In this document: in pieces, positions 1 through 64,000 of the stretch
How the letters are laid out: the number at the start of each line of letters is the position of its first letter
How positions within the stretch are numbered: the stretch's first letter is position 1
Assembly (NCBI GenBank): GCA_020629635.1
Contig: JAHDCX010000005.1
Location: 2,721-66,720, forward strand
Source of the DNA: Acidimicrobiales bacterium
GTDB lineage: Bacteria; Actinomycetota; Acidimicrobiia; Acidimicrobiales; SHLQ01
Direction of reading: 5' to 3'
Length of the DNA stretch: 64,000 nucleotides
Position numbers and translations under genes: made by a program
The notes under the pieces: generated by a model
What the model saw: only the letters and a program-made list of their open reading frames with translations
Told to the model about the DNA's origin: nothing
Databases searched by the model: none

Positions 1-1
1 C

Positions 2-67
2 GACAAGGTTTCCGGTGCCGCCTCGGCCGCCGGCGACAAGGTTTCCGGTGCCGCCTCGGCCGCCGGC
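2..67 (+). repeat. Two exact 33-bp direct repeats encoding an 11-residue motif
   Basis: Positions 2-34 and 35-67 are identical and each encodes DKVSGAASAAG; a degenerate third copy begins at 68. The period of 11 residues suits an extended helical or amphipathic repeat. The array probably continues beyond the left edge. Confidence 0.9.
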
Positions 68-1696
68 GACAAGGTCTCGGGCGCCGCCGCCGGTGCAACT
101 GGCGGGGTCGCCGGTGCTGCAGGCTCGATGGCGGACAAGGCGAAGGAAACCGTCGCTGACGTCACCGCCACCGGCGAAGCCGCAATCGACCCCGAAGACG
201 CCGGCGCCGCCGTGGCGGGTACCACCGCCGCTGCAGCGAGCACGACCGTCTCGACGTCGTCCACCACGACCGCATCCGTCTCTGGCGGAGGCGGCAGCGC
301 CTCAGGCGGCGGTGCTTCCGGAGGATCCGGTGGCGGCGCTGGAGGCGGCGGCTTCGACGACGACGATGACGACGAAGAGAAGCTCTTCGCAGACATCCCT
401 GTTTCCGGCAGCATGCAGATCCTCGGGATCGGCCTCCTTGCGGCGTTGTTGTTCCTCTTCGGAGGCAACATCAGCGACTTCTTCTTCGGTGACGACGAAG
501 TGGTCACCGACGACCTCACCGAGGCTGCCGAAGACCTCGACGACGAGCGCTGCGACTCCGTCCTCGACGAAATCGAGTCCGAGTACGACCGTGACGACGT
601 GCGAGACATCACCTGCTCGATCAACCGCAGCGGCGACGTCGTCCTGTCGGGCACGGCCGAGAGCATCGGCGTACGTCGCGGTGCCTACGCAGCCGGTCTC
701 GGCGCAGCGGCGCTCGGCGGAGCCGAGCTGATCAACGAGATCGAGCTCGTTCGTCCCGACTCGGACGACGCGGACGATGTTGCCGCAGCCACGCCAACCA
801 CGACCGAGGCACCCGCCACGACAACGGAAGCGCCCACGACGACCGAGGCCGAGACGACGACGACCGAGGCCACGACCACGACGGAAGCCGAAACCACCAC
901 CACCGAAGCGCCCGCTCCGGATCCGGTGACCATGTGGGACGCGCTCAACTCGTCTGGTCAAGCGACGCAGTTCGCCACCATCGGTGCGGCACTTGGCCTT
1001 CAAGAAGACCTCGAGGCCCTCGAAGACGCCGACGGCAACCCGGTCAACCGCACCCTCTTCGCTCCCTCGGACGAAGCGCTGGCGCTGCTCGGACCTGAAG
1101 CCCTTGGCGCCCTCGCCTCTGACCCAGAGGCCGCAAGTGCCCTCGTCGGCTATCACTTCATCGACAGCCGTCTGACGGCCGAAGACCTCGTCGCCGCTGC
1201 GGGCACCCCCATCCCGTCACGGGTCGGCCTGCCGCTCAACATCACCGTCGACGGCGAAGACGTCATCATCAACGGCACCTCCAAGGTCGTCGCCACCGAC
1301 TTCGAGGCCGACAACGGCATCGTGCACATCATCGACGTGATCCTCGATCCGCCGACGATCAATCAGGTGCTCGACCTCGAGAACATCGAGTTCGAGGTGA
1401 ACACGGCCAACATCACGGCGGCAAGCCAGGATGAGCTGCAAAAGGCCGTCACCTTCTTCACCGAGACACCCGACGCCCAGGCCCTCATCGAAGGTCACAC
1501 CGACACCGACGGCAGCGACGAAGCCAACCAGGCCCTTTCGGAGAGCCGGGCCGAAGCCATCAAGGCGTTCCTGGTGTCCCAAGGCCTCGCCGAGGACCGC
1601 TTCACCACCGCTGGCTTCGGTGAGACTCAACCCATCCTCGTCGATGGTGTCGAGGACAAGCAGGCAAGCCGCCGAATCGAGTTCCGACTCCGCTGA
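2..1696 (+). CDS. Membrane-anchored BON-FAS1-OmpA envelope protein (5' partial)
   Basis: The frame is open to the left edge, so the start lies outside; the ATG at 128 is internal. Numbering from it: a Gly/Ser/Ala-rich and then acidic segment (1-90), one membrane helix (about 96-112), a BON-like domain (about 125-210), a Thr-Glu-Ala linker (223-261), a fasciclin (FAS1) domain (about 269-407) and an OmpA C-terminal domain (about 408-522) with the GHTDTDGS and LSESRAEAI motifs of peptidoglycan binding. Upstream are exact 11-residue repeats (DKVSGAASAAG). Helix-BON-OmpA is the layout of mycobacterial ArfA/Rv0899; the inserted FAS1 domain is unusual. Likely role: a wall-binding envelope protein whose OmpA domain holds peptidoglycan outside the membrane (inference). 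The gene converges on the next one across a hairpin. Confidence 0.85.
   Translation, partial: DKVSGAASAAGDKVSGAASAAGDKVSGAAAGATGGVAGAAGSMADKAKETVADVTATGEAAIDPEDAGAAVAGTTAAAASTTVSTSSTTTASVSGGGGSASGGGASGGSGGGAGGGGFDDDDDDEEKLFADIPVSGSMQILGIGLLAALLFLFGGNISDFFFGDDEVVTDDLTEAAEDLDDERCDSVLDEIESEYDRDDVRDITCSINRSGDVVLSGTAESIGVRRGAYAAGLGAAALGGAELINEIELVRPDSDDADDVAAATPTTTEAPATTTEAPTTTEAETTTTEATTTTEAETTTTEAPAPDPVTMWDALNSSGQATQFATIGAALGLQEDLEALEDADGNPVNRTLFAPSDEALALLGPEALGALASDPEAASALVGYHFIDSRLTAEDLVAAAGTPIPSRVGLPLNITVDGEDVIINGTSKVVATDFEADNGIVHIIDVILDPPTINQVLDLENIEFEVNTANITAASQDELQKAVTFFTETPDAQALIEGHTDTDGSDEANQALSESRAEAIKAFLVSQGLAEDRFTTAGFGETQPILVDGVEDKQASRRIEFRLR
794..911 (+). repeat. Thr-Glu-Ala linker repeats
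   Basis: Degenerate TTTEA/TTTEAP units form a linker between the BON-like and FAS1 domains, typical of extended, possibly glycosylated wall-spanning linkers (the glycosylation is inference). Confidence 0.75.
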
Positions 1697-1706
1697 TCCC
1701 CGCCTC

Positions 1707-1723
1707 TGCGCCGACGCGGCGCA
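1707..1723. terminator. Bidirectional terminator-like hairpin
   Basis: TGCGCCG / CGGCGCA, a 7-bp GC-rich stem with a 3-nt loop, in the 35-bp gap between two convergent genes. There is no strong T-run on either side. Confidence 0.55.
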
Positions 1724-1731
1724 AAGATGCC

Positions 1732-2172
1732 TCAGCCCGATCCGTCTCGCAGTATCCACTGCCTGGTGTGATCGGGCTCTGGCGCGTTTTGGAGGAAGTC
1801 ATCGAACCGTTGGTCGAGGTCCGGATCACCCGCCGCCCAGTTGGACACGATCCCAGTTCGCCCGCCCGGGGCGCCACCACCTGAAGTCGACGCATCCTGC
1901 TCGGCCCGCGAGACGATCTCGTCGGCGAGCCGACGTGCGTCCTCGAGCATCCGGTTGCGCTCAGCCTTGGCTTGGCGGATCGCATCCTTGGCTTGGCGAA
2001 TCGCCATGTGCACTCGTCGCAGCTGCGCCTCCGCGACTTCGGCTCGATGGGTCGCTTCTGCAAGCTCGCGCCGAAGACGTTCTACCTCCATCTGAGCTAT
2101 CCGCACAGCGGGTCCACGAACATCGACCGCGTCCATCCTGTAGAGGTCGACACCCATTGACCCCACAGACAT
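1732..2172 (-). CDS. Coiled-coil protein of unknown function
   Basis: 146 residues. Residues about 20-95 are a charged heptad-like helix rich in Arg, Glu, Ala and Leu (RLRRELAEATHRAEVAEAQL and on), followed by a Gly-rich hinge and a short acidic/aromatic tail. No signal peptide or membrane segment. It resembles DivIVA-like or septum-associated coiled-coil proteins in composition only; I do not recognise a family. The ATG at 2172 is the longest start, with Met6 (2157) and Met13 (2136) as alternatives; none has a clear Shine-Dalgarno. It is divergent from the acidic zinc-ribbon gene across 119 bp. Confidence 0.6.
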   Translation of the reverse strand: MSVGSMGVDLYRMDAVDVRGPAVRIAQMEVERLRRELAEATHRAEVAEAQLRRVHMAIRQAKDAIRQAKAERNRMLEDARRLADEIVSRAEQDASTSGGGAPGGRTGIVSNWAAGDPDLDQRFDDFLQNAPEPDHTRQWILRDGSG

Positions 2173-2291
2173 GGGTCTCGCGCCCTGTTCGCCGTAGGTA
2201 GCCGAAAGGCCGAACGGATCCCTCAGTTGATGACGTTCGGCGTCCGATAGAACCCCGTACGGAGCGGGCCAAAGGCCTGCACGTCAGATGG

Positions 2292-3572
2292 ATGGTGGAT
2301 TCGGACATGACGATGGAAGCGCAGGATTGGCCCTCGTTCGACGAGGTGCTCGACGCTGCTCGCCGCGCAACGGAACCCGCTCCAATCGGGTCGACGTTGC
2401 TCCCCGAGCCGCTCCCCCCAACAAGAATCCACGACATCGACCTCGACAACCTGCTCTCGCCCGGCGGCCTCTCTGAAGAGGACCGGGCGGCCCTCGGCAC
2501 TGCGCTCGAGCCTCTTCCGGCACCTGATCTCGCCTTCGACGATCCTGTCGCGACGGCAACCCTCGAGACGGCCGACGCCGCAGATCTGACCGCCGACGAC
2601 ACCGAGCAGTGGGACACCGACTGGCTCACCGCCGAGCCAGAGTTTACGGACGGCATCGAGCTGGACTCCTCCGAGGAGCCCCGCGTCAGCAACGACGACA
2701 TCGACCGCGAAGCCGCGTTCGAACTTCCTGTCGCCGCAGATCTCCTCGCCTCCGAGGAGCCCGACGTCGAAGAGCTCGCTCCCGTCTTCGAGCTGTCCCC
2801 CACCGACTTCAGCGAGCCCGAGACCTCGGAGCCAACCAACCAACTCGAGAACCTCGACGAACTGGATTGGTCGACCGTCGACTGGGCCAGCGAGGGCTCG
2901 GACGACCTCGACTCGACCAGCTGGGCGACCGCCGAACCAGACCTCTCCACGTTCGATCTCCCCGAGACGGGGCCAACGACCGAGCCGCTGTCGACCCCCA
3001 CCGGAATGGGCTTCGATTCGATCGCTACGGCCGATGCCATCGAAGACGACCTGCAGGACCTGTTCGACTTCGCCGACGACGACGCCGACCTCGGCGGTTG
3101 GCAGATCGACGAAGCCGACATCGAAGCCGACTTCCCCGACGAGGCCGGAAGCCCGGACAACGTCGTCCAGATCCACGACGTCGAACCGACCGACGATGAC
3201 GTCTTCGGCCTCGACGCCCCCACACCCGAAGCCCCAGCCGCCACTCGTTGGGTCAGCGTCGGTCTCGAAGACGAACAAGCCGATCCGTGGGCGCACATGC
3301 GACCCGACGAATACTCCGAGGTTCGCTCAGGCTTCTGGGCCAACCGCCCACGGTTCTTCGGCGGTGATGAGCGCCGGCGTCGCAAAGCGGAACGCAAAGC
3401 GCTCGCCGACCAGGTCGAGGCCCGCAAGGACTACACCCCGGTCTGCCCAAGCTGTGGAGAGAACGGTCGCGTCGATCTCGACGATCCCGTGGGTGCAAAG
3501 GTCCACGCGAGCTGCGCCGCCTGCGATCACGTGTGGACCGAGGCCTACGAGGTCGAGCGCAAGAGCGCCTGA
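2292..3572 (+). CDS. Acidic low-complexity protein with C-terminal zinc ribbon
   Basis: 426 residues. About 330 residues are dominated by Asp, Glu, Pro, Thr and Trp with short TDWLTAEPE / LDWSTVDWAS-type repeats. A basic patch follows (FFGGDERRRRKAERKALADQ), then a zinc ribbon with CPSC (near residue 385) and CAAC (near 408), 20 residues apart. No signal peptide is seen, so a cytosolic role is likely; acidic tails with a zinc ribbon often mediate protein or nucleic-acid contacts (inference). A 357-residue antisense frame over the same DNA is compositionally implausible. No named family recognised. Confidence 0.75.
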   Translation: MVDSDMTMEAQDWPSFDEVLDAARRATEPAPIGSTLLPEPLPPTRIHDIDLDNLLSPGGLSEEDRAALGTALEPLPAPDLAFDDPVATATLETADAADLTADDTEQWDTDWLTAEPEFTDGIELDSSEEPRVSNDDIDREAAFELPVAADLLASEEPDVEELAPVFELSPTDFSEPETSEPTNQLENLDELDWSTVDWASEGSDDLDSTSWATAEPDLSTFDLPETGPTTEPLSTPTGMGFDSIATADAIEDDLQDLFDFADDDADLGGWQIDEADIEADFPDEAGSPDNVVQIHDVEPTDDDVFGLDAPTPEAPAATRWVSVGLEDEQADPWAHMRPDEYSEVRSGFWANRPRFFGGDERRRRKAERKALADQVEARKDYTPVCPSCGENGRVDLDDPVGAKVHASCAACDHVWTEAYEVERKSA

Positions 3573-3578
3573 GCGCTC
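3563..3578 (+). terminator. Hairpin overlapping the stop codon
   Basis: GAGCGC-CTGA-GCGCTC, a 6-bp stem whose loop contains the TGA stop of the zinc-ribbon gene. It sits in a convergent gap; no T-run. Confidence 0.4.
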
Positions 3579-3603
3579 GTTCGCAGACGATCCCGCGCGA
3601 TTC

Positions 3604-4317
3604 TCAGCCGAACATCGCCAACCACTGTTCGGGTGACTTCGGCGCAAATACCATGTTGCCCGAACGGGTGTCTCCCATCGTCGCGTGGGGCTCGGGAGAA
3701 TAGCGATGACCGGGATACAACACGGCGTCGTCGGGCACCCGACCGAGCACGTTGACGAGGCTGTCGTAGAGCTGCGCCGGATCCCCACCGGGCAGGTCGG
3801 TGCGCCCACAACCTTGCAAGAACAAGGTATCGCCAGCCACGAGACGGTTGTCGACCAGAAAGCTCTGCGACCCCGGCGTGTGCCCGGGCGTGTGCAGCAA
3901 GTCGATGGTGATCGCGCCTACATCGAGCGTGCTGCTGCCGTCGTGCGTGACGAGATGGTCATCCGTGAGTTCGGTGACCCGTTTGACCCATTCGGCCTCA
4001 TCCGCCTGCACGTGGAGCGGCACATCGTGGAGCGCCAGCAGCTCGGCCGCACCGACCACATGCATTCCCATCATCGAGCCGCCCACGTGATCGGGGTGAT
4101 AGTGCGTCCCGAGCATCCCCGTGCATCGCATGCCATCGGCGGCGAGCAACTCGAGCAACGTGACCGGGTCATACGCCGGATCGACGATGAGGGCCTCTCC
4201 CGTCTCGCGATCGCCGATGAGGTACACGAAGTTGACCATCTGCTGGGCCAACGGGTCGTCCTGGGCAAAGTCCACACCCGAAAGAAGCTGGCGGAAATAG
4301 AGACGGTCGTCTGCCAT
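3604..4317 (-). CDS. Metallo-beta-lactamase-fold hydrolase, glyoxalase II-like
   Basis: 237 residues. The metal-binding signature is complete: H72-Y-H74-P-D76-H77, H146 (TPGHTPGS), D163 (GDTLF) and H204 (YPGHRY). The GRTDLPGGDP segment is typical of GloB-like thioesterases and the related persulfide dioxygenases. Likely reaction: cytosolic hydrolysis of a thioester such as an acyl-glutathione or acyl-mycothiol adduct; the substrate cannot be read from sequence. The ATG at 4317 lies 7 nt after a TAGGGT -10 box with no Shine-Dalgarno, so the mRNA is probably leaderless. Divergent from pheA, 23 bp away. Confidence 0.85.
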   Translation of the reverse strand: MADDRLYFRQLLSGVDFAQDDPLAQQMVNFVYLIGDRETGEALIVDPAYDPVTLLELLAADGMRCTGMLGTHYHPDHVGGSMMGMHVVGAAELLALHDVPLHVQADEAEWVKRVTELTDDHLVTHDGSSTLDVGAITIDLLHTPGHTPGSQSFLVDNRLVAGDTLFLQGCGRTDLPGGDPAQLYDSLVNVLGRVPDDAVLYPGHRYSPEPHATMGDTRSGNMVFAPKSPEQWLAMFG

Positions 4318-4340
4318 GGCTCAAACCCTAGGCTGGAGCG
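4318..4340. promoter_or_regulatory. Overlapping divergent leaderless promoters
   Basis: The whole gap between the hydrolase gene and pheA is 23 bp. TAGGCT (4329-4334, plus strand) is 6 nt before the pheA GTG. TAGGGT on the minus strand (4330-4325) is 7 nt before the hydrolase ATG. The two TANNNT boxes overlap by two bases at a shared TA step, so the promoters should compete. The -35 regions must lie inside the opposite coding sequences. Confidence 0.65.
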
Positions 4341-5195
4341 GTGACCGATCGACCACGCATCGCATTTCAGGGCGTCCCCGGCGCCTACTCGCACATGGCG
4401 TGCACCGCTGCACGCCCGGAGATGGAACCGGTTGGCTTCAAGACCTTTGCCGAGGCGCTCGCCGCCGTCGAGAAGGGCCAGTGCGATCTCGGCATGATCG
4501 CGATCGAGAACAGCCTCGGTGGCCGCGTGGCTGACATCCACCATCTCCTGCCAGCCTCGAGCCTGTCGATCATCGGCGAACACTTCCAACCGGTTCGCCA
4601 CCAGCTGCTCGGCCCGAAGGGCACCACCCTCGACTCGCTCAAGACGATCGCCTCGCACGAACAGGCGCTCGCCCAATGTCGTGAGCTGTTCCGCGAGCTC
4701 GGCGCGGAAGCACTCGACTTCGGCGACACCGCCGGTGCCGCCCGCGAAGCGGCTGAACGCAACGACCCGACCTTCGGCGCGATCGCCAGCGAGCTCGCCG
4801 CCGAGATCTACGGCCTCGAGATCGTGCGATCTCGAATCGAAGACAAGTTGGGCAACACCACCCGATTCGTCATCATGTCTCGCCGTGGCGAGGAGCCCGA
4901 CCCGCTCGACGGACGTGCGCTGACGAGCATCATCTTCCAGGTGCGGTCAATTCCCGGAGCGCTGTACAAGGCGCTCGGAGGCTTCGCCACGAACGGCGTC
5001 AACATCATCAAGCTCGAGAGCTACATCACCGACCAGAGCTTCACCGTCGCCCAGTTCTACGCCGAACTCGAAGGTCATCCTTCGGATCCCGCTGTCGCGA
5101 ACGCGCTCGAAGAACTGCAGTTCTTCTGCGCCACGATGAAGCGCCTCGGCACCTACCCGATGTCGCCGTGGCGCGAGCAGAACGCCGCAACCTGA
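4341..5195 (+). CDS. pheA: Prephenate dehydratase
   Basis: 284 residues, the usual length of a monofunctional enzyme: prephenate to phenylpyruvate + CO2 + water, in phenylalanine synthesis. The catalytic domain (about 4-180) opens with FQGVPGAYSHMA and carries AIENSLGG (54-61), SHEQALAQC (105-113) and the NTTRF motif (172-176) needed for catalysis. The ACT regulatory domain (about 194-277) has GALYKALGGFATNGVNIIKLES; ESYI replaces the usual ESRP of the Phe site, so feedback binding may differ. GTG start at 4341: the catalytic fold begins at residue 5, leaving no later choice. Confidence 0.95.
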   Translation: MTDRPRIAFQGVPGAYSHMACTAARPEMEPVGFKTFAEALAAVEKGQCDLGMIAIENSLGGRVADIHHLLPASSLSIIGEHFQPVRHQLLGPKGTTLDSLKTIASHEQALAQCRELFRELGAEALDFGDTAGAAREAAERNDPTFGAIASELAAEIYGLEIVRSRIEDKLGNTTRFVIMSRRGEEPDPLDGRALTSIIFQVRSIPGALYKALGGFATNGVNIIKLESYITDQSFTVAQFYAELEGHPSDPAVANALEELQFFCATMKRLGTYPMSPWREQNAAT

Positions 5196-5225
5196 CGCGT
5201 GCATTCGCGCCTCATCAGAGTTCAG

Positions 5226-5299
5226 CGCGCCTGTAGGGACTCGAACCCCAAACCTTCTGTTCCGTAGACAGATGCTCTATCCAATTGAGCTACAGGCGC
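5226..5299 (-). tRNA. tRNA-Arg(ACG)
   Basis: On the minus strand the acceptor stem GCGCCTG/CAGGCGC, the D arm, the anticodon loop CTACGGA (anticodon ACG, read as ICG) and the T loop GGTTCGAGTCC are all present. 74 nt with discriminator G; CCA is not encoded. Confidence 0.95.
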
Positions 5300-5308
5300 A
5301 GATCGACG

Positions 5309-5314
5309 AGTCTA
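5309..5314 (-). promoter_or_regulatory. -10 box of tRNA-Arg
   Basis: TAGACT on the minus strand, 9 nt before the mature 5' end. This gives a predicted start of transcription one or two bases upstream of the tRNA. Confidence 0.45.
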
Positions 5315-5343
5315 CGCCGTGACGGCGAAACGCGTCGCACCGC

Positions 5344-5349
5344 TACCCT
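5344..5349 (+). promoter_or_regulatory. -10 box of tRNA-Ser(TGA)
   Basis: TACCCT followed by 7 nt and then the first base of the tRNA at 5357, so transcription may start at or very near the mature 5' end. Confidence 0.5.
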
Positions 5350-5356
5350 TGACTGC

Positions 5357-5446
5357 GGAGAGATGGCAGAGCGGACGATTGCGTCGGTCTTGAAAACCGT
5401 TGGGCCTTTACGGGTCCCGGGGGTTCGAATCCCCCTCTCTCCGCCA
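5357..5446 (+). tRNA. tRNA-Ser(TGA)
   Basis: Acceptor GGAGAGA/TCTCTCC, long variable arm of class II tRNAs, anticodon TGA at 5391-5393 in loop CTTGAAA, and T loop GGTTCGAATCC. The 3' CCA (5444-5446) is encoded, unlike the other three tRNAs here. Confidence 0.96.
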
Positions 5447-5448
5447 CT

Positions 5449-5504
5449 GGGGTCAAGTCTTTCCAATGCACAACTGCGGTTGTCGATTGGAAAGACTTGA
5501 CCCC
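5449..5504. terminator. 19-bp perfect inverted repeat after tRNA-Ser
   Basis: Arms GGGGTCAAGTCTTTCCAAT (5449-5467) and its exact complement (5486-5504) flank an 18-nt loop that contains a further ACAAC-TGCG-GTTGT hairpin. It starts 2 nt after the tRNA CCA. It could act as a terminator, but arm length and perfection exceed a usual intrinsic terminator; a mobile palindromic (REP/MITE-like) unit is the alternative. Confidence 0.7.
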
Positions 5505-5513
5505 GATTGCGCG

Positions 5514-5864
5514 TCAGTGTGGCTGGCCGAGGATGCAGAACTCGTTCCCCTCGGGGTCGGCCATGACGACCCAGGGTACGTCGCCCTGTCCGATGTCGAC
5601 CCTGGTTGCGCCGAGTGCCGCCAATCGTTCGACCTCGGTGTTCTGATCGTCGGGTCGGAAGTCGAGGTGCAGTCGGTTCTTCGCGTCCTTGGCCGATGGC
5701 GTGGGCAAGAACAACAGCCCCGGAACCTGCTCGGGCGTCGGACGAATCTCAAACACCGGGGGATCATCGTCGACCACGACCCAGCCAAGCGCTTCGGCCC
5801 ACCAGTGACCCAACGCCGATGGATCTTCGGCTTCGATCACGACCTGTTCCCATACAAGGCTCAC
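5514..5864 (-). CDS. VOC (glyoxalase/bleomycin-resistance fold) protein
   Basis: 116 residues from the chosen start. One vicinal-oxygen-chelate unit pair: WEQVVIEAEDPSALGHWWAEALGW at the start, LHLDFRP in the middle and WVVMADPEGNEFCIL at the end, the common actinobacterial Glyoxalase-like layout. The substrate is unknown; many act as small-molecule binding or resistance proteins. A longer frame begins at 5951, but that ATG lies at the edge of the tRNA terminator hairpin. The GTG at 5864 sits 8 nt after TACGAT and starts just before the fold, so I prefer it. Confidence 0.8.
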   Translation of the reverse strand: MSLVWEQVVIEAEDPSALGHWWAEALGWVVVDDDPPVFEIRPTPEQVPGLLFLPTPSAKDAKNRLHLDFRPDDQNTEVERLAALGATRVDIGQGDVPWVVMADPEGNEFCILGQPH

Positions 5865-5872
5865 AGCCAGCG

Positions 5873-5878
5873 ATCGTA
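5873..5878 (-). promoter_or_regulatory. -10 box of the VOC gene (leaderless)
   Basis: TACGAT on the minus strand, 8 nt before the GTG at 5864; no Shine-Dalgarno precedes the start. Confidence 0.45.
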
Positions 5879-5918
5879 GGGCATCACGAAGAGCGTCAGC
5901 CGCCGCACCAAAACGAGA

Positions 5919-5949
5919 GAATCCGTGCAGGTGGTGCCTGCACGGATTC
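5919..5949 (-). terminator. Terminator of tRNA-Ser(GCT)
   Basis: GAATCCGTGCAGG / CCTGCACGGATTC, a perfect 13-bp stem with a 5-nt loop, 5 nt downstream of the tRNA and followed on the minus strand by TCTCGTTTTG, a weak T-tract. Confidence 0.85.
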
Positions 5950-5954
5950 ACGAG

Positions 5955-6045
5955 CGGAGAGGGTGGGATTTGAACCCACGAACCCCGTTTCCAGAGTTAC
6001 TCCCTTAGCAGGGGAGCGCCTTCGACCTGACTCGGCCACCTCTCC
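5955..6045 (-). tRNA. tRNA-Ser(GCT)
   Basis: Class II tRNA on the minus strand: acceptor GGAGAGG/CCTCTCC, anticodon GCT in loop CTGCTAA, long variable arm, T loop GGTTCAAATCC. 91 nt with discriminator G; CCA not encoded. Confidence 0.96.
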
Positions 6046-6059
6046 AGTTGTGGGCCTTC

Positions 6060-6065
6060 AGGGTA
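6060..6065 (-). promoter_or_regulatory. -10 box of tRNA-Ser(GCT)
   Basis: TACCCT on the minus strand, 14 nt before the mature 5' end, just past the stop codon of the SulP gene. Confidence 0.4.
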
Positions 6066-6071
6066 GCCCTG

Positions 6072-7658
6072 TCAGGAGGAGACGTCGACGTCGACGTTCT
6101 CGAGAATCGGCAACGCACCTTCTGGGGCGTTCACGACCGTGAACGCACGGCCCTGCCGTCGAGCAACCGCATCGCCCGCGGCGATCGAATCGGCGATGGC
6201 CGCGTCGATTGCCGTGCTCCGGTCGAGATTGATCGTCACCTGCCCAGACCCCTCGTCGGCGCCGATCACCGAGCGCAGCTCCTCCTTCAGCTTGCTGTTG
6301 GTGGCGACCCACAGCAGACCCCGGGGGCGAAGACGAAGCTCCCCCGCGGGGCTGTCCTCGACCTCCAACCGGAAACGACGCCAGAGGTGCAACGCAGCAG
6401 TGAGACCGACGCCGAGCAGCACGGCGAACTGGACGTTGGGCGGCGTGACGAGGGTGGCCACGAACGTCACCCACGCGAGGCCCGCCTGCCATGACGAGCG
6501 GGTCCAGAGCTTCCAGAGTCGACGAGGCTTGATGAGCGACAGCACGGCGCCCACCACGATGGCACCGAGCACGGCATCGGGGAGCCGGTCGAGCAGCCCA
6601 GCGAACGGAAGGAACGCCAGCACCACCGTGCCCGTGATCGCGCCGCTCCACCGTGTCTGGGCGCCGGCAAACCGATTGACCGAGCTGCGAGAAAAGCTGC
6701 CACCCACCGGGAACGCGCCGGTCACCGACGCCACCGAGTTGGCGAGGCCCGACGCAAAGAACTCGCGTGACGACGACCAGACCTGCTGTTCTTCGTTGGC
6801 GAAGGTGCGGGCGATCGAGGCGGGCTCGGCGAATCCGACGAGCGCGATCACGACCCCGCCGACGAGAAGCGTCCCAAGGGACTCGAACGGCAGATCGAAC
6901 GACCACGCCGGGAGTCCCCCGGGGATGTCAGCGATCACCGGACCGTCGTAGGAGGTGAGGCGGGAGAAGAGCAACGACACGATCACGGCGATGAGCACGC
7001 CAGGGAAGAGTCGATGCCACGAACGCCCCTTGAGCATGAGCACGAGCGTGAAGACGGAGATCAGCAGCGCCTCCACCAGCCACTCCCCCGGGTGGGTCAC
7101 TGCCCACAGAGCTCGTGCGATGGGGTTGGACCAGTCGGCGACGTCGGTCGGGAGGCTGACCCCCAACGCCTTGGGGAGCTGGCTCGACAAGATGACGATG
7201 CCGGCTCCCGACGTGAAGCCGATCATCACGGGTTCCGCCATCAGGTAGACGACGGCTCCCAGGCGAAAGATCCCGAGGAGCAGTCTCGTGACGCCAACGA
7301 TCAGAGCGAGCAGGGCGGCTGCGGCCACCCAGGCGCTCGTCTTCTCTTCGAGTCCCGCGCCCGCAAGAGCGCCAGCGGTCAACAGACTGGTCAGCGCGAC
7401 CGGGCCCGTCTGGAGATACGGCGAAGAGGCGACGACGGCGAACACCAGCAGCGGGAACGCAGACGCAAACAACCCGTGGACGGCGGGCATACCGGCGAGG
7501 TCGGCGTAGGCCAACGACTGCGGAATGAGGACGAGGGCGACACTGAGCCCTCCAACCGCGTCACCGACGCTGGGTCGTGGAACGACTGCGAGATCCTCGA
7601 GCTGACGGCGTATGCCGAGACGCCACCGTCCCGTCAGATCCCGCATCATGGAATTCAC
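6072..7658 (-). CDS. SulP-family inorganic anion transporter with STAS domain
   Basis: 528 residues. The family opening PSVGDAVGGLSVALVLIPQSLAYA (about 29-52) is followed by roughly ten to twelve hydrophobic spans to about residue 410 and a C-terminal STAS domain (about 430-520) with a VTINLDRSTAIDAA core. Such proteins move sulfate, bicarbonate or similar anions across the inner membrane, usually with Na+ or H+; the ion cannot be assigned here. ATG at 7658; Met4/Met5 are close alternatives. Divergent from the acyltransferase gene across 75 bp. Confidence 0.9.
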   Translation of the reverse strand: MNSMMRDLTGRWRLGIRRQLEDLAVVPRPSVGDAVGGLSVALVLIPQSLAYADLAGMPAVHGLFASAFPLLVFAVVASSPYLQTGPVALTSLLTAGALAGAGLEEKTSAWVAAAALLALIVGVTRLLLGIFRLGAVVYLMAEPVMIGFTSGAGIVILSSQLPKALGVSLPTDVADWSNPIARALWAVTHPGEWLVEALLISVFTLVLMLKGRSWHRLFPGVLIAVIVSLLFSRLTSYDGPVIADIPGGLPAWSFDLPFESLGTLLVGGVVIALVGFAEPASIARTFANEEQQVWSSSREFFASGLANSVASVTGAFPVGGSFSRSSVNRFAGAQTRWSGAITGTVVLAFLPFAGLLDRLPDAVLGAIVVGAVLSLIKPRRLWKLWTRSSWQAGLAWVTFVATLVTPPNVQFAVLLGVGLTAALHLWRRFRLEVEDSPAGELRLRPRGLLWVATNSKLKEELRSVIGADEGSGQVTINLDRSTAIDAAIADSIAAGDAVARRQGRAFTVVNAPEGALPILENVDVDVSS

Positions 7659-7733
7659 GTTCCAAGTAAACCGGTTCGAACGACGACTTGCCGATCTGGC
7701 GAGCCGTCACCCGATCGTGCAAGCATTTCGGGG

Positions 7734-8801
7734 ATGTCGAGTGGTGTACCCGGACCCTGGATCCGTCGACCGATCTCCATGTCTGCGCTGGTCATCGGTT
7801 CGGTCGTCGCGGCACCTCTGGCCCTCCCGGCGATGGTTCTGGCCGCCCTTGTCGATCTCGTCACCCGTGAACGGCGCTGGCGAAGGTTGCGCACGGTCAT
7901 GTTCGTCCTCGGGCTGCTGTACGTCGATTTGGCGGGCTTCGTCGTCACGACCGGTGCGTGGCTGCTCCAGCCCGTTGGCTTGCGCATGCAGTCTCCCACC
8001 GTCCAGTGGCGGTACCACCGCATCATGACCTGGTGGACGCAGCGGCTGATGCGGGTCATCTCCACCACCGTTCCGCTTCCGATCGACACATCGCAACTCG
8101 ACGAGGACGCCCTCGGGGGAAACGCGATCGTCATTGGGCGCCATCGGAGCCTGCTCGATGCGGTCCTCCCGTCGACGATCTTCGGCCCACGTGGACTCAT
8201 CGCCCGCTACACGCTCAAAGAGGATCTGCGATGGGAGCCGAACATCGACGTCGTCGGCCACCGCATGGGCCACCGCTTTGTCCGTCGTGCGCCAAAGAAT
8301 CTCGACGCCGAGCTCGAACCGATCCGGGCGCTCGCCTCCCGGGTCGACGACGACTCGGTGGCCGTCATCTTTCCCGAAGGGACCTTTTTCACCGAAGCCC
8401 GCAAGGCGAAGGTGATCGCTGCACTCGAACGCAAGGACCCTGAGCACGCCGACGCGGCTCGCCAGATGAACCATCTGCTCCCGCCACGCCCTGCGGGAAC
8501 ACTCGCGCTGATGGAGGGTGCCCCCGGCGCCGACATCATCATCCTGGGCCACGTCGGCTTCGAACCGTTTGGCACGATCGGCAAGATCTTCGCGGGCATC
8601 GGCGCCGATCATCCGGTCCGGGTCGCCGCGTGGCGCCACCCTCGCAGCAGCGTGCCGGAGGACCAAGCAGGGCGAATCGACTGGCTGTTTGATCGTTGGC
8701 TCGAGCTCGACGAATGGATCAGCAAACAGCACGCGATCGGTGATCAGCCCGCCACGGAACGTGCGCACAACGACAAATCTGGGAACATTGCCCGGGTATG
8801 A
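7734..8801 (+). CDS. PlsC-like 1-acyl-glycerol-phosphate acyltransferase
   Basis: 355 residues. Two or three N-terminal hydrophobic spans (about 15-42, 54-78) precede the acyltransferase domain with the HX4D motif (HRSLLD, H137) and FPEGT (213-217), the catalytic and phosphate-binding blocks of the family. It should acylate lysophosphatidate or a related acceptor at the membrane in phospholipid synthesis. It is longer than core PlsC, with a helical insert after FPEGT. The frame stays open far upstream over the transporter gene, but only from 7734 does it look like protein; GGGG precedes this ATG. Confidence 0.85.
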   Translation: MSSGVPGPWIRRPISMSALVIGSVVAAPLALPAMVLAALVDLVTRERRWRRLRTVMFVLGLLYVDLAGFVVTTGAWLLQPVGLRMQSPTVQWRYHRIMTWWTQRLMRVISTTVPLPIDTSQLDEDALGGNAIVIGRHRSLLDAVLPSTIFGPRGLIARYTLKEDLRWEPNIDVVGHRMGHRFVRRAPKNLDAELEPIRALASRVDDDSVAVIFPEGTFFTEARKAKVIAALERKDPEHADAARQMNHLLPPRPAGTLALMEGAPGADIIILGHVGFEPFGTIGKIFAGIGADHPVRVAAWRHPRSSVPEDQAGRIDWLFDRWLELDEWISKQHAIGDQPATERAHNDKSGNIARV

Positions 8802-8830
8802 ACACTGCCGGGTTGGTGAGTCGGCCTCAC

Positions 8831-8836
8831 TAGGAT
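8831..8836 (+). promoter_or_regulatory. -10 box of hisN (leaderless)
   Basis: TAGGAT, 7 nt before the GTG at 8844. It overlaps the alternative ATG at 8835, which argues against that ATG. Confidence 0.55.
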
Positions 8837-8843
8837 GCCGCAC

Positions 8844-9650
8844 GTGACTGGACCCGAGACAGATGAGGGCCTCGTCGAGATGGCGGTCGAACTCGCCACC
8901 GGCGCCGGAGCTCTCACCCGAAAATGGTTCGATCGAGGAACGGTCGAGTTCGACACCAAGGCCGACGGATCACCCGTGACCGAAGCCGACAAGGCGGCCG
9001 AACGGTACCTCCGGGAGCAGATCGCGCTCGCCTTTCCGACCGATGGCATCGTCGGTGAAGAAGAAGACGATCGTGAAGGGACAAGCGGTCGGACGTGGAT
9101 CATCGATCCGATCGACGGAACCAAGTCCTTCATGAATGGTGTGCCTCTGTACGGCACCCTGCTCGCCGTCGTCGACGAGCACGGCCCGGCGGTCGGCGTG
9201 ATCGTGATGCCAGCGCTCGACGAGGTCGTCGCCGCCGGACGGGGGCTCGGTTGCACGTACAACGGTCGCGAAACCTCGGTCCGAGCCCCCGAGTCGCTCG
9301 AGGGCAGCTACGCGAACACCAGCGGCTTCGACTACTGGCCCGACAAGGACATGCGCCATCGGTTCCTCGAATCGGGGCTTGTGGTCCGAACGTGGGGCGA
9401 CGCCTACGGCTACGTGCTCCTGGCGACCGGTCGAAGCGACGCGATGGTGGACCCGCTCGTCAACCTCTGGGACGTCGCACCGATGCAAGTCATCATCCCC
9501 GAGGCAGGAGGCAGGATCACCGACGAGTTCGGCCAGCCCTGGGTCCCCAATCAGGAGCGATCGTTCGTTGCGACCGCCGGAACGATCCACGATGAGCTCG
9601 TGGCCGTGCTCTCAGACACGCCGATCGACGTTCCGGCCGACGACGACTGA
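8844..9650 (+). CDS. hisN: Histidinol-phosphatase, inositol monophosphatase family
   Basis: 268 residues. Mg2+-site motifs in order: GEEE (71-74), WIIDPIDGTKSF (85-96) and WDVAPMQVIIPEAGG (209-223). The WGDAYGYVLLATGRSDAMVDP stretch (185-205) is typical of actinobacterial HisN (histidinol phosphate to histidinol + phosphate, histidine synthesis) rather than general inositol phosphatase; an inositol-1-phosphatase role remains possible. GTG at 8844 is chosen over the ATG at 8835 because a TAGGAT -10 box covers that ATG. Ends 1 nt from the convergent DUF3105 gene. Confidence 0.9.
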   Translation: MTGPETDEGLVEMAVELATGAGALTRKWFDRGTVEFDTKADGSPVTEADKAAERYLREQIALAFPTDGIVGEEEDDREGTSGRTWIIDPIDGTKSFMNGVPLYGTLLAVVDEHGPAVGVIVMPALDEVVAAGRGLGCTYNGRETSVRAPESLEGSYANTSGFDYWPDKDMRHRFLESGLVVRTWGDAYGYVLLATGRSDAMVDPLVNLWDVAPMQVIIPEAGGRITDEFGQPWVPNQERSFVATAGTIHDELVAVLSDTPIDVPADDD

Positions 9651-9651
9651 C

Positions 9652-10278
9652 TCAGTTCCATTCGTCGGGAAGCGCCGACCCATCCGACAAGGTGCGCACA
9701 TCGCTCGGCGGCACCCCCAACGCGCTCTGACAGGTCACCCCGGCCTCGGGCAGTTCGGGGTTGTCCACCCACTCCTCGATGAACGCCGCGACCTCGGGAG
9801 CTCCCGGACCACCTGAGGTGCGCATCTGCGCCCCCCAGGCGCTCGCAACGATCGGCTCGGGGTGGTCGTACGGCGAGACCAACAGCTTCGGGTTCGCCTC
9901 CGCCATCGATCGCAGCAGGGCGATGCCGGCCACATCGACCAGGTCCGCGTTGTAGGTGATCCAGACCGCGCCGTGCTCCATCGAATGCGTCGCCGCCCCT
10001 TCGAGCAGCTCGACGTCGTAGAAGCCGCAGTTGTGCCAGAACGGATAGTGCGGACCGCCGATCGACGGCGACTGCTCGAACGACACCGGCGGGTCCACAT
10101 GATCTGCGGAGATCTCGGCGACCGGCTGCATGAACACTACGGTCGTGCCCGGCGCAGATGGCTCGACCGTAACGGCGGGTGCAGTGGTCGAGTCCGGCGT
10201 GGAAGAAGCCGACTCGTCGTCGCCCCCGCTACACGCGGAGACGACGACGATCAGAAGAAGCAACAGCGGGCGCCACAT
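9652..10278 (-). CDS. DUF3105 lipoprotein
   Basis: 208 residues. A lipoprotein signal with lipobox VVSAC (Cys16) is followed by a Ser/Thr/Glu linker and a DUF3105 domain: IGGPHYPFWHNCGFYD, THSMEHGAVWITY and LLVSPYDHPEPIVASAWG. The His pairs suggest metal binding, but no activity is established for the family. The frame extends to 10443, but the chosen ATG begins the signal peptide and lies 8 nt after TAGGGT. Exported and membrane-anchored. Confidence 0.88.
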   Translation of the reverse strand: MWRPLLLLLIVVVSACSGGDDESASSTPDSTTAPAVTVEPSAPGTTVVFMQPVAEISADHVDPPVSFEQSPSIGGPHYPFWHNCGFYDVELLEGAATHSMEHGAVWITYNADLVDVAGIALLRSMAEANPKLLVSPYDHPEPIVASAWGAQMRTSGGPGAPEVAAFIEEWVDNPELPEAGVTCQSALGVPPSDVRTLSDGSALPDEWN

Positions 10279-10286
10279 CGCTCGTG

Positions 10287-10292
10287 ACCCTA
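10287..10292 (-). promoter_or_regulatory. -10 box of the DUF3105 gene (leaderless)
   Basis: TAGGGT on the minus strand, 8 nt before the ATG at 10278. Confidence 0.45.
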
Positions 10293-10306
10293 GCGACTGC
10301 AATCGC

Positions 10307-11218
10307 TCAGGAGAGGGGCACCCCAACCGGCACCTCGCCGGCGCTGGACTCGATGAGCGTGATCTGTTCCATGCGGTCCTGCCAGTCGCTGCGATCGCCA
10401 ATGGCGTCGATGTAGGCCGCCTTGCGACGTGCCGAACGGCCACGGGGCTGAGACGGACGGCCAGCCGTGCCGGCGTACTGGGCTTCGATGCCTTCCTTGA
10501 GCATTGCGATGGCCTCGGAGCGAATCTGGCTGATCCGGCTCTCGGTCACGTCGAGGAAGCGGGCGAGGTCCTGGCTGGTGCGTCCTTCGAGGAAGTAGCC
10601 GATGATCACCAGACGCTGACGCTCTGGGAGCAACGCGATGGCATCGCGGAGGTACGCGTGCAGCTCGCGGGTCTCGAGCTCTTCGCTGGGCTCGATGGCC
10701 GCATGGTCGACGAGCACGTCGACCAGCGTGAGATCGTCGTCGACGTCATCGGACACTTCGTGCTCGAGCGCCAGGACGACAGAACGGAACATGCGGTCAC
10801 GAAGACGATTGAGTTCGTTGGTCTCGACACCGAGCGACTCCGCCATCTCCTCGATGGTCGGGACACGACCGAGCTTCGACGCCAAGCGCTGCTCGGTGGC
10901 CTCGAGCTTCCGAGCGAGTGTCCGGACCGAGCGCGGCGCCCAATCGGCCGCACGAACAGCGTCGAGGATTGCGCCACGAATGCGCTGCGCTGCGAAGCGG
11001 TCGAACGGCACGCCCCGACTCTCGTCGTAGCGTCGCGCCGCCTCGACAAGGCCGAGCGCTCCTGCTCGGGCAAGCTCTTCACGTTCCACGTGTCGTGGAA
11101 AGTGCACGGCAACCTGCAACACGATGTGTTTCACAAGTGGCAGGTTCTGCTCGATCAGCGCATTCATCTCTGCGTGATCGAGTCCGGATGGCGTCGTGGT
11201 GCCAGCGTTGTCGCCCAT
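10307..11218 (-). CDS. RNA polymerase sigma factor, WhiG/FliA type
   Basis: 303 residues from the chosen start. Region 2 (ALIEQNLPLVKHI ... FDRFAAQRIRGAILDAVRAADWAPRSVR) has the RIRGAI-LD-R--DW-PRSVR signature of WhiG/FliA/SigB-like group 3 sigma factors. Region 3 (LGRVPTIEEMAESLGV) and region 4 (LPERQRLVIIGYFLEGRTSQDLARFLDVTESRISQI) follow, then a basic tail. In relatives this class directs motility, sporulation or stress regulons; no such genes are nearby. The frame extends to 11269, but only the ATG at 11218 has a Shine-Dalgarno (GAGGGAG, 11 nt upstream). Confidence 0.9.
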   Translation of the reverse strand: MGDNAGTTTPSGLDHAEMNALIEQNLPLVKHIVLQVAVHFPRHVEREELARAGALGLVEAARRYDESRGVPFDRFAAQRIRGAILDAVRAADWAPRSVRTLARKLEATEQRLASKLGRVPTIEEMAESLGVETNELNRLRDRMFRSVVLALEHEVSDDVDDDLTLVDVLVDHAAIEPSEELETRELHAYLRDAIALLPERQRLVIIGYFLEGRTSQDLARFLDVTESRISQIRSEAIAMLKEGIEAQYAGTAGRPSQPRGRSARRKAAYIDAIGDRSDWQDRMEQITLIESSAGEVPVGVPLS

Positions 11219-11377
11219 TGGTTGAGTCACTCCCTCATTTGGTGCATGTGGATGGTCCCCCGCCATCACAGAGAGAGGGTTCGGAGCGAACAGGCCAGAC
11301 CTTTAGAAAAAAGTTTGGAAATCGCGAACTCGTTCACAGAATCGGCGCACAACAGCCGGTCCTGAAGCGGTTTCCTC

Positions 11378-11393
11378 TGGGCCGAACGGCCCA
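11378..11393. terminator. Small hairpin between dehydrogenase and sigma-factor genes
   Basis: TGGGCC-GAAC-GGCCCA, a 6-bp stem about 30 bp after the dehydrogenase stop. It could end that transcript; no T-run on the minus strand. The rest of the gap (11270-11423) is relatively AT-rich and may hold the sigma-factor promoter, but I see no convincing box. Confidence 0.35.
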
Positions 11394-11423
11394 TTTCGTT
11401 GAGCAGATCCGTCGAAATCCGCC

Positions 11424-12410
11424 TCAGGCAGTGCTTTCGTCGGCCCCCACGAATATTTCGAGGGTCAGACCCCGCCGGCGGCAATCGTGCAGCATTGCGA
11501 GCGGATCGAAGAGCTCTGCGAGCGAGCCGCAGCCGACGGGAGTCGACTGCGCGGCGAGCGCAGACGCGGCGGCGGCAGCGACCGTGCCGGCGGCGACTGC
11601 GGGCCGCTCGGCACACCCGAGGACGAGCTCAGACCGTGCACCGTTGATTTCGCCACGCAGCTCGACTCGGATCGCGCCAAGGAGCCCCTCGGGATGCGGC
11701 CTCCGCAGCATGGGGAGATGCATCGTCGCCCGGTCACGACGGGTGGCGGCCATTCGGGCCGTGATTCGACTCGTTGTCGGATGGGATCGCGACAACAAGA
11801 GCGGGTCCGGGAGTGCGGCGCGATAGCAATCGGCGGCTTGGACGGGCTGAGGAAACCAGGCGAGCTCACGCCCCGAGCCGCCGGCGCGGGTCACCCAGGC
11901 ACCGTCACGCCAGTCGATGCAGGCGCTCTTGAGCGCCCGGTGATGTTGCCGGGCACAGTCGGGGCCGCCGGTACCGAACTTGGCGACGTGAATCTCGTCG
12001 ACACGATCGAATCGATCGGCGGCGTGCGCGACGAGCAAATCGGAGAGGCCCGGCATCATGCCCGCGCCCACGGCCACCGTCACGCCCCGCCTTTTAGCGC
12101 TCTCGTGGAGCGCGAGGAGACGCCGCACCTGCGGAAGTCCATCGGCGACACTCACCACGTGCTGGCCGCGAGCCACCGCTTCGACTGCCAGGTCGGGGTG
12201 ATCCGCTGTGCGTGTGGCGAGCACGACGATGTCCGCTCCCTCGGTCGAACGACGCTCGCGCGCCCTCGGACCGAGGCTCGTGGCCAGCGGTCCAGCGACG
12301 CCGGCCGCGTCGTCGACAAGGTGCAGCTCGTGGTCGTCTGACCCACGGGCGAGTTGGCGTGCCGCACGTGCGCCGGTTGCGCCGCACCCGACGATCGCGA
12401 TGCGGGCCAT
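11424..12410 (-). CDS. NAD(P)-binding saccharopine-dehydrogenase-like oxidoreductase
   Basis: 328 residues. N-terminal Rossmann fold with GCGATG (8-13), then DIVVLATRTADHPDLAVEA and a central GAGMMPGLSDLLV segment, the pattern of saccharopine dehydrogenase / homoserine dehydrogenase-like proteins. It should oxidise or reduce an amino-acid-like or ketone substrate in the cytosol; the specificity is not visible. ATG at 12410 lies 12 nt after the stop of a small membrane ORF, probably one transcript. Confidence 0.75.
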   Translation of the reverse strand: MARIAIVGCGATGARAARQLARGSDDHELHLVDDAAGVAGPLATSLGPRARERRSTEGADIVVLATRTADHPDLAVEAVARGQHVVSVADGLPQVRRLLALHESAKRRGVTVAVGAGMMPGLSDLLVAHAADRFDRVDEIHVAKFGTGGPDCARQHHRALKSACIDWRDGAWVTRAGGSGRELAWFPQPVQAADCYRAALPDPLLLSRSHPTTSRITARMAATRRDRATMHLPMLRRPHPEGLLGAIRVELRGEINGARSELVLGCAERPAVAAGTVAAAAASALAAQSTPVGCGSLAELFDPLAMLHDCRRRGLTLEIFVGADESTA

Positions 12411-12422
12411 GTCAGCGCGAAC

Positions 12423-12569
12423 TCACCGAAGCTCGTCCCCGGTGAGCTCTCGCCAGCCACCACCGCGGGGCGGCACACCACCGGTACCACGAAGCCGTAG
12501 TGCCCCTGCAACGCCCGCTGCGATGCCCAAGGCCACCGCAGCCCGCCGAATCAACCCCAGCAACTGCAT
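12423..12569 (-). CDS. Small membrane protein (48 aa)
   Basis: MQLLGLIRRA then a hydrophobic segment (VALGIAAGVAGAL, about 11-23), a Gly/Pro/Arg hinge and an acidic end (WRELTGDEL). TAGGAT lies exactly 6 nt before the ATG, the same leaderless spacing as at several neighbours, which supports the call. It ends 12 nt before the dehydrogenase start and probably shares its transcript. No family recognised. Confidence 0.55.
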   Translation of the reverse strand: MQLLGLIRRAAVALGIAAGVAGALRLRGTGGVPPRGGGWRELTGDELR

Positions 12570-12575
12570 GGCAGG

Positions 12576-12581
12576 ATCCTA
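12576..12581 (-). promoter_or_regulatory. -10 box of the small membrane ORF (leaderless)
   Basis: TAGGAT on the minus strand, 6 nt before the ATG at 12569. Confidence 0.5.
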
Positions 12582-12664
12582 CGTGGCGTTCGGCGGGACG
12601 ACCGGCGCAGTGTTGAGCTTGGCCCCAAAACTGCTGAAGGTCGCCCCAACGGGGCGACCGGCGG

Positions 12665-12738
<74 letters not shown>

Positions 12739-12749
12739 GAAGCAGTGAA

Positions 12750-12755
12750 ACGGTA
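12750..12755 (-). promoter_or_regulatory. -10 box of tRNA-Ile
   Basis: TACCGT on the minus strand, 11 nt before the mature 5' end, in the 22-bp gap after the DUF3566 gene. Confidence 0.4.
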
Positions 12756-12760
12756 GCGAC

Positions 12761-13315
12761 TCAGCCCCGACGCGGCAACGTGGTGATGGGCCGTGCGGTT
12801 TCTTCTTCGACGACGGTCACCCGGATGCCTCCGGTCAGGTCGCTGATCAGGTTCAACAAGATGGCCACGAGCACGGCGAAACCCGTCGCGGCGACGGCGA
12901 GAACGAGTCCACCGAGGGCGACTGCGTTGAAGATCGCTTCGCCTTCGATCTGGAAGTCCTCGAGGGCGAAGATCTCCCGGGCGAACTGTTCGATGTCGTC
13001 GACGGTTCCGGCGGTCTCGGCCGCGTTCCAGAGCAGCACGCCGGCCACCATTGCGACGACCCACATGCAGAAGTTGAACAGCAGCGAGACCTTCAGCACG
13101 GACCAGGGTTCGATGTGGCGGACGAGTCGGCGCACCTTTCGGGCCCGGAGTCGGCGTTCTTGGAGACGCTCGACCATCGCCCGAGGTGGCTCTTCGTCGG
13201 TGCGCGCCGGAACCCCGCCCGTTTCGAAGAAGGTGTCGACCCGTTCGTCGAAGCCGTCGTCCTCGACGGGCTCGACCGGGAAGACGCTCTCTTCCGGATT
13301 CTCTACTGCGGTCAC
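12761..13315 (-). CDS. DUF3566 membrane protein
   Basis: 184 residues. An acidic cytosolic N-terminus is followed by the DUF3566 core: a basic stretch (RRLRARKVRRLVRHIEPWSVLKVSLLF), a first helix (about 75-96), a loop with FAREIFALEDF, and a second helix (about 132-157) ending ISDLTGGIRVTVVEEE. Its location in the gyrA neighbourhood is conserved in Actinomycetota (Rv0007 in Mycobacterium); relatives have been linked to cell envelope and division, but the biochemical role is open. Confidence 0.9.
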   Translation of the reverse strand: MTAVENPEESVFPVEPVEDDGFDERVDTFFETGGVPARTDEEPPRAMVERLQERRLRARKVRRLVRHIEPWSVLKVSLLFNFCMWVVAMVAGVLLWNAAETAGTVDDIEQFAREIFALEDFQIEGEAIFNAVALGGLVLAVAATGFAVLVAILLNLISDLTGGIRVTVVEEETARPITTLPRRG

Positions 13316-13345
13316 GGGTGTGAGTGTATGCGATGCGGCGGAGAC

Positions 13346-13666
13346 CTACGGCCCGCGTCGTGCGGGGACCAACCCCCGGACCGCAACGGCGCGACGTGCG
13401 ACCTCGCCCACCTGGACGACGACGACGAATCGGTCGCCCGTCCAGCCATGCTCGATGAGGACGGCGTCATTGTGTTGTGCCGCGTCTCGGGCGCCATCGA
13501 ACCCGTCGAACGCACCCGCGAGCGCGGCAGCATCTGCCGCCGATTGCGCACGAGCAGCGTCTCGAGCGGCCGCACCGACCTCGGCCAGAGCAACCATCAG
13601 CGTCGCAGCGAGCGCCAGCCACACCACCGACCAGAGCGTGGCCGTGCCACGATCCCGGATCTCCAC
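13346..13666 (-). CDS. TadE/TadG-like secreted helix protein
   Basis: 106 residues. RGTATLWSVVWLALAATLMVALAE forms an N-terminal membrane helix (about 8-29), followed by AARDAARAQSAADAAALAGA, the sequence type of Rv3657c-like TadE proteins and TadG pilus-assembly N-termini. It is probably a pseudopilin-like or pilus-associated membrane protein. It lies 48 bp after gyrA and 30 bp before the DUF3566 gene; no other Tad genes are in the window. Confidence 0.75.
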   Translation of the reverse strand: MEIRDRGTATLWSVVWLALAATLMVALAEVGAAARDAARAQSAADAAALAGAFDGFDGARDAAQHNDAVLIEHGWTGDRFVVVVQVGEVARRAVAVRGLVPARRGP

Positions 13667-13714
13667 GTTTGCTCCTTCTCTGAAGAAGGGGAACGGGGGA
13701 AGTGTGTCGAGACG

Positions 13715-16255
13715 CTAGTCGTCCTCGGAAGCCGGGGTCGTGTCGGGTCCCTCTGCACCCTCGACCCCTTCGTCGGCGTCGCTGTCGGCGTCGTCGGCAT
13801 CCACCTCGTCGTCGGCGCCAAGCACGCGTGCGACGGCAGCAACCTGGTGTCCCTCGCTGACGTTCATGACCCGGACGCCCGAGGCGTCTCTGCCCTGCAC
13901 GGAGATGTCGTCGACGGCGGTCCGGATGATTGTTCCTCGATCACCGATCAGCAGGATCTCTTCGCCGTCGGCGACCATGAACGCAGCGACGACCGTGCCC
14001 TTCTTGTCGTTGACCCGGATGCCTCGCACGCCAAGACCTCCACGCCCCTTTACGGGGTACTGATCGAGGTCGCTCTGCTTTCCGTAGCCCTCGCTGGTCA
14101 CGATGAGCAGGCGCGTGTCCGCCTGCTCGCGGGCGCAGGCGACCAGCTCGTCGCCCTCGCGGAACTTCATGCCCCGCACACCAGCTGCGGTCCGGCCCAT
14201 GGCGCGGACGTCGCTCTCGTCGAATCGGATCGTCTGCCCGTTCTGCGAGACGAGAAAGACGTCCTGACCCTCGTTGAGCGGGATCACGTCGACGAGCTCG
14301 TCGTCGTCGTTCAGCTTGATGGCGATGAGGCCAGCCTTGAGGTTGCTGTCGTATGCGGTGAACTGCGTCTTCTTGACCCGACCCAGCCTGGTCGCAAAGA
14401 ACAGATACCGGTTGGTCTCGTAGTCGCGGGTGTCGATGATCGCCTGGATCTTCTCGTCCGGCTGGAGTTGGAGCAGGTTGACGATCGCGGTGCCGCGGGC
14501 GGTGCGGCTGGTCATCGGGATCTGGTGGGCCTTGAGGCGATACACCTTGCCGCGGTTGCTGAAAAACAGCAGGTACGCGTGCGCGGTCGTGTGGATCATG
14601 TTGACGACGTAGTCGTCGTCTTTGAGGTTGGCGCCCGACACGCCGCGACCGCCGCGGGTCTGCGTGCGGAACTCGTCGATCGACATCGTCTTGACGTAGC
14701 CGCCCTGGCTCATCGTGAACACGAGGTCTTCGTCGTCGATGAGGTCCTCGATGTCGATCTCGCCCGGATCGTGCTGCAACTCGGAGCGTCGGTCGTCAGC
14801 TTCCTTCTCGCGCACCTCGGCGAGCTCGTCCTTGATCACCTGACGAAGGATCTGTTCGTCGCCGAGAATCGCCTCGAGGCCGGCGATCTTCTCGCGGAGC
14901 TCGGCCATCTCTTCTTCGAGATCGGACCGACCGAGCCGGGTGAGCCGACCGAGGGGCATGTCGAGGATGTGCTTGGCCTGGATCTCGGAGAACTCGAAGC
15001 CCTCCCCCATCAAGCCTTGGGTCGCGGCGGCTCGGTCTTCGGAGGCCCGGATGAGGGCGATGATCTCGTCGATCAGATCGAGCGCCTTGATCAACCCCTC
15101 GACGATGTGTGCACGAGCCTGGAGCTTCTCGAGGCGGTACTCGCTGCGGCGGGTGATGACGTCGATCTGGTGCTCGACGTAGGGGACGAGCAACTCGCGC
15201 AGGTTGAGCGTGCGGGGCACGTCGTCGACCAGCGCCACCGCGTTCATACCGAAGCTGGTCTGCAGCGGTGTGCGCTTGTAGAGGTTGTTGAGCACGACGA
15301 GCGCTGGAGCATCACGCTTGAGCTTGATCTCGATCCGGGTTTCGCCCTTGGACGAGAAGTCATCGATGCCCGAGATGCCGTCGAGTTCCTTCGCGGCGAT
15401 GAGCTCCTTGATCTTGGAGAACACCGCATTCGGGCTCACCTGGTACGGCAGCTCGGTGACGACGATCGTGTCGCTGTTCTTGCCTTCGACGATCTCGGCC
15501 TTGGCACGCATCTTGATGCTGCCGCGACCAGTGCGGTAGGCCTCGGCCACTCCCGCCCGACCCATGATGTAGCCACCGGTCGGGAAGTCCGGGCCCTTGA
15601 CGAACTGCATCAGGTCGCCGGGTTCGGCGTCGGGGTTGTCGATCAGGTGGACGGTGGCGTCGATCACTTCGCCCAGGTTGTGGGGCGGGATGTTGGTGGC
15701 CATGCCGACGGCGATGCCCTGGCTTCCGTTGACCAGCAGATTGGGGAATCGGGCGGGCAGGACCTTCGGCTCGGTGAACTCCCCCGAGTAGTTGTCGACG
15801 AAGTCGACGGTGTTCTCCTCGATGTCGGCGAGCAGCCGAAGGGCGAGCGGGTCGAGCCGGCACTCGGTGTATCTCGCTGCTGCGGGCGAATCGTCGGGGG
15901 TGTACCCGAAGTTGCCCTGGGGCTCGATCAGGCGGTGACGCAGCGAGAAGTCCTGAGCCATGCGGACGAGGGCGTCGTAGATGGCCGAGTCGCCGTGGGG
16001 ATGGTATTTGCCCATGACCTCGCCCGTGATGCGCGCCGACTTCATGGTGGGGCGATCCGGGTTGGCGTTGAGCTCGTTCATGCCCCAGAGGATTCGGCGG
16101 TGCACGGGCTTGAGTCCGTCGCGTACGTCGGGCAGCGCACGCGAGACGATGACCGACATCGCGTAGTCGAGGAACGAACGCTCCATTTCCTCTTGGATCT
16201 CGATGGGTTCGATGGCGAACTCTGCGCCTTCACCGCCGGCCGAAACGTCGGTCAC
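13715..16255 (-). CDS. gyrA: DNA gyrase subunit A
   Basis: 846 residues. The breakage-reunion domain carries the winged-helix QRDR segment GDSAIYD (88-94), with Ser and Asp at the quinolone-contact sites, and catalytic Tyr129 in AARYTECRL (most GyrA have AMRYTE). A coiled-coil tower follows, then a C-terminal pinwheel domain with a GyrA-box-like QTRGGRG near residue 530 and an acidic tail. With GyrB it introduces negative supercoils. The frame reaches a TTG at 16282, but the GTG at 16255 has GAGGAG 6 nt upstream and is preferred. A TG-extended -10 lies upstream. Confidence 0.98.
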
Positions 16256-16312
16256 GAAACACTCCTCGAGGCCTCTTCGCAACCCCGTTTGGGAGCGAAT
16301 GACAACCTCGTC

Positions 16313-16318
16313 ATTCTA
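16313..16318 (-). promoter_or_regulatory. Extended -10 box of gyrA
   Basis: Minus strand TGGTAGAAT contains TAGAAT with a TG one base upstream. Predicted start near 16306 gives a leader of about 50 nt. No convincing -35. gyrB has the near-identical TGGTAGACT. Confidence 0.5.
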
Positions 16319-16354
16319 CCAAAGATGCTGTGTCAGAAGGTCCCGCGATGGCAT

Positions 16355-16397
16355 CTGTGGACGCTCAGCCCCGCGGAGCGGGGCTGGCGGTCCACAG
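16355..16397. terminator. Two-tier hairpin between the VOC gene and gyrA
   Basis: Outer arms CTGTGGAC/GTCCACAG (8 bp) enclose a 3x3 internal loop and inner arms CAGCCCCGC/GCGGGGCTG (9 bp) with a GGA loop. It lies 15 bp after the VOC stop and about 40 bp upstream of the gyrA -10, so it should insulate gyrA from read-through. Confidence 0.75.
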
Positions 16398-16411
16398 AAG
16401 CCGATCAGGGG

Positions 16412-16807
16412 TCACACCGGACCAATCGCGTGGGTCGAGCTGATGTGCAGCGTGTTGCCCTCGGGGTCGGTCGCGATGAACCGATCGTGGGGGCTTCCTC
16501 GCTGGATTCGGGTCGGGTTGGCACCGGCGGCCTCCATGACCGACCAGGTGTCGTCGATGTCGTTGACGATGAGATCGAGCGAGCCCGATCCGGGTCGTCC
16601 TTCCTGGAGGATGATGTGGGTCCCGCCCATGAGCTCGATGATCGAGGCTCGTCCCATGTTGACGACGAGACGCATCCCGATGTTCGTGTAGAACTCGGTC
16701 ATCGTGTCGACGTCGCCGACGGCGAGGGGCACGTGGCCGATCGCAAAGCGAGGACGGGGGTCTGATGAGGCAGCCTGGGCCTCGGGGTTCGGGGTTTGAA
16801 GAAGCAA
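16412..16807 (-). CDS. VOC family protein
   Basis: 131 residues. A single glyoxalase/bleomycin-resistance-fold unit pair: FAIGHVPLAVGDVDTMTEFYTNIGMRL, GGTHIILQEG and HDRFIATDPEGNTLHISSTH. The metal-site His (GHVPL) and Glu/His positions look present; the substrate is unknown. TTG start at 16807 with AAGGAAG 4-5 nt upstream. Divergent from the AraC-type regulator across 157 bp. Confidence 0.82.
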   Translation of the reverse strand: MLLQTPNPEAQAASSDPRPRFAIGHVPLAVGDVDTMTEFYTNIGMRLVVNMGRASIIELMGGTHIILQEGRPGSGSLDLIVNDIDDTWSVMEAAGANPTRIQRGSPHDRFIATDPEGNTLHISSTHAIGPV

Positions 16808-16859
16808 GGCGCTTCCTTTCTGTAAGCGTTAGGCGTGCTTAACAACTCGTCAAGATGAC

Positions 16860-16871
16860 GGGGAATTCCCC
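16860..16871. promoter_or_regulatory. 12-bp palindrome GGGGAATTCCCC in a divergent gap
   Basis: Perfect palindrome between the VOC and AraC-type genes, a candidate operator. A TTGACG on the minus strand (16853-16848) next to it may be the -35 of the VOC gene. Confidence 0.4.
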
Positions 16872-16964
16872 ACCACACACATCCGCCTCGACAGTCACGA
16901 AACGACCATCCGGTGACGAGTTCTGACCTTGCCGTTGTGTTGGAACACCAGCAAACGTGGACGA

Positions 16965-17843
16965 ATGGTCGAATCACGACACCCAGACGACCAGCCGCCG
17001 GCACCGCTCGCGTTCGCCCCGCAGGCACATCACCCGAACATTCCGGTCGAAGTGTTGCAACGGTCGGATGTGATGGTTCGACGCAAAGCAGATCACCGTG
17101 CACTCCGGGAACGCTCCGGCTTCCACCAGCTCATTCTCGGAACCCGAGGCCATGGTGTGCACATCGTCGATTTCGAACCCATCGACATCCACGTAGGCAC
17201 GTTGATTCGCATCCATCCGGGCCAGGTTCAGGAGTTCGTCATCGAACCCGAGTTCGAGGCGGCAATGGTGATCTGGCCGATCGAATCGCATCACTTCGAT
17301 CCGGAGGCACCTCGTTGGTATTCAAGCAGCGGTGCACCGTCCCACTGGGAGCTTGAACCCGAGCAGATGGCCCACGTTCTCGCCCGCATCACCGAACTGA
17401 AGCTCGCCCAACGCGAGTTCGACGGGACGACAGCCCACCGCGGCCTCATGACCGCACTGCTGTGCGCGCTCACCTGGCGACTGGCAATCGATCTCCCCGA
17501 AGCCGGACCGTCAGCCTCCCGGCTGCCCCGGGCATACCTTGACTTCCGGGCAAAGATCGAGGAGCGGCTCTACGTTCGACCTACGGTCGTCGAACTCGCC
17601 TCCGAACTCGGTTACAGCACGCGCACGATCGACCGCGCCTGCACCGACGTCACCGGCCAGACGGCAAAGCAGGTGCTCGACGAGCGTGTCGCCCTGGAGG
17701 TCAAGCGCCTGTTGACCCACACGGATCGTCCGCTCGGCCGGATCGCTGCAGACTTCGGCTTCGGCGACCCGTCGAACTTTTCGAAGTTCGTGAAGCGGCA
17801 CCTCGGCGAACTTCCGGGCGAGATCAGGGCCGCGCGGCGCTGA
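16965..17843 (+). CDS. AraC family transcriptional regulator
   Basis: 292 residues. The N-terminal part (about 30-130) is a cupin-like ligand-binding domain (HQLILGTRGHGVHIVDFEPIDIHVGTLIRIHPGQVQEF). The C-terminal AraC domain (about 190-290) has two helix-turn-helix units, VVELASELGYSTRTIDRAC and LGRIAADFGFGDPSNFSKF. It probably controls the adjacent catabolic-looking cluster or the divergent VOC gene. The ATG at 16965 is preferred; a TTG at 16929 extends the frame by 12 residues. Neither has a clear Shine-Dalgarno. Confidence 0.85.
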   Translation: MVESRHPDDQPPAPLAFAPQAHHPNIPVEVLQRSDVMVRRKADHRALRERSGFHQLILGTRGHGVHIVDFEPIDIHVGTLIRIHPGQVQEFVIEPEFEAAMVIWPIESHHFDPEAPRWYSSSGAPSHWELEPEQMAHVLARITELKLAQREFDGTTAHRGLMTALLCALTWRLAIDLPEAGPSASRLPRAYLDFRAKIEERLYVRPTVVELASELGYSTRTIDRACTDVTGQTAKQVLDERVALEVKRLLTHTDRPLGRIAADFGFGDPSNFSKFVKRHLGELPGEIRAARR

Positions 17844-17869
17844 TCCCGACCCGGAAGCACATCGGGGGG

Positions 17870-18286
17870 TCAGTCGTGGAAGGCTTGGCTGACTGCGTAG
17901 CTGTCCTCGAACCAATTCCACAGCACGAGCTGGCCGTCGCGAACCTTGGCTCGGAGGGCGAAGGTGAACTCGCCGATCTCCTTGCCCGTGCCGGTCATCG
18001 TTCCGTTCATTCGGCCGAAGATCGCCGCAGTGTCGCCGAAGGCGAAGGCGTCTTCGTTCTCCCAGAGTGTGGTCGACATGTTGGCCGTGAAGGTCTCGAG
18101 GAAACCGAAGATGGTCTGCTTGCCGTCCCACGGTCCGATCCATGGCATGGCACTGTCACCTTCGTTGTGCCACACCATGTCGTCAGCCATCAGGCTGTCC
18201 ATGGTCTCCATGTCTCCAGACCCCATGGCGCCCATGAAGGCCATCACGGTGTCGAGCGTCTCCCTACTCGTTGAATCCATCATCAT
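17870..18286 (-). CDS. SnoaL-like (NTF2-fold) protein
   Basis: 138 residues. SRETLDTVMAFMGAMGSGDMETMDSLMADDMVWHNEGD, then GPWDGKQTIFGFLETF and a C-terminal sheet ending LVLWNWFEDSYAVSQAF: the NTF2/SnoaL layout of small ketosteroid-isomerase-like enzymes and binding proteins. No substrate can be assigned. The frame extends to 18442, but the three consecutive ATGs at 18286-18280 follow GGAAG by 5 nt and start the fold. Last gene of the leftward cluster beginning at 21724. Confidence 0.75.
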   Translation of the reverse strand: MMMDSTSRETLDTVMAFMGAMGSGDMETMDSLMADDMVWHNEGDSAMPWIGPWDGKQTIFGFLETFTANMSTTLWENEDAFAFGDTAAIFGRMNGTMTGTGKEIGEFTFALRAKVRDGQLVLWNWFEDSYAVSQAFHD

Positions 18287-18314
18287 TTTCGCTTCCTGAT
18301 CGTGCTGACTTGAT

Positions 18315-19325
18315 TCAGCTAGCTGGGAAGAGGAAGGGGAGGACGAAATCGATCGCCGACTCCATCGGACGACCCGGGAACGCATCGACAAGCCCCTGCT
18401 TGAATTCATCCGCAGACCCCGCCGTGCCCGACAACTCCGCAAACGTCGCCAGCCACTCGATGTTCACCGCATACTCCGACGGATCCGTCGGATCACCATG
18501 ACCCGGTAGCACCAACGGATACTCATCCGCCGTCGCCTGCAAGTCCTCGAGCGCAACCGTCCACGTGTCCGGAGCACCCGCCATGATCAGGTGCACACCG
18601 GAATACACGATGTCGCCTACGAGAATTGCGCCGGTCCCGGGCAACGCGATCGTCAACTGCACGGGCGCCTCTGCATCGACCACTCGACCCAGCTCGAGGG
18701 TCATCCCATCGATTTCGACCGTGCCCGGCTCGATCGGCTCCGGCGACACGAACGAACCCGCGATCGCCTCCGGCCCGAAGTCCGCCTGCTTTTCCGCAAC
18801 CTCGGCATCACCAATCTCTGCGATCCGCTCCGCCACCTCGGTCAGCGCAAAGATCGGCACATCGGCAAACGCCTCACTCCCCAAGAAGTGATCCGGATGC
18901 TCATGGGTGATGTACATCCGATCGATCGGCTTGCCCAATGAATCCGCATACGCCCGCATGTCCAACGCGTTCGGCAACAAGAACTGCGTGTCCACCAGGA
19001 CCAATGAGTTCTCGCCTTCCAGCACATACGTCGTGTTCGCAAACACCTCAACCGGCGCTGTCAGCGTATGCAACGTCACCCCATCGAGCTCGTACACCCG
19101 CACCGTCAGACCCGACTCTCGAACACTCAACTCAGGATCAGGAATCATCACACCAGCAGACTCGTCCGTCGGCGCATCTTCGGAATCCGCCATCTCTTCA
19201 GCTACCGTCGTCGCCGATTCGTCTGCGGCACTTGTGTCGGTGTCGTCGCCGCACGCGGTGGCGATCAGCGTTAGGGCAAGAAGAACGGCCAGGAGCCGCC
19301 ATATCACCGGTCGTCGGGGGTTCAT
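18315..19325 (-). CDS. Metallo-beta-lactamase-fold lipoprotein
   Basis: 336 residues. Signal with lipobox LIATAC (Cys25), an acidic Asp/Glu/Ser/Thr linker to about residue 60, then an MBL fold: THEHPDHFLGS (metal ligands), LVGDIVYSG, and VLPGHGDPT near residue 270. It should be an exported, membrane-anchored hydrolase; the QuiP/SdsA-like layout is compatible with esters or sulfate esters, but I cannot choose. GAGGAG lies 7 nt before the ATG. 28 nt upstream of the SnoaL-like gene. Confidence 0.83.
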   Translation of the reverse strand: MNPRRPVIWRLLAVLLALTLIATACGDDTDTSAADESATTVAEEMADSEDAPTDESAGVMIPDPELSVRESGLTVRVYELDGVTLHTLTAPVEVFANTTYVLEGENSLVLVDTQFLLPNALDMRAYADSLGKPIDRMYITHEHPDHFLGSEAFADVPIFALTEVAERIAEIGDAEVAEKQADFGPEAIAGSFVSPEPIEPGTVEIDGMTLELGRVVDAEAPVQLTIALPGTGAILVGDIVYSGVHLIMAGAPDTWTVALEDLQATADEYPLVLPGHGDPTDPSEYAVNIEWLATFAELSGTAGSADEFKQGLVDAFPGRPMESAIDFVLPFLFPAS

Positions 19326-19344
19326 TCGAGGTCTCCTCGGTCAG

Positions 19345-19365
19345 GCCCCTCCCCGTCGGAGGGGC
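19345..19365 (-). terminator. GC-rich hairpin between two cluster genes
   Basis: GCCCCTCC-CCGTC-GGAGGGGC, an 8-bp stem, about 90 bp after the Rieske-ThDP stop and 20 bp before the MBL lipoprotein start. It may be a terminator or an mRNA-stability/attenuation element within the cluster; no T-run. Confidence 0.5.
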
Positions 19366-19453
19366 GTCACCCTTCGAGCATCTCGACCTCCGGCGACGAA
19401 CCCGAGGTGGTCAATCGACACGCAAGGGTCCGGACCCGACAACGTTGACGTGA

Positions 19454-21385
19454 TCAGACGAGAGCGGCGTCCGAACTGATGTCCACGAGTGTCGGACCGT
19501 CGTGCACAAGTGCGGCCTTCAGGGCTCCAGATAGCTCTGAGAGGTCGTCCACGCTCCAGCCTCGGGCACCGCAGTTGTTCGCGAAGTCGGCGAAGTTCGG
19601 GTTGTGCAGGCTCGTCTGCCAGACATCGAGGTCGGCCGAGCGTTGCTCCTTGGAGATCTTCCCGAGCTCGCCGTTGTTGACGAGCACATGCGTGATGTTC
19701 ATTCCGTACTTCACGGCGGTCGTCAGCTCCATTGCGTATTGCCCGAATCCGCCGTCGCCCGAAACGCTCACCACCTGTCGGCCTGTTCTCGCCGCCCACG
19801 CCCCCATGGCAGCGGGGAAACTGAAGCCGATCGATCCCAGGTAGCCCGACATCAACACCTGCTGACGCTCGACCTCGAAGTACCGGCCGAAGCTGTAGGT
19901 GTTGTTGCCGACGTCGACGGCGAGGATGGCGTCTTGGTCGACAGCTTCGCTGAGTTCGCGGAAGATCGCCGCTGAGCCAATGCCTTTGCCCCGGTCATCG
20001 GCAACACGAGCATCTTTCTCGGATCGCCAGATCGCCCAGCGCTCGGCGACTTCTTCACGCCGATCGGCGGCGGGCATGTTCGCCGGAAGTGCGTCGTCAA
20101 TCTCGCGAGCGACGACGCCGACGTCGCCCAGGACCCCGACCGCAACGGGATGGAAGCGGCCGAGTGCCATGGGATCGCGGTCGATCTGGATGATCGGCTT
20201 GTACGGAGAGATCCCGGTGTGGTTCGCGAACGACGCGCCGAACGCCACGATGAGGTCGCTTTCGTTCATGAACCAGCTCGCAATCGGCGTTCCGGAGCGG
20301 CCGAGCACCCCACAGCCGAGGGGGTGAGCATCGCTGATCTGACCCTTGCCTTTGAATGTTGTCGCCACGGGGGCACCGATCCGTTCGGCGAGCGCGATGA
20401 TCGCATCCATGTCGCGTCGCGCACCCGCTCCGACGATGATCAATGGACGCTGAGCCGCGGACAACAGGCCGACAGCTTCGTCGAGCGACTCGGCGGGGGC
20501 GGGCGAAGTTCTGGGAGCAACTCGGCCGTCGGGGCCTGACGCAGGCGCGTCGCTCGGTTGGATCTGTACTTCGTCTGGGAAGACGAGGTGTGTCACGTCC
20601 GATTCGACAAGGGCCGTTTTGCAGGCCAGGTTCATGAGCTCCGTGTGGTCGCTTCCCGGGAGAACCGTGTGCGACGTTCGGGCGACATCCGAAAAGGCCG
20701 CCTCCAAGTCGAGGTCCTGGAAAGCACCGCGGCCAATCGTCCCCGACGGCACCTGGCCGGACAGAGCGAGCACGGGCGCCCGATCGACCTTGGCGTCGTA
20801 GAGCCCGGTCAGGAGATTCGTCGAGCCCGGGCCAGCGATACCGAAGCACGCTGCCAGGCGGCCGGTGAGCTTGGCGTAGCCCGATGCCGCAAACGCGGCA
20901 GCACCCTCGTGGCGCACGCCGAAGAAGCTCAGGTCACCGCGGGCCTGGGCCTCGCGCATGGCGTCGCCGAAGCCGAGGTTGGAGTGGCCGACGATCCCGA
21001 ACACGGTGTCGACTCCCCACGCCATCATCGTCTCGACCATCGCATCAGAGACGGTGCGGGTGCGGACAGGTTCATCGGGGAGAGTGACGTAAACACCGTC
21101 CTCGCGCACCTCGACCGGGTAGCAGGCTGGGGCGTCGTCGAACGGGGGTGGCGGCTGGCCCGTCGTCGGGTCGTAGTCGTACCCGTGCCACGGGCAGCGG
21201 AGCTTGCCTCCTTCGATCGAGCCCTCACCGAGCGGCCCACCCTGATGAGGGCAGTGATTGTCGAGACAGCCGTACCGGCCCTCGTGGTGCGTCACGGCGA
21301 GCGTGTGATGGCCCACCGTCACGGTCGTTACGCGTCCGTCGTCGAGCTCACCGTGCTCGAGGATCTTGTGGACCGACTCGGTCAT
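19454..21385 (-). CDS. Rieske [2Fe-2S] - thiamine-diphosphate enzyme fusion
   Basis: 643 residues. Residues 1-105 are a Rieske domain with both ligand boxes, C45-P-H47 and C64-P-W-H67. Residues about 110-640 form a full three-domain ThDP enzyme of the pyruvate oxidase/acetolactate synthase type: catalytic Glu160 (GVRHEGAAAFA), a central domain (about 300-400), and a ThDP/Mg motif GDGGFGQYAMEL ... VLVNN in the last domain. Closest in style to pyruvate:quinone oxidase (PoxB). The Rieske domain could carry electrons away from the decarboxylation step (inference). GGAG lies 8 nt before the ATG at 21385. Confidence 0.88.
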   Translation of the reverse strand: MTESVHKILEHGELDDGRVTTVTVGHHTLAVTHHEGRYGCLDNHCPHQGGPLGEGSIEGGKLRCPWHGYDYDPTTGQPPPPFDDAPACYPVEVREDGVYVTLPDEPVRTRTVSDAMVETMMAWGVDTVFGIVGHSNLGFGDAMREAQARGDLSFFGVRHEGAAAFAASGYAKLTGRLAACFGIAGPGSTNLLTGLYDAKVDRAPVLALSGQVPSGTIGRGAFQDLDLEAAFSDVARTSHTVLPGSDHTELMNLACKTALVESDVTHLVFPDEVQIQPSDAPASGPDGRVAPRTSPAPAESLDEAVGLLSAAQRPLIIVGAGARRDMDAIIALAERIGAPVATTFKGKGQISDAHPLGCGVLGRSGTPIASWFMNESDLIVAFGASFANHTGISPYKPIIQIDRDPMALGRFHPVAVGVLGDVGVVAREIDDALPANMPAADRREEVAERWAIWRSEKDARVADDRGKGIGSAAIFRELSEAVDQDAILAVDVGNNTYSFGRYFEVERQQVLMSGYLGSIGFSFPAAMGAWAARTGRQVVSVSGDGGFGQYAMELTTAVKYGMNITHVLVNNGELGKISKEQRSADLDVWQTSLHNPNFADFANNCGARGWSVDDLSELSGALKAALVHDGPTLVDISSDAALV

Positions 21386-21415
21386 TGGCCGATCTCCTTC
21401 GTCTCGTCGGGGTGA

Positions 21416-21724
21416 TCAGGCGAAGTCGGTGATGCTGCCGGACATGATCATGATCACGCCGTCCATCGTGATCGCCGTGTGCACGTCGTTCGTGGCGAAG
21501 CTGATCGACTGGGTCGACAGTCCACGCTCGGCGTCTTCCCAAACGATGTAGTACGTGTCGTCGGCGACGTTCTTCACCGTGACCTGTTCGACCAGATCCA
21601 CCCCACCGAACGAGGTCGTGCGATCTGCGCCAGCGAAGGTGTTGGTGATCGCCATGCCGTTGTCATAGGTGTAGCTCAGGGTCTTTCCGTCGAACACGGC
21701 GAGCGCTTCTGCGTCGGTCAGCAT
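21416..21724 (-). CDS. Small beta-barrel protein, MoaF/lipocalin-like
   Basis: 102 residues with alternating strands and no signal peptide: LSYTYDNGMAITNTF, TYYIVWEDAERGLSTQSISF and VHTAITMDGVIMIM. The WED...G-STQ pattern recalls MoaF-like and phenolic-acid-decarboxylase-like calycins, but the match is by eye only. AGGAG lies 9 nt before the ATG. First gene of the leftward cluster, 30 nt before the Rieske-ThDP gene, so it probably shares a substrate with it. Confidence 0.65.
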   Translation of the reverse strand: MLTDAEALAVFDGKTLSYTYDNGMAITNTFAGADRTTSFGGVDLVEQVTVKNVADDTYYIVWEDAERGLSTQSISFATNDVHTAITMDGVIMIMSGSITDFA

Positions 21725-21863
21725 GGGTTGGTTCTCCTGATTCTTGGTCCTGAATCAACATCGTCTCCGAAGGCTCGGGATGCTGTCCCGGTCACAACTC
21801 GACAGCCCATGGTCCGAACGTGACGAGTTCGTTGCGCTCGAAGATTGCGGTCACGCGGGGACA

Positions 21864-21869
21864 TACGTT
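21864..21869 (+). promoter_or_regulatory. Possible -10 box of the ABC exporter operon
   Basis: TACGTT 34 nt before the ATG at 21904, with GGAGAG (21890-21895) as the ribosome binding site. No good -35. It lies in the 179-bp divergent gap with the small beta-barrel gene. Confidence 0.3.
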
Positions 21870-21903
21870 TGGTCCGCAGCCGTCCCCGTGGAGAGACAAG
21901 CCG

Positions 21904-22677
21904 ATGACTGTGCCCGAAGATCACTCGACCGAGCCGGGGGCGTCGACCGATCGAAGCGCCGTCGCACGCCTCGTCCATGCCACGAAGACGTTCGGGACCG
22001 GCGACGCTGCAGTTACCGCACTCAACGACGCGACGATCGATTTCCTCGAAGGCGAGTTCACCGCCGTCATGGGGCCGAGCGGGTCGGGCAAGTCGACCCT
22101 CATGTACTGCCAGTCGGGGCTCGATCGACTGACCAGCGGGCACGCCTACATCGGCGATGTCGACGTGTCGACACTGACCGACCAAGAGCTGTCTGTGCTC
22201 CGCCGCTCAACGCTCGGGTTCATCTTCCAGTCGTTCCATCTCGTGCCTGCGCTCAGCGCACGCGAGAACATCACGTTGCCGGTCGACCTGGACTCCGACG
22301 CTGTAGTGGATGATGCGTTTCTCGCAGAGCTCGCATCGGTTCTGGGCATCGAACACCGCCTCGAGAATCTCCCGAGTCAACTCTCAGGTGGACAACGTCA
22401 ACGAGTTGCGGTGGCTCGAGCGATGATCCCCCGGCCCGACGTCATCTTTGCCGACGAGCCGACCGGGGCGCTCGACTCGAAGACATCAGGAGAGCTGCTG
22501 TCCTATCTGCGAACGGCAGTCGACGACCTGGGACAGACCATCGTGATGGTCACCCACGACGCGGTTGCTGCCAGCCATTGCGATCGTGTCGTCTACGTCC
22601 AGGACGGCTTTCTGGTGGATGAGGCCCGAAACCCCACCGTCGACGATGTGCTCGACAAGATCCGCGAACTGAGCTGA
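21904..22677 (+). CDS. ABC transporter ATP-binding protein, MacB/LolD type
   Basis: 257 residues. Walker A GPSGSGKST, Q-loop FQSFHLVPALSARENI, signature LSGGQRQRVAVARA, Walker B VIFADEPTGALDS and H-loop VTHD are all intact. The LVPALSARENI and ADEPTGALDS forms mark the MacB/LolD/FtsE group that pairs with FtsX-like permeases. The frame extends to 21820, but the ATG at 21904 follows GGAGAG by 8 nt. Overlap-like spacing: the stop is 1 nt before the permease GTG. Confidence 0.93.
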   Translation: MTVPEDHSTEPGASTDRSAVARLVHATKTFGTGDAAVTALNDATIDFLEGEFTAVMGPSGSGKSTLMYCQSGLDRLTSGHAYIGDVDVSTLTDQELSVLRRSTLGFIFQSFHLVPALSARENITLPVDLDSDAVVDDAFLAELASVLGIEHRLENLPSQLSGGQRQRVAVARAMIPRPDVIFADEPTGALDSKTSGELLSYLRTAVDDLGQTIVMVTHDAVAASHCDRVVYVQDGFLVDEARNPTVDDVLDKIRELS

Positions 22678-22678
22678 C

Positions 22679-25207
22679 GTGATCCGTCGAACACTCAAAC
22701 TCGCCTGGTTCAAACGCAACCGATACGCCCTCACCGTCGTGGCGATCGCCCTGTCGGTCGCCTTCATCGTCTCGACCCTGTTACTGACAACCTCGATCGC
22801 CGACGTCGGCGACCCCCTTCGGGCGGCGTACACCGACGTGGACGTGGTCATCACCGGCACAGAAGTCGCCGGAGGCGATGGTCCAGCCCGGGCCATCTTG
22901 ACTCCCGTTCCCAGCTCGATCGTCGACGACCTTCGGGCCTCCGGCTTCGATGCTGTCGGCTTCAGCGATCCCTACGCGCAGATCCTCACGGCCACTGGGC
23001 AAGCAGGGGGCCAGGACCAGGCCGCTGCCAACATCGCCGAACCATGGCTCGCCGACTCGCCGTTGAACGGATTCTCGGTGATCGACGGTCGTCCACCGAC
23101 CAACACCGACGAAGCCGTGCTCGACGCCACGACCGCCGAATCAGCCGCACTCGATGTGGGTGACGCGATCCAATTCGTTTCCGACGACGGAGTTCAGGAA
23201 GCAACACTCGTTGGTATTGCCGAATTCGGTGGCGCCAGCAACGACCCATACACCTCGACCCTTCTCCTCGCACCCGACCATCCGGTCTTCGGCACGGCCC
23301 AAGGCTTCGACCGGGTCCTCGTGTCCGAAGGATCGGCAACGCCGACCATCGGGGCCATCGGCACTCTTGCGCCCGACACGACGGTCGAGTCAGGTGCGTC
23401 CTGGATCGCCGGCGAAGTGGACGCCCTCAACGACTTCCTCGGATTCTTCAGTACCTTTCTGACCGTCTTCGCTGTTGTTGCTGTCGTGGTCGGAATGGTG
23501 ATCGTCACCAACACCTTCACCGTGTCGCTCTCGCAACGAACGCAAGAACTTGCTCTCCTCCGCCTCGTCGGAACCACCCGCAAGCAGCTGCTCGCACAAG
23601 TCGTGCTCGAAGCGATACTGCTCGGTGCAGTCGGCACCGTGCTCGGGATCGTCCTGGGCCTCGCAGGCGTCTCGGGCCTCGGATGGTTCCTCGACGTCCT
23701 CGGTCTCGTGATCGAGCGATCGAATACGATCTCACCGACGGCTCTTGGGATCGGGGTGGCCGTCGGGCTCGGCGTGACCGTTTTCGCCTCCGTTCGACCA
23801 GCCTGGAAGGCGACCGAAGTGGCGCCCATCGAGGCCCTTCGGTCCGCTGACGTCGAGGTCGGCGGCGACAGCGCTCGTCGACGGATCATGTCGCTCGCCG
23901 TCCTCGTCGTTGGGCTGGTCGCGTTGGGCTGGGGAATCGCCCAATCCGACATCCTCTTCACGGGCGTGGCAATCGGGGCGATCTTCTTGTCGTTGTATCT
24001 TGGAGCGGATCAGCTCGTTCGTCTCGCCGCCCGCATCACGCGGCCAGTGCTCGGCCGGGCGGGCCCAACCGGAACGATCGCCAGCCGCAACCTCGAGAAG
24101 AACGCTGGAAGGACGGCTGCGGCCGCAAGCGCCTTGATGATCGGGATCAGTCTCATTGCGTTCTTCACGTTGATGGCCGCAACGATCGGACAGTTCATTG
24201 CTGGCGACGCCGGCGCGGCGCTCGAGACCGATCTCGTGATTCAAGGCATTGGCAGCCAGCCCGAGCCTGCGATCGGCGACGCTGCGCTGAACCGCATCGC
24301 GGAGATCGACGGCGTCGACGCTCTGGTCCCGCTCTACCAGACCTCGGTCAGTCCGGTCGGCGATGCGGAGTTCGAACGCGCCGGCCCAGGCGGCGGTGGC
24401 GGCCTCGGAACAACGCTCACCGACATCGGCGCACTCCAGACCGCATATCGCTTTGTGGTCAATGCCGGGACTCTGGCGTCCATCAGCGGCTCGACCGTGA
24501 TCATCGATCAGGCGACAGCCGACGGGCTGGGGATCGGCATCGGGGACTCCGTCGAGGTCACCTCATTGGCGGGTCAGGTAGAACTCCAGCTCGGCGCCAT
24601 TATCGAGACGTCGCTTCCGGGCTCGCCCCAGCCATCGATCATCGGGGCACTCGACCTACGGGGTCAGCTCGGTGTCGATGATCCGGCAACGGCGGCCTAT
24701 GTCGTCGGGCCGGCTGCGGCGTCCACCATCAACGCAGCGATTGACCTTCCGACAGTCGAAGTGGTGTCACGAGACGACTACATCGACGGGCTGAGCTCCA
24801 ACCTCGACACGATTCTGGCGCTCGTCTACGCGCTCCTCGCCGTCGCCGTGATCGTGGCCTTGATCGGTATCGCCAACACCGTGTCGCTGGCAATCTCCGA
24901 ACGGGTGGGCGAAATCGCGGCAACTCGGGCTGCGGGGGCATCGAGCCGCCAGATCTTCTGGTCGTTGCTCGCCGAGTTCGGACTGCTCGCCGTGGTCGGA
25001 ATCCTCGCCGGATTGGCGTTCGCCTGGGTGGCTGCTGCGGCGTTCTTCAACACGCTGTCGGGTGGTCAGATTGGAACCCCGACCGTCGACCCCATCACCG
25101 GTCTGTTGATCGTTGCTGCCGGTCTGGCGGGCGCTGTTGCCGCGAGCTGGTTCCCTGCTCGCTCGGCAGCGACAACCGACATCCTCGACGTGCTCCGCGC
25201 AGACTGA
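22679..25207 (+). CDS. FtsX-like ABC permease (MacB/ABC3 type, duplicated)
   Basis: 842 residues. A first helix (about 17-38), a large extracytoplasmic domain, then three helices around 250-390 (first FtsX domain), more helices near 400-440, a second extracytoplasmic domain, and three C-terminal helices (about 710-835) ending WFPARSAATTDILDVLRAD. This is the ABC3-type doubled FtsX fold that exports lipids, peptides or drugs by mechanotransmission rather than classic transport. The substrate is not evident. GTG start one nucleotide after the ATPase stop: one operon. Confidence 0.9.
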   Translation: MIRRTLKLAWFKRNRYALTVVAIALSVAFIVSTLLLTTSIADVGDPLRAAYTDVDVVITGTEVAGGDGPARAILTPVPSSIVDDLRASGFDAVGFSDPYAQILTATGQAGGQDQAAANIAEPWLADSPLNGFSVIDGRPPTNTDEAVLDATTAESAALDVGDAIQFVSDDGVQEATLVGIAEFGGASNDPYTSTLLLAPDHPVFGTAQGFDRVLVSEGSATPTIGAIGTLAPDTTVESGASWIAGEVDALNDFLGFFSTFLTVFAVVAVVVGMVIVTNTFTVSLSQRTQELALLRLVGTTRKQLLAQVVLEAILLGAVGTVLGIVLGLAGVSGLGWFLDVLGLVIERSNTISPTALGIGVAVGLGVTVFASVRPAWKATEVAPIEALRSADVEVGGDSARRRIMSLAVLVVGLVALGWGIAQSDILFTGVAIGAIFLSLYLGADQLVRLAARITRPVLGRAGPTGTIASRNLEKNAGRTAAAASALMIGISLIAFFTLMAATIGQFIAGDAGAALETDLVIQGIGSQPEPAIGDAALNRIAEIDGVDALVPLYQTSVSPVGDAEFERAGPGGGGGLGTTLTDIGALQTAYRFVVNAGTLASISGSTVIIDQATADGLGIGIGDSVEVTSLAGQVELQLGAIIETSLPGSPQPSIIGALDLRGQLGVDDPATAAYVVGPAAASTINAAIDLPTVEVVSRDDYIDGLSSNLDTILALVYALLAVAVIVALIGIANTVSLAISERVGEIAATRAAGASSRQIFWSLLAEFGLLAVVGILAGLAFAWVAAAAFFNTLSGGQIGTPTVDPITGLLIVAAGLAGAVAASWFPARSAATTDILDVLRAD

Positions 25208-25228
25208 AGTCGGTGCTTCCCGAGAAGG

Positions 25229-25852
25229 TCATTCGGTTGCGTACTCGTCGGCGAGGAGCAGGTCGTACTGCTCGATCTCGTAGGTCTGGACTCGTGCTTG
25301 GACGGATGCGAGTCGGCGGACCTTCTCGCTATGGGCCATCGCCACGGCGGCGTTGGCCATGTCCACTCCACCGACGTGGTGGGCACGCATGAGCGTCAGC
25401 CAGAGCCGTCCCTGCTCCCATCCCTCTGCCGTCGCCAGCGCACGCATGTCCGCCTCGCTGGCGAGTCCGGGCATCATCGCCGCCGGCATGCCTGCCCCAT
25501 CGTTCATCCCCATCCAGCCCATCGCCTGATCGGGAACGTCGGTCGGCTGACCCCAGTCGGTCAACCAGGCGCGCATCGTGCCGATCTCGATCGCTTGGGT
25601 CTGCAGGACTTCGGCGGCGGCGGCCTGAACGAAGTCGCCGGTCGGACGACCGAGCACTCGTTGACACATCGCCAATGCCTGCAAGTGATGCATCGTCATG
25701 TCTGTGCAGAACCCGATATCGGCTTCGGTCGGCGCAGCCACGGCATGCCCAACCGTGTGCACGCCGACTGCGCCGCCCGCCCCAACAGCCACCCCCAGGG
25801 TGCCTATGGACAGCGTCTGGAGGAGATCACGGCGACGGACCGACGAGTTCAT
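25229..25852 (-). CDS. DUF305 family exported protein (Tat signal)
   Basis: 207 residues. N-terminal twin-arginine signal (VRRRDLLQTLSIG followed by a hydrophobic run and AVAAP), then the ferritin-like DUF305 helical fold with MTMHHLQALAMCQ and LMRAHHVGGVDMANAAV. The His/Met pairs are compatible with copper or other metal binding, as proposed for relatives. Its ATG overlaps the stop of the YHYH gene by 4 bp (25849-25852), so the two are translationally coupled. Confidence 0.87.
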   Translation of the reverse strand: MNSSVRRRDLLQTLSIGTLGVAVGAGGAVGVHTVGHAVAAPTEADIGFCTDMTMHHLQALAMCQRVLGRPTGDFVQAAAAEVLQTQAIEIGTMRAWLTDWGQPTDVPDQAMGWMGMNDGAGMPAAMMPGLASEADMRALATAEGWEQGRLWLTLMRAHHVGGVDMANAAVAMAHSEKVRRLASVQARVQTYEIEQYDLLLADEYATE

Positions 25853-27147
25853 TCGCCGCCGCCATCGTCGGGCCGAGCCGGACGCTCAGGACGGGCCCCG
25901 TCCTCACCCTCGCCAGGCTCGGGACGTTCGCCACCATCGTCCTCCGGGCGCGCTGGCCGCTCCGGTCGGTCGCCGCCCCCGACCTCTGCACCCTCCGGAG
26001 GATCCTCGCCGTCTTCGGGTTGCGCTGGCCGCTCGGGCCGCTCACCCTCCTCGCCGTCTCCGCCCTCGGGGCGTTCCGGACGTGCCCCATCGTCGCCGCC
26101 ACCCCGACCTGCCTCCGTGATGGAGACCTCGCCGACAAAGCACCCGAGCACATAGGGGAACCCCTCGGTCGTGAAGTAGGCGTAGTTGCCGTCGGCGTCC
26201 AGTCGTCCGTTGCAGCGATCAAGATCGCCCGAGCCCTCGACGTAGGTGTGTGCGGCCCAGGTATCGGAAGCGAACAGGCTCTGGTCGGTGAGCTGCCACG
26301 ACGACGTCAGGTCGCCGCCCGTGTAGATCGGGAAGCCGTCGAATGCGTAGCCGACGAGTTGGGGTCCCGCGGCGACCTCTTCGGGCGTGAAGAGGCAGTC
26401 GGTCTCGGTGCTCGTGAGGATCTTGTGGGTATGGAATCCGGTCGGCCCCATGTGGCTCCCGCACGCCGAGATGATGCCGGGCAGCGAATCGACGTCTCCG
26501 CCGGTTCCCTCTGTCGGGCCGTAGATCGGGATGCCGGTCAGCGTGACCGCAGCGGCGCCCAGATACGGCACGTCCGTCACAGCATCGGCCATCGTGGGCG
26601 TCGCGGGGATCGAGAACGAGACCTCTCGTCCCCCTGGGACACCGGGCGACGTGCCGATGTAGGTGTAGTCCGGAACGGCGTTGCCCACCACGACGATCGT
26701 GTCGCCGTCGCAGGTGGCATCGACACGGGGGTCCTCGAGGTCAGGGTTGGCCGACGGTCCAGTGACGAAGAGCGCGGCAGTCGACTCGCAGTCCCCGCTA
26801 CTGCTCGGCGCCTCGATCGAGTCTTGCTCATCGGAAGCGACGGTCGCCCCCGTCGTCGTTCCTTCCCCTGCGTCCGTCGTCGCCGTCCCCGTCCCTTCCT
26901 CTGAGTCCGTCGTGTCTTCGGATGCCGACCCGGTCGTGGTCGTGGATTGATCGACCGGATCATCCACAGCGACGGCATCGCCCTCGACAGCAGCGACGTC
27001 GTCGTCGTTCGACGTTGTCGGCGAAGCAGCGTCGGCGCTCGCAGTCTCCGGGTCGGCAGCCGAGGCGCACGAGCAGAGTATTCCGACGATTCCGAGAGCG
27101 AGCAGAAGACTCCGAAAGCGGTGGTGGGGACCGTTGATCTTGGACAT
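25849..27147 (-). CDS. YHYH-domain lipoprotein with Pro/Glu/Arg-rich tail
   Basis: 432 residues. Lipoprotein signal ending ILCSC (Cys27), a Thr/Ser/Asp/Glu linker to about residue 115, a YHYH domain (about 120-340) with DRCNGRLDADGNYAYFTTEGFPYVLGCF at its end, and a low-complexity tail built of PERP units. The name motif YHYH is replaced by FHTH (GFHTHKIL). Four or more conserved cysteines suggest disulfides. Relatives are thought to bind metals, often beside DUF305. The frame reaches 27246, but the ATG at 27147 starts the signal and lies 7 nt after TACGGT. Confidence 0.85.
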   Translation of the reverse strand: MSKINGPHHRFRSLLLALGIVGILCSCASAADPETASADAASPTTSNDDDVAAVEGDAVAVDDPVDQSTTTTGSASEDTTDSEEGTGTATTDAGEGTTTGATVASDEQDSIEAPSSSGDCESTAALFVTGPSANPDLEDPRVDATCDGDTIVVVGNAVPDYTYIGTSPGVPGGREVSFSIPATPTMADAVTDVPYLGAAAVTLTGIPIYGPTEGTGGDVDSLPGIISACGSHMGPTGFHTHKILTSTETDCLFTPEEVAAGPQLVGYAFDGFPIYTGGDLTSSWQLTDQSLFASDTWAAHTYVEGSGDLDRCNGRLDADGNYAYFTTEGFPYVLGCFVGEVSITEAGRGGGDDGARPERPEGGDGEEGERPERPAQPEDGEDPPEGAEVGGGDRPERPARPEDDGGERPEPGEGEDGARPERPARPDDGGGE

Positions 27148-27154
27148 GGCGGTC

Positions 27155-27160
27155 ACCGTA
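27155..27160 (-). promoter_or_regulatory. -10 box of the YHYH-DUF305 pair (leaderless)
   Basis: TACGGT on the minus strand, 7 nt before the ATG at 27147. Confidence 0.45.
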
Positions 27161-27193
27161 GAGAGGCAACCTGTGGATCTCCTGTGCCGAAGA

Positions 27194-27571
27194 TCAGGCG
27201 GTAGCGGCACCTCGCATCGAGACCACCGCTCGCACGCAAATGGCAAGGCAGACGACCTCGATCACCATGATCGCGAAGAACGCGGCGTTGAACTCGACGA
27301 TCACATCGCTGAGCTCGCGACAGATTGCGCCGGCAAAGGCCGCCGCATAACCGGCGGCATGCCGCAGTGCGACGGCGACGAGCATGGCGATGCCCAAGCC
27401 CAGGTTGCGCCCCGCCCATGAGGTGGCGAGATCATCGGCTCCGTCGATGAAGTTGACGGCTGACGTCGGATCGACGAGCGCTCCGATCCCAATGATCGTG
27501 CCTCCAAGTCCCATGAGAATGGCAAAGAGCGTGATCGCAATGTGGACGCCTTCGGCCTTGATGAAGTTCAT
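27194..27571 (-). CDS. Small four-helix membrane protein
   Basis: 125 residues with four predicted membrane spans (about 10-32, 55-75, 75-95, 95-118) and few polar residues. No clear family; DUF4345/DUF4267-like proteins have this layout. GGGGAG lies 9-10 nt before the ATG. 46 bp upstream of the YHYH gene, which has its own -10 box in that gap, so co-transcription is possible but not required. Confidence 0.7.
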   Translation of the reverse strand: MNFIKAEGVHIAITLFAILMGLGGTIIGIGALVDPTSAVNFIDGADDLATSWAGRNLGLGIAMLVAVALRHAAGYAAAFAGAICRELSDVIVEFNAAFFAIMVIEVVCLAICVRAVVSMRGAATA

Positions 27572-27593
27572 GTCGGTATGTCTCCCCGGTTCG

Positions 27594-27676
27594 TGGTCTG
27601 AATGACCAGAGGTGAGTCTGAAACCGGTTTGGCAGAGTCGTACAGGTCGCGATTCGACGTAGGAGGGTCGCGACCC
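27594..27676. promoter_or_regulatory. Gap with three palindromes upstream of the membrane-protein gene
   Basis: TGGTC-N5-GACCA (27594-27608), AAACCGGTTT (27621-27630) and GGGTCGCGACCC (27665-27676) lie within 83 bp of the 128-bp gap before the four-helix protein. They are candidate regulator sites; no -10 box is convincing. Confidence 0.4.
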
Positions 27677-27699
27677 GACAGATTGCGACCAGTCTGCAG

Positions 27700-28356
27700 T
27701 CAGGCCTGGCCGAGGCCCTCAGGCAGATCTGCAGCGAGGTCGGCGACGTAGGCCGCTTCGAGGCTTGCGTCGACCTCTGCGCCGGTCACGTCGTCCGCTC
27801 CCGTGTGCGCAACAAAGATCTCTCCCGGCGACGGTCGGTCCTCAGCGGGCAACCACTCGTTGGGCGACCACACGTTGCCGCGGCGGAACGCCTTCGCACA
27901 GTGAATGAACGCCTGGGCGATCGTGACCTCGATGGCGGTGGTCGGCCGGCGCAGCTCGTCAACAAAAAGATCCAGCACGCCCGGATCGGTGGTTACCTGA
28001 GCGGCACCATTGACGCGCAGCGCCTCTCCCATTCCGGGGATCACGAAGAGCAGGCCCGCGTGTCCCTGCTCGACGATGTTGCGGAGCGAGTCGAGCCGGT
28101 TGTTGCCGTTGAGATCCGGGATCACCAGTCGATGCTCGTCGAGCACCTTCACGAAGCCTGCCGGCCCGCCCCGCGGCGACACGTCGAGCGCACCGTCGGC
28201 ATCGCTCGTTGCGACAAGGACGAACGGTGAGCGTTCGATGAACCGCCGACATCCGTCGTCGAAGACCGACGACTCCTTTGCGAGCACGGCCTCCGTCGGC
28301 TGGCGATAGAGGGCCGCGAGATCGTCGACGGAGGTGATGGTGTGCGAGCTCGCCAT
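27700..28356 (-). CDS. Pyridoxamine 5'-phosphate oxidase family flavoprotein
   Basis: 218 residues. FMN-binding split-barrel fold: FVLVATSDADGALDVSPRGG, RLVIPDLNGNNRLDSLRNI, HAGLLFVIPG and EALRVNGAAQV, followed by the FIHCAKAFRRGNVWSPNEW segment of the DR_2398/MSMEG-type PPOX subfamily. Likely an FMN- or F420-dependent reductase of unknown substrate in the cytosol. It starts 2 nt after the gyrB stop and should be read from the gyrB transcript. Confidence 0.88.
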   Translation of the reverse strand: MASSHTITSVDDLAALYRQPTEAVLAKESSVFDDGCRRFIERSPFVLVATSDADGALDVSPRGGPAGFVKVLDEHRLVIPDLNGNNRLDSLRNIVEQGHAGLLFVIPGMGEALRVNGAAQVTTDPGVLDLFVDELRRPTTAIEVTIAQAFIHCAKAFRRGNVWSPNEWLPAEDRPSPGEIFVAHTGADDVTGAEVDASLEAAYVADLAADLPEGLGQA

Positions 28357-28358
28357 GA

Positions 28359-30314
<1,956 letters not shown>

Positions 30315-30338
30315 TCACGGGCAAGTTGCAACCGTGTA

Positions 30339-30403
30339 AGTCTACCAGTGCGTCCGGGTCAAGGCGCCGAACACCTCCGACGATCTTGGCGTTGTCAAGG
30401 CGC
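30339..30403 (-). promoter_or_regulatory. gyrB promoter region with direct repeats
   Basis: On the minus strand TAGACT (30344-30339) sits in TGGTAGACT, matching the gyrA extended -10. The 10-mer GCGCCTTGAC occurs twice (30403-30394 and 30367-30358), 36 bp apart, each containing a -35-like TTGAC. Spacing to the -10 is not canonical (12 nt from the nearer one), so the repeats may be regulator sites. Confidence 0.45.
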
Positions 30404-30414
30404 TGCCGCGTGGC

Positions 30415-31158
30415 TCACTTGCCGCCGTTGTTGCCGCGATTCTCCGGACCGTTCTTGCCCGCCGAGGCGCCGTTGCCTGGCGTGTCCACCGGCGGCCCCG
30501 TGCGGTCAGCTGTGCTCGTCTCCACAGGCTCGTCGACGACCGAATCGACGGCATCGGTCTCGTCGCCGTCATTCTCGTCGGTCTCGTCATCGTCGTCGGC
30601 CTCAACGGTGTCGTCGGTGGCCTCGTCGGCGTCGTCCTCTCCGGCGTCGCCGCGGTCCGCGCACGGATCATGGTCGTCGTCATTCTCGTCGCCGTCGGCA
30701 TTCGGGCCACGGTTGGCCTTCGAGGACGCGATCTCGGCGATCGCCTGGCCCTTCTCACACCCTTTGAGATCGGTCGACGTGGCGAAGTCGCTCACCTGCT
30801 GGCCGTGCGTCTCCCGTTCCTCGGCGTCATCAGCTTCCTCCGTCTCCTCATCGGTCGGAGGCTCCTCGTCGGCTGGAGGCACTTCCTCGACAAGCTCGTT
30901 CTCGCCACGGTCGTCTTCTGCGGGAACGTCCGTCTCGGCCGTCGTCTCTTCGGCCTCCACGGCGGCGTTGTCCACCTCCGACTCCAGGTCGGCGTCGAGA
31001 TCGCCAGGCGTCTCGGCGGCGTATACGACGACGGGCTGCGGGTCGGCCTCCAAGAGATCGGCGGCGACGACCCCACCCGTGGCGCTGGCCGCCAGCGCCA
31101 CTCCGGTTGCGACCTTGCCGCCGGTGCTGGCAAACGCCGCGAGGACATTCTTGACCAT
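30415..31158 (-). CDS. Acidic exported or membrane-anchored protein
   Basis: 247 residues. A short basic start (MVKNVLAAFA) and hydrophobic run (VATGVALAASATGGVVAA) look like a signal or anchor, then over 150 residues rich in Asp and Glu (ADEEPPTDEETEEADDAEE and similar), a small block with one Cys (DLKGCEKGQAIAEIASSK), and a Gly/Asn-rich end. No family recognised. It lies between dciA and gyrB; long antisense frames over it are artefacts. The frame reaches 31176; ATG at 31158 begins the signal. Confidence 0.6.
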   Translation of the reverse strand: MVKNVLAAFASTGGKVATGVALAASATGGVVAADLLEADPQPVVVYAAETPGDLDADLESEVDNAAVEAEETTAETDVPAEDDRGENELVEEVPPADEEPPTDEETEEADDAEERETHGQQVSDFATSTDLKGCEKGQAIAEIASSKANRGPNADGDENDDDHDPCADRGDAGEDDADEATDDTVEADDDDETDENDGDETDAVDSVVDEPVETSTADRTGPPVDTPGNGASAGKNGPENRGNNGGK

Positions 31159-31168
31159 GAAGGCACAA

Positions 31169-31182
31169 CGGCCCAAGGGCCG
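31169..31182 (-). terminator. Short hairpin after dciA
   Basis: CGGCCC-AA-GGGCCG, a 5-6-bp stem 27 bp after the dciA stop and just before the acidic-protein ATG. It could be a weak terminator or a leader hairpin. Confidence 0.35.
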
Positions 31183-31209
31183 AATGTCTTGAGTGATTTT
31201 GCCTACTGC

Positions 31210-31536
31210 TCAGCGAGCGAGTTGTACCTCAATCGCCCGGATCTCGTCGGTGTCGAGGGTGTCGCGAATGCGTCGAACGAGCTCGTCGGCCATCCAGCTC
31301 AGCTCACTCACCCAGGCGGGGTCGGCGACCTCGATGTGGAGCACGGCGTCGACGATCCGGATCGGCCGGGTGTGGGTGCCGATGACTTCGCCCACGAGCT
31401 CGGGCCATCGGGTGAACACCGAGTCGATGACCGACGGGGTCGGCGCGTCCATGTGGCCGAGCAGCCGCTCCATCGCCTGGCCGACGGGGCGCGGCCCGTC
31501 CGCCCACCGCCGACCTCGTTGAGGTCTGCTGGTCAC
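31210..31536 (-). CDS. dciA: DciA-like (DUF721) helicase-loading protein
   Basis: 108 residues. DUF721 core: SVFTRWPELVGEVIGTHTRPIRIVDAVLHIEVADPAWVSELSWMADELVRRI. DUF721/DciA proteins load the replicative helicase DnaB in bacteria without DnaC/DnaI, and in Actinomycetota the gene sits beside recF and gyrB, as here. GTG start overlaps the recF stop by 4 nt (GTGA), so translation is coupled to recF. Confidence 0.9.
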   Translation of the reverse strand: MTSRPQRGRRWADGPRPVGQAMERLLGHMDAPTPSVIDSVFTRWPELVGEVIGTHTRPIRIVDAVLHIEVADPAWVSELSWMADELVRRIRDTLDTDEIRAIEVQLAR

Positions 31537-32624
31537 GAGCCCCTCCCGAGTCGAACGACGTGATCGGCGTTCGCTTGTGGCGGAAGGTCGGTTGCCGAGG
31601 TCAGCAGGGTCTGCCCGCCCGGAAGCGCCACCAGGAGCGCCGTTGCCCGGTCGTCGTCCAACTCGGAGAACACGTCGTCGAGGATCAGCAGCGGCGCCAC
31701 TCCCGTGGACGAGCGAACCAACTCGTGGCCCGCGAGCCGGAAGGCGAGCGCAATCGAGCGTTGCTCGCCTTGTGAGGCGTGCGTGCGGGCCGGCATGTCA
31801 TTGAGCATGACCTCGATCTCGTCGCGATGCGGCCCGACCGTCGTCACGCCTCGTCGAACGTCGTCACGCCGAGCCTGCGTCAGCGACGCCGCCAACCCAC
31901 CGTCGAACCAGGGTGCGTCGTATCGCAGGGTGATCTCGTGCGACGCGCCGGCGACCGCTTCGAGCGCCCGCTGCACGTGCGGAAGAAGCTCGGCGACCGC
32001 TGCGGCACGCAACGCTCCAAGCGCGTCACCTGCGGCGGCGAGCTTGGTGTCCCAGACGTCGAGTGTGAAGCCGGCATCGGCGTCGAGCCGACCGCCGCAA
32101 CCCTTCAGCAACGCGTTGCGATGCTTGAGGATCTTGTCGACGTCGGCTCGGATGACCTCGTTGCGCGGATGCCGGCCCACCACCACCTGATCGAGCCAGG
32201 CGCGTCGTTCGCCCGGCGAACCCTTGACAAGTTCGAGATCGTCGGGAGCAAACACGGTGACGTTGAGAACGCCCAGCAGGTCCTTCGCCCTCGCGACCCG
32301 CTGGCGGTTCAGCTGAATGCGCGCACGCCCGGTCCGCGGGAGTTCGGCCTCGAGGAGAAGCTCGCGGGCTTCGGAGTGCAATGTCGCCCGGGCAATCGCC
32401 GCCTCCGCCCCGCTTCGGATCAACGCATCGGTCGGCGCGCCGCGGAAGGACCGGGTGGTCGCCAGCCATCCGATCGCCTCGACGATGTTGGTCTTTCCCG
32501 AACCGTTGGGGCCGATGATCGCCGTCGAGCCCGCCGAGAACTCGAGATCGAGCGACTCGTGCGAACGGAAATCACGCAGCTGAAGATCGTCGAGGACGAG
32601 CGCGGAGCTCGGATCGCTCACCAC
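31533..32624 (-). CDS. recF: DNA replication and repair protein RecF
   Basis: 363 residues. SMC-like ATPase: Walker A GPNGSGKT (38-45), the RecF segment VTVFAPDDLELVKGSPGERRAWLD, signature SQGEQRSIALAFRLA and Walker B LLILDDVFSELD. It loads RecA at gaps with RecO and RecR. The GTG at 32624 (or the next codon, 32621) overlaps the stop of the DUF885 gene, so recF depends on that gene for translation and probably transcription. dnaN, usually upstream, is absent. Confidence 0.96.
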   Translation of the reverse strand: MVSDPSSALVLDDLQLRDFRSHESLDLEFSAGSTAIIGPNGSGKTNIVEAIGWLATTRSFRGAPTDALIRSGAEAAIARATLHSEARELLLEAELPRTGRARIQLNRQRVARAKDLLGVLNVTVFAPDDLELVKGSPGERRAWLDQVVVGRHPRNEVIRADVDKILKHRNALLKGCGGRLDADAGFTLDVWDTKLAAAGDALGALRAAAVAELLPHVQRALEAVAGASHEITLRYDAPWFDGGLAASLTQARRDDVRRGVTTVGPHRDEIEVMLNDMPARTHASQGEQRSIALAFRLAGHELVRSSTGVAPLLILDDVFSELDDDRATALLVALPGGQTLLTSATDLPPQANADHVVRLGRGS

Positions 32625-34279
32625 TTCTCCCGGAGTTGACTGCGCAGCAGGTCGAGCCCGACGGCGCCGACGGCGAGCACGTCGTCATGCCACACCTTGG
32701 GATCCCAGCGGTCGGTCGCCATTGCCTCTTCTCGGAGGTCGAGCAGGGCTTGTTCGCCGATCTTGTAGCTGATGGCCTGACCCGGCCAACCGAAGTAGCG
32801 GACGACCTCGGAGTTCGCCTCCTGTTCGGTGAGGAAACCGCGGGTGAGGAGGAGCTCGAGGGCGCGGTCGTAGTCCCAGCTCTCGCCGGGATGGAAGGGC
32901 TGGTCGTCGGGGATGGCGAACCCGCAATGCATGCCGATGTCGATCACGATCCGGCACGAACGGAACAGCTTGGACACGACGAGACCGATCTCGTACTCGG
33001 GCTTCTCGAGAAAGCCGAGCTCTCCCATCACGTGTTCGGCATAGAGCGCCCACCCCTCGCCCGAGCCGGGATACCAGACCATCATCCGGTGAAAGCGAGA
33101 CAACTCGTCGGCCCGGCAGAACTGAATGCCGACCTGGAGGTGATGCCCCGGGAAGCCCTCGTGGTACGCGGTCGTGACCTCGGTGAACATCGGCAGATGT
33201 TCCCGATCAGCGATCGGGTACCAGACAGCACCGGGTCGACTGAAGTCCTCCGACGGCGGCGTGTAATGGGCGGCGAGCGCACCCCCGGCCTCGTCGACCT
33301 TCACGTCGATCGCTCGGATCTCTTCGGGGACGTCGAAGTGCACGCCCGCAAGTTTCTCGAGCGCGAGGTGCTGGCGCTCGGTCATGTCGGCAATGAACGA
33401 CTCGACGTCGGGGGCCGCCATCGACGGATCGTTCATGAGGCGAAACATGACCTCGTCGACCGTGGCATCGGGATCCACCTTCGGTGCGAGTTCACCGATC
33501 CGGTTCCAGAGACGATCGATCTCGCTCCAACCCCAGGCGTACGTCGCCTCGAGATCAACGCTGCAGCCGAGCCACCGTTGCGCGGACGCAAGATAGCGGT
33601 CGCGTCCGACCGCGTCCTCGAGCGGTGCGTGCGGAAGGTACTCGGCTTCGAGCCAGTCAGCGAAGGCCCCGTACGCCGCTTCGGCGGCTGTCGCCCCTGC
33701 TTCGAGGCGGGAGCGCATGTCCGCGTCGTCGAGTTCGTTGTCGTCGAACCGGGTGACGACAGAACCAAACAGGTGCTTCGACGTGGTGTCACGACACTGC
33801 GTAATCACCTCTCGCACCTGACGCTGCGCAACGATGTCTGCGGCCGCAAGGCCTGCCTCGAGACTCGCTCGATACCCAGCGAGGGCACCCTCGATACCTT
33901 CGAGGCGAGCAGCGATCGCCGCCCAATGCTCGACCGTTTCGGTCGCCATCAGGTCCAGCAGCATCCGGAAATCCTGGGTTGGGCTGGCGATGCTGTTGAG
34001 ATCGCGCCGGTGAAGCCCGGCGTCGGCGTCGGCGACCCATCGGTCGAGCTCGCTGACGAAGACGGCCTTGGCCAGCCGATCGACTGGCGTGTCGACCTCG
34101 ACCCCGTCGGCTTCGACGCGAAGCGCCTCCCACTGAGCACGGCGTTCGGCCACTCCGTCCGGGGAGAGGTCGGTCCACCGATCGTCGTGGCCGGCGATCC
34201 CCGCCATCGTCGCCATGATCGGATCGGCCGCGGCGAGTTCGTCGGTCGCCCGGTCACACAGGTCAAAGATCTCGCTCAT
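32618..34279 (-). CDS. DUF885 family metallopeptidase-like protein
   Basis: 553 residues, the usual length. The C-terminal half holds the zinc-site motif HEGFPGHH and GEGWALYAEHVM, with FGWPGQAISYKIG near the end, all hallmarks of DUF885 proteins, which look like zinc carboxypeptidases; substrates are largely undefined. No signal peptide, so cytosolic. Starts at ATG 34279, 6 nt after TAGGCT without a Shine-Dalgarno (leaderless), and its stop overlaps the recF start. It therefore heads the recF-dciA transcript. Confidence 0.88.
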   Translation of the reverse strand: MSEIFDLCDRATDELAAADPIMATMAGIAGHDDRWTDLSPDGVAERRAQWEALRVEADGVEVDTPVDRLAKAVFVSELDRWVADADAGLHRRDLNSIASPTQDFRMLLDLMATETVEHWAAIAARLEGIEGALAGYRASLEAGLAAADIVAQRQVREVITQCRDTTSKHLFGSVVTRFDDNELDDADMRSRLEAGATAAEAAYGAFADWLEAEYLPHAPLEDAVGRDRYLASAQRWLGCSVDLEATYAWGWSEIDRLWNRIGELAPKVDPDATVDEVMFRLMNDPSMAAPDVESFIADMTERQHLALEKLAGVHFDVPEEIRAIDVKVDEAGGALAAHYTPPSEDFSRPGAVWYPIADREHLPMFTEVTTAYHEGFPGHHLQVGIQFCRADELSRFHRMMVWYPGSGEGWALYAEHVMGELGFLEKPEYEIGLVVSKLFRSCRIVIDIGMHCGFAIPDDQPFHPGESWDYDRALELLLTRGFLTEQEANSEVVRYFGWPGQAISYKIGEQALLDLREEAMATDRWDPKVWHDDVLAVGAVGLDLLRSQLREKW

Positions 34280-34285
34280 GAGGCG

Positions 34286-34291
34286 AGCCTA
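34286..34291 (-). promoter_or_regulatory. -10 box of the DUF885-recF-dciA operon (leaderless)
   Basis: TAGGCT on the minus strand, 6 nt before the ATG at 34279. Confidence 0.55.
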
Positions 34292-34342
34292 GGTCGGTGG
34301 CCGACTCGACGGCATCGAGCTGGATGAGCGCCGGTGATCTCC

Positions 34343-37300
34343 CTATGGGACGGTCACGATGCGGGCCGGTGCGTAGTCGTATTTGCCGGTGGCGTCGTAC
34401 GACAAGACGTCGATGCGCCAACGGCCGGCGGGGACGTCGATCGTGCGAGACCAGTTGACGGTCGTGCCTGGGGTGATGTCGAGCTCGAGCCACTGACCGG
34501 CACCGATCGTGCCGTCAGCGCGCAGGCCCTCCGAACGGTTGTCCTCGTTCCGGATCAGCAATCGGACTCGGGTGACGCCCTGGTCGTCGACAGCGGTTCC
34601 GGTGATCGTGAACGGGCTTCCGACCGTCGCACCGTTGTCGGGCGAGACGGTTTCGGTTGTCGGGAATGCGTCACCGGGCGTCATCCAGAACCACGCATAC
34701 CGACTTGCCGTCTGACGCATGCCGTCGGTGTCGTAGGCGAACGAGCGCACCCAGTAGCGACCTTCGGCGGGCATCGTCATCTCGTACGTCCACGTCGTCG
34801 ACGTCGCCCCGACCTGGTCGACCGATGCGGACCGGTACGCAAGAGCCGACTCGCTCGTCAATGAGCCGTCGGGCATGACGAACCCGCGGCGATCGTTGTC
34901 CCAGATGAGCACTCGGACCTCGGCAACACCGGTGTCGTCGGTGGCGGTTCCGGCGAAGGACATCTGCAAACTCGTGGCATCCGCGCTGAGGTTGCGTGGC
35001 GTGGTGATCCGCGTGTCGGGCGCAGCATTTCCCTCGAAGCCAACGGTGAAGTTGATGCTGATCCGCTCGCCCCACAGGCCGCTGTCGTCCTGTGGCTGGA
35101 TGTACACGAACCACTGGCCGGGTTCGAGATCGGGTGTCGTGAACGCCCAGTTGGAGCGCGTCCCGCCGGGCTGGGTCACGAACGCATCGAACCAGTTCGC
35201 CGTCGTCACACCCGGATTGGGGTTTGGGCCCTCGTTCACGTGGGCGCGGCGGACGTAATAGCGGACACGCTGCACGCCACGATCGTCGAAGATCACGCCG
35301 TTGACCGCGAGCGGTCCGGGCGCGATCAGGTCGCCCTCGGTGAGCGACTGGATCTCGAGCGTCGGCGCCTCGTTGTTGGGCCGATAGGTGATGACGCTCT
35401 GCACGTAACTGCCGCTCGGCTGCCCGGCGTCGTCCCAGGCTCGGGCACGGACAAGCCACTGACCCTCGAACGGCAACGTCACGGTCGGATGACTCCAGTC
35501 GGTCGCCGCCGCTCCGGGCGAGGCCAGCGTCGCGTCGCGATACTGCGTGACGTTGGAGATCGTCGTGTTGTCCGCACGAAGCCATCCACGGGTCTGGTCT
35601 TCGTTCCCGTAGAAGTAGTAGCCGACCTCGACGCGAGCGACGCCACGATTGTCCGTGGCGCGGCCACGCGCGTTGACCGCCGGATCGGTGATCTCGCCGG
35701 CGACCGGTTCGCTGATCCCGATGACCGGAAGTTGCTCGCCTGCATCAGCGAGAACCGTGATGTTCTGCGCGATCGCCTTGGTTTGCGGGAAGTCGTCGAT
35801 CGCCCGGGCTTCGACGCGGTATCGGCCGGGCGGAAGGCCGGGTACGGCAATCTCGTAGGCAGTCGATGTCGCCCCGCGGTTGGCGAGGGTGGCGTCGACC
35901 TGCGCGGTCACCCCGTCCACTCCGGCGATCGTGCCGCCCAGCTGCAGTCCCTGACCGGTCGCGTAGTTGTAGATCCGAACGGTCACCCGATCGACGCCGA
36001 AGTCGTCCTCGGCGAGGCCCCGCATGACAAACCCCTGGTTGGCGGTCAGCGTGGAGTCCTTGGCCGGTTGGTCGATGGTGATCAACGTCGGTGGCTCGTC
36101 CACCCCGTCGTCGCCCACGCGCCGAGTGGCAGAGGACTTCGACGCATCCTTCTGGCCTGACGTGTCGACGGCGAACGCTTGCATCCGCCACGTTCCATCG
36201 ACGGGCACGGTGACCTCGATGCTCCAGTTCGTTCCGGTCTCGCCAGGGTTCGTGAGCGTCGGCGAGAAGGCGTACCAGTCGCCCAGTGAGCCGTCCTCTC
36301 GCAGATATTCGGTGCCCAACTGATCGCGGAGAATGAACACGAGTCGCACCCGGTCGACGCCGATGTCGTCGGTTGCCGTACCCGACACCGTGATGGTCCG
36401 AGCATCGTGATCGACGATCGCCGAGGTGATGAGGGTGTCGGGTGCTTCGTCCACGGCTCCGCCGACCGTGCGGATGCGGATCGACGGTTGCGCGGGGTCC
36501 TTGCCGCCGGCCCGGTCGAAGGCCTTCGCCTTGATCTCGTAGTCGCCGTCTCGAGGCAACACGATCGGCAGGCTCCAGGTGGAGCGGGTCTCACCAGGCG
36601 ATCCGAGCGACGCGACCGACGCGGACCAATCCGCCCCGAAGGACCCGTCGGACTGCAGCCATGTTCGGGTGCCGAGATCGAACACCGTCACCTGCACGCG
36701 GTCGACACCCTCGGGCGCCGTCGCCTCACCCTCGAGCTGAATTGTCGTGCCCGCTTGGAACTGCGCGCCGGTGATGGGTGACGTGATCGTGGTGTCGAGC
36801 GTGTCGACGTCGCCGCCGCCCCCGCCCTGATTGCCGTCACCGGGGTTGAGGCGGTCGAAGAACGCGGCGCGACCGACCGGCTTGTCGGCGACCGTGTCAC
36901 CGTCATGACCGAGCAGAAGCCCGCGATCGATGACCTGGAGCTCGTAGACGCCGTTGAAGCCGTTGGCGCCGGGGTTCCAGTTGAGGGAGTGACCCGTATC
37001 CGGGTCGAGTGCCGCAACCTGCTGGCGGGCAACGACCTCGTTGCCAAGAATCGACGCGTCCTGGTCGCCACCGAAGCCGTAGCTCTTCTCGGGGTCGCCC
37101 GGATAAGGATCGGTGGCGCCTGGCGCTTCGGTGTATTGGAAGTGACCACCGATGTAGACGACGTCGTCGTCGATCGCGGCCGAATAGGTCGAGTCGAAGT
37201 TGCGGGTGATCCAGACGGGCTGCACGTCGTCGGAGCCATCCGCGCGGACGTCGAATCGGACAGCCGTGTCGTTGGTCGGCGGACGATCGCCACCCGAGGT

Positions 37301-38191
37301 CGTGACGACGAAGTACTTCCCGTCGGGCGACAGGGCGAACCCACGGAACCAGAACTGACCACCGACTCGGTCGCGATTGTTCTCGTACAGGCGCGTCCGC
37401 CAGTTCTTCATGCGGGCGGTGTTGGCCGCGATGTCGATCTTGCCCAAGCCCCATCGTTCTTCGCCGCCGATGAAACGCGACGACGACATGACGATGAGCT
37501 GGCGGCCGTCCGGGGTCACTTCGAGCGCCTTGGCCGACATCGAGCCACCGACACCGATCGGACCGCTGAGGCCGAGGGTGAAACTTTCGGCAGGCGTACC
37601 GGTTGCGGCATCGACTTCGGCAAGTCCGGCACGGGCAATGCCGTTGATCATGGTGAAGGTGCCACCGACGAAGAGTCGGGTGCCGTCAGGGGAGATGGCG
37701 ACCGCCGTTGCCTTGGAGTCCGCATTGGCGCGAAATCCAGTGTCGAGCACTCCGTCGGCCGTGATCCGGGCGATCTTGCGTGCCTTCTCACCGTTGATGT
37801 TGTTGAACGCACCGACCAGGTAGACCGCGGACGCGTCGGGGGCGACGACGATCTGCTCCACCTCACGATCGATCTGCGGGAGGAAGTCTCGGTCGAGTTC
37901 GCCGGTGTCGATGTCGTAGGCGAACAGGTACTTCTGCGCAATCGGCGCTTCTCCTGCGGCCGGACGAACACTCGTGAACGATCCCGATACGAGGATTCGA
38001 TCACCCATCTGCTCGAGGTCGAAGACGGTGCCGTCCACGACGACCGGCACGTCGGTGCGGACACGATCGGGCACGAGACCGGTGCCGGCCGACGCGGGAT
38101 CCGCTTCACGGACCGCGAGCCCGACCAGGACCGCGAGGGCGGCGAGGATCAGACCGAAAGCGAGGAAGGTTCGACGATTGGGTACAGCCAT
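34343..38191 (-). CDS. Surface protein: beta-propeller plus seven Ig-like domains (left copy)
   Basis: 1,282 residues. An N-terminal helix (about 9-27) serves as signal or anchor. Residues about 40-430 form a delta-60/NHL-like beta-propeller (VSGSFTSV, VGAFNNING, AVAISPDGTRLFVGGTFTMING). A Gly-rich linker with GGGGGDVDT is followed by seven Ig-like units of about 100-130 residues, each opening like ITSP...G-A-DD-GVDRV-V and containing W-W spacing and PAGRYRV-ARA-D. Extracellular, probably binding the partner proteins of the same module. Collinear along its length with the 1,281-residue protein at 55454-59299. Last gene of the left module. Confidence 0.88.
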   Translation of the reverse strand: MAVPNRRTFLAFGLILAALAVLVGLAVREADPASAGTGLVPDRVRTDVPVVVDGTVFDLEQMGDRILVSGSFTSVRPAAGEAPIAQKYLFAYDIDTGELDRDFLPQIDREVEQIVVAPDASAVYLVGAFNNINGEKARKIARITADGVLDTGFRANADSKATAVAISPDGTRLFVGGTFTMINGIARAGLAEVDAATGTPAESFTLGLSGPIGVGGSMSAKALEVTPDGRQLIVMSSSRFIGGEERWGLGKIDIAANTARMKNWRTRLYENNRDRVGGQFWFRGFALSPDGKYFVVTTSGGDRPPTNDTAVRFDVRADGSDDVQPVWITRNFDSTYSAAIDDDVVYIGGHFQYTEAPGATDPYPGDPEKSYGFGGDQDASILGNEVVARQQVAALDPDTGHSLNWNPGANGFNGVYELQVIDRGLLLGHDGDTVADKPVGRAAFFDRLNPGDGNQGGGGGDVDTLDTTITSPITGAQFQAGTTIQLEGEATAPEGVDRVQVTVFDLGTRTWLQSDGSFGADWSASVASLGSPGETRSTWSLPIVLPRDGDYEIKAKAFDRAGGKDPAQPSIRIRTVGGAVDEAPDTLITSAIVDHDARTITVSGTATDDIGVDRVRLVFILRDQLGTEYLREDGSLGDWYAFSPTLTNPGETGTNWSIEVTVPVDGTWRMQAFAVDTSGQKDASKSSATRRVGDDGVDEPPTLITIDQPAKDSTLTANQGFVMRGLAEDDFGVDRVTVRIYNYATGQGLQLGGTIAGVDGVTAQVDATLANRGATSTAYEIAVPGLPPGRYRVEARAIDDFPQTKAIAQNITVLADAGEQLPVIGISEPVAGEITDPAVNARGRATDNRGVARVEVGYYFYGNEDQTRGWLRADNTTISNVTQYRDATLASPGAAATDWSHPTVTLPFEGQWLVRARAWDDAGQPSGSYVQSVITYRPNNEAPTLEIQSLTEGDLIAPGPLAVNGVIFDDRGVQRVRYYVRRAHVNEGPNPNPGVTTANWFDAFVTQPGGTRSNWAFTTPDLEPGQWFVYIQPQDDSGLWGERISINFTVGFEGNAAPDTRITTPRNLSADATSLQMSFAGTATDDTGVAEVRVLIWDNDRRGFVMPDGSLTSESALAYRSASVDQVGATSTTWTYEMTMPAEGRYWVRSFAYDTDGMRQTASRYAWFWMTPGDAFPTTETVSPDNGATVGSPFTITGTAVDDQGVTRVRLLIRNEDNRSEGLRADGTIGAGQWLELDITPGTTVNWSRTIDVPAGRWRIDVLSYDATGKYDYAPARIVTVP

Positions 38192-38273
38192 GGTGAGTTC
38201 CGAGCGAGACAGAGGTGCGAGGTTCGCTGTGCGTGATGACGTTCGAGGGAACGCTCACGTCGCGCAATATTTC

Positions 38274-38279
38274 ATCCTA
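38274..38279 (-). promoter_or_regulatory. Possible -10 box before the left propeller gene
   Basis: TAGGAT on the minus strand in an AT-rich patch, with predicted start near 38267, giving a leader of about 75 nt to the ATG at 38191. Confidence 0.4.
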
Positions 38280-38323
38280 TCTCGCCTCACCGAGCGGGCT
38301 CGAGGGTCGAAGTACCCGGATGC

Positions 38324-38671
38324 CTATGGCGTGAGGCACTCGTTGAGCGCAGCCTGATCCTCGGGGTCGATGTCGGCGAGCTGACGGAGATCATCGATCT
38401 CGCCGAGACCGGATTCGCCAAGGATCTCCGCGTAGCAGGCCGCCAGTTCGTCCTCGACACCCACCGACTCGAAGACCTCTTCGACCGGCAGGCTTGCGTC
38501 GTCGACCGTGTCGGTGGCCGGGGTGGGAGCAACCGTTGACGGTGAATCGGTCGGCTCCTCGAGCGTGCGGTCGTCGAACGGGAGCTCGTCCGGCGTGTCA
38601 TCGGCGGTGCAACCCAGTGCAAGCGCCCCGAGAACAACGAAGATGCTGATGGTTTGGCGGATGGTCAGCAT
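38324..38671 (-). CDS. Two-cysteine small lipoprotein (left copy, second)
   Basis: 115 residues. Lipobox LALGC (Cys21), a Pro/Thr/Asp/Glu linker starting ELPFDDRTLEEP, and a C-terminal helical pair with ACYAEIL ... NEC, the two cysteines 33 residues apart. The linker start and the cysteine pair match the lipoprotein at 59512-59901. Its ATG overlaps the end of the upstream lipoprotein gene by 7 bp (38665-38671). Probably exported, lipid-anchored, with one disulfide. No known family. Confidence 0.78.
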   Translation of the reverse strand: MLTIRQTISIFVVLGALALGCTADDTPDELPFDDRTLEEPTDSPSTVAPTPATDTVDDASLPVEEVFESVGVEDELAACYAEILGESGLGEIDDLRQLADIDPEDQAALNECLTP

Positions 38672-39102
38672 TGGGCGAACTCCTCGCTTTGCGCATCGGT
38701 GAACGCTGCCTGGCGTTCGGCCAACTCAGATTCGGTTCTGGCATCGAGCCCGTGGCGTTCGAACATCGCCGAGTAGCAGGACGCGAGCTCCATCTCGACG
38801 CCAAGGCTGATCCAGAGCTCCTCCAGCTCGGACAGCGGCGCATCCACTTCGATTGCGTCGGCATGGCCCCCGATGTCGGCGACCTGCCCGACCTCAATCA
38901 CCATCTCTCCCGTCTCTGGGTCGATGCTGATGGCATCTTCGGGAAGGTCGTCGATGCCACCGATCGCGACGGTGGTCGGTGTGGTCGCAGCGACCACCGT
39001 CGAGGAATCGACGTCGGCGAGTGCACCGGGCTCATCGCCCTCTCCGTCGCCGCAGCCAACAATGACCAGTGCGAACACTGCCACAAGCCGTCGGATCTTC
39101 AT
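38665..39102 (-). CDS. Two-cysteine small lipoprotein (left copy, first)
   Basis: 145 residues. MKIRRLVAVFALVIVGCGDG gives lipobox IVGC (Cys17). An acidic Thr-rich linker is followed by ISIDPETGEMVIEVGQVADIGG and a C-terminal helical pair SCYSAMF ... FAQC with the cysteines 36 residues apart and the second one the last residue. It is a divergent relative of the two other small lipoproteins. The frame reaches 39132; the chosen ATG begins the signal peptide. Confidence 0.76.
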   Translation of the reverse strand: MKIRRLVAVFALVIVGCGDGEGDEPGALADVDSSTVVAATTPTTVAIGGIDDLPEDAISIDPETGEMVIEVGQVADIGGHADAIEVDAPLSELEELWISLGVEMELASCYSAMFERHGLDARTESELAERQAAFTDAQSEEFAQC

Positions 39103-39162
39103 GGTGTCCCTGTCGGACGTCATGACCCACACATGAGTCGTTCGGCCCAGATCGCTGACCTC

Positions 39163-39201
39163 TTCTTTGGGGATGAGCTGCGACGGCCCACCCCCAAAGA
39201 A
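39163..39201 (-). terminator. Hairpin after the giant stalk gene
   Basis: TTCTTTGGGG / CCCCAAAGAA, a 10-bp stem with a 19-nt loop, 10 bp past the stop at 39211. No T-run, so partial read-through into the lipoprotein genes is possible. Confidence 0.6.
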
Positions 39202-39210
39202 CGGTTTCGG

Positions 39211-42200
39211 TCAGGCTGCGAGTTCGTCCTCTCGCCGCGCTCGGCGTGAGGCGAACACGAGCAGGAAGCCGACCGTGAGCAGCACTGCGGCGAGGGAGCC
39301 GAGGTCGAGCGCTTCCCGACCGGTGAAGGCCAGCGGACCGGATGGCCCGTTCGCCGCCAGATCGCCGTCGGTGTAGGCACCCCAGTCGATGTCGTCGCGG
39401 TCTTCTCCCGATGTGAGATTGATCGAGCTCGTCCACCCGTCGGCGCCACCGTCGCTGTCGGTGCCCGGGCATCCACAGTCCGAAGGCGTCGTCGTCGGGG
39501 TGTACCCCGGCGGCAGCGTCGACGGATCGAAGCGCACCCGGTATTCGCCTGGCGGCAGGTCGTCGAACAGGTAGTTGCCATCGGCGTCCGTGCTCGTGGA
39601 TGAGACGAGAACGTCGTCGTCGCCGCCGAACTCACCGTCGGGTCCCGGGCTCCACAGTTCGACGGTGACGTCCGGGATCCCGGGCTCGCCGTCGTCCTGC
39701 TGTCCGTCGGTGTCACTGTCGCGCCACACGGTGTCACCGATCGATGCGGAGCTGGTGAAGCCCGCTTCGACCGACAGATCCTCCACCGCCGTGTCGATGA
39801 CCCCGTTCGGGTCGAGCGAGATGATTCCGGTCATGCCCGTGAACGGGTCGGCGTCGGAGTCGTCCTCATCGTCCGCCCCCTCATTCGCCGGCGTCGGCGC
39901 CAAGGGTGCGTGTGTCGGATTGTCCGGATCCAGCGTGAATCGCACGATGTACTCGCCATCGGGCAGGTTGCTGAACTCGTAGAACCCGTCGACATCGCTG
40001 ACCGTTGTGGCGATGACCTGACCGGTCACTGGGTCGATGAGCTCGATGAGCACACCGGCCAATGGCAGCTCGCCGGGGTCCTGGACCCCGTCGCCGTCCG
40101 AGTCGATCCACGTCGTGTCACCGATGCGGTTGATCGCCGATGGGTCGTCGATGTAGCCAGCGTCGACGGTCGAATCGACGATCGGGTCGGCGCTCGTGCC
40201 CGCCGAGTCGAGATCGATCACGTGCGTGCGGCCGTTCTGGCGGTTGGCGTCGGAGTCGGTCTCGTCGGTGGTCGTGTTCTCCCAGGTCGGGATCAGCGTG
40301 GCGTGTGCCGGGTTGGTCGGCTCGAGGTTGAACTCGACTTGGTACTCGCCGTCGGGAAGATCGGCGAACTCGTACCAACCGGTGGCGTCCGTGCTGACAA
40401 CCTGCAGGACAATGTCGTCGCCGTTGCCGAAGACCCCGTCGGGACCTGCGCCAATCAGCGAGACCAGCACGCCTTCGACCGGTACCTCTCCCGGATCCTG
40501 AGCACCGTCGCGATCGGCGTCGATCCAGGTGTAGTCGCCGATCGAGTTGATCCCGATTGGCTCGACGAACCCGGCGTCGATCGTCGGATCGACAATCGGG
40601 TCAGTGCTCGTTCCGTCCGAGTCGAGGTCGATCACGTGCGTCAGGCCAGTCACCCGATCAGCATCGGAGTCGATCGAATCGTCGGTTCCCTGGTCGGCCC
40701 ACGTGAACCCGAGATCGTCGTGATCAGGGTTGGTCGGGTCGAGCTCGAAGCCGACGACGTACTCACCGTCGGGCAGGTTCGTGAACTCGTAGAAGCCGGA
40801 AGCGTCTGTCGTCGTGGTGGCGAGCGCAACGTCATCACCGTTGCCAGCGATGCCATCCGGGCCAGGACCGTACAAGGTGACGATCACGCCTTCGAGCGGT
40901 GGTTCACCCACGTCGGGGATACCGTCGCGGTCGGTGTCGAGCCACGTGTAGTTGCCGATCTCGTTGACCGCATCGGCATCGTCGAGCCATCCTGCGTCGA
41001 TCGTCGGATCGTTCACCGGGTCATTGTCGACACCAGCCGAGTCCAGGTCCACCGTGTGACTGCGACCCGTCTGACGGTTCGCATCGGAGTCGGCGGCGTC
41101 ATCGCCACCCTGATGCTCCCACGTCGGCACAAGATCATCGTGAGCCGGGTTCGCTGGGTCGAGGCTGAACGCAACCTGATACTCACCGTCCGGAAGATCG
41201 ACGAACTCATAGGAGCCCGAGGCATCGGTGGTCGTCGTGTCGAGCACGGCATCGTCAGCCGTTCCGAACACGCCATCGGGGCCGGCACTCATCAATTCGA
41301 CGATGACACCCGCAAGCGGTGTGTCACCAGCGTCCTGGACGCCGTCCTGGTTGACGTCGATGAAGGTGCTGTCCCCGAGGCTGTTCTGTGCCTCGACGAA
41401 TCCGGCATCGATCGTCGCATCGACGATCGGGTCGGCGCTGGCGCCCGCCGAATCGAGGTCGATCACCGCGGTCAGGCCTGTGGTGCGATCGGCATCGGAG
41501 TCGGCGGCGTCGTCGCCACCCTGGTTGTCGAACGTGAAGTCCAGACCGTCATGGGCCGGGTTGGTCGGGTCGAGCTCGAAACCGACCACATATTCACCGT
41601 CGGGCAGGTTCGTGAACTCGTAGAACCCGGTCGCGTCCGTCGTCGTGGTCGCAAGGACCACATCGTCAGCTCCACCGAACACACCGTCGGGACCGGGTCC
41701 GTACAGCGACACGATGACACCCTCGAGCGGAGCTTCACCCGGATCCTGCACACCGTCGTTGTCGGCGTCCAGCCACGTGAAGTCACCAATCTCGTTCACC
41801 GCATCGGCATCGTCGAACCATCCCGCGTCGATCGTCGGATCGTTCACCGGGTCGTCGTCGACACCAGCCGAGTCCAGGTCCACCGTGTGGCTGCGACCCG
41901 ATTGACGGTTCGCATCGGAGTCGGCGGCGTCATCGCCACCCTGATGCTCCCACGTCGGCACAAGATCATCGTGAGCCGGGTTGGCCGGATCGAGACTGAA
42001 CTCGACCTGATACTCACCGTCCGGAAGATCCGTGAACTCGTAGAAGCCCGCAGCGTCGGTCGTCGTCGACTGGAGGAAGACATCGTCGGCGGTGCCGAAG
42101 ACGCCGTCCGCACCTGCGCCGTAGAGGTCCACGATGACCCCCTCGAGCGGCGTATCGCCGCCGTCTTGGACACCGTCCTGGTTGACGTCGATGAAGGCGT

Positions 42201-45200
42201 AGTCGCCGAGGCTGTTGTCGCCCGTCAGGATGTAGCCAGCGTCGATGGTCAGATCGATGACTGGATCGTCGTCGGTTCCGTCCGAATCGAGATCGATGAG
42301 ATCGGTCAAGCCGGTCAGTCGATCGGCGTCGGAGTCTGCGGCGTCATCGCCTCCCTGATTCTCGAACGTCAGGTCCAGGCCGTTGTGGGCCGGATTGGCT
42401 GGATCCGTTTCGAAGCCGACGACGTATTCGCCATCGGGCAGGTTGGTGAACTCGTAGGCACCATCGGCGTCAGTGGTCGTCGTGGCAATCGCGACGTCGT
42501 CACCGCCGCCGGGCACACCATCGGGACCCGGGTCGTACAAGGTGACGATGACTCCGGACAGACCGGACTCGCCAGCGTCCTGGACACCGTCGCCGTCGGC
42601 GTCGATCCAGACGTGGTCGCCGATCGCATTGACTGCATCAGCGCCGTCGAAGAAGCCTGCATCGATCGTCGGATCGATCACGGGGTCGTCATCTGCACCG
42701 GCCGAGTCGAGATCCACCGTATGGCTGCGACCCGATTGACGGTTCGCATCAGAGTCAGCAGCATCGTCGCCACCCTGGTGCTCCCACGTCGGCACGAGAT
42801 CATCGTGGTCCGGGTTGGTCGAATCGAGGTTGAACTCGACCTGATATTCACCATCGGGCAGATCCGTGAACTCGTAGAAGCCGCTTGAATCGGTCGTGGT
42901 CGAGTCGAGGACGACATCGTCGGCGGTCCCGAAGACACCGTCCGGGCCGGCGCCGATCAGATCGACGAGGGCACCCTCGACCGGATCCTCGAGCGCGTCC
43001 TGCACACCATCTTGATCTGCATCGATCCAGACGAAGTCACCGAGCTCGTTGGCGTCGGAGTCGACGAATCCGGCGTCGATCGTCGCATCGACAACCGGAT
43101 CATCGTCAGCACCAGCCGAATCGAGATCGATCACCTGCGACAGACCCGTCGTGCGATCCGCATCAGAATCGGCGGCGTCGTCGCCACCCTGGTTGTCGAA
43201 CGTGAAGTCCAGACCGTCATGGTCCGGGTTGGTCGGGTCGAGCTCGAAACCGACCACGTATTCACCGTCGGGCAGGTTCGTGAACTCGTAGGCCCCGGTG
43301 GCATCGGTCGTCGTGGTGGCGATCACGATGTCATCGCCGTTGCCGGCGATCCCGTCGGGACCAGGCCCATAGAGCGTCACGATGACACCCTCGAGCGGGG
43401 CTTCACCCGGATCCTGCACACCGTCGTTGTCGGCGTCGAGCCACGTGAAGTCGCCAATCTCGTTGACTGCATCCGCGTCTTCGAAGAAGCCCGCATCGAC
43501 CGTCGGATCGACGACGGGATCGTCGTCGACACCAGCCGAATCAAGATCCACCGTATGACTGCGACCTGTCTGACGGTTCGCATCCGAATCGGCTGCGTCA
43601 TCGCCACCCTGGTGCTCCCAGGTCGCCACGAGGTCGTCGTGGGCCGGGTTGGCCGGATCGAGACTGAACTCGACCTGGTACTCACCGTCGGGAAGATCAG
43701 CGAATTCGTACCAGCCGGTCGCATCGGTTGTTGTCGAGGCGAGCACGATGTCATCGGCGGTGCCGAAGACGCCGTCGGGGCCAGCGCCGATCAGGTCGAC
43801 GAGCACGCCAGGCAACTCGTCTTCACCAACATCTTGGACACCGTCCATGTCTGCGTCGAGCCACGTGTAGTCACCCACGATGTTGACCGCGTTGGGGATG
43901 TAGCCGGCGTCGATCGTCGGGTCGACCACGGGGTCGTCGTCGACTCCGGCCGAGTCGAGATCGACGACCGGACTGAGCCCGGTCGCACGGTCGGCGTCGG
44001 AGTCGGCCGCATCGTCGCCACCCTGGTTCGGCCAGGTCGGGCCGAGGTCGTCGTGGGCGGGGTTCGTCGGATCGAGTTCGAAGCCAACCACGTATTCGCC
44101 GTCGGGTAGTTCGGTGAACTCGTAGTAACCGGATGCGTCTGTCGTCGTCGTTTGCAACGCAACATCGTCGGCACCGCCGAACACGCCGTCGGGTCCGGGA
44201 CCGTAGAGCGTCACAATGACGCCCGGAAGGACGGGCTCACCGACATCTTGAACGCCATCTGCGTCGAGGTCGATCCACGTGTGGTCGCCGAGTTCGTTGA
44301 CGCCGCCGGGGAAATAGCCCGCGTCGATTGTCGGATCGACCACGGGGTCATCATTGACCCCGGCCGAGTCGAGATCGATCGTGTGCGATCGACCGGTGAC
44401 ACGGTCGGCGTCGGAGTCGGCCGCGTCGTCGGCGCCCTGATCAGCAAACGTCGGTGCGAGACCATCGTGTGCCGGGTTGGTGGCGTCGAGACTGAACTCG
44501 ACCTGGTATTCGCCGTCAGGAAGGTTCGTGAATTCGTAGAACCCGCTTGCGTCGGTGGCGGTCGACTGGAGCACGACGTCGTCGGCGGTGCCGAAGATGC
44601 CGTCGGGACCAGCGCCGATCAGGTCGACGAGCACGCCAGGCAACTCGTCTTCGTCGGCATCCTGGACACCGTCCATGTCGGCGTCGATCCACGTGTAGTC
44701 ACCCAAGCTGTTGTCGCCGCCCTGGAAGAAGCCAGCGTCGATGGTCGGGTCGACCACGGGGTCATCGTCGACTCCAGCCGAGTCGAGATCGATGACGCCG
44801 CTCTGGCCGGTCAGGCGATCAGCGTCGGAGTCGGCGGCATCGTCGCCACCTTGATCGGCGAAGGTGAAGTCGTAGCCGTCGTGATCGGGGTTGGTCGGGT
44901 CGAGACGGAACTCGACGACGTACTCACCGTCGGGCAGGCCGGTGAACTCGTACCAGCCTTCTTCGACGGCGGGCGTCGATGGGTCGTCGCCGGTCGTCGT
45001 TGTGGCGAGCACCACGTCGTCGGCGGTGCCGAAGATGCCGTCGGGGCCGGGGCCGATGAGGTCGACGATCACGCCGTCGATACCATCTTCGCCTGCGTCC
45101 TGGACGCCGTCACGGTCGGTGTCGATCCACGTGTAGTCGCCGATCTCGTTGACGGCGCCAGGGATGAAGCCGGCGTCGATCGTCGGGTCGTGCTCGCCCG

Positions 45201-48200
45201 GATCGAGCGAGACGACGTGAGATTGCCCGGTCGCACGGTCGGCGTCGGAGTCCTCCGCATCGTCGCCACCGAGATCGTTGAACGTCAGGACGTAGCCCGG
45301 GGGCTCGACGAATTCGACCATGTAGTCGCCTGCGGGCAGGTCGCCGAACTCATACCAACCTTCTTCGACCGTGCCCGTCGTCGACGGATCGTCGCCGGTG
45401 GTGGTGGTCATGGCCGGGTAGCCGAGTGCCGGATTGGTGGTGATCGCACCACTCGCCGGATCTCGGTAGAGCTGGTTGCCGCTGCCGTCCAACAAGTTGA
45501 CGGTGACGCCGTCGATGGCATCCTCACCGGGGTCCTGCACACCATCTGCGTCGGCGTCGATCCACGTGTAGTCGCCCAGCGACGCTGCTTCGTACCAACG
45601 GCCCTTGGCCTGGTTGACGACGAGGTCGGTGACCTCGTCGGACACGACCTGGACGTCGTTGACGTACCACTGCATCTCGACGAAGGTTGCCGGAACGTCG
45701 GCGATCAGCTCGATCGTGATCGTCTCGTTCGGTCCGAGACTCGAGATGTTCCAGACGATCTCCTGCGTTCCACCCGGTCCTGCGCCGACGGCGCCGGCCG
45801 TGTCGAGCGTGACTCGGCCATCGGTCGAGTTCCACGTGTCGTAGGTGAGCGGCGCGGGGAGGAAGTCGGTCACGACGAGGTTGTTGTTCGTCGTGTCAGA
45901 CGACGGGTTGGTGATGACCAGATCCCACGTCGCCTTCTCGCCCGCTTCCCAGCCGCCCTGCTGCTCATCAGGAACCTTGGCGATCTCGAGTCCATGCCCG
46001 CCGGTTGCGGCGCGGGCGATGTCGGAGTCTCGTGCACCGTCGAGCGACGCCGGTAGCGTTCCGCCACCGGCCGTGAACGTCTCGACCGCGGCGCGGTTCG
46101 TCACGTTCAGCGGCGCAGCGGGGTCGGCCTGAGCGGTGAACTGGATCTCTTTGGTCTCGCCGGCAGCAACATCGCCGATCGTCCACTCGAGTGTCTGGAC
46201 GTCCGTTGCCAGCGTGCCGACCGTCGGCTCTACTGCGGTCCAGCCATCGGCCGCCGTCGAGCCGGCGTCGTACTCCCACCGGAACGGCAAGGTGTCGCGC
46301 ACCACGGCACCGTAGGCGGGGGCTTCGCCGTCATTGATCACCTGGATGCACCAGGTCACCGGAGTGTCCGGATCGACGAACTGGAACTCGTCCGCGCAGC
46401 CACCGACGAACTTCTCGAGTCGAATGCGAGGACCAACGAGGGGGTCGGTCGTGGTGGCGACGAGAATCGGTTCGTAGATGCGATCGCCGGGCTCGGGCTC
46501 GACCCCAGGACGGGCACGGAACTCGGTGATTGCTGCTTCGTTCTCTGCGTCGCCGTAGCCAGAGATCAGGAAGTCGTCGGCCACCTCAGCGGTGTAGGTG
46601 AAGGTGGCCGTCTCACCCGGCGCGATCGCCGGAATGAACCAGCCGACCGTCGGGTCGATCGAGGTCCAGCCACGGGTGACGACCGAACCGGGGAAGGTCG
46701 TCGGGTCCATCACGATGTTCTCGAGCGCCCCGTTGGGGGTGTCGGAGACCTGGACCCCGTAGGCGTTCATGACCCCAGTGTTGGTCACCTCGACCGTGTA
46801 CGCGATCGTCGATGAGCCATCGACAGGCGTCGACGACGGCGTCGCCGTCTTGGCGATTGCCAACTCCGGCTCACGAATGTCGACGGTCTCGCTGCCCGGA
46901 TCGGACGGCGGATATGTCGTCCACGTCGACGGCGGCGGGATCATGGCCGGCTCGTCGAGGAGATCTTCCTCGTTCGAGTAGCCAACGACCGTGTTGGTCA
47001 CGGAGTCGCCGTCTTCGATCGTCTCGACCGCCGGAACGACGAACTCGTCATTGACGCGAACGCGATACGACATCGACCAGGTGTGCGACGCACCCGAGCC
47101 GGGCATGTCACCGAACCACCACATCAAGGTGGTCGTGCCGTCGCCGTTCGGGACCGGGGTGTAGGTCACGACATCGGCCGGGTCGTAGCCGGAGGGGCAC
47201 GAACCATCGCACGTGATGTCGGTGTACTCAATGAAGGTGAGACCGTCGGGCAGTGTGTCGATGTAGGCCAGGTCGGCGAAGATCTGCGTCGCATTCGCCG
47301 TCCACGACACGGTGTACTCGACGACGTCGTTGATCGTGGCCGGGTTGGGCGTCGAGCCCTTGCTCGGTGTCGGCGGTTCCGATGGGTTGATCACCGTGAT
47401 GCGACCGGCATCGGTCAGCTCGGTGTCGAAGTACTCCTTGACCGTCGTGGTCACCGTGTTGTCGTAGCGCGTGTTGTTGTTCTCGTCCGCAGGTACCTGG
47501 ATCGGCATGGTGATCACGACACTCTCACCCGGAGCGATCGAGCTGAAGAACCAGTCGACCGATGAGGTCGTCGGCGTCTGATCACAGCGCGTCTCGGCGA
47601 AGCCAGTGCCGTCAGGCGTGGATGCCGTACCGCACGTGTAGCCCGTGCCGAGCGGTACCCCACCGGTGATGGTCAGGTTGTCGGTGAGCGTGATGTCGGT
47701 CACCGGCACGTCGAGGTCGTTCGTGAACGTGATGGTGAACTCGGTCAACGTGTCATCGGTGACGTAGTCGTCGTCCGGCGTCTTGGAAAGCGCAACCGGC
47801 GTGGGCACCGGGACGATCGCGTTGTACGGCTGGGTCAGGACGACAGCGTCGTAATCGCGCACGGCCTCGAGGGTGACATTGTTCTCCATGAACCACTTGT
47901 CCGTGGAGGTGTCGTCGGGGTCGCAGGCCAGGATCGACGGGTCGGGCGTGGCTTCGTAGTGGATGCGAATCCAGTTGTACTTGTCGAACTCCCCCTGGTC
48001 GTAGCTCCGTTCGGGCGTGCTGTGCTCGTAGTCCCACGTGCGGGCGTCGACGTATCGGTACTCCCACGGTTGGTCGTTGCCCGGAACGTCACGTTGGAAG
48101 GTCCACGTCATCGTCGGACCATCTTCGTGGTAGTGCTCGGCGTGGCAGTCCCCTTGCGTCGAACCGTCGATGACTGGGTCCGGTAGAGGAACAGCGCCGT

Positions 48201-51200
48201 AGTTCGTCTCGAAGTTGTCGATCTCGGAGTCGAAGGTGCCCGGGCCGTCGTGGGACAAGAACCAGTTGCCGTCGAGAATCTCGGCCGAACCGGTCACGTA
48301 CGTCCAGCCGTATGGCAGCTGATCCGTGATCGACATGCTTTCGAGCCGTGAGAGTTCATCTGCACGAATGTCGAGTGACCAACGATAGGGCTGACCCGGA
48401 ACGACATCGAAGATCTCCGCCCAGTTCTCCTGCTGCGCAAGAGACGGAGTTCCGTACGAGCTGTCAGACCACCAACCCTGATTGTCGGTCGTCGTGTCGA
48501 ATGGATCCCAACACTGGTTGTTGTCGTTCCATCCGCCACAGTTGCCGTTGCCGCGTACGCCGAGCTGACGTGCGCGGACCTCGATGGGATGAACAAATCG
48601 AGTCAGCCGGCGTTCGACGGGGTCCAGAACGTCGGTGGCATCGTCACCTTCCGTCCAGTAGTCGCCGCCGTAAACGTCCCAGGCGTTCAGCGGGTCCTGG
48701 AAGTTCGCATCGAACGAGGTCCGATCCTCACGACATCCTGGACCGTGCCGGTACGGCCATGTCGTCTGGAGGTAACACTCGGCAGGGTCGTTGTATTGAA
48801 TGAATGGGCTGGCATCCGCCTCGATCGAGGCGACGTCGCGACCCACAGGGAACGGGAACTTGTTGATGTCGAGGTACGGCTCCTTGAAGTTGACCTGCTC
48901 CCAGGCGGTCACCTCTGCACCGATCGTCTCGCCGCCCGGCGTGTCGGACCACGGGGCCAAGCGAGCGTCGTTGCGCCACGCACCCCGGGTCTCCCAGTCG
49001 CCACTGTCACGCCAGTGGTTGGATCCGGCGTAGTTGGACCAACCGTCGATGCGCAGGGCGTAGGAGAGCTCGACGACCTGGTTGGGTTCGAGCTCGAGCA
49101 CCCATTGTGCTGGGAGGCTGTTGACCGGGGTCGACAGGTTTGGATGGTTGAGCGAGATCGACGAGATGTCGCAGTCGTAGTGGGCGATGTCGGGATCCTC
49201 GAAATCGGTTCCGGCATGCCCACCGCCCGTCGCAGCGGTACGCCAGTACGTCGTGCCGTTGAGATGGCGCAACGCATAGACGCAGTCGGTCATGGGTGTG
49301 TCGTCGACAATCACGTCGTAGGCATCGACCGGTGACTCGTTGGTCACCGTGATCGTGCACTCCACGTTCGGCGTGCCAATCGCCGTGACGATTGGCTGAG
49401 CGTCGAGCTCCGAACCCGGAGCTCCACACTGCTTGTCCATCGTGACAACCGGGTAGGAGATGATGGCCTCCTGCTCGTCGGCAGCGGCATGAATACCTGT
49501 GACCTGGTTCCACCAGTCGGTGTTCGTCGAACCATCGTTGGTGTCCCACCAGGTGTTGTCGCCCGTATATCCACCATCGAGGATGGCCAGATTGGGGCGA
49601 TGCATCTCGGCCAGGCGAAGCAGCCAGGTCGGATCTTCGTCGAAGAGCGGGTCGGTCGCACCACCGGGGAACGTGGTTGGGCGGCGATCGGCAACGATCT
49701 CTCGGAACTCGTCGAGCGTCGGCATCTGCACGGCGTAGGTCAGCTGCAGCACACGATCCTGGCCCTCCGGGTCAGGATCGATGTCGCCCAGGTACCAACC
49801 GATGGCGTTGTTGTCATCATCGTTGTACGCCGAGACCGGTCCGTCCGCAGGGTCGCCGTACTCGACGAGCGGCAAGGGGGCGAGGCCGACTGGCGTGATC
49901 GTGTCGGCTGCGGTGGTGCAGCCCACGATGCACGTCTCACTCACGTAGGTGAGGAACTCGACCGGCGGGAGATCGTTGTTCTTGTCGAGGCCGCCGTTGG
50001 GCAGCATCGTTGCGTTGTCGTAGGTGTACTCCGCCTGGGACCAACCGGAGCGACGGTTGATCCAGTCTCGGATGACGACGTCCTTCGAGGAGAAGCCGGC
50101 CGGGATGGTGACTTCGACCGTGTAGGCAAACGTGCTGCCGAACGCATCGACCGGGTGGTCGACGCGCTTCTCGAGCGTCGGCGTGTCTGCCGACATCGAG
50201 TACAGGTCACCGGCGTCGCCGCGAAGACCGTCGTCGGAGTGCCACTCGAAGTTGTTGGTCAAGAAATCGTTCGGGAACGGCGGAACGTCGGCGTACCTGA
50301 CCGGGATCTTCAGGTACCAGTTTCCGGACGGGATCGGGGGCACGTTGTCCCAGATGATCTCGGTCTCGCCGTCAGGAAGGACCGTTGCGGAGACGAAGTA
50401 GTCCTCCAGCTCGGCACCGGCTGGCCACGTCGGCGGCGCGTCGACGATGGTCGCGACGGCATAGTCGGGGTCGGCCGGGTCGAGCAGACCTCGATACTCC
50501 AGACCGTGCGGGAGGAGATCGACGAAGCGGTTGTTCACCACATCGTGATCGTCCAGATAGAAGTTCTCGAGGCGAATCGTGAACTCATCGATCTCGCCGG
50601 GCCGACCAGCGACGTTGTCCTCGGCGTCGGGAGTCTTGTGGACCCGGTTGTCGCCGGGGTTCGGGCAACCTTGCGTATCGGTCTCGAGGTATTCGTAGGG
50701 TTCTCCCGAGTTCTGGCCGCGCTCGGTCGCACCGGAGCCATCGAGGAAGCTGAGCTGACCGTCGATACGGAACGGACCGGTGTCGTTCATCACGGTCTCG
50801 ATCTCGATGTAGTACTCGACACCGGTGCTGTAGTTCGCGTTCGGGATGTATGCGACATCGGGGATCGAGCCGCGGTTCCACGTGAGGGTCTGGGTGCCGT
50901 CGCCGTTGTCGACGATCACGTCGGGGTCGGGGAACGCAACCATCGCGTCGTGGTCCGGATCGTTGGTGAGCGGACCACGGCCGGTCGCCGCGTAGCCGAC
51001 GATGTCGAAGTCCGGCAGCGTCACGATCAGCTCCGGCGAGTAGCCGACCGCATGGTCGAGACGACCATCGCCATCGAGATCAAGCGTCGGTGAGGGCTCC
51101 AAGCGGATGTCGGAGTCGTAGTCCGTGCCACCGATGATGTCGCCGTTCGAAACACGGACGCTCCACAGAGCCGTTCCACCGATCGGTTCGAGCCACATCT

Positions 51201-54200
51201 CGTTGGCGCAGGCGACTTCGACCTCAGGGACCGGCGTGAATACGAATGTGCGCACGACGGCGTTTCCGGTCGAATACACGGTGTCACCCGTGTGATCCGG
51301 GCCAGCGACCTCGTAGTACTCGGTCGCCTGTACCTCGTTGCGGATCACGTCTGGCGCGTTGTTCAGGGCCGAGATCGGCGACAGCATGTCGGGTGACACG
51401 AGTGGCGTCGCCTGATACTCGATGACGATCTGGCCACCGACACCGGGACCGGTGAAGCCGTCGGGGTCGCCGGCGAGCGGGCCAGCGAACTCACACTGGA
51501 GTTCCTGCGGTGTCCCGACGATGGCGCATGCGACGCCCGCGGGTGACACGAGCACGCTGGTCTCGTCGATGTCCATCCGGTTGACGCCGAGATCGACGGC
51601 GAGGTCGTCGATGAGGTCGATGTCGAAAGCAGGACCCGAGCCGACGTTGGTGATCGTGATGCGGTAGTCGATGACCTCACCGGCCTCGACTTCGAACACG
51701 GGATTTCCGTCGGAGTCGAAGCCCTGCTTCTCGATGTCGAGTCGTGGTGTGACGATGTCGACCGACGCTCGGTCCTTCGGGAACGCACGGTCGAACTCGG
51801 TGCCAGAGTCGGGGATCGATGCGGGCAGACCCGGGAAGACGTCACCTGAGGCACCGACGCCTGCGTCGACGTCGCGGTTGAAGAACGGCCGGACCGAGTT
51901 GATCATCGGTTCGCCGATGCCATCGATCACCTCGACGCCAGTCGAATAGGTCGTGTCGACGGTGGCCGGGAAGGTGACCCGGTAGGTGGAATCGGCAGCG
52001 TCGGCGTAGTCACCGAACCACCAGTGCAGGACGGTGCGTCCTTGCACGTTGAGCGAGGTGCCGAGGTAGGCGCCGGTGAACTCGGCCGAGCACGGACCCG
52101 CAACACAGCTCACGGTCCATCCGGCGGGAAGTGAGCCAGAGGTGCCTTCTTCGCCATAGGTCGGCTCGGCACCGAGCACGAGCCCATCGGGCAACGTGTC
52201 GACGAGCAGGACATCGTGGCTGGTGAGCGGATCTGCCGGGTTGGCGGGATCGCCATCGATCGTCAGATCAATCGTGAATGTCACGACACCGCCTGGCGCC
52301 GATTCGGCGATTTCGGCGCCGGGGCTGCTGCCGTCGTTGGACACGGTCTTGTCCACCGACGGACCCGGCTCGATCGGGACGAGTGTGTACTCACCGTCGG
52401 CCTGGTGGGAGTCTGCATCGAAGTCGATGCCCGGGTTGGTCACCGTCACCGTGTTCAGGCGCGTGAACTGTCCGTCCGACGGGGTCTCACCGTTGTGGGC
52501 GAACGGCACCGTGATTCGGGCCTGTGCACCCGGTTCGAGCTGGCCGAGCGTCAGGCTGACGTTCGGGGTGTGACCGGCGAGGATCGCGCCAGGGTCGGCG
52601 ACCGAGTTGTCGACCATCGTGGATGGCGACTGGCCAACCCACACGATCGTTGCGTCGCCAGGGAAGTACTCGAACGGGTCGGGCATGGGGTCGTTGACGA
52701 CCAGTCCGCCGATCGGGACGTCGCCGCGGTTGACCACGGTGATCGTCCATGCGCCCTCCGACGGATTGGCGGTGTCGGTCGTCCAGTTGAGGGTGGCGCC
52801 GTCGTCGACGAAGGGCGCCTTGATGACTTCGAACACCGGTGGGATCAGGTCGACGTCGGCCGGGTCTTCGTCGTAGTACGCGTCACCATCCGCGTCGAGG
52901 TTGTCGGCGGTGTCCTCCCAGCGGAGTTCGGCGACGTTCTCGTAGTTGCCCGGATCGACCGGGTCGCAGATCTCGATGACCGCGTCGAAGGAGAACTCGT
53001 CACCGCCGGCAAGCGGCGAATCGAGCTGCCAGACGCCCGCAGCCGTCTCGGTGACGCCGGTCGCGCCAGCGTCGAGTCCGCCGTCGACGTTGCAGAATCC
53101 GGTGGGAGGCACGTCGGTGACGACGATGTTGTAGGCGGTGGCGGTGCCGACGTTGCGGACACGGAAACGGAACGGCACCTGGGTACCGACCGAGTTGGCG
53201 TAGTCGAGCGTGTCGGTCCGCAACTTGTCGATGCGCAAGACCGGGTCGGGCAGCTCGTACTCGACCGTGTCGGCGGGCTGCTCGGTGTAGGTGCTGCCCA
53301 GATCGTCGCTGTAGGCCGGGATGCTGAAGGTGTTGCTCACGACACCGGTGGCGGTGGCGGTCGCCTGGTAGGTGACGTCGAACGAATCACCTTGCGCGAC
53401 GGGGCCGGCGTAGGTGAACGAGAGCACACCGTCGCCGTCGATGGCACAGTCGCCGCACGGGCCGCCGTCGATCAGGACGGTCGCGACGTCGATACCGACG
53501 CCAACGACGACGTCGGTGATCGACAGATTCTGGGCCGGACGGGAGCCGGTGTTGGTGACCGTCGTCGTGTAATCGACGGTGTCGCCGGGCTGGAAGTCCC
53601 AGTCGGTGACTTCGGTGTCGGAGAAGTCGCCATCGGAGGTGAGGCCACGCTTGTCGACGGTCAGGATCGGACGGTCGAAGATCACCGTGTCCGTTGCGTC
53701 AACCGAACCGTCATAGGGAGGAAGCGAGGCCGTCGACGGCTCAATGTCGCCGAGGCGGTCAACCGTGTTCCAGTTGACGGACACGTCGTTGGCGAAGCTG
53801 TCGAGGAACTCGACCGGATCACCCGAGCCGTAGGTCGGATCGATTTGCACCGAGTAGACGAACGTCATCTGGCGGGGGGCAAGGTCGGCGTCGATGGTGT
53901 TGGGGTACCAGCCGATGCCGGCGCCACCACCCGGGAAGGCGGTCGGCGTGAGGGTCGCGATCGGGTCCGGACACGTCGGACCAGCTGGGGTGCAGGTCGC
54001 CGAGTCGTACGAGACGAAGCTCATGCCATCTGGCAGCGTGTCGACGATCGTGAAGTTCTCGAAGGACGCGCCGGCCGGAATGTCGACGACGACGGTGAAG
54101 GGGATCGGCAGGCCAGTGCCGTAGCGATCGACCCCCGACGTCTTCGAGACGCTGGGAGCCGGCGAGCCGACCGTCACGAGGGCGTCGTCGTTGTCGGCGT

Positions 54201-55323
54201 CGAGCACGACGGTGTCGTTGGGGTTGGTCGTGCCGGGGAGGTAGGAGATGTCGGCGACGATCTCGTTGACGATGTTGGTCGACGCCGGGGTACCCAACGC
54301 CACCCGCATGACTTCATCGATCTCCGCCGAGTTGCCGGGCATCAGGTCGAAGGCCGGGTACACGACGGTGCGCGTGGCTTCGGTCCAAATGCCGCCGCCA
54401 AACGTGGTACCGCCATCGGCGACCGGATCGAGGTTGGCGTCGACCGGGACGAGCTCGTCCGGCACGTTGTCAGTGATCACGACGTCGCGCGCCGGCGCGA
54501 CGACGAGCGTCTGGGTGGCAAGGTCGACCTCGGGCACCGTGGCAACGAGCGTGTACGAGACCGGTGCATACGGAAGGTAGACGTTGTCGGGGGACGTGTT
54601 CTTGGTCAGCTCGATCTCGGGCAAGATCGCCGAGACCGCGGCCCGGACGCGATCGGTGTCCCGGTTGGACGGACCGGTCGAGATCGAGTTGAAGCACTCG
54701 GATCCTTCGAACACTTCGCCCCACGTTGCGTCGGTCGGGAGCAGCGTCTCGAAGGAGAGCACGAACGTCTCGCCACCTGCCGGGACCGAGTAGGAGACCT
54801 CACCGAAGCCGGTCTGGGCGGCGGTCATCGCCGCAACATCGCCGGGGAAGAGCACACGCCACGTCACCTGTCCCGGGGTGGTGGTGTCTTCTTCGAGGAC
54901 GAAGTCGTCAGGGTCCGGTTCGGTCCCGGCGACGAGCGTGATGTCTGTCCCCTCGATCTCGAGGTTCACGCTGTCAGGGTCCAGGACGAGGTCGCTCGGC
55001 AGAGACGTGAGTTCCATGTACGAGGCCCAGTAGGTCGATCCGTCGGGACGGGTGAGGATGTCCTGGTACACCTCACCTTCGGCGAACGTGATCGTGTCGC
55101 GGAACGCAATCACCTCGCCCGGCACGGCGCCCTGCACACCGGATTGGTCGATGCCCACCGGGGTCCCTGCCGGCACGACGTCACACGTCGTCGTCAGGCC
55201 CTCAGTGGCCGCGTTGTCGTCGGCGAACGCCGGCGCGTTCGGGACGAGGGCGGTGACAGCCGCAACCATCAAGGTGGCCAGGCCGGCGACGAAGACGCGC
55301 TTCGATTCCGTTCGGAACGACAC
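39211..55323 (-). CDS. Giant LAxTG-anchored stalk protein (DUF11 and SdrD-B repeats)
   Basis: 5,370 residues. A signal peptide (about 1-34, AFADD) is followed by about sixteen or seventeen DUF11/Ig-like modules (about 230-3,240; typical cores LDIEKQGFDSDG and DYRITITNVGSGPA), then 15 SdrD-B-type domains (about 3,245-5,300) with GDYTWIDADxDGVQD openings (Asp-rich, calcium-type) and YEFTNLPDGEY cores. The end is LAFTG (5,331-5,335), a hydrophobic helix and RRARRE: a class E sortase signal for covalent wall anchoring. It could reach far from the cell as an adhesin or a stalk. GTG start with GAGG 7 nt upstream. Confidence 0.9.
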   Translation of the reverse strand: MSFRTESKRVFVAGLATLMVAAVTALVPNAPAFADDNAATEGLTTTCDVVPAGTPVGIDQSGVQGAVPGEVIAFRDTITFAEGEVYQDILTRPDGSTYWASYMELTSLPSDLVLDPDSVNLEIEGTDITLVAGTEPDPDDFVLEEDTTTPGQVTWRVLFPGDVAAMTAAQTGFGEVSYSVPAGGETFVLSFETLLPTDATWGEVFEGSECFNSISTGPSNRDTDRVRAAVSAILPEIELTKNTSPDNVYLPYAPVSYTLVATVPEVDLATQTLVVAPARDVVITDNVPDELVPVDANLDPVADGGTTFGGGIWTEATRTVVYPAFDLMPGNSAEIDEVMRVALGTPASTNIVNEIVADISYLPGTTNPNDTVVLDADNDDALVTVGSPAPSVSKTSGVDRYGTGLPIPFTVVVDIPAGASFENFTIVDTLPDGMSFVSYDSATCTPAGPTCPDPIATLTPTAFPGGGAGIGWYPNTIDADLAPRQMTFVYSVQIDPTYGSGDPVEFLDSFANDVSVNWNTVDRLGDIEPSTASLPPYDGSVDATDTVIFDRPILTVDKRGLTSDGDFSDTEVTDWDFQPGDTVDYTTTVTNTGSRPAQNLSITDVVVGVGIDVATVLIDGGPCGDCAIDGDGVLSFTYAGPVAQGDSFDVTYQATATATGVVSNTFSIPAYSDDLGSTYTEQPADTVEYELPDPVLRIDKLRTDTLDYANSVGTQVPFRFRVRNVGTATAYNIVVTDVPPTGFCNVDGGLDAGATGVTETAAGVWQLDSPLAGGDEFSFDAVIEICDPVDPGNYENVAELRWEDTADNLDADGDAYYDEDPADVDLIPPVFEVIKAPFVDDGATLNWTTDTANPSEGAWTITVVNRGDVPIGGLVVNDPMPDPFEYFPGDATIVWVGQSPSTMVDNSVADPGAILAGHTPNVSLTLGQLEPGAQARITVPFAHNGETPSDGQFTRLNTVTVTNPGIDFDADSHQADGEYTLVPIEPGPSVDKTVSNDGSSPGAEIAESAPGGVVTFTIDLTIDGDPANPADPLTSHDVLLVDTLPDGLVLGAEPTYGEEGTSGSLPAGWTVSCVAGPCSAEFTGAYLGTSLNVQGRTVLHWWFGDYADAADSTYRVTFPATVDTTYSTGVEVIDGIGEPMINSVRPFFNRDVDAGVGASGDVFPGLPASIPDSGTEFDRAFPKDRASVDIVTPRLDIEKQGFDSDGNPVFEVEAGEVIDYRITITNVGSGPAFDIDLIDDLAVDLGVNRMDIDETSVLVSPAGVACAIVGTPQELQCEFAGPLAGDPDGFTGPGVGGQIVIEYQATPLVSPDMLSPISALNNAPDVIRNEVQATEYYEVAGPDHTGDTVYSTGNAVVRTFVFTPVPEVEVACANEMWLEPIGGTALWSVRVSNGDIIGGTDYDSDIRLEPSPTLDLDGDGRLDHAVGYSPELIVTLPDFDIVGYAATGRGPLTNDPDHDAMVAFPDPDVIVDNGDGTQTLTWNRGSIPDVAYIPNANYSTGVEYYIEIETVMNDTGPFRIDGQLSFLDGSGATERGQNSGEPYEYLETDTQGCPNPGDNRVHKTPDAEDNVAGRPGEIDEFTIRLENFYLDDHDVVNNRFVDLLPHGLEYRGLLDPADPDYAVATIVDAPPTWPAGAELEDYFVSATVLPDGETEIIWDNVPPIPSGNWYLKIPVRYADVPPFPNDFLTNNFEWHSDDGLRGDAGDLYSMSADTPTLEKRVDHPVDAFGSTFAYTVEVTIPAGFSSKDVVIRDWINRRSGWSQAEYTYDNATMLPNGGLDKNNDLPPVEFLTYVSETCIVGCTTAADTITPVGLAPLPLVEYGDPADGPVSAYNDDDNNAIGWYLGDIDPDPEGQDRVLQLTYAVQMPTLDEFREIVADRRPTTFPGGATDPLFDEDPTWLLRLAEMHRPNLAILDGGYTGDNTWWDTNDGSTNTDWWNQVTGIHAAADEQEAIISYPVVTMDKQCGAPGSELDAQPIVTAIGTPNVECTITVTNESPVDAYDVIVDDTPMTDCVYALRHLNGTTYWRTAATGGGHAGTDFEDPDIAHYDCDISSISLNHPNLSTPVNSLPAQWVLELEPNQVVELSYALRIDGWSNYAGSNHWRDSGDWETRGAWRNDARLAPWSDTPGGETIGAEVTAWEQVNFKEPYLDINKFPFPVGRDVASIEADASPFIQYNDPAECYLQTTWPYRHGPGCREDRTSFDANFQDPLNAWDVYGGDYWTEGDDATDVLDPVERRLTRFVHPIEVRARQLGVRGNGNCGGWNDNNQCWDPFDTTTDNQGWWSDSSYGTPSLAQQENWAEIFDVVPGQPYRWSLDIRADELSRLESMSITDQLPYGWTYVTGSAEILDGNWFLSHDGPGTFDSEIDNFETNYGAVPLPDPVIDGSTQGDCHAEHYHEDGPTMTWTFQRDVPGNDQPWEYRYVDARTWDYEHSTPERSYDQGEFDKYNWIRIHYEATPDPSILACDPDDTSTDKWFMENNVTLEAVRDYDAVVLTQPYNAIVPVPTPVALSKTPDDDYVTDDTLTEFTITFTNDLDVPVTDITLTDNLTITGGVPLGTGYTCGTASTPDGTGFAETRCDQTPTTSSVDWFFSSIAPGESVVITMPIQVPADENNNTRYDNTVTTTVKEYFDTELTDAGRITVINPSEPPTPSKGSTPNPATINDVVEYTVSWTANATQIFADLAYIDTLPDGLTFIEYTDITCDGSCPSGYDPADVVTYTPVPNGDGTTTLMWWFGDMPGSGASHTWSMSYRVRVNDEFVVPAVETIEDGDSVTNTVVGYSNEEDLLDEPAMIPPPSTWTTYPPSDPGSETVDIREPELAIAKTATPSSTPVDGSSTIAYTVEVTNTGVMNAYGVQVSDTPNGALENIVMDPTTFPGSVVTRGWTSIDPTVGWFIPAIAPGETATFTYTAEVADDFLISGYGDAENEAAITEFRARPGVEPEPGDRIYEPILVATTTDPLVGPRIRLEKFVGGCADEFQFVDPDTPVTWCIQVINDGEAPAYGAVVRDTLPFRWEYDAGSTAADGWTAVEPTVGTLATDVQTLEWTIGDVAAGETKEIQFTAQADPAAPLNVTNRAAVETFTAGGGTLPASLDGARDSDIARAATGGHGLEIAKVPDEQQGGWEAGEKATWDLVITNPSSDTTNNNLVVTDFLPAPLTYDTWNSTDGRVTLDTAGAVGAGPGGTQEIVWNISSLGPNETITIELIADVPATFVEMQWYVNDVQVVSDEVTDLVVNQAKGRWYEAASLGDYTWIDADADGVQDPGEDAIDGVTVNLLDGSGNQLYRDPASGAITTNPALGYPAMTTTTGDDPSTTGTVEEGWYEFGDLPAGDYMVEFVEPPGYVLTFNDLGGDDAEDSDADRATGQSHVVSLDPGEHDPTIDAGFIPGAVNEIGDYTWIDTDRDGVQDAGEDGIDGVIVDLIGPGPDGIFGTADDVVLATTTTGDDPSTPAVEEGWYEFTGLPDGEYVVEFRLDPTNPDHDGYDFTFADQGGDDAADSDADRLTGQSGVIDLDSAGVDDDPVVDPTIDAGFFQGGDNSLGDYTWIDADMDGVQDADEDELPGVLVDLIGAGPDGIFGTADDVVLQSTATDASGFYEFTNLPDGEYQVEFSLDATNPAHDGLAPTFADQGADDAADSDADRVTGRSHTIDLDSAGVNDDPVVDPTIDAGYFPGGVNELGDHTWIDLDADGVQDVGEPVLPGVIVTLYGPGPDGVFGGADDVALQTTTTDASGYYEFTELPDGEYVVGFELDPTNPAHDDLGPTWPNQGGDDAADSDADRATGLSPVVDLDSAGVDDDPVVDPTIDAGYIPNAVNIVGDYTWLDADMDGVQDVGEDELPGVLVDLIGAGPDGVFGTADDIVLASTTTDATGWYEFADLPDGEYQVEFSLDPANPAHDDLVATWEHQGGDDAADSDANRQTGRSHTVDLDSAGVDDDPVVDPTVDAGFFEDADAVNEIGDFTWLDADNDGVQDPGEAPLEGVIVTLYGPGPDGIAGNGDDIVIATTTTDATGAYEFTNLPDGEYVVGFELDPTNPDHDGLDFTFDNQGGDDAADSDADRTTGLSQVIDLDSAGADDDPVVDATIDAGFVDSDANELGDFVWIDADQDGVQDALEDPVEGALVDLIGAGPDGVFGTADDVVLDSTTTDSSGFYEFTDLPDGEYQVEFNLDSTNPDHDDLVPTWEHQGGDDAADSDANRQSGRSHTVDLDSAGADDDPVIDPTIDAGFFDGADAVNAIGDHVWIDADGDGVQDAGESGLSGVIVTLYDPGPDGVPGGGDDVAIATTTTDADGAYEFTNLPDGEYVVGFETDPANPAHNGLDLTFENQGGDDAADSDADRLTGLTDLIDLDSDGTDDDPVIDLTIDAGYILTGDNSLGDYAFIDVNQDGVQDGGDTPLEGVIVDLYGAGADGVFGTADDVFLQSTTTDAAGFYEFTDLPDGEYQVEFSLDPANPAHDDLVPTWEHQGGDDAADSDANRQSGRSHTVDLDSAGVDDDPVNDPTIDAGWFDDADAVNEIGDFTWLDADNDGVQDPGEAPLEGVIVSLYGPGPDGVFGGADDVVLATTTTDATGFYEFTNLPDGEYVVGFELDPTNPAHDGLDFTFDNQGGDDAADSDADRTTGLTAVIDLDSAGASADPIVDATIDAGFVEAQNSLGDSTFIDVNQDGVQDAGDTPLAGVIVELMSAGPDGVFGTADDAVLDTTTTDASGSYEFVDLPDGEYQVAFSLDPANPAHDDLVPTWEHQGGDDAADSDANRQTGRSHTVDLDSAGVDNDPVNDPTIDAGWLDDADAVNEIGNYTWLDTDRDGIPDVGEPPLEGVIVTLYGPGPDGIAGNGDDVALATTTTDASGFYEFTNLPDGEYVVGFELDPTNPDHDDLGFTWADQGTDDSIDSDADRVTGLTHVIDLDSDGTSTDPIVDPTIDAGFVEPIGINSIGDYTWIDADRDGAQDPGEVPVEGVLVSLIGAGPDGVFGNGDDIVLQVVSTDATGWYEFADLPDGEYQVEFNLEPTNPAHATLIPTWENTTTDETDSDANRQNGRTHVIDLDSAGTSADPIVDSTVDAGYIDDPSAINRIGDTTWIDSDGDGVQDPGELPLAGVLIELIDPVTGQVIATTVSDVDGFYEFSNLPDGEYIVRFTLDPDNPTHAPLAPTPANEGADDEDDSDADPFTGMTGIISLDPNGVIDTAVEDLSVEAGFTSSASIGDTVWRDSDTDGQQDDGEPGIPDVTVELWSPGPDGEFGGDDDVLVSSTSTDADGNYLFDDLPPGEYRVRFDPSTLPPGYTPTTTPSDCGCPGTDSDGGADGWTSSINLTSGEDRDDIDWGAYTDGDLAANGPSGPLAFTGREALDLGSLAAVLLTVGFLLVFASRRARREDELAA
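39350..45590 (-). repeat. Array of 15 SdrD-B domain repeats, alternating A/B
   Basis: Fifteen units of about 138 residues (about 414 bp). From unit 3 to 13 two types alternate: A (EYQVEFSLDPANPAHDDL ... RQTGRSHTVDLDSAG) and B (EYVVGFELDPTNPDHDGL ... ADRTTGLSQVIDLDSAG). The same landmarks recur at 41,011 and 41,842 (831 bp) and at 41,891, 42,725 and 43,559 (834 bp each), so the duplicated unit is the A+B pair. Units 14 and 15 are diverged caps. Confidence 0.88.
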
Positions 55324-55336
55324 GGGAGTACCTCGG

Positions 55337-55354
55337 GTGAGTCAGGGGACTCAC
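55337..55354 (-). promoter_or_regulatory. Leader hairpin next to the giant gene's ribosome binding site
   Basis: GTGAGTC-AGGG-GACTCAC, a 7-bp stem with a 4-nt loop, ending 2 nt before the GAGG Shine-Dalgarno of the giant gene. It may tune translation. Confidence 0.4.
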
Positions 55355-55383
55355 TCCCATCGGCGCGTCGGACCGGTTTTATG

Positions 55384-55431
55384 AATGACAAACGCTCTGG
55401 GTGGATTTACCCACCCAGAGCGTTGGTCATT
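55384..55431. terminator. Long terminator-like hairpin between the two modules
   Basis: AATGAC + A + AACGCTCTGGGTGG pairs with CCACCCAGAGCGTT + G + GTCATT around a 6-nt loop: 20 bp with one A-G mismatch. It lies 22 bp after the right-copy propeller gene and 60 bp before the giant gene start, separating the two modules. Confidence 0.8.
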
Positions 55432-55453
55432 GTGTGGTGCCCTCCCGTGGGAC

Positions 55454-58400
55454 CTACGGAATGGTGATCACCCGGTTCTGCAGCCAGGTGCCCTTGTTCT
55501 GATCGTCGTACACGACAACCTGCACGAGATACGTGCCCGCGGGGGCATCGGCGAAGGTATGGCTGAACGTCGCATCGGGCGTATGGCGACCCGTGATGTC
55601 GAAGACCGTGTGCCACTGCCAATCACCGACGGTTCCGTCGACGCGGATGCCCTGAGTACGATCGTCATTGACGAGCGCCCGAATGATGGCTCGCGACACC
55701 TTGTTGTCATCGCTGATCTCGCCCGACACGGTCAGCGTCTGCTGGGTGACCGGAGTCGTCGCCGGGCTCGTGATCGTGCCCGTCGGCTTCTGGTCGCCGA
55801 GCGTCACGTCGATCCAGCCGGCGTTGCGTCCCCAGTGGGGGTCTTCACGCTGGCCGGCGGTGTCGACGGCGTTGACGTAGATGTTGACCCGACCAGACTC
55901 GGGGATCGTCACCTGGCGGCTGAACGACACGTTCGTGGCGCCGGCGTTGGCGAGCGACACGGGCCAGTTGCTGGCGCCGGGCTCGCTGCTGAGTGTGCCG
56001 TCGGGGGCGATCCACTTGCGCAGCGTCTGGTGGTACACCCGAATGAACACCTCGTCGACGCCACGGTCGTCGGTCGCGGTGCCCGTGATGGTGAAGGTCG
56101 TCGAATCGAAGTCGGACGTGTACAGCTGAGGCGCCGTGATCGTCGACTCGGGCAGCGTGTCACCCGTTGCTTGGACGGTGAAGTCGATGCGCTCCCGCTC
56201 GGACCACTGGCCGTTGCGGTCCCGACCTTCGATCTGGATTCGCCAACGGCCGCCCTCGAGCTCAGGGGTGGTGATGGTGAAGTTGGACCGGACGCCACCG
56301 GGTTGGGTGACGAAACCCTGCAACCACTGCGGGAAGGTGTTGTCGCCGTGGGTGTTGATGCCCTCCCAGTAGAAGTCCCGGGACAGGATGTACCGCACCT
56401 GCTCGACGGCGACGTCGTCTCGGATCACGCCGTTGATCGCCAGCGAGCCGGGCTCGACCACGGCGTCCTGGGCGAAGTTCGCGATCTCGATCGTGGGCGG
56501 ACCGTCGCCGGGCGTGAAGGTGATCAGCGCCTGCTTCCGGGCGCTGTTGGCCTGACCAGCCGTGTCGAAGGTGCGCATGTAGACGTAGTAGCGGCCTTCG
56601 AGCGGCAGCGCGACCGGCAGCGACCACGTGGTCGACGTGGCGTTCGGCGACGCGAGGTTGGCGTCACGCCAGATCTCGGTTGCCCGGGTGATCGAACCGT
56701 CGGTCCGCACCCAGCCGTTGTTCTGACCGTTGGCCGGATCGATGTAGTAGAGGCCGACTTCGACGGAGGCGATTCCGCGGTCGTCGAAGGCGTTGCCCCG
56801 CACGTCGAGCGTGTCGGCCGTGACGTTGGCGTTGTTCGCCGGGCTGGTGATCGCGCCGTCAGGAATCGTGTCCGACGGATCACCGACAAACACCTCGATG
56901 CTGGTCGCGTTGAGGACCTGCTCCGCGGTGTCGTACATGCGAGCACGGATCAGGTAGCGGCCGGCGGGAAGCGGCGGCACGTCCAGGCGCCAGCCGGTCG
57001 ATGCGTTGTTCGGGTTGAGCAGAGTGGCGGGGGTGTAGCGAGCGTTCTCTCCTGCCAGGCCGGTGATCTGCACGCCGTAGAGCGTCGCTTCGTCTCGGAC
57101 CATCACTTCGACGCGGTTGACCTCGACGTCGTCGACGGCGGTTCCGGTGATGCGGAAGCCCTGCCCGGCGGGGACGTAGCTGAGCGTGTCCGGAGAGGTG
57201 ATGTCGATCGAGATCGGCTCGCCGTCGCCGAGCGCGATCCGGTCGGTTCGGCGTACGGGCGAGTCGTCGCGCTGGCCGGCGGTGTCGATCGCGATGAAAG
57301 TCGCCTGCCAAAGGCCGTCCGGCAGTGTGGCGGTGTAGGTCCAGTTGACGCCGGTCTGGCCGGGCGTGGTCACCGTGGCGTCGTAGGCGATGTAGTTGCC
57401 TTCGGTGCCGTCGGGCTGGAGATAGCGACCGTTGTCGAGATTCACGATTTCGACTCGGACTCGATTGACGCCACGGTCGTCGGTCGAGGTGCCTCGGTAG
57501 GTCAGGACATTGCCCGGGTCGCCGATGTCGACCTGGGCCAGCAACGAGTTCGGCTTGGCGTCTGCGGTCGGTGCGTTTGCCGTGATGCGGATCGACGGCT
57601 GAGCCGGGTCCTTGCCACGAGCGTTGTCGAAGGTCTTCGCCTTGATCTCGTACTGCCCGCCTTCCGGAAGGACGATGTCGAGGGACCAGTTGCTCTCGGT
57701 GGCACCGGCGCCGGCTGCGAGGGAAGCGTTGATACCGGCCCAGCCGCCCCAGGTCCCGTCCGGGCGCAGCCAGGTGCGCCGGGTCAGGTCGTAGACGGTG
57801 ACTTGGACTCGGGAGATTCCTTCGGGTGCGGTTGCCCGCCCGGAGAGGGTGACCGTCTGGTCGACCGTCACCTGAGCGCCGGTGAGCGGCGAGTCGATGA
57901 AGGTGTCGAGGATCAGTTCGCCCCCGCCGTCGTCGCCACCGTTGTTGCGGTCGAAGAAGCCGTGTCGGCCGACCTCTTTGTCCGAAATGATGTTGCCGTC
58001 GTGGCCGAGGAGCAGGCCGCGGTCGATGATGCGAAGCGAGTTCACGCCGTTGAAGCCGTTGGCACCGGGGTTCCAGCCGAGCGAGTGGCCGGTGGCCGGG
58101 TCGAGGGCGGCAACCTGGCGGCGAGCGATGACCTGGTCGCCGAGGACCGAGGCGTCGATGTCGCCGCCGAAGCCGTAGGACCGGTCGGGATCGCCGGGGT
58201 AGGGGTCGGCTGCGCCGGGGGCTTCGGTGTACTGGAAGTGGCCACCGATGTAGACGACGTCATCGTCGATGGCCGCCGCATACGTCGAGTCGAAGTTACG
58301 GGTGATCCAGGCGGGTTCGACGAAGTCGCCACCAGAGACGGGGAACCGTACGGCGACGTCGTTGGTCGGCGGACGGTCGCCACCGGACGTCGTGATGACG

Positions 58401-59299
58401 AAGTAGGTGCCGTCGGGCGAGAGGTCGAATCCGCGGAGCCAGAACTGGCCGCCGGCACGGTCGGCGTTGTCCTCGAAGAGGCGGGTACGCCAGGGGTTCA
58501 TGGTTGCGGTGCCACCGGAGAGGTCGACGGTGGCGAGGCCCCAGCGGACCTGGTCGCCGATGGTTCGGGCCGATGCCGAGATGACGAGGGTTCGGTTGTC
58601 GGGCGTGACGGCGAGTCCCTTCACGCCGAGCGAGCCGCCGACGCCGATGCCTTCGGCAATGCCGATCGTGAATCCGTTCTTGACGGCGCCGGAGTTGGGG
58701 TCGAGCTCGGCGAGGCCGGCACGGGCGACGCCGCGGATCGACGTGAACGAACCACCGACGAAGAGCCGGTTGCCGTCCGGCGAAATCGCCACGGCGGTCG
58801 CCTTCGAGTCGGCGTTGGCGGCAAAGTTGGTGTCGAGGTTGCCGTTGGCATCGAGGCGGGCGATCTTGCGCCGCTTGACGCCGTCGATGTTGTTGAACCT
58901 GCCGACGACGTAGAGCCCCGAGCCGTCGGGGTCGGGCACGATCTGTTCGACCTCGCGGTCGATCTGGGGATTCCATGCCGCGTCGAACGCCCCAGTGTCG
59001 AGGTCGTAGGCGAAGAGGTACCGCTGTGCGACGGCGGCTTGACCGGCCTGGGGTTCGACCTGGGTGAAGGTGCCGGCGACGATGATTCGATTGCCGAGCT
59101 GCTCCATGTCGAGCACGACGCCGTCGAGCACTCGTGGTGTGTCGGTCCGGACGGCTTCGGGGACGAGACCGGTCCCGGCGCCCGCAGCGTTGTCGTTCGA
59201 CATCGCTTGCGCGAGCAGCGGCAGCGAGACGATGGCGAGGATCATCGCCACCCAGATCACCGGGGTGCGAGGCAGAGAGAGATTCCGTGAGGCGTGCAT
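55454..59299 (-). CDS. Surface protein: beta-propeller plus seven Ig-like domains (right copy)
   Basis: 1,281 residues. Signal or anchor helix (about 12-31), beta-propeller (about 40-430; VAGTFTQV, VGRFNNIDG, AVAISPDGNRLFVGGSFTSIRG, YIGGHFQYTEAPGA), a Gly/Asp linker (NNGGDDGGGE) and seven Ig-like domains ending at the C-terminus. Order and lengths match the left copy almost residue for residue in the propeller, less so in the Ig domains. No LPxTG-type end, so retention probably depends on the N-terminal helix or partners. The frame reaches 59416, but the ATG at 59299 has GGAAG 9 nt upstream and precedes the signal. Confidence 0.88.
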   Translation of the reverse strand: MHASRNLSLPRTPVIWVAMILAIVSLPLLAQAMSNDNAAGAGTGLVPEAVRTDTPRVLDGVVLDMEQLGNRIIVAGTFTQVEPQAGQAAVAQRYLFAYDLDTGAFDAAWNPQIDREVEQIVPDPDGSGLYVVGRFNNIDGVKRRKIARLDANGNLDTNFAANADSKATAVAISPDGNRLFVGGSFTSIRGVARAGLAELDPNSGAVKNGFTIGIAEGIGVGGSLGVKGLAVTPDNRTLVISASARTIGDQVRWGLATVDLSGGTATMNPWRTRLFEDNADRAGGQFWLRGFDLSPDGTYFVITTSGGDRPPTNDVAVRFPVSGGDFVEPAWITRNFDSTYAAAIDDDVVYIGGHFQYTEAPGAADPYPGDPDRSYGFGGDIDASVLGDQVIARRQVAALDPATGHSLGWNPGANGFNGVNSLRIIDRGLLLGHDGNIISDKEVGRHGFFDRNNGGDDGGGELILDTFIDSPLTGAQVTVDQTVTLSGRATAPEGISRVQVTVYDLTRRTWLRPDGTWGGWAGINASLAAGAGATESNWSLDIVLPEGGQYEIKAKTFDNARGKDPAQPSIRITANAPTADAKPNSLLAQVDIGDPGNVLTYRGTSTDDRGVNRVRVEIVNLDNGRYLQPDGTEGNYIAYDATVTTPGQTGVNWTYTATLPDGLWQATFIAIDTAGQRDDSPVRRTDRIALGDGEPISIDITSPDTLSYVPAGQGFRITGTAVDDVEVNRVEVMVRDEATLYGVQITGLAGENARYTPATLLNPNNASTGWRLDVPPLPAGRYLIRARMYDTAEQVLNATSIEVFVGDPSDTIPDGAITSPANNANVTADTLDVRGNAFDDRGIASVEVGLYYIDPANGQNNGWVRTDGSITRATEIWRDANLASPNATSTTWSLPVALPLEGRYYVYMRTFDTAGQANSARKQALITFTPGDGPPTIEIANFAQDAVVEPGSLAINGVIRDDVAVEQVRYILSRDFYWEGINTHGDNTFPQWLQGFVTQPGGVRSNFTITTPELEGGRWRIQIEGRDRNGQWSERERIDFTVQATGDTLPESTITAPQLYTSDFDSTTFTITGTATDDRGVDEVFIRVYHQTLRKWIAPDGTLSSEPGASNWPVSLANAGATNVSFSRQVTIPESGRVNIYVNAVDTAGQREDPHWGRNAGWIDVTLGDQKPTGTITSPATTPVTQQTLTVSGEISDDNKVSRAIIRALVNDDRTQGIRVDGTVGDWQWHTVFDITGRHTPDATFSHTFADAPAGTYLVQVVVYDDQNKGTWLQNRVITIP

Positions 59300-59443
59300 C
59301 GAGAAGGTCTTCCTTGGGCGTCGTGGGTGCCCTGTTGCGGGAGAGATTCGGGGGAGCGGGCACACCACCGTGTGCAGCCGCAGCCCAAGTCTGGTCCACG
59401 CACCGTCAGATTGCACGAGTCATTCTGCCCGCACGCGCGCACA

Positions 59444-59459
59444 GTGGGCCTACGCCCAC
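59444..59459 (-). terminator. Small hairpin after the right-copy lipoprotein gene
   Basis: GTGGGC-CTAC-GCCCAC, a 6-bp stem about 50 bp past the lipoprotein stop. The remaining 212-bp gap to the propeller gene shows no clear -10 box. Confidence 0.4.
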
Positions 59460-59511
59460 ATCCCGTACCAGTCCATGGGCGATCGGCGGAATTTGAGCGA
59501 GATCTGGCCCG

Positions 59512-59901
59512 CTACTCGCCGGCGTCGAGGCACGAGGCAAGGAGCGCCTGGTCCTCGTAGCTGAGTTCGCCCGCACGCTGGGCGACGTCGCTCACGTCGA
59601 CGATCGGCTCGTCGACGAACACCTGCGCGTAGCAGGCGATCTCGGCCGGGTCGGAGTCGGCAACTGGTGCTTCGACGATCGCATCTGCTGCTGGCGCGAC
59701 CGTCGTGTCCACGGGGTCCACGGTCGTCGCGGGCGCTTCTTCTTCGACCGGAGACTCGACCTCGATGATGTCCGCTGGCTCTTCGACCGAATCGTCGTCA
59801 GCAAACGGCAGCTCTGCGGGAGTCCCGCCGTCAGACGAACAGGCGGACGCCGCAAGCACCAGGACGACGATGACGAGGAGGGAGCGAATGTCGATCTTCA
59901 C
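59512..59901 (-). CDS. Two-cysteine small lipoprotein (right copy)
   Basis: 129 residues. Lipobox LAASAC (Cys21), linker starting AELPFADDDSVEEPADI, and C-terminal ACYAQVF ... ASC with the cysteines 34 residues apart. The linker and cysteine block align with the protein at 38324-38671, marking both as one family. A GTG at 59901 is the only start that gives a normal signal peptide; the frame extends to 59979. It lies 80 bp after the stalk gene of the same module. Confidence 0.78.
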   Translation of the reverse strand: MKIDIRSLLVIVVLVLAASACSSDGGTPAELPFADDDSVEEPADIIEVESPVEEEAPATTVDPVDTTVAPAADAIVEAPVADSDPAEIACYAQVFVDEPIVDVSDVAQRAGELSYEDQALLASCLDAGE

Positions 59902-59981
59902 GGTTCTGGGATCGGCACGAGATCGACCGTCTTGAGAACTGCAGTCCGGCGACGGCCACACACCGCCGCCGGACTCCACGT

Positions 59982-62900
59982 TCAGTCGACGACGACCGCC
60001 GCTTCGTCCTCACGACGGGTCCACAGCACCATCGCCCAACCCACGGTGATCAGCGCAACCGCGAAGGCAGCGAGCTGATCGGCGTCGATTCCCGTGAGTG
60101 CGAGCGTCGCCGGCACGGCCGCAGCGGATTGGTTGACCAGCGTTTCCTGGCCACCGTTGACCGTCGCCACGACGGGCTCGTATCCGCTCGGGAGCGTGAC
60201 GCCGGACGGCGGGGTGACCGTCACGGTGTAGTCGCCGGGCGGCAGACCGTCGAAGGTGTAGCTGCCGTCGGCAGCCGTCGTCGTGGTACCGACGACGTTG
60301 CCGTCAGCGTCCGTGATCGTGACCGTTGCTCCACCGATCGCCGTTTCGCCAGAATCGACGATTCCGTCGCCGTCAGCGTCGTTGAAGACAGTGCCCACGA
60401 TCGATCCCGGGTTGTAGGTCGCGGTGGCGTCGTCCGTGTCGGACACGCTGGGGCAGTCACCGAGCGCCAACGAGTTCGGTGCGTCCGCCGTCGGGTAGAA
60501 CAGGTCACAGTCCGGGTGCGCCTCCACCGTGCCCTCGAGCAACAGGTCTCCGGTGCTCTCCGAGATCGTCGTCGAACACTCGTAGCTCACTGCGCCGCCG
60601 ACCTCGAGGGATGAGACGACGTCTGCGCACTCGGCGAGCAGCGGGTTCGTGATCGTGACATCGAAGAGGTCGACATCGCCCGTGTTCGTGATCGTCACCC
60701 GGAACTCGACGTCTTGGCCGTCGGCGAAGCTCACCGACTCGTCGACCCACGTCTCGCTGACCGGATCCCAGACCTCGACGAGGATGTCGATCGACGGACC
60801 GGCAACGGTCACGCCAGCCGGGTCGTCGTCCGACACTGGGTTGCCGTTCGGATCCTGACCAACGACCGAAGCGTCTCCCGTGATCGGACCGCCCTCGTGA
60901 ATCGTGGGGCACTCGTAGGAGAACGTCTCGTCGGGGGCCAACGTCGGAACCGTGACGCCGGCTTCGTCGGAGCCACACTCCGGCACATCGAGGTCGGTGA
61001 CATCGATCGAGCTGAGATCCACGTCGCCGATGTTCGTGACCGTGTAGCGGTAGATGACGTTGCCACCGTCGACGACCGTGGCCGCGTCCACCCACTGGCC
61101 GGTCTCGGTGTCCCAGACCTCCTTGACCAGCTCGATGCCTCGCGCCTCGACAGCGCTCGTGTCATCAGCCGTAGGTTCGTTGCCCTCGGGCGTCGAGCCA
61201 GAGACCGTCGCCGTGTTCGTCCCGGTGTCCGTGATCACGACGTCGCAGGTGATCTCGACCGACTCACCCGCGGCGAGCTCACCGATGGTGACATCACAGT
61301 CTGGATACAGATCGTTGACGAGTTCGACGTCGGTCAGATCGGTCGAACCGTCATTGGTGATCGTGAACGTGAACGTGGCGGTCTCGCCGACCTCGAACTG
61401 GCCGAGTTCGGCCTCCATGCCGGTGATCGGGTCGAACACGGTGTTGGTGATCGACACGCCATAGCTTTCGACCGCGGCCGTGTCGGCGGCACTTGGGTTG
61501 TTCCCGTCCGGGGTCAGACCATCCGCGCTCGCCGTGTTCGTGCCGCCGTCGGTGATCACCACGTCACACGTGAGGGTCGTGGAGTCGTTCGCCTCCAGCA
61601 CCCCGATGGATACCGAGCACTCGGGGTACAGATCGTCGGCGAGTTCGACGTTGGTGAGGTCGACGGAGCCGTTGTTCGACACCACGAACTCGAAGGTGGC
61701 GGTCTCTCCGACCGCGATCTCGGCGAGCTCGACCTGGCTTCCCGAAACCGGATCGAGGACGGTCTTGGCGATGTCGATCGCATAGACCTCGACGGCCGAC
61801 GTGTCCGATGCCGTCGGATTGTTGCCGTCCGGCGTGTCGCCGTCGACGCTTCCGGTGTTGGTGCCTGCCGAGTTGATCGTGACATCGCAGGTGATCTCCA
61901 CGGACTCGCCAGCGGCGAGATCGCCGATGGTCGTGTCGCAGTCGGGGTAGAGATCGTTGACGAACTCGACTCCGGTCAGATCGGTCGAACCGTCGTTCGT
62001 GATCGTGAAGGTGAACGTCGCCTCATCACCCGGCTCGAACTCGGCCAGTTCGACCTCGCCTTCGGTCAGGGGGTCGTAGACCGTGTTCGTGATCGACAGG
62101 CCGTACGTTTCGACGTTTGCTGTGTCGCTGATGCTCGGGGTGGCACCCGTCGCCGTCGTCGCCGACACGGTCGCCGTGTTGGTGAGGCCGTCGGTGACAT
62201 TGGCGACGGTGCACGTGTAGGTGACCGATCCGCCCGGAGCCAAGGGGGTCGAGGCGGTGATCCCGAGCTCCGCAGACGTGCGATCACACGCCGGATAGCT
62301 CGGGTCGGCGACGGCGGCGTCGGTCACGGGGTCCGAGCCGGTGTTCCGAACGATGATCTGGAATGTCACATCGCTCCCGATCGCATACTCCGCGTCGTCG
62401 ACGTAGCTGCTGCTGTCCGGGTCGGCGACGGTTTTGATGATCGCCACGCCGGAGATCGCCACGGCTGCGGTGTCGGAGTCGCTGACATCGTCACGGCCGT
62501 CGGCAGGCGTGCCGGTCGCCGATGCGGTGTTCGGGTTGAGCGAGTTGGTCGCCGTCCCGGAGCACTCGTACGTGACCGACGCGCTCGGTGCCAGATCGCC
62601 GATCGTTGCGTTGTCGCACGCAGCGAAGTTCGGATCCGAGACGGTGACGTCCTCGAGGGCGACCTCGCCGGTGTTCGTGACGACGATCTGGAAGTTGACC
62701 GTTGTCGCTGACCCGATCGTGATCGACTCGACGAACGTGTCGGGATTGTCGGGGTCCTCGACCTTCTTCTCGATCGTGATCTCGGCCGTGGGCAGGTAGT
62801 AGCCGAAGTCGACGCTCAGGTTGGTGTCGGTGTCGACTGCACCGGAGACGTCCTTGGAGAGGACGTCCTCACTGCTCGGCTCGGTGCCAACCCCGAGCGT

Positions 62901-64000
62901 CAGGACGCCGGATTCGTGTCCGTTGGTGGGGAGCGCAACCGCGGCGTCGTGGTCGACGTTCTCGTTGCGGTCGACATCGGGGTCTGCAGCCGCCCCGATT
63001 GTGACTTCGTGAGCGAAGAGCGGATCGGTGACCGTCGCGAAGTTCGACGAATCGACTTGCACCTTGAAGTCGCCCGGACGCTCGATGAAGTCGAAGACGT
63101 ACCGGCCGTCTCCATCCGTGGTCGCCGTGTCGAGCACGACGTTGCCGTTGGTGACGTCGATCAGGGTCACGTCGACTCCGGGCATCGGAGTGTCGCCGGT
63201 GTCGAACACCCCGTTGCGATTCTCGTCGACGAACACGAGGTCGCCGATCGAGCCACCCCACACTCGGGTGTAGACCTCGTTCGACTTCACGGGCAGCGTC
63301 AGCACGGAGTCCGGGAGCTTGACCGCGTACTCGTTGGCGTAGAAATCGATCGGGTCGTTGCCGACCGTCTGCGCCCGCACCGTCACGATCTGAATGCCGG
63401 ACGGCGTCGGCGGACCGACCAGCGTGTCGCCGGTGATGCGGAACGCCGTTGCGTCGGACAGGTCAGCAGCCGGGCAACCGGCGGTACCGAGCGCCGGCGT
63501 CCCGGCCACTGCACCGGCATCATCGGAGCACCAGATCGAACCGGCGCCCAGGACATTCGACGCATCTGATGCGTTCTCGACGATCGCGGTCGGTGCCGCT
63601 GCGCTGTAGTACGTCACCGAGGCGACGTTGCCGCCATCAGGGGTCACCGAAAGCAGCTCCAGGTCACCCTGATAGTCCGACGGGAAGAGGAGTGGGTCAG
63701 CCACGACTTCCTGATCGTTGTGCGGCAGGATGTCGATGAGGTCGTACCAACTCACGTCGACCGCAGAGACGTTGGCGTAGCGCAGCTCCCATTCGATGAT
63801 CTCGTCCGTGAAGATGATCGGTGTGTTCACTCGCTTCGACACGGCGAACGACCCGAGCTGGATGACCTTGATGCCGGTCTCGTCGCTGCGGCGATCCTCG
63901 CTGGCGTTGTCCGACGGCGAGTAGATCGTGGCCACGTTCGGGATGTCGGTGTTGGTCGGGGTGTCGATGGACGTGTAGGTGACGTAGGTCAGCTGCGGAA
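59982..64000 (-). CDS. LAxTG-anchored DUF11/SdrD-B stalk protein (5' partial)
   Basis: The frame is open to the right edge; the GTG at 63935 is internal and 21 more codons are visible. Numbering from that codon: a DUF11-like part (1-225), an SdrD-B domain (about 227-330, GDLVFVDENRNGVFDTGD), seven DUF11-type repeats of about 100-120 residues (about 378-1,175; units 3 and 5 nearly identical, with LYPDCD and ITCDV pairs of cysteines), a last SdrD-B domain (about 1,175-1,270), then LALTG (1,278-1,282), a membrane helix and RRED. Class E sortase substrate by motif. Role as in the giant protein: extended wall-attached surface stalk. Confidence 0.88.
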   Translation of the reverse strand, partial: PQLTYVTYTSIDTPTNTDIPNVATIYSPSDNASEDRRSDETGIKVIQLGSFAVSKRVNTPIIFTDEIIEWELRYANVSAVDVSWYDLIDILPHNDQEVVADPLLFPSDYQGDLELLSVTPDGGNVASVTYYSAAAPTAIVENASDASNVLGAGSIWCSDDAGAVAGTPALGTAGCPAADLSDATAFRITGDTLVGPPTPSGIQIVTVRAQTVGNDPIDFYANEYAVKLPDSVLTLPVKSNEVYTRVWGGSIGDLVFVDENRNGVFDTGDTPMPGVDVTLIDVTNGNVVLDTATTDGDGRYVFDFIERPGDFKVQVDSSNFATVTDPLFAHEVTIGAAADPDVDRNENVDHDAAVALPTNGHESGVLTLGVGTEPSSEDVLSKDVSGAVDTDTNLSVDFGYYLPTAEITIEKKVEDPDNPDTFVESITIGSATTVNFQIVVTNTGEVALEDVTVSDPNFAACDNATIGDLAPSASVTYECSGTATNSLNPNTASATGTPADGRDDVSDSDTAAVAISGVAIIKTVADPDSSSYVDDAEYAIGSDVTFQIIVRNTGSDPVTDAAVADPSYPACDRTSAELGITASTPLAPGGSVTYTCTVANVTDGLTNTATVSATTATGATPSISDTANVETYGLSITNTVYDPLTEGEVELAEFEPGDEATFTFTITNDGSTDLTGVEFVNDLYPDCDTTIGDLAAGESVEITCDVTINSAGTNTGSVDGDTPDGNNPTASDTSAVEVYAIDIAKTVLDPVSGSQVELAEIAVGETATFEFVVSNNGSVDLTNVELADDLYPECSVSIGVLEANDSTTLTCDVVITDGGTNTASADGLTPDGNNPSAADTAAVESYGVSITNTVFDPITGMEAELGQFEVGETATFTFTITNDGSTDLTDVELVNDLYPDCDVTIGELAAGESVEITCDVVITDTGTNTATVSGSTPEGNEPTADDTSAVEARGIELVKEVWDTETGQWVDAATVVDGGNVIYRYTVTNIGDVDLSSIDVTDLDVPECGSDEAGVTVPTLAPDETFSYECPTIHEGGPITGDASVVGQDPNGNPVSDDDPAGVTVAGPSIDILVEVWDPVSETWVDESVSFADGQDVEFRVTITNTGDVDLFDVTITNPLLAECADVVSSLEVGGAVSYECSTTISESTGDLLLEGTVEAHPDCDLFYPTADAPNSLALGDCPSVSDTDDATATYNPGSIVGTVFNDADGDGIVDSGETAIGGATVTITDADGNVVGTTTTAADGSYTFDGLPPGDYTVTVTPPSGVTLPSGYEPVVATVNGGQETLVNQSAAAVPATLALTGIDADQLAAFAVALITVGWAMVLWTRREDEAAVVVD

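Follow-up and report, generated by a model that had tools for sequence, protein, structure and literature searches.

In the window (the whole 64,000-nucleotide stretch of DNA analysed here), one open reading frame of 5370 codons has as its C-terminal third an array of SdrD-B units in which two domain types, A and B, alternate. This alternation is real, old and common to a second species. Very probably, an ancestral B-A pair multiplied early, later exchange ran between units of the same type in whole pairs, and the type-specific residues have been kept by purifying selection in the stalk of an anchored protein.

The predicted giant surface protein (39211-55323, minus strand, 5370 aa, GTG start at 55323) has a signal-peptide-like N terminus and a head that is rich in DUF11 and also includes DUF7507; Pfam matches to DUF11, DUF7507 and SdrD_B were found. 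Its C terminus carries LAFTG, a hydrophobic helix and then RRARREDELAA, which is the class E substrate pattern of LAxTG, hydrophobic helix and basic tail. The genome holds one Pfam sortase, encoded elsewhere, which appears class-E-like from its sequence: the nearest NCBIfam family is class_E, at 156.7 bits and below the cut-off of 160. A previous paper deals with sortases of class E and the signal that they recognize for sorting (PMC5148588). Judging from this architecture, the array would be a stalk that holds the DUF11-rich head off the cell wall in a sortase-anchored protein, and the head may be adhesive; fibrillar adhesins provide the comparison for such a head on a wall-anchored stalk (PMC8286594).

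Upstream of the giant gene there is a second large frame with SdrD-B domains (open frame of 2239 aa, about 60191-63251, minus strand), which makes the region a cluster of large surface proteins. Adjoining the giant gene, a 1282-aa protein (34343-38191, minus strand) has a beta-propeller-like N-terminal part and several Ig-like tandem repeats with a DDxGVxRV motif. Two small adjoining lipoprotein-like genes (38324-38671 and 38665-39132, minus strand) resemble diverged duplicates and have the common motif DELAACY/MELASCY.

Fifteen SdrD-B units run from 45591 down to 39367 on the minus strand. Against Pfam SdrD_B (PF17210) the array scores 1177 bits over 16 stretches, the curated cut-off being 29.7, which places it in the family. 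The units (u1 to u15) and the anchor are listed below; q1 to q13 are the units of the second species' array, L034, and G016 is a genome with an orthologous head.

45157-45591, minus strand: u1, divergent leader unit, with a counterpart in L034 and G016; 73% identical to q1
44719-45156, minus strand: u2, B type, carrying an insert of 8 aa; joins the B clade in the joint tree
44305-44718, minus strand: u3, A type, subtype A1, like q3 and q7 of L034
43891-44304, minus strand: u4, B type
43471-43890, minus strand: u5, A type
43057-43470, minus strand: u6, B type; shares with u10 a tract of 120 bp at 98.3% identity
42637-43056, minus strand: u7, A type
42223-42636, minus strand: u8, B type
41803-42222, minus strand: u9, A type; shares the tract at 41827-41982 with u11
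41392-41802, minus strand: u10, B type
40972-41391, minus strand: u11, A type; shares the tract at 40996-41151 with u9, at an offset of 831 bp
40555-40971, minus strand: u12, B type
40138-40554, minus strand: u13, A type, divergent; the alternating block ends here
39754-40137, minus strand: u14, divergent, without clear type
39367-39753, minus strand: u15, divergent, membrane-proximal; 58% identical to q13
39211-39366, minus strand: LAFTG sorting signal and transmembrane tail, from the sequence

The identity between units 3-13 rises and falls with their distance. Mean protein identities at lags 1-6 are 64.1, 75.6, 63.4, 74.3, 63.2 and 73.3%, and the DNA follows the same pattern, with 67.5, 74.8, 67.3 and 74.0% at lags 1-4. 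All 462 partitions of these units into six and five were scored by within-minus-between identity, and the odd/even split was the best one for both protein and DNA; it was also the best for units 2-13 (924 splits) and for units 1-14 (3432, complements counted). Permutation of the unit order gave p = 0.002, the lowest value that this test can return. In the maximum-likelihood tree a single branch with support of 93/96 divides odd from even units, and it recurs in 100% of 200 bootstrap trees. Mean identity is 72-76% within types and 64% between them, most unit pairs falling at 60-78%, and only u6/u10 (89%) and u9/u11 (85%) exceed 80%. The two alternating types proposed in an earlier note, which had staked the proposal on a phylogeny separating odd from even units, are thus borne out by the lag-2 excess, the split and the tree branch alike. 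Its landmark spacing of 831 and 834 bp was recovered as 831, 834 and 834 bp. Two details needed adjustment: the block that it gave as units 3-13 extends over 2-13, u2 grouping with the even (B) units, and the pair length of 277-278 residues was measured as 276, 278, 278, 277 and 279 aa.

The second species is represented by L034, a contig of Acidimicrobiales MAG-119 (genome G040), whose array is 81% identical to that of the window and stands under the same head (65% identity in the part adjoining the stalk, 50-52% in the first 2500 residues from the N terminus). L034 has 13 units, with alternation over q2-q9. The joint tree of the two arrays separates every A unit from every B unit, u2 included among the latter, with support of 100/99, and a tree in which the window units were forced into one clade was rejected (AU p = 0.003). 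As the A/B split is common to both species and a window-only clade is rejected, the types predate the species split. Consistently, units of the same type are 74-76% identical across the species, more than A and B units are inside the window array (64%). Six of seven type-diagnostic residues are alike in both species (36 A/P, 65 D/N, 72 Q/V, 74 E/G, 110 R/L and 113 T/V), and the parity columns of the two arrays agree (rho 0.47).

One-to-one positional orthology of all units between the two arrays was considered and rejected, the middle units being impossible to pair: unit-to-unit orthology is clear only for u1/q1 and u15/q13 and weak for u13/q9 (89/79). Within the A type, subtype A1 (u3 at 44305-44718; q3 and q7, at 9167-9580 and 10847-11260 of L034) stands apart from the other A units with support of 98/97, and its position in the tree may point to a third level of order.

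The types have also outlasted most of the synonymous resemblance between units. Synonymous identity was measured at codons where two units share a residue, with the three tract pairs described below left out; freely redrawn codons would give about 50%, the value expected at saturation. It is 55.0% within types and 54.1% between them. The trace of the duplications at the DNA level is nearly gone, equally within and between types, whereas in amino-acid sequence the two types can still be told apart. Since the synonymous sites are near saturation to the same degree on both sides, the types are old and have been kept at the protein level.

Only three tracts in the alternating block of the window stand above the codon-redraw null: u9/u11 (156 bp, 96.8%), u6/u10 (120 bp, 98.3%) and u3/u5 (69 bp, 97.1%). 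The first of them substantiates the nearly identical stretches of over 100 bp noticed earlier near 41,020 and 41,850, which are 40996-41151 and 41827-41982. Their core is exact over 80 bp, and no exact repeat in the window array is longer. A 45-bp match of u1 and u4 was marginal against the null and failed in a repeat run. These tracts are probably local events of homologous exchange. L034 is more strongly homogenised, with six tracts of 87-255 bp that are 98.6-100% identical, and it also has a 380-bp exact repeat that spans a unit border. These stronger tracts, together with the three of the window, speak for recent homogenisation of the whole array by unequal exchange, by which the earlier note had explained the pattern. 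That cause is improbable, for the nearly equal synonymous identities outside the tract pairs contradict it over most of the array, and the types are older than the separation from the second species; it holds only for the three short tracts.

The pair as the real unit of duplication and exchange, another proposal of the earlier note, fared better. All nine significant tracts in the two species lie at lag 2 or 4 (three of three in the window, six of six in L034), and the alternating blocks differ by two pairs. The even-lag bias follows partly from the mere existence of the types, as the tracts are few and units of one type resemble each other more in any case. The difference of two pairs (12 units in the window, eight in L034) comes from two arrays only, and a collapsed assembly of L034, a MAG with 380-bp exact repeats, may have distorted it; repeats of that length can collapse in a short-read MAG, which leaves the unit count of L034 uncertain. 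The window count is safer because its longest exact repeat is only 80 bp.

The same consideration bears on whether the alternation itself could be an artefact of assembly. The window comes from a draft genome of 37 contigs, but such short exact repeats, within-type identities of mostly 72-89%, a frame that stays open throughout and the recurrence of the pattern in an independent genome make this extremely unlikely.

The units resemble known SdrD-B domains in their fold. The best PDB match is 10ps (SdrD A2-A3-B1-B2), with 1e-17 by sequence and 8.6e-16 by Foldseek. An AlphaFold model of four domains has a pLDDT of 60, which is moderate confidence, and a low whole-chain TM; together these matches support a predicted SdrD-B fold for the array units, as in SdrD B1/B2. 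Every unit has an acidic loop of the DxDxDGxxDxxE type, and the array may form a rigid calcium-bound stalk.

The joints between the domains might provide a structural reason for the alternation: A and B may together make a rigid module of two domains, joined A-to-B in a specific way, and the geometry of the stalk may be what keeps the pairs. At the end of the later A units the A-to-B linker is longer and conserved (FFEDAD|AVNEIG, for example), and the B-to-A linkers are variable. The diagnostic columns 30, 34, 36 and 72, 74, 76 occupy alternate positions of predicted strands and would therefore lie on one face of the sheet. Against such a module, independent period-2 arrays have no common parity columns (Spearman near 0), which disposes of a structural rule at fixed columns as a general rule. 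The four-domain model was also considered for the joints, but its pTM of 0.30 makes them unreadable. We regard the module as a doubtful alternative to pair multiplication with same-type exchange.

To see how general period two is, we put some 65 SdrD-B arrays of many phyla through the lag test and scanned those of at least six units for exchange tracts. Period two is present at p<0.05 in about one sixth of the arrays, about three being expected. Judging from the lags of the tracts, exchange runs at a period of two units in the window, L034, L085 and L028, at one in L039 and L026, at three in L041, L054 and L076, at five in L055 (Thiotrichales) and at six in L096 (Saprospiraceae). A general SdrD-B property of period two is thereby rejected; it is one outcome of multi-domain duplication and no rule of the SdrD-B domain. 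L026 (G000:C33:34000-46000) belongs to the window's own genome and duplicates mainly single units, with tracts at lag 1, so that no cell-wide factor imposes pairs.

Orthologous heads stand on other stalks in related genomes. Heads about 46-55% identical occur in G016, G392, G089 and G332, the last two being cut by contig ends. The stalk of G016 (L025, G016:C4:129000-147500) has one SdrD-B unit followed by eleven DUF7507/DUF11 units, and that of G392 (L116, G392:C18:109000-125000) has seven DUF7507/DUF11 units, with SdrD-B not seen in the stalk. Compared with the window, these two represent a natural swap of the stalk under the same giant head, which is 48-55% identical in them. In G016, units v2-v9 alternate (60, 69 and 58% at lags 1, 2 and 3), the odd/even split is the best of 35 distinct splits, and the joint tree has a branch of the even units with support of 96/94; when all eleven units are taken, the odd/even split ranks only 15 of 462, and the v2-v9 core was picked after viewing the sequence. 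In G392, alternation is hinted at only in x1-x4. Under this head the SdrD-B stalk and a stalk of unrelated domains have thus been exchanged for one another, and period two arose in the latter as well, in a small sample with one strong case. That the unrelated SdrD-B stalks (window and L034) and the DUF7507/DUF11 stalk of G016 both have period two under orthologous heads, with the type residues of the window kept past synonymous saturation, could mean that alternation is a selected design rule of the very long stalks of this lineage, which we consider unlikely.

A related explanation is that selection holds the alternation because identical neighbors misfold or swap domains, like copies being tolerated only one step apart. 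Adjoining repeats have been hypothesized to diverge in order to escape misfolding (PMC4660218, PMC8201768), and neighbors in the window are 64% identical, next-but-one units 76%, and the unrelated DUF7507/DUF11 stalk of the orthologous protein alternates over 8 units (60% versus 69%). But 64% exceeds the usual level of below 50% for neighbors in large multidomain proteins (PMC8201768), many SdrD-B arrays have a lag-1 identity equal to that at lag 2, some exchange at lag 1 (L026 among them), and Björklund et al. hold the size of the duplication to be the main cause of such patterns (PMC1553488). Selection against like neighbors therefore seems an improbable cause.

In the history that we favor, early multiplication of a pair with later same-type exchange, two diverged ancestral SdrD-B domains in the order B-A would have multiplied as a pair before the window and L034 species separated. 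Later crossing-over or gene conversion would mostly have paired a B unit with another B and an A unit with another A, since a unit finds its best match in its own type, and copy number would consequently shift by whole pairs, making the alternation self-sustaining. Purifying selection would retain the type-specific residues. The types may be selected for the sake of a specific A-B joint, to keep like units from being neighbors, or only because two old lineages each maintain their fold.

Among known systems, the B repeats of Staphylococcus aureus SdrD (PDB 10ps, 4jdz, 8vdk) are alike in being tandem Pfam SdrD_B domains, C-terminal to a head and with a sortase-type anchor. The window array differs from them in its 15 units, its A/B alternation, LAFTG in place of LPxTG and a head not recognized as a staphylococcal A region; in a scan of the C-terminal 1003 aa, the whole-protein family MSCRAMM SdrD (NF012181) gave 315 bits against a cut-off of 2500, only the repeats being matched. 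Periscope proteins (Whelan et al. 2021, PMC8201768) share the surface head, the stalk of tandem domains, the wall anchor and a repeat number that differs between relatives. The periscope screen used near-identical tandem repeats of at least 80% identity, a level that the window array as a whole does not reach, and the length variation of the window stalk is seen between species only.

The closest precedent concerns the mode of growth. Domain repeats usually expand by several domains at once, most often two (Björklund, Ekman & Elofsson 2006, PMC1553488), and the two-domain expansions of that study have the same lag-2 peak in the vector of identity by distance as the window array. Growth of repeat proteins by two domains is thus well known, and the window array is a good example of it. 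The families of that study are mostly eukaryotic, whereas the present case is an SdrD-B stalk of a bacterium whose two types recur in a second species. It is a clean case, since both species allow one to measure how large the duplication unit is, how old the types are and at which lags the tracts lie. One head on different stalks also makes a natural set for asking whether the neighbors in long stalks must differ.
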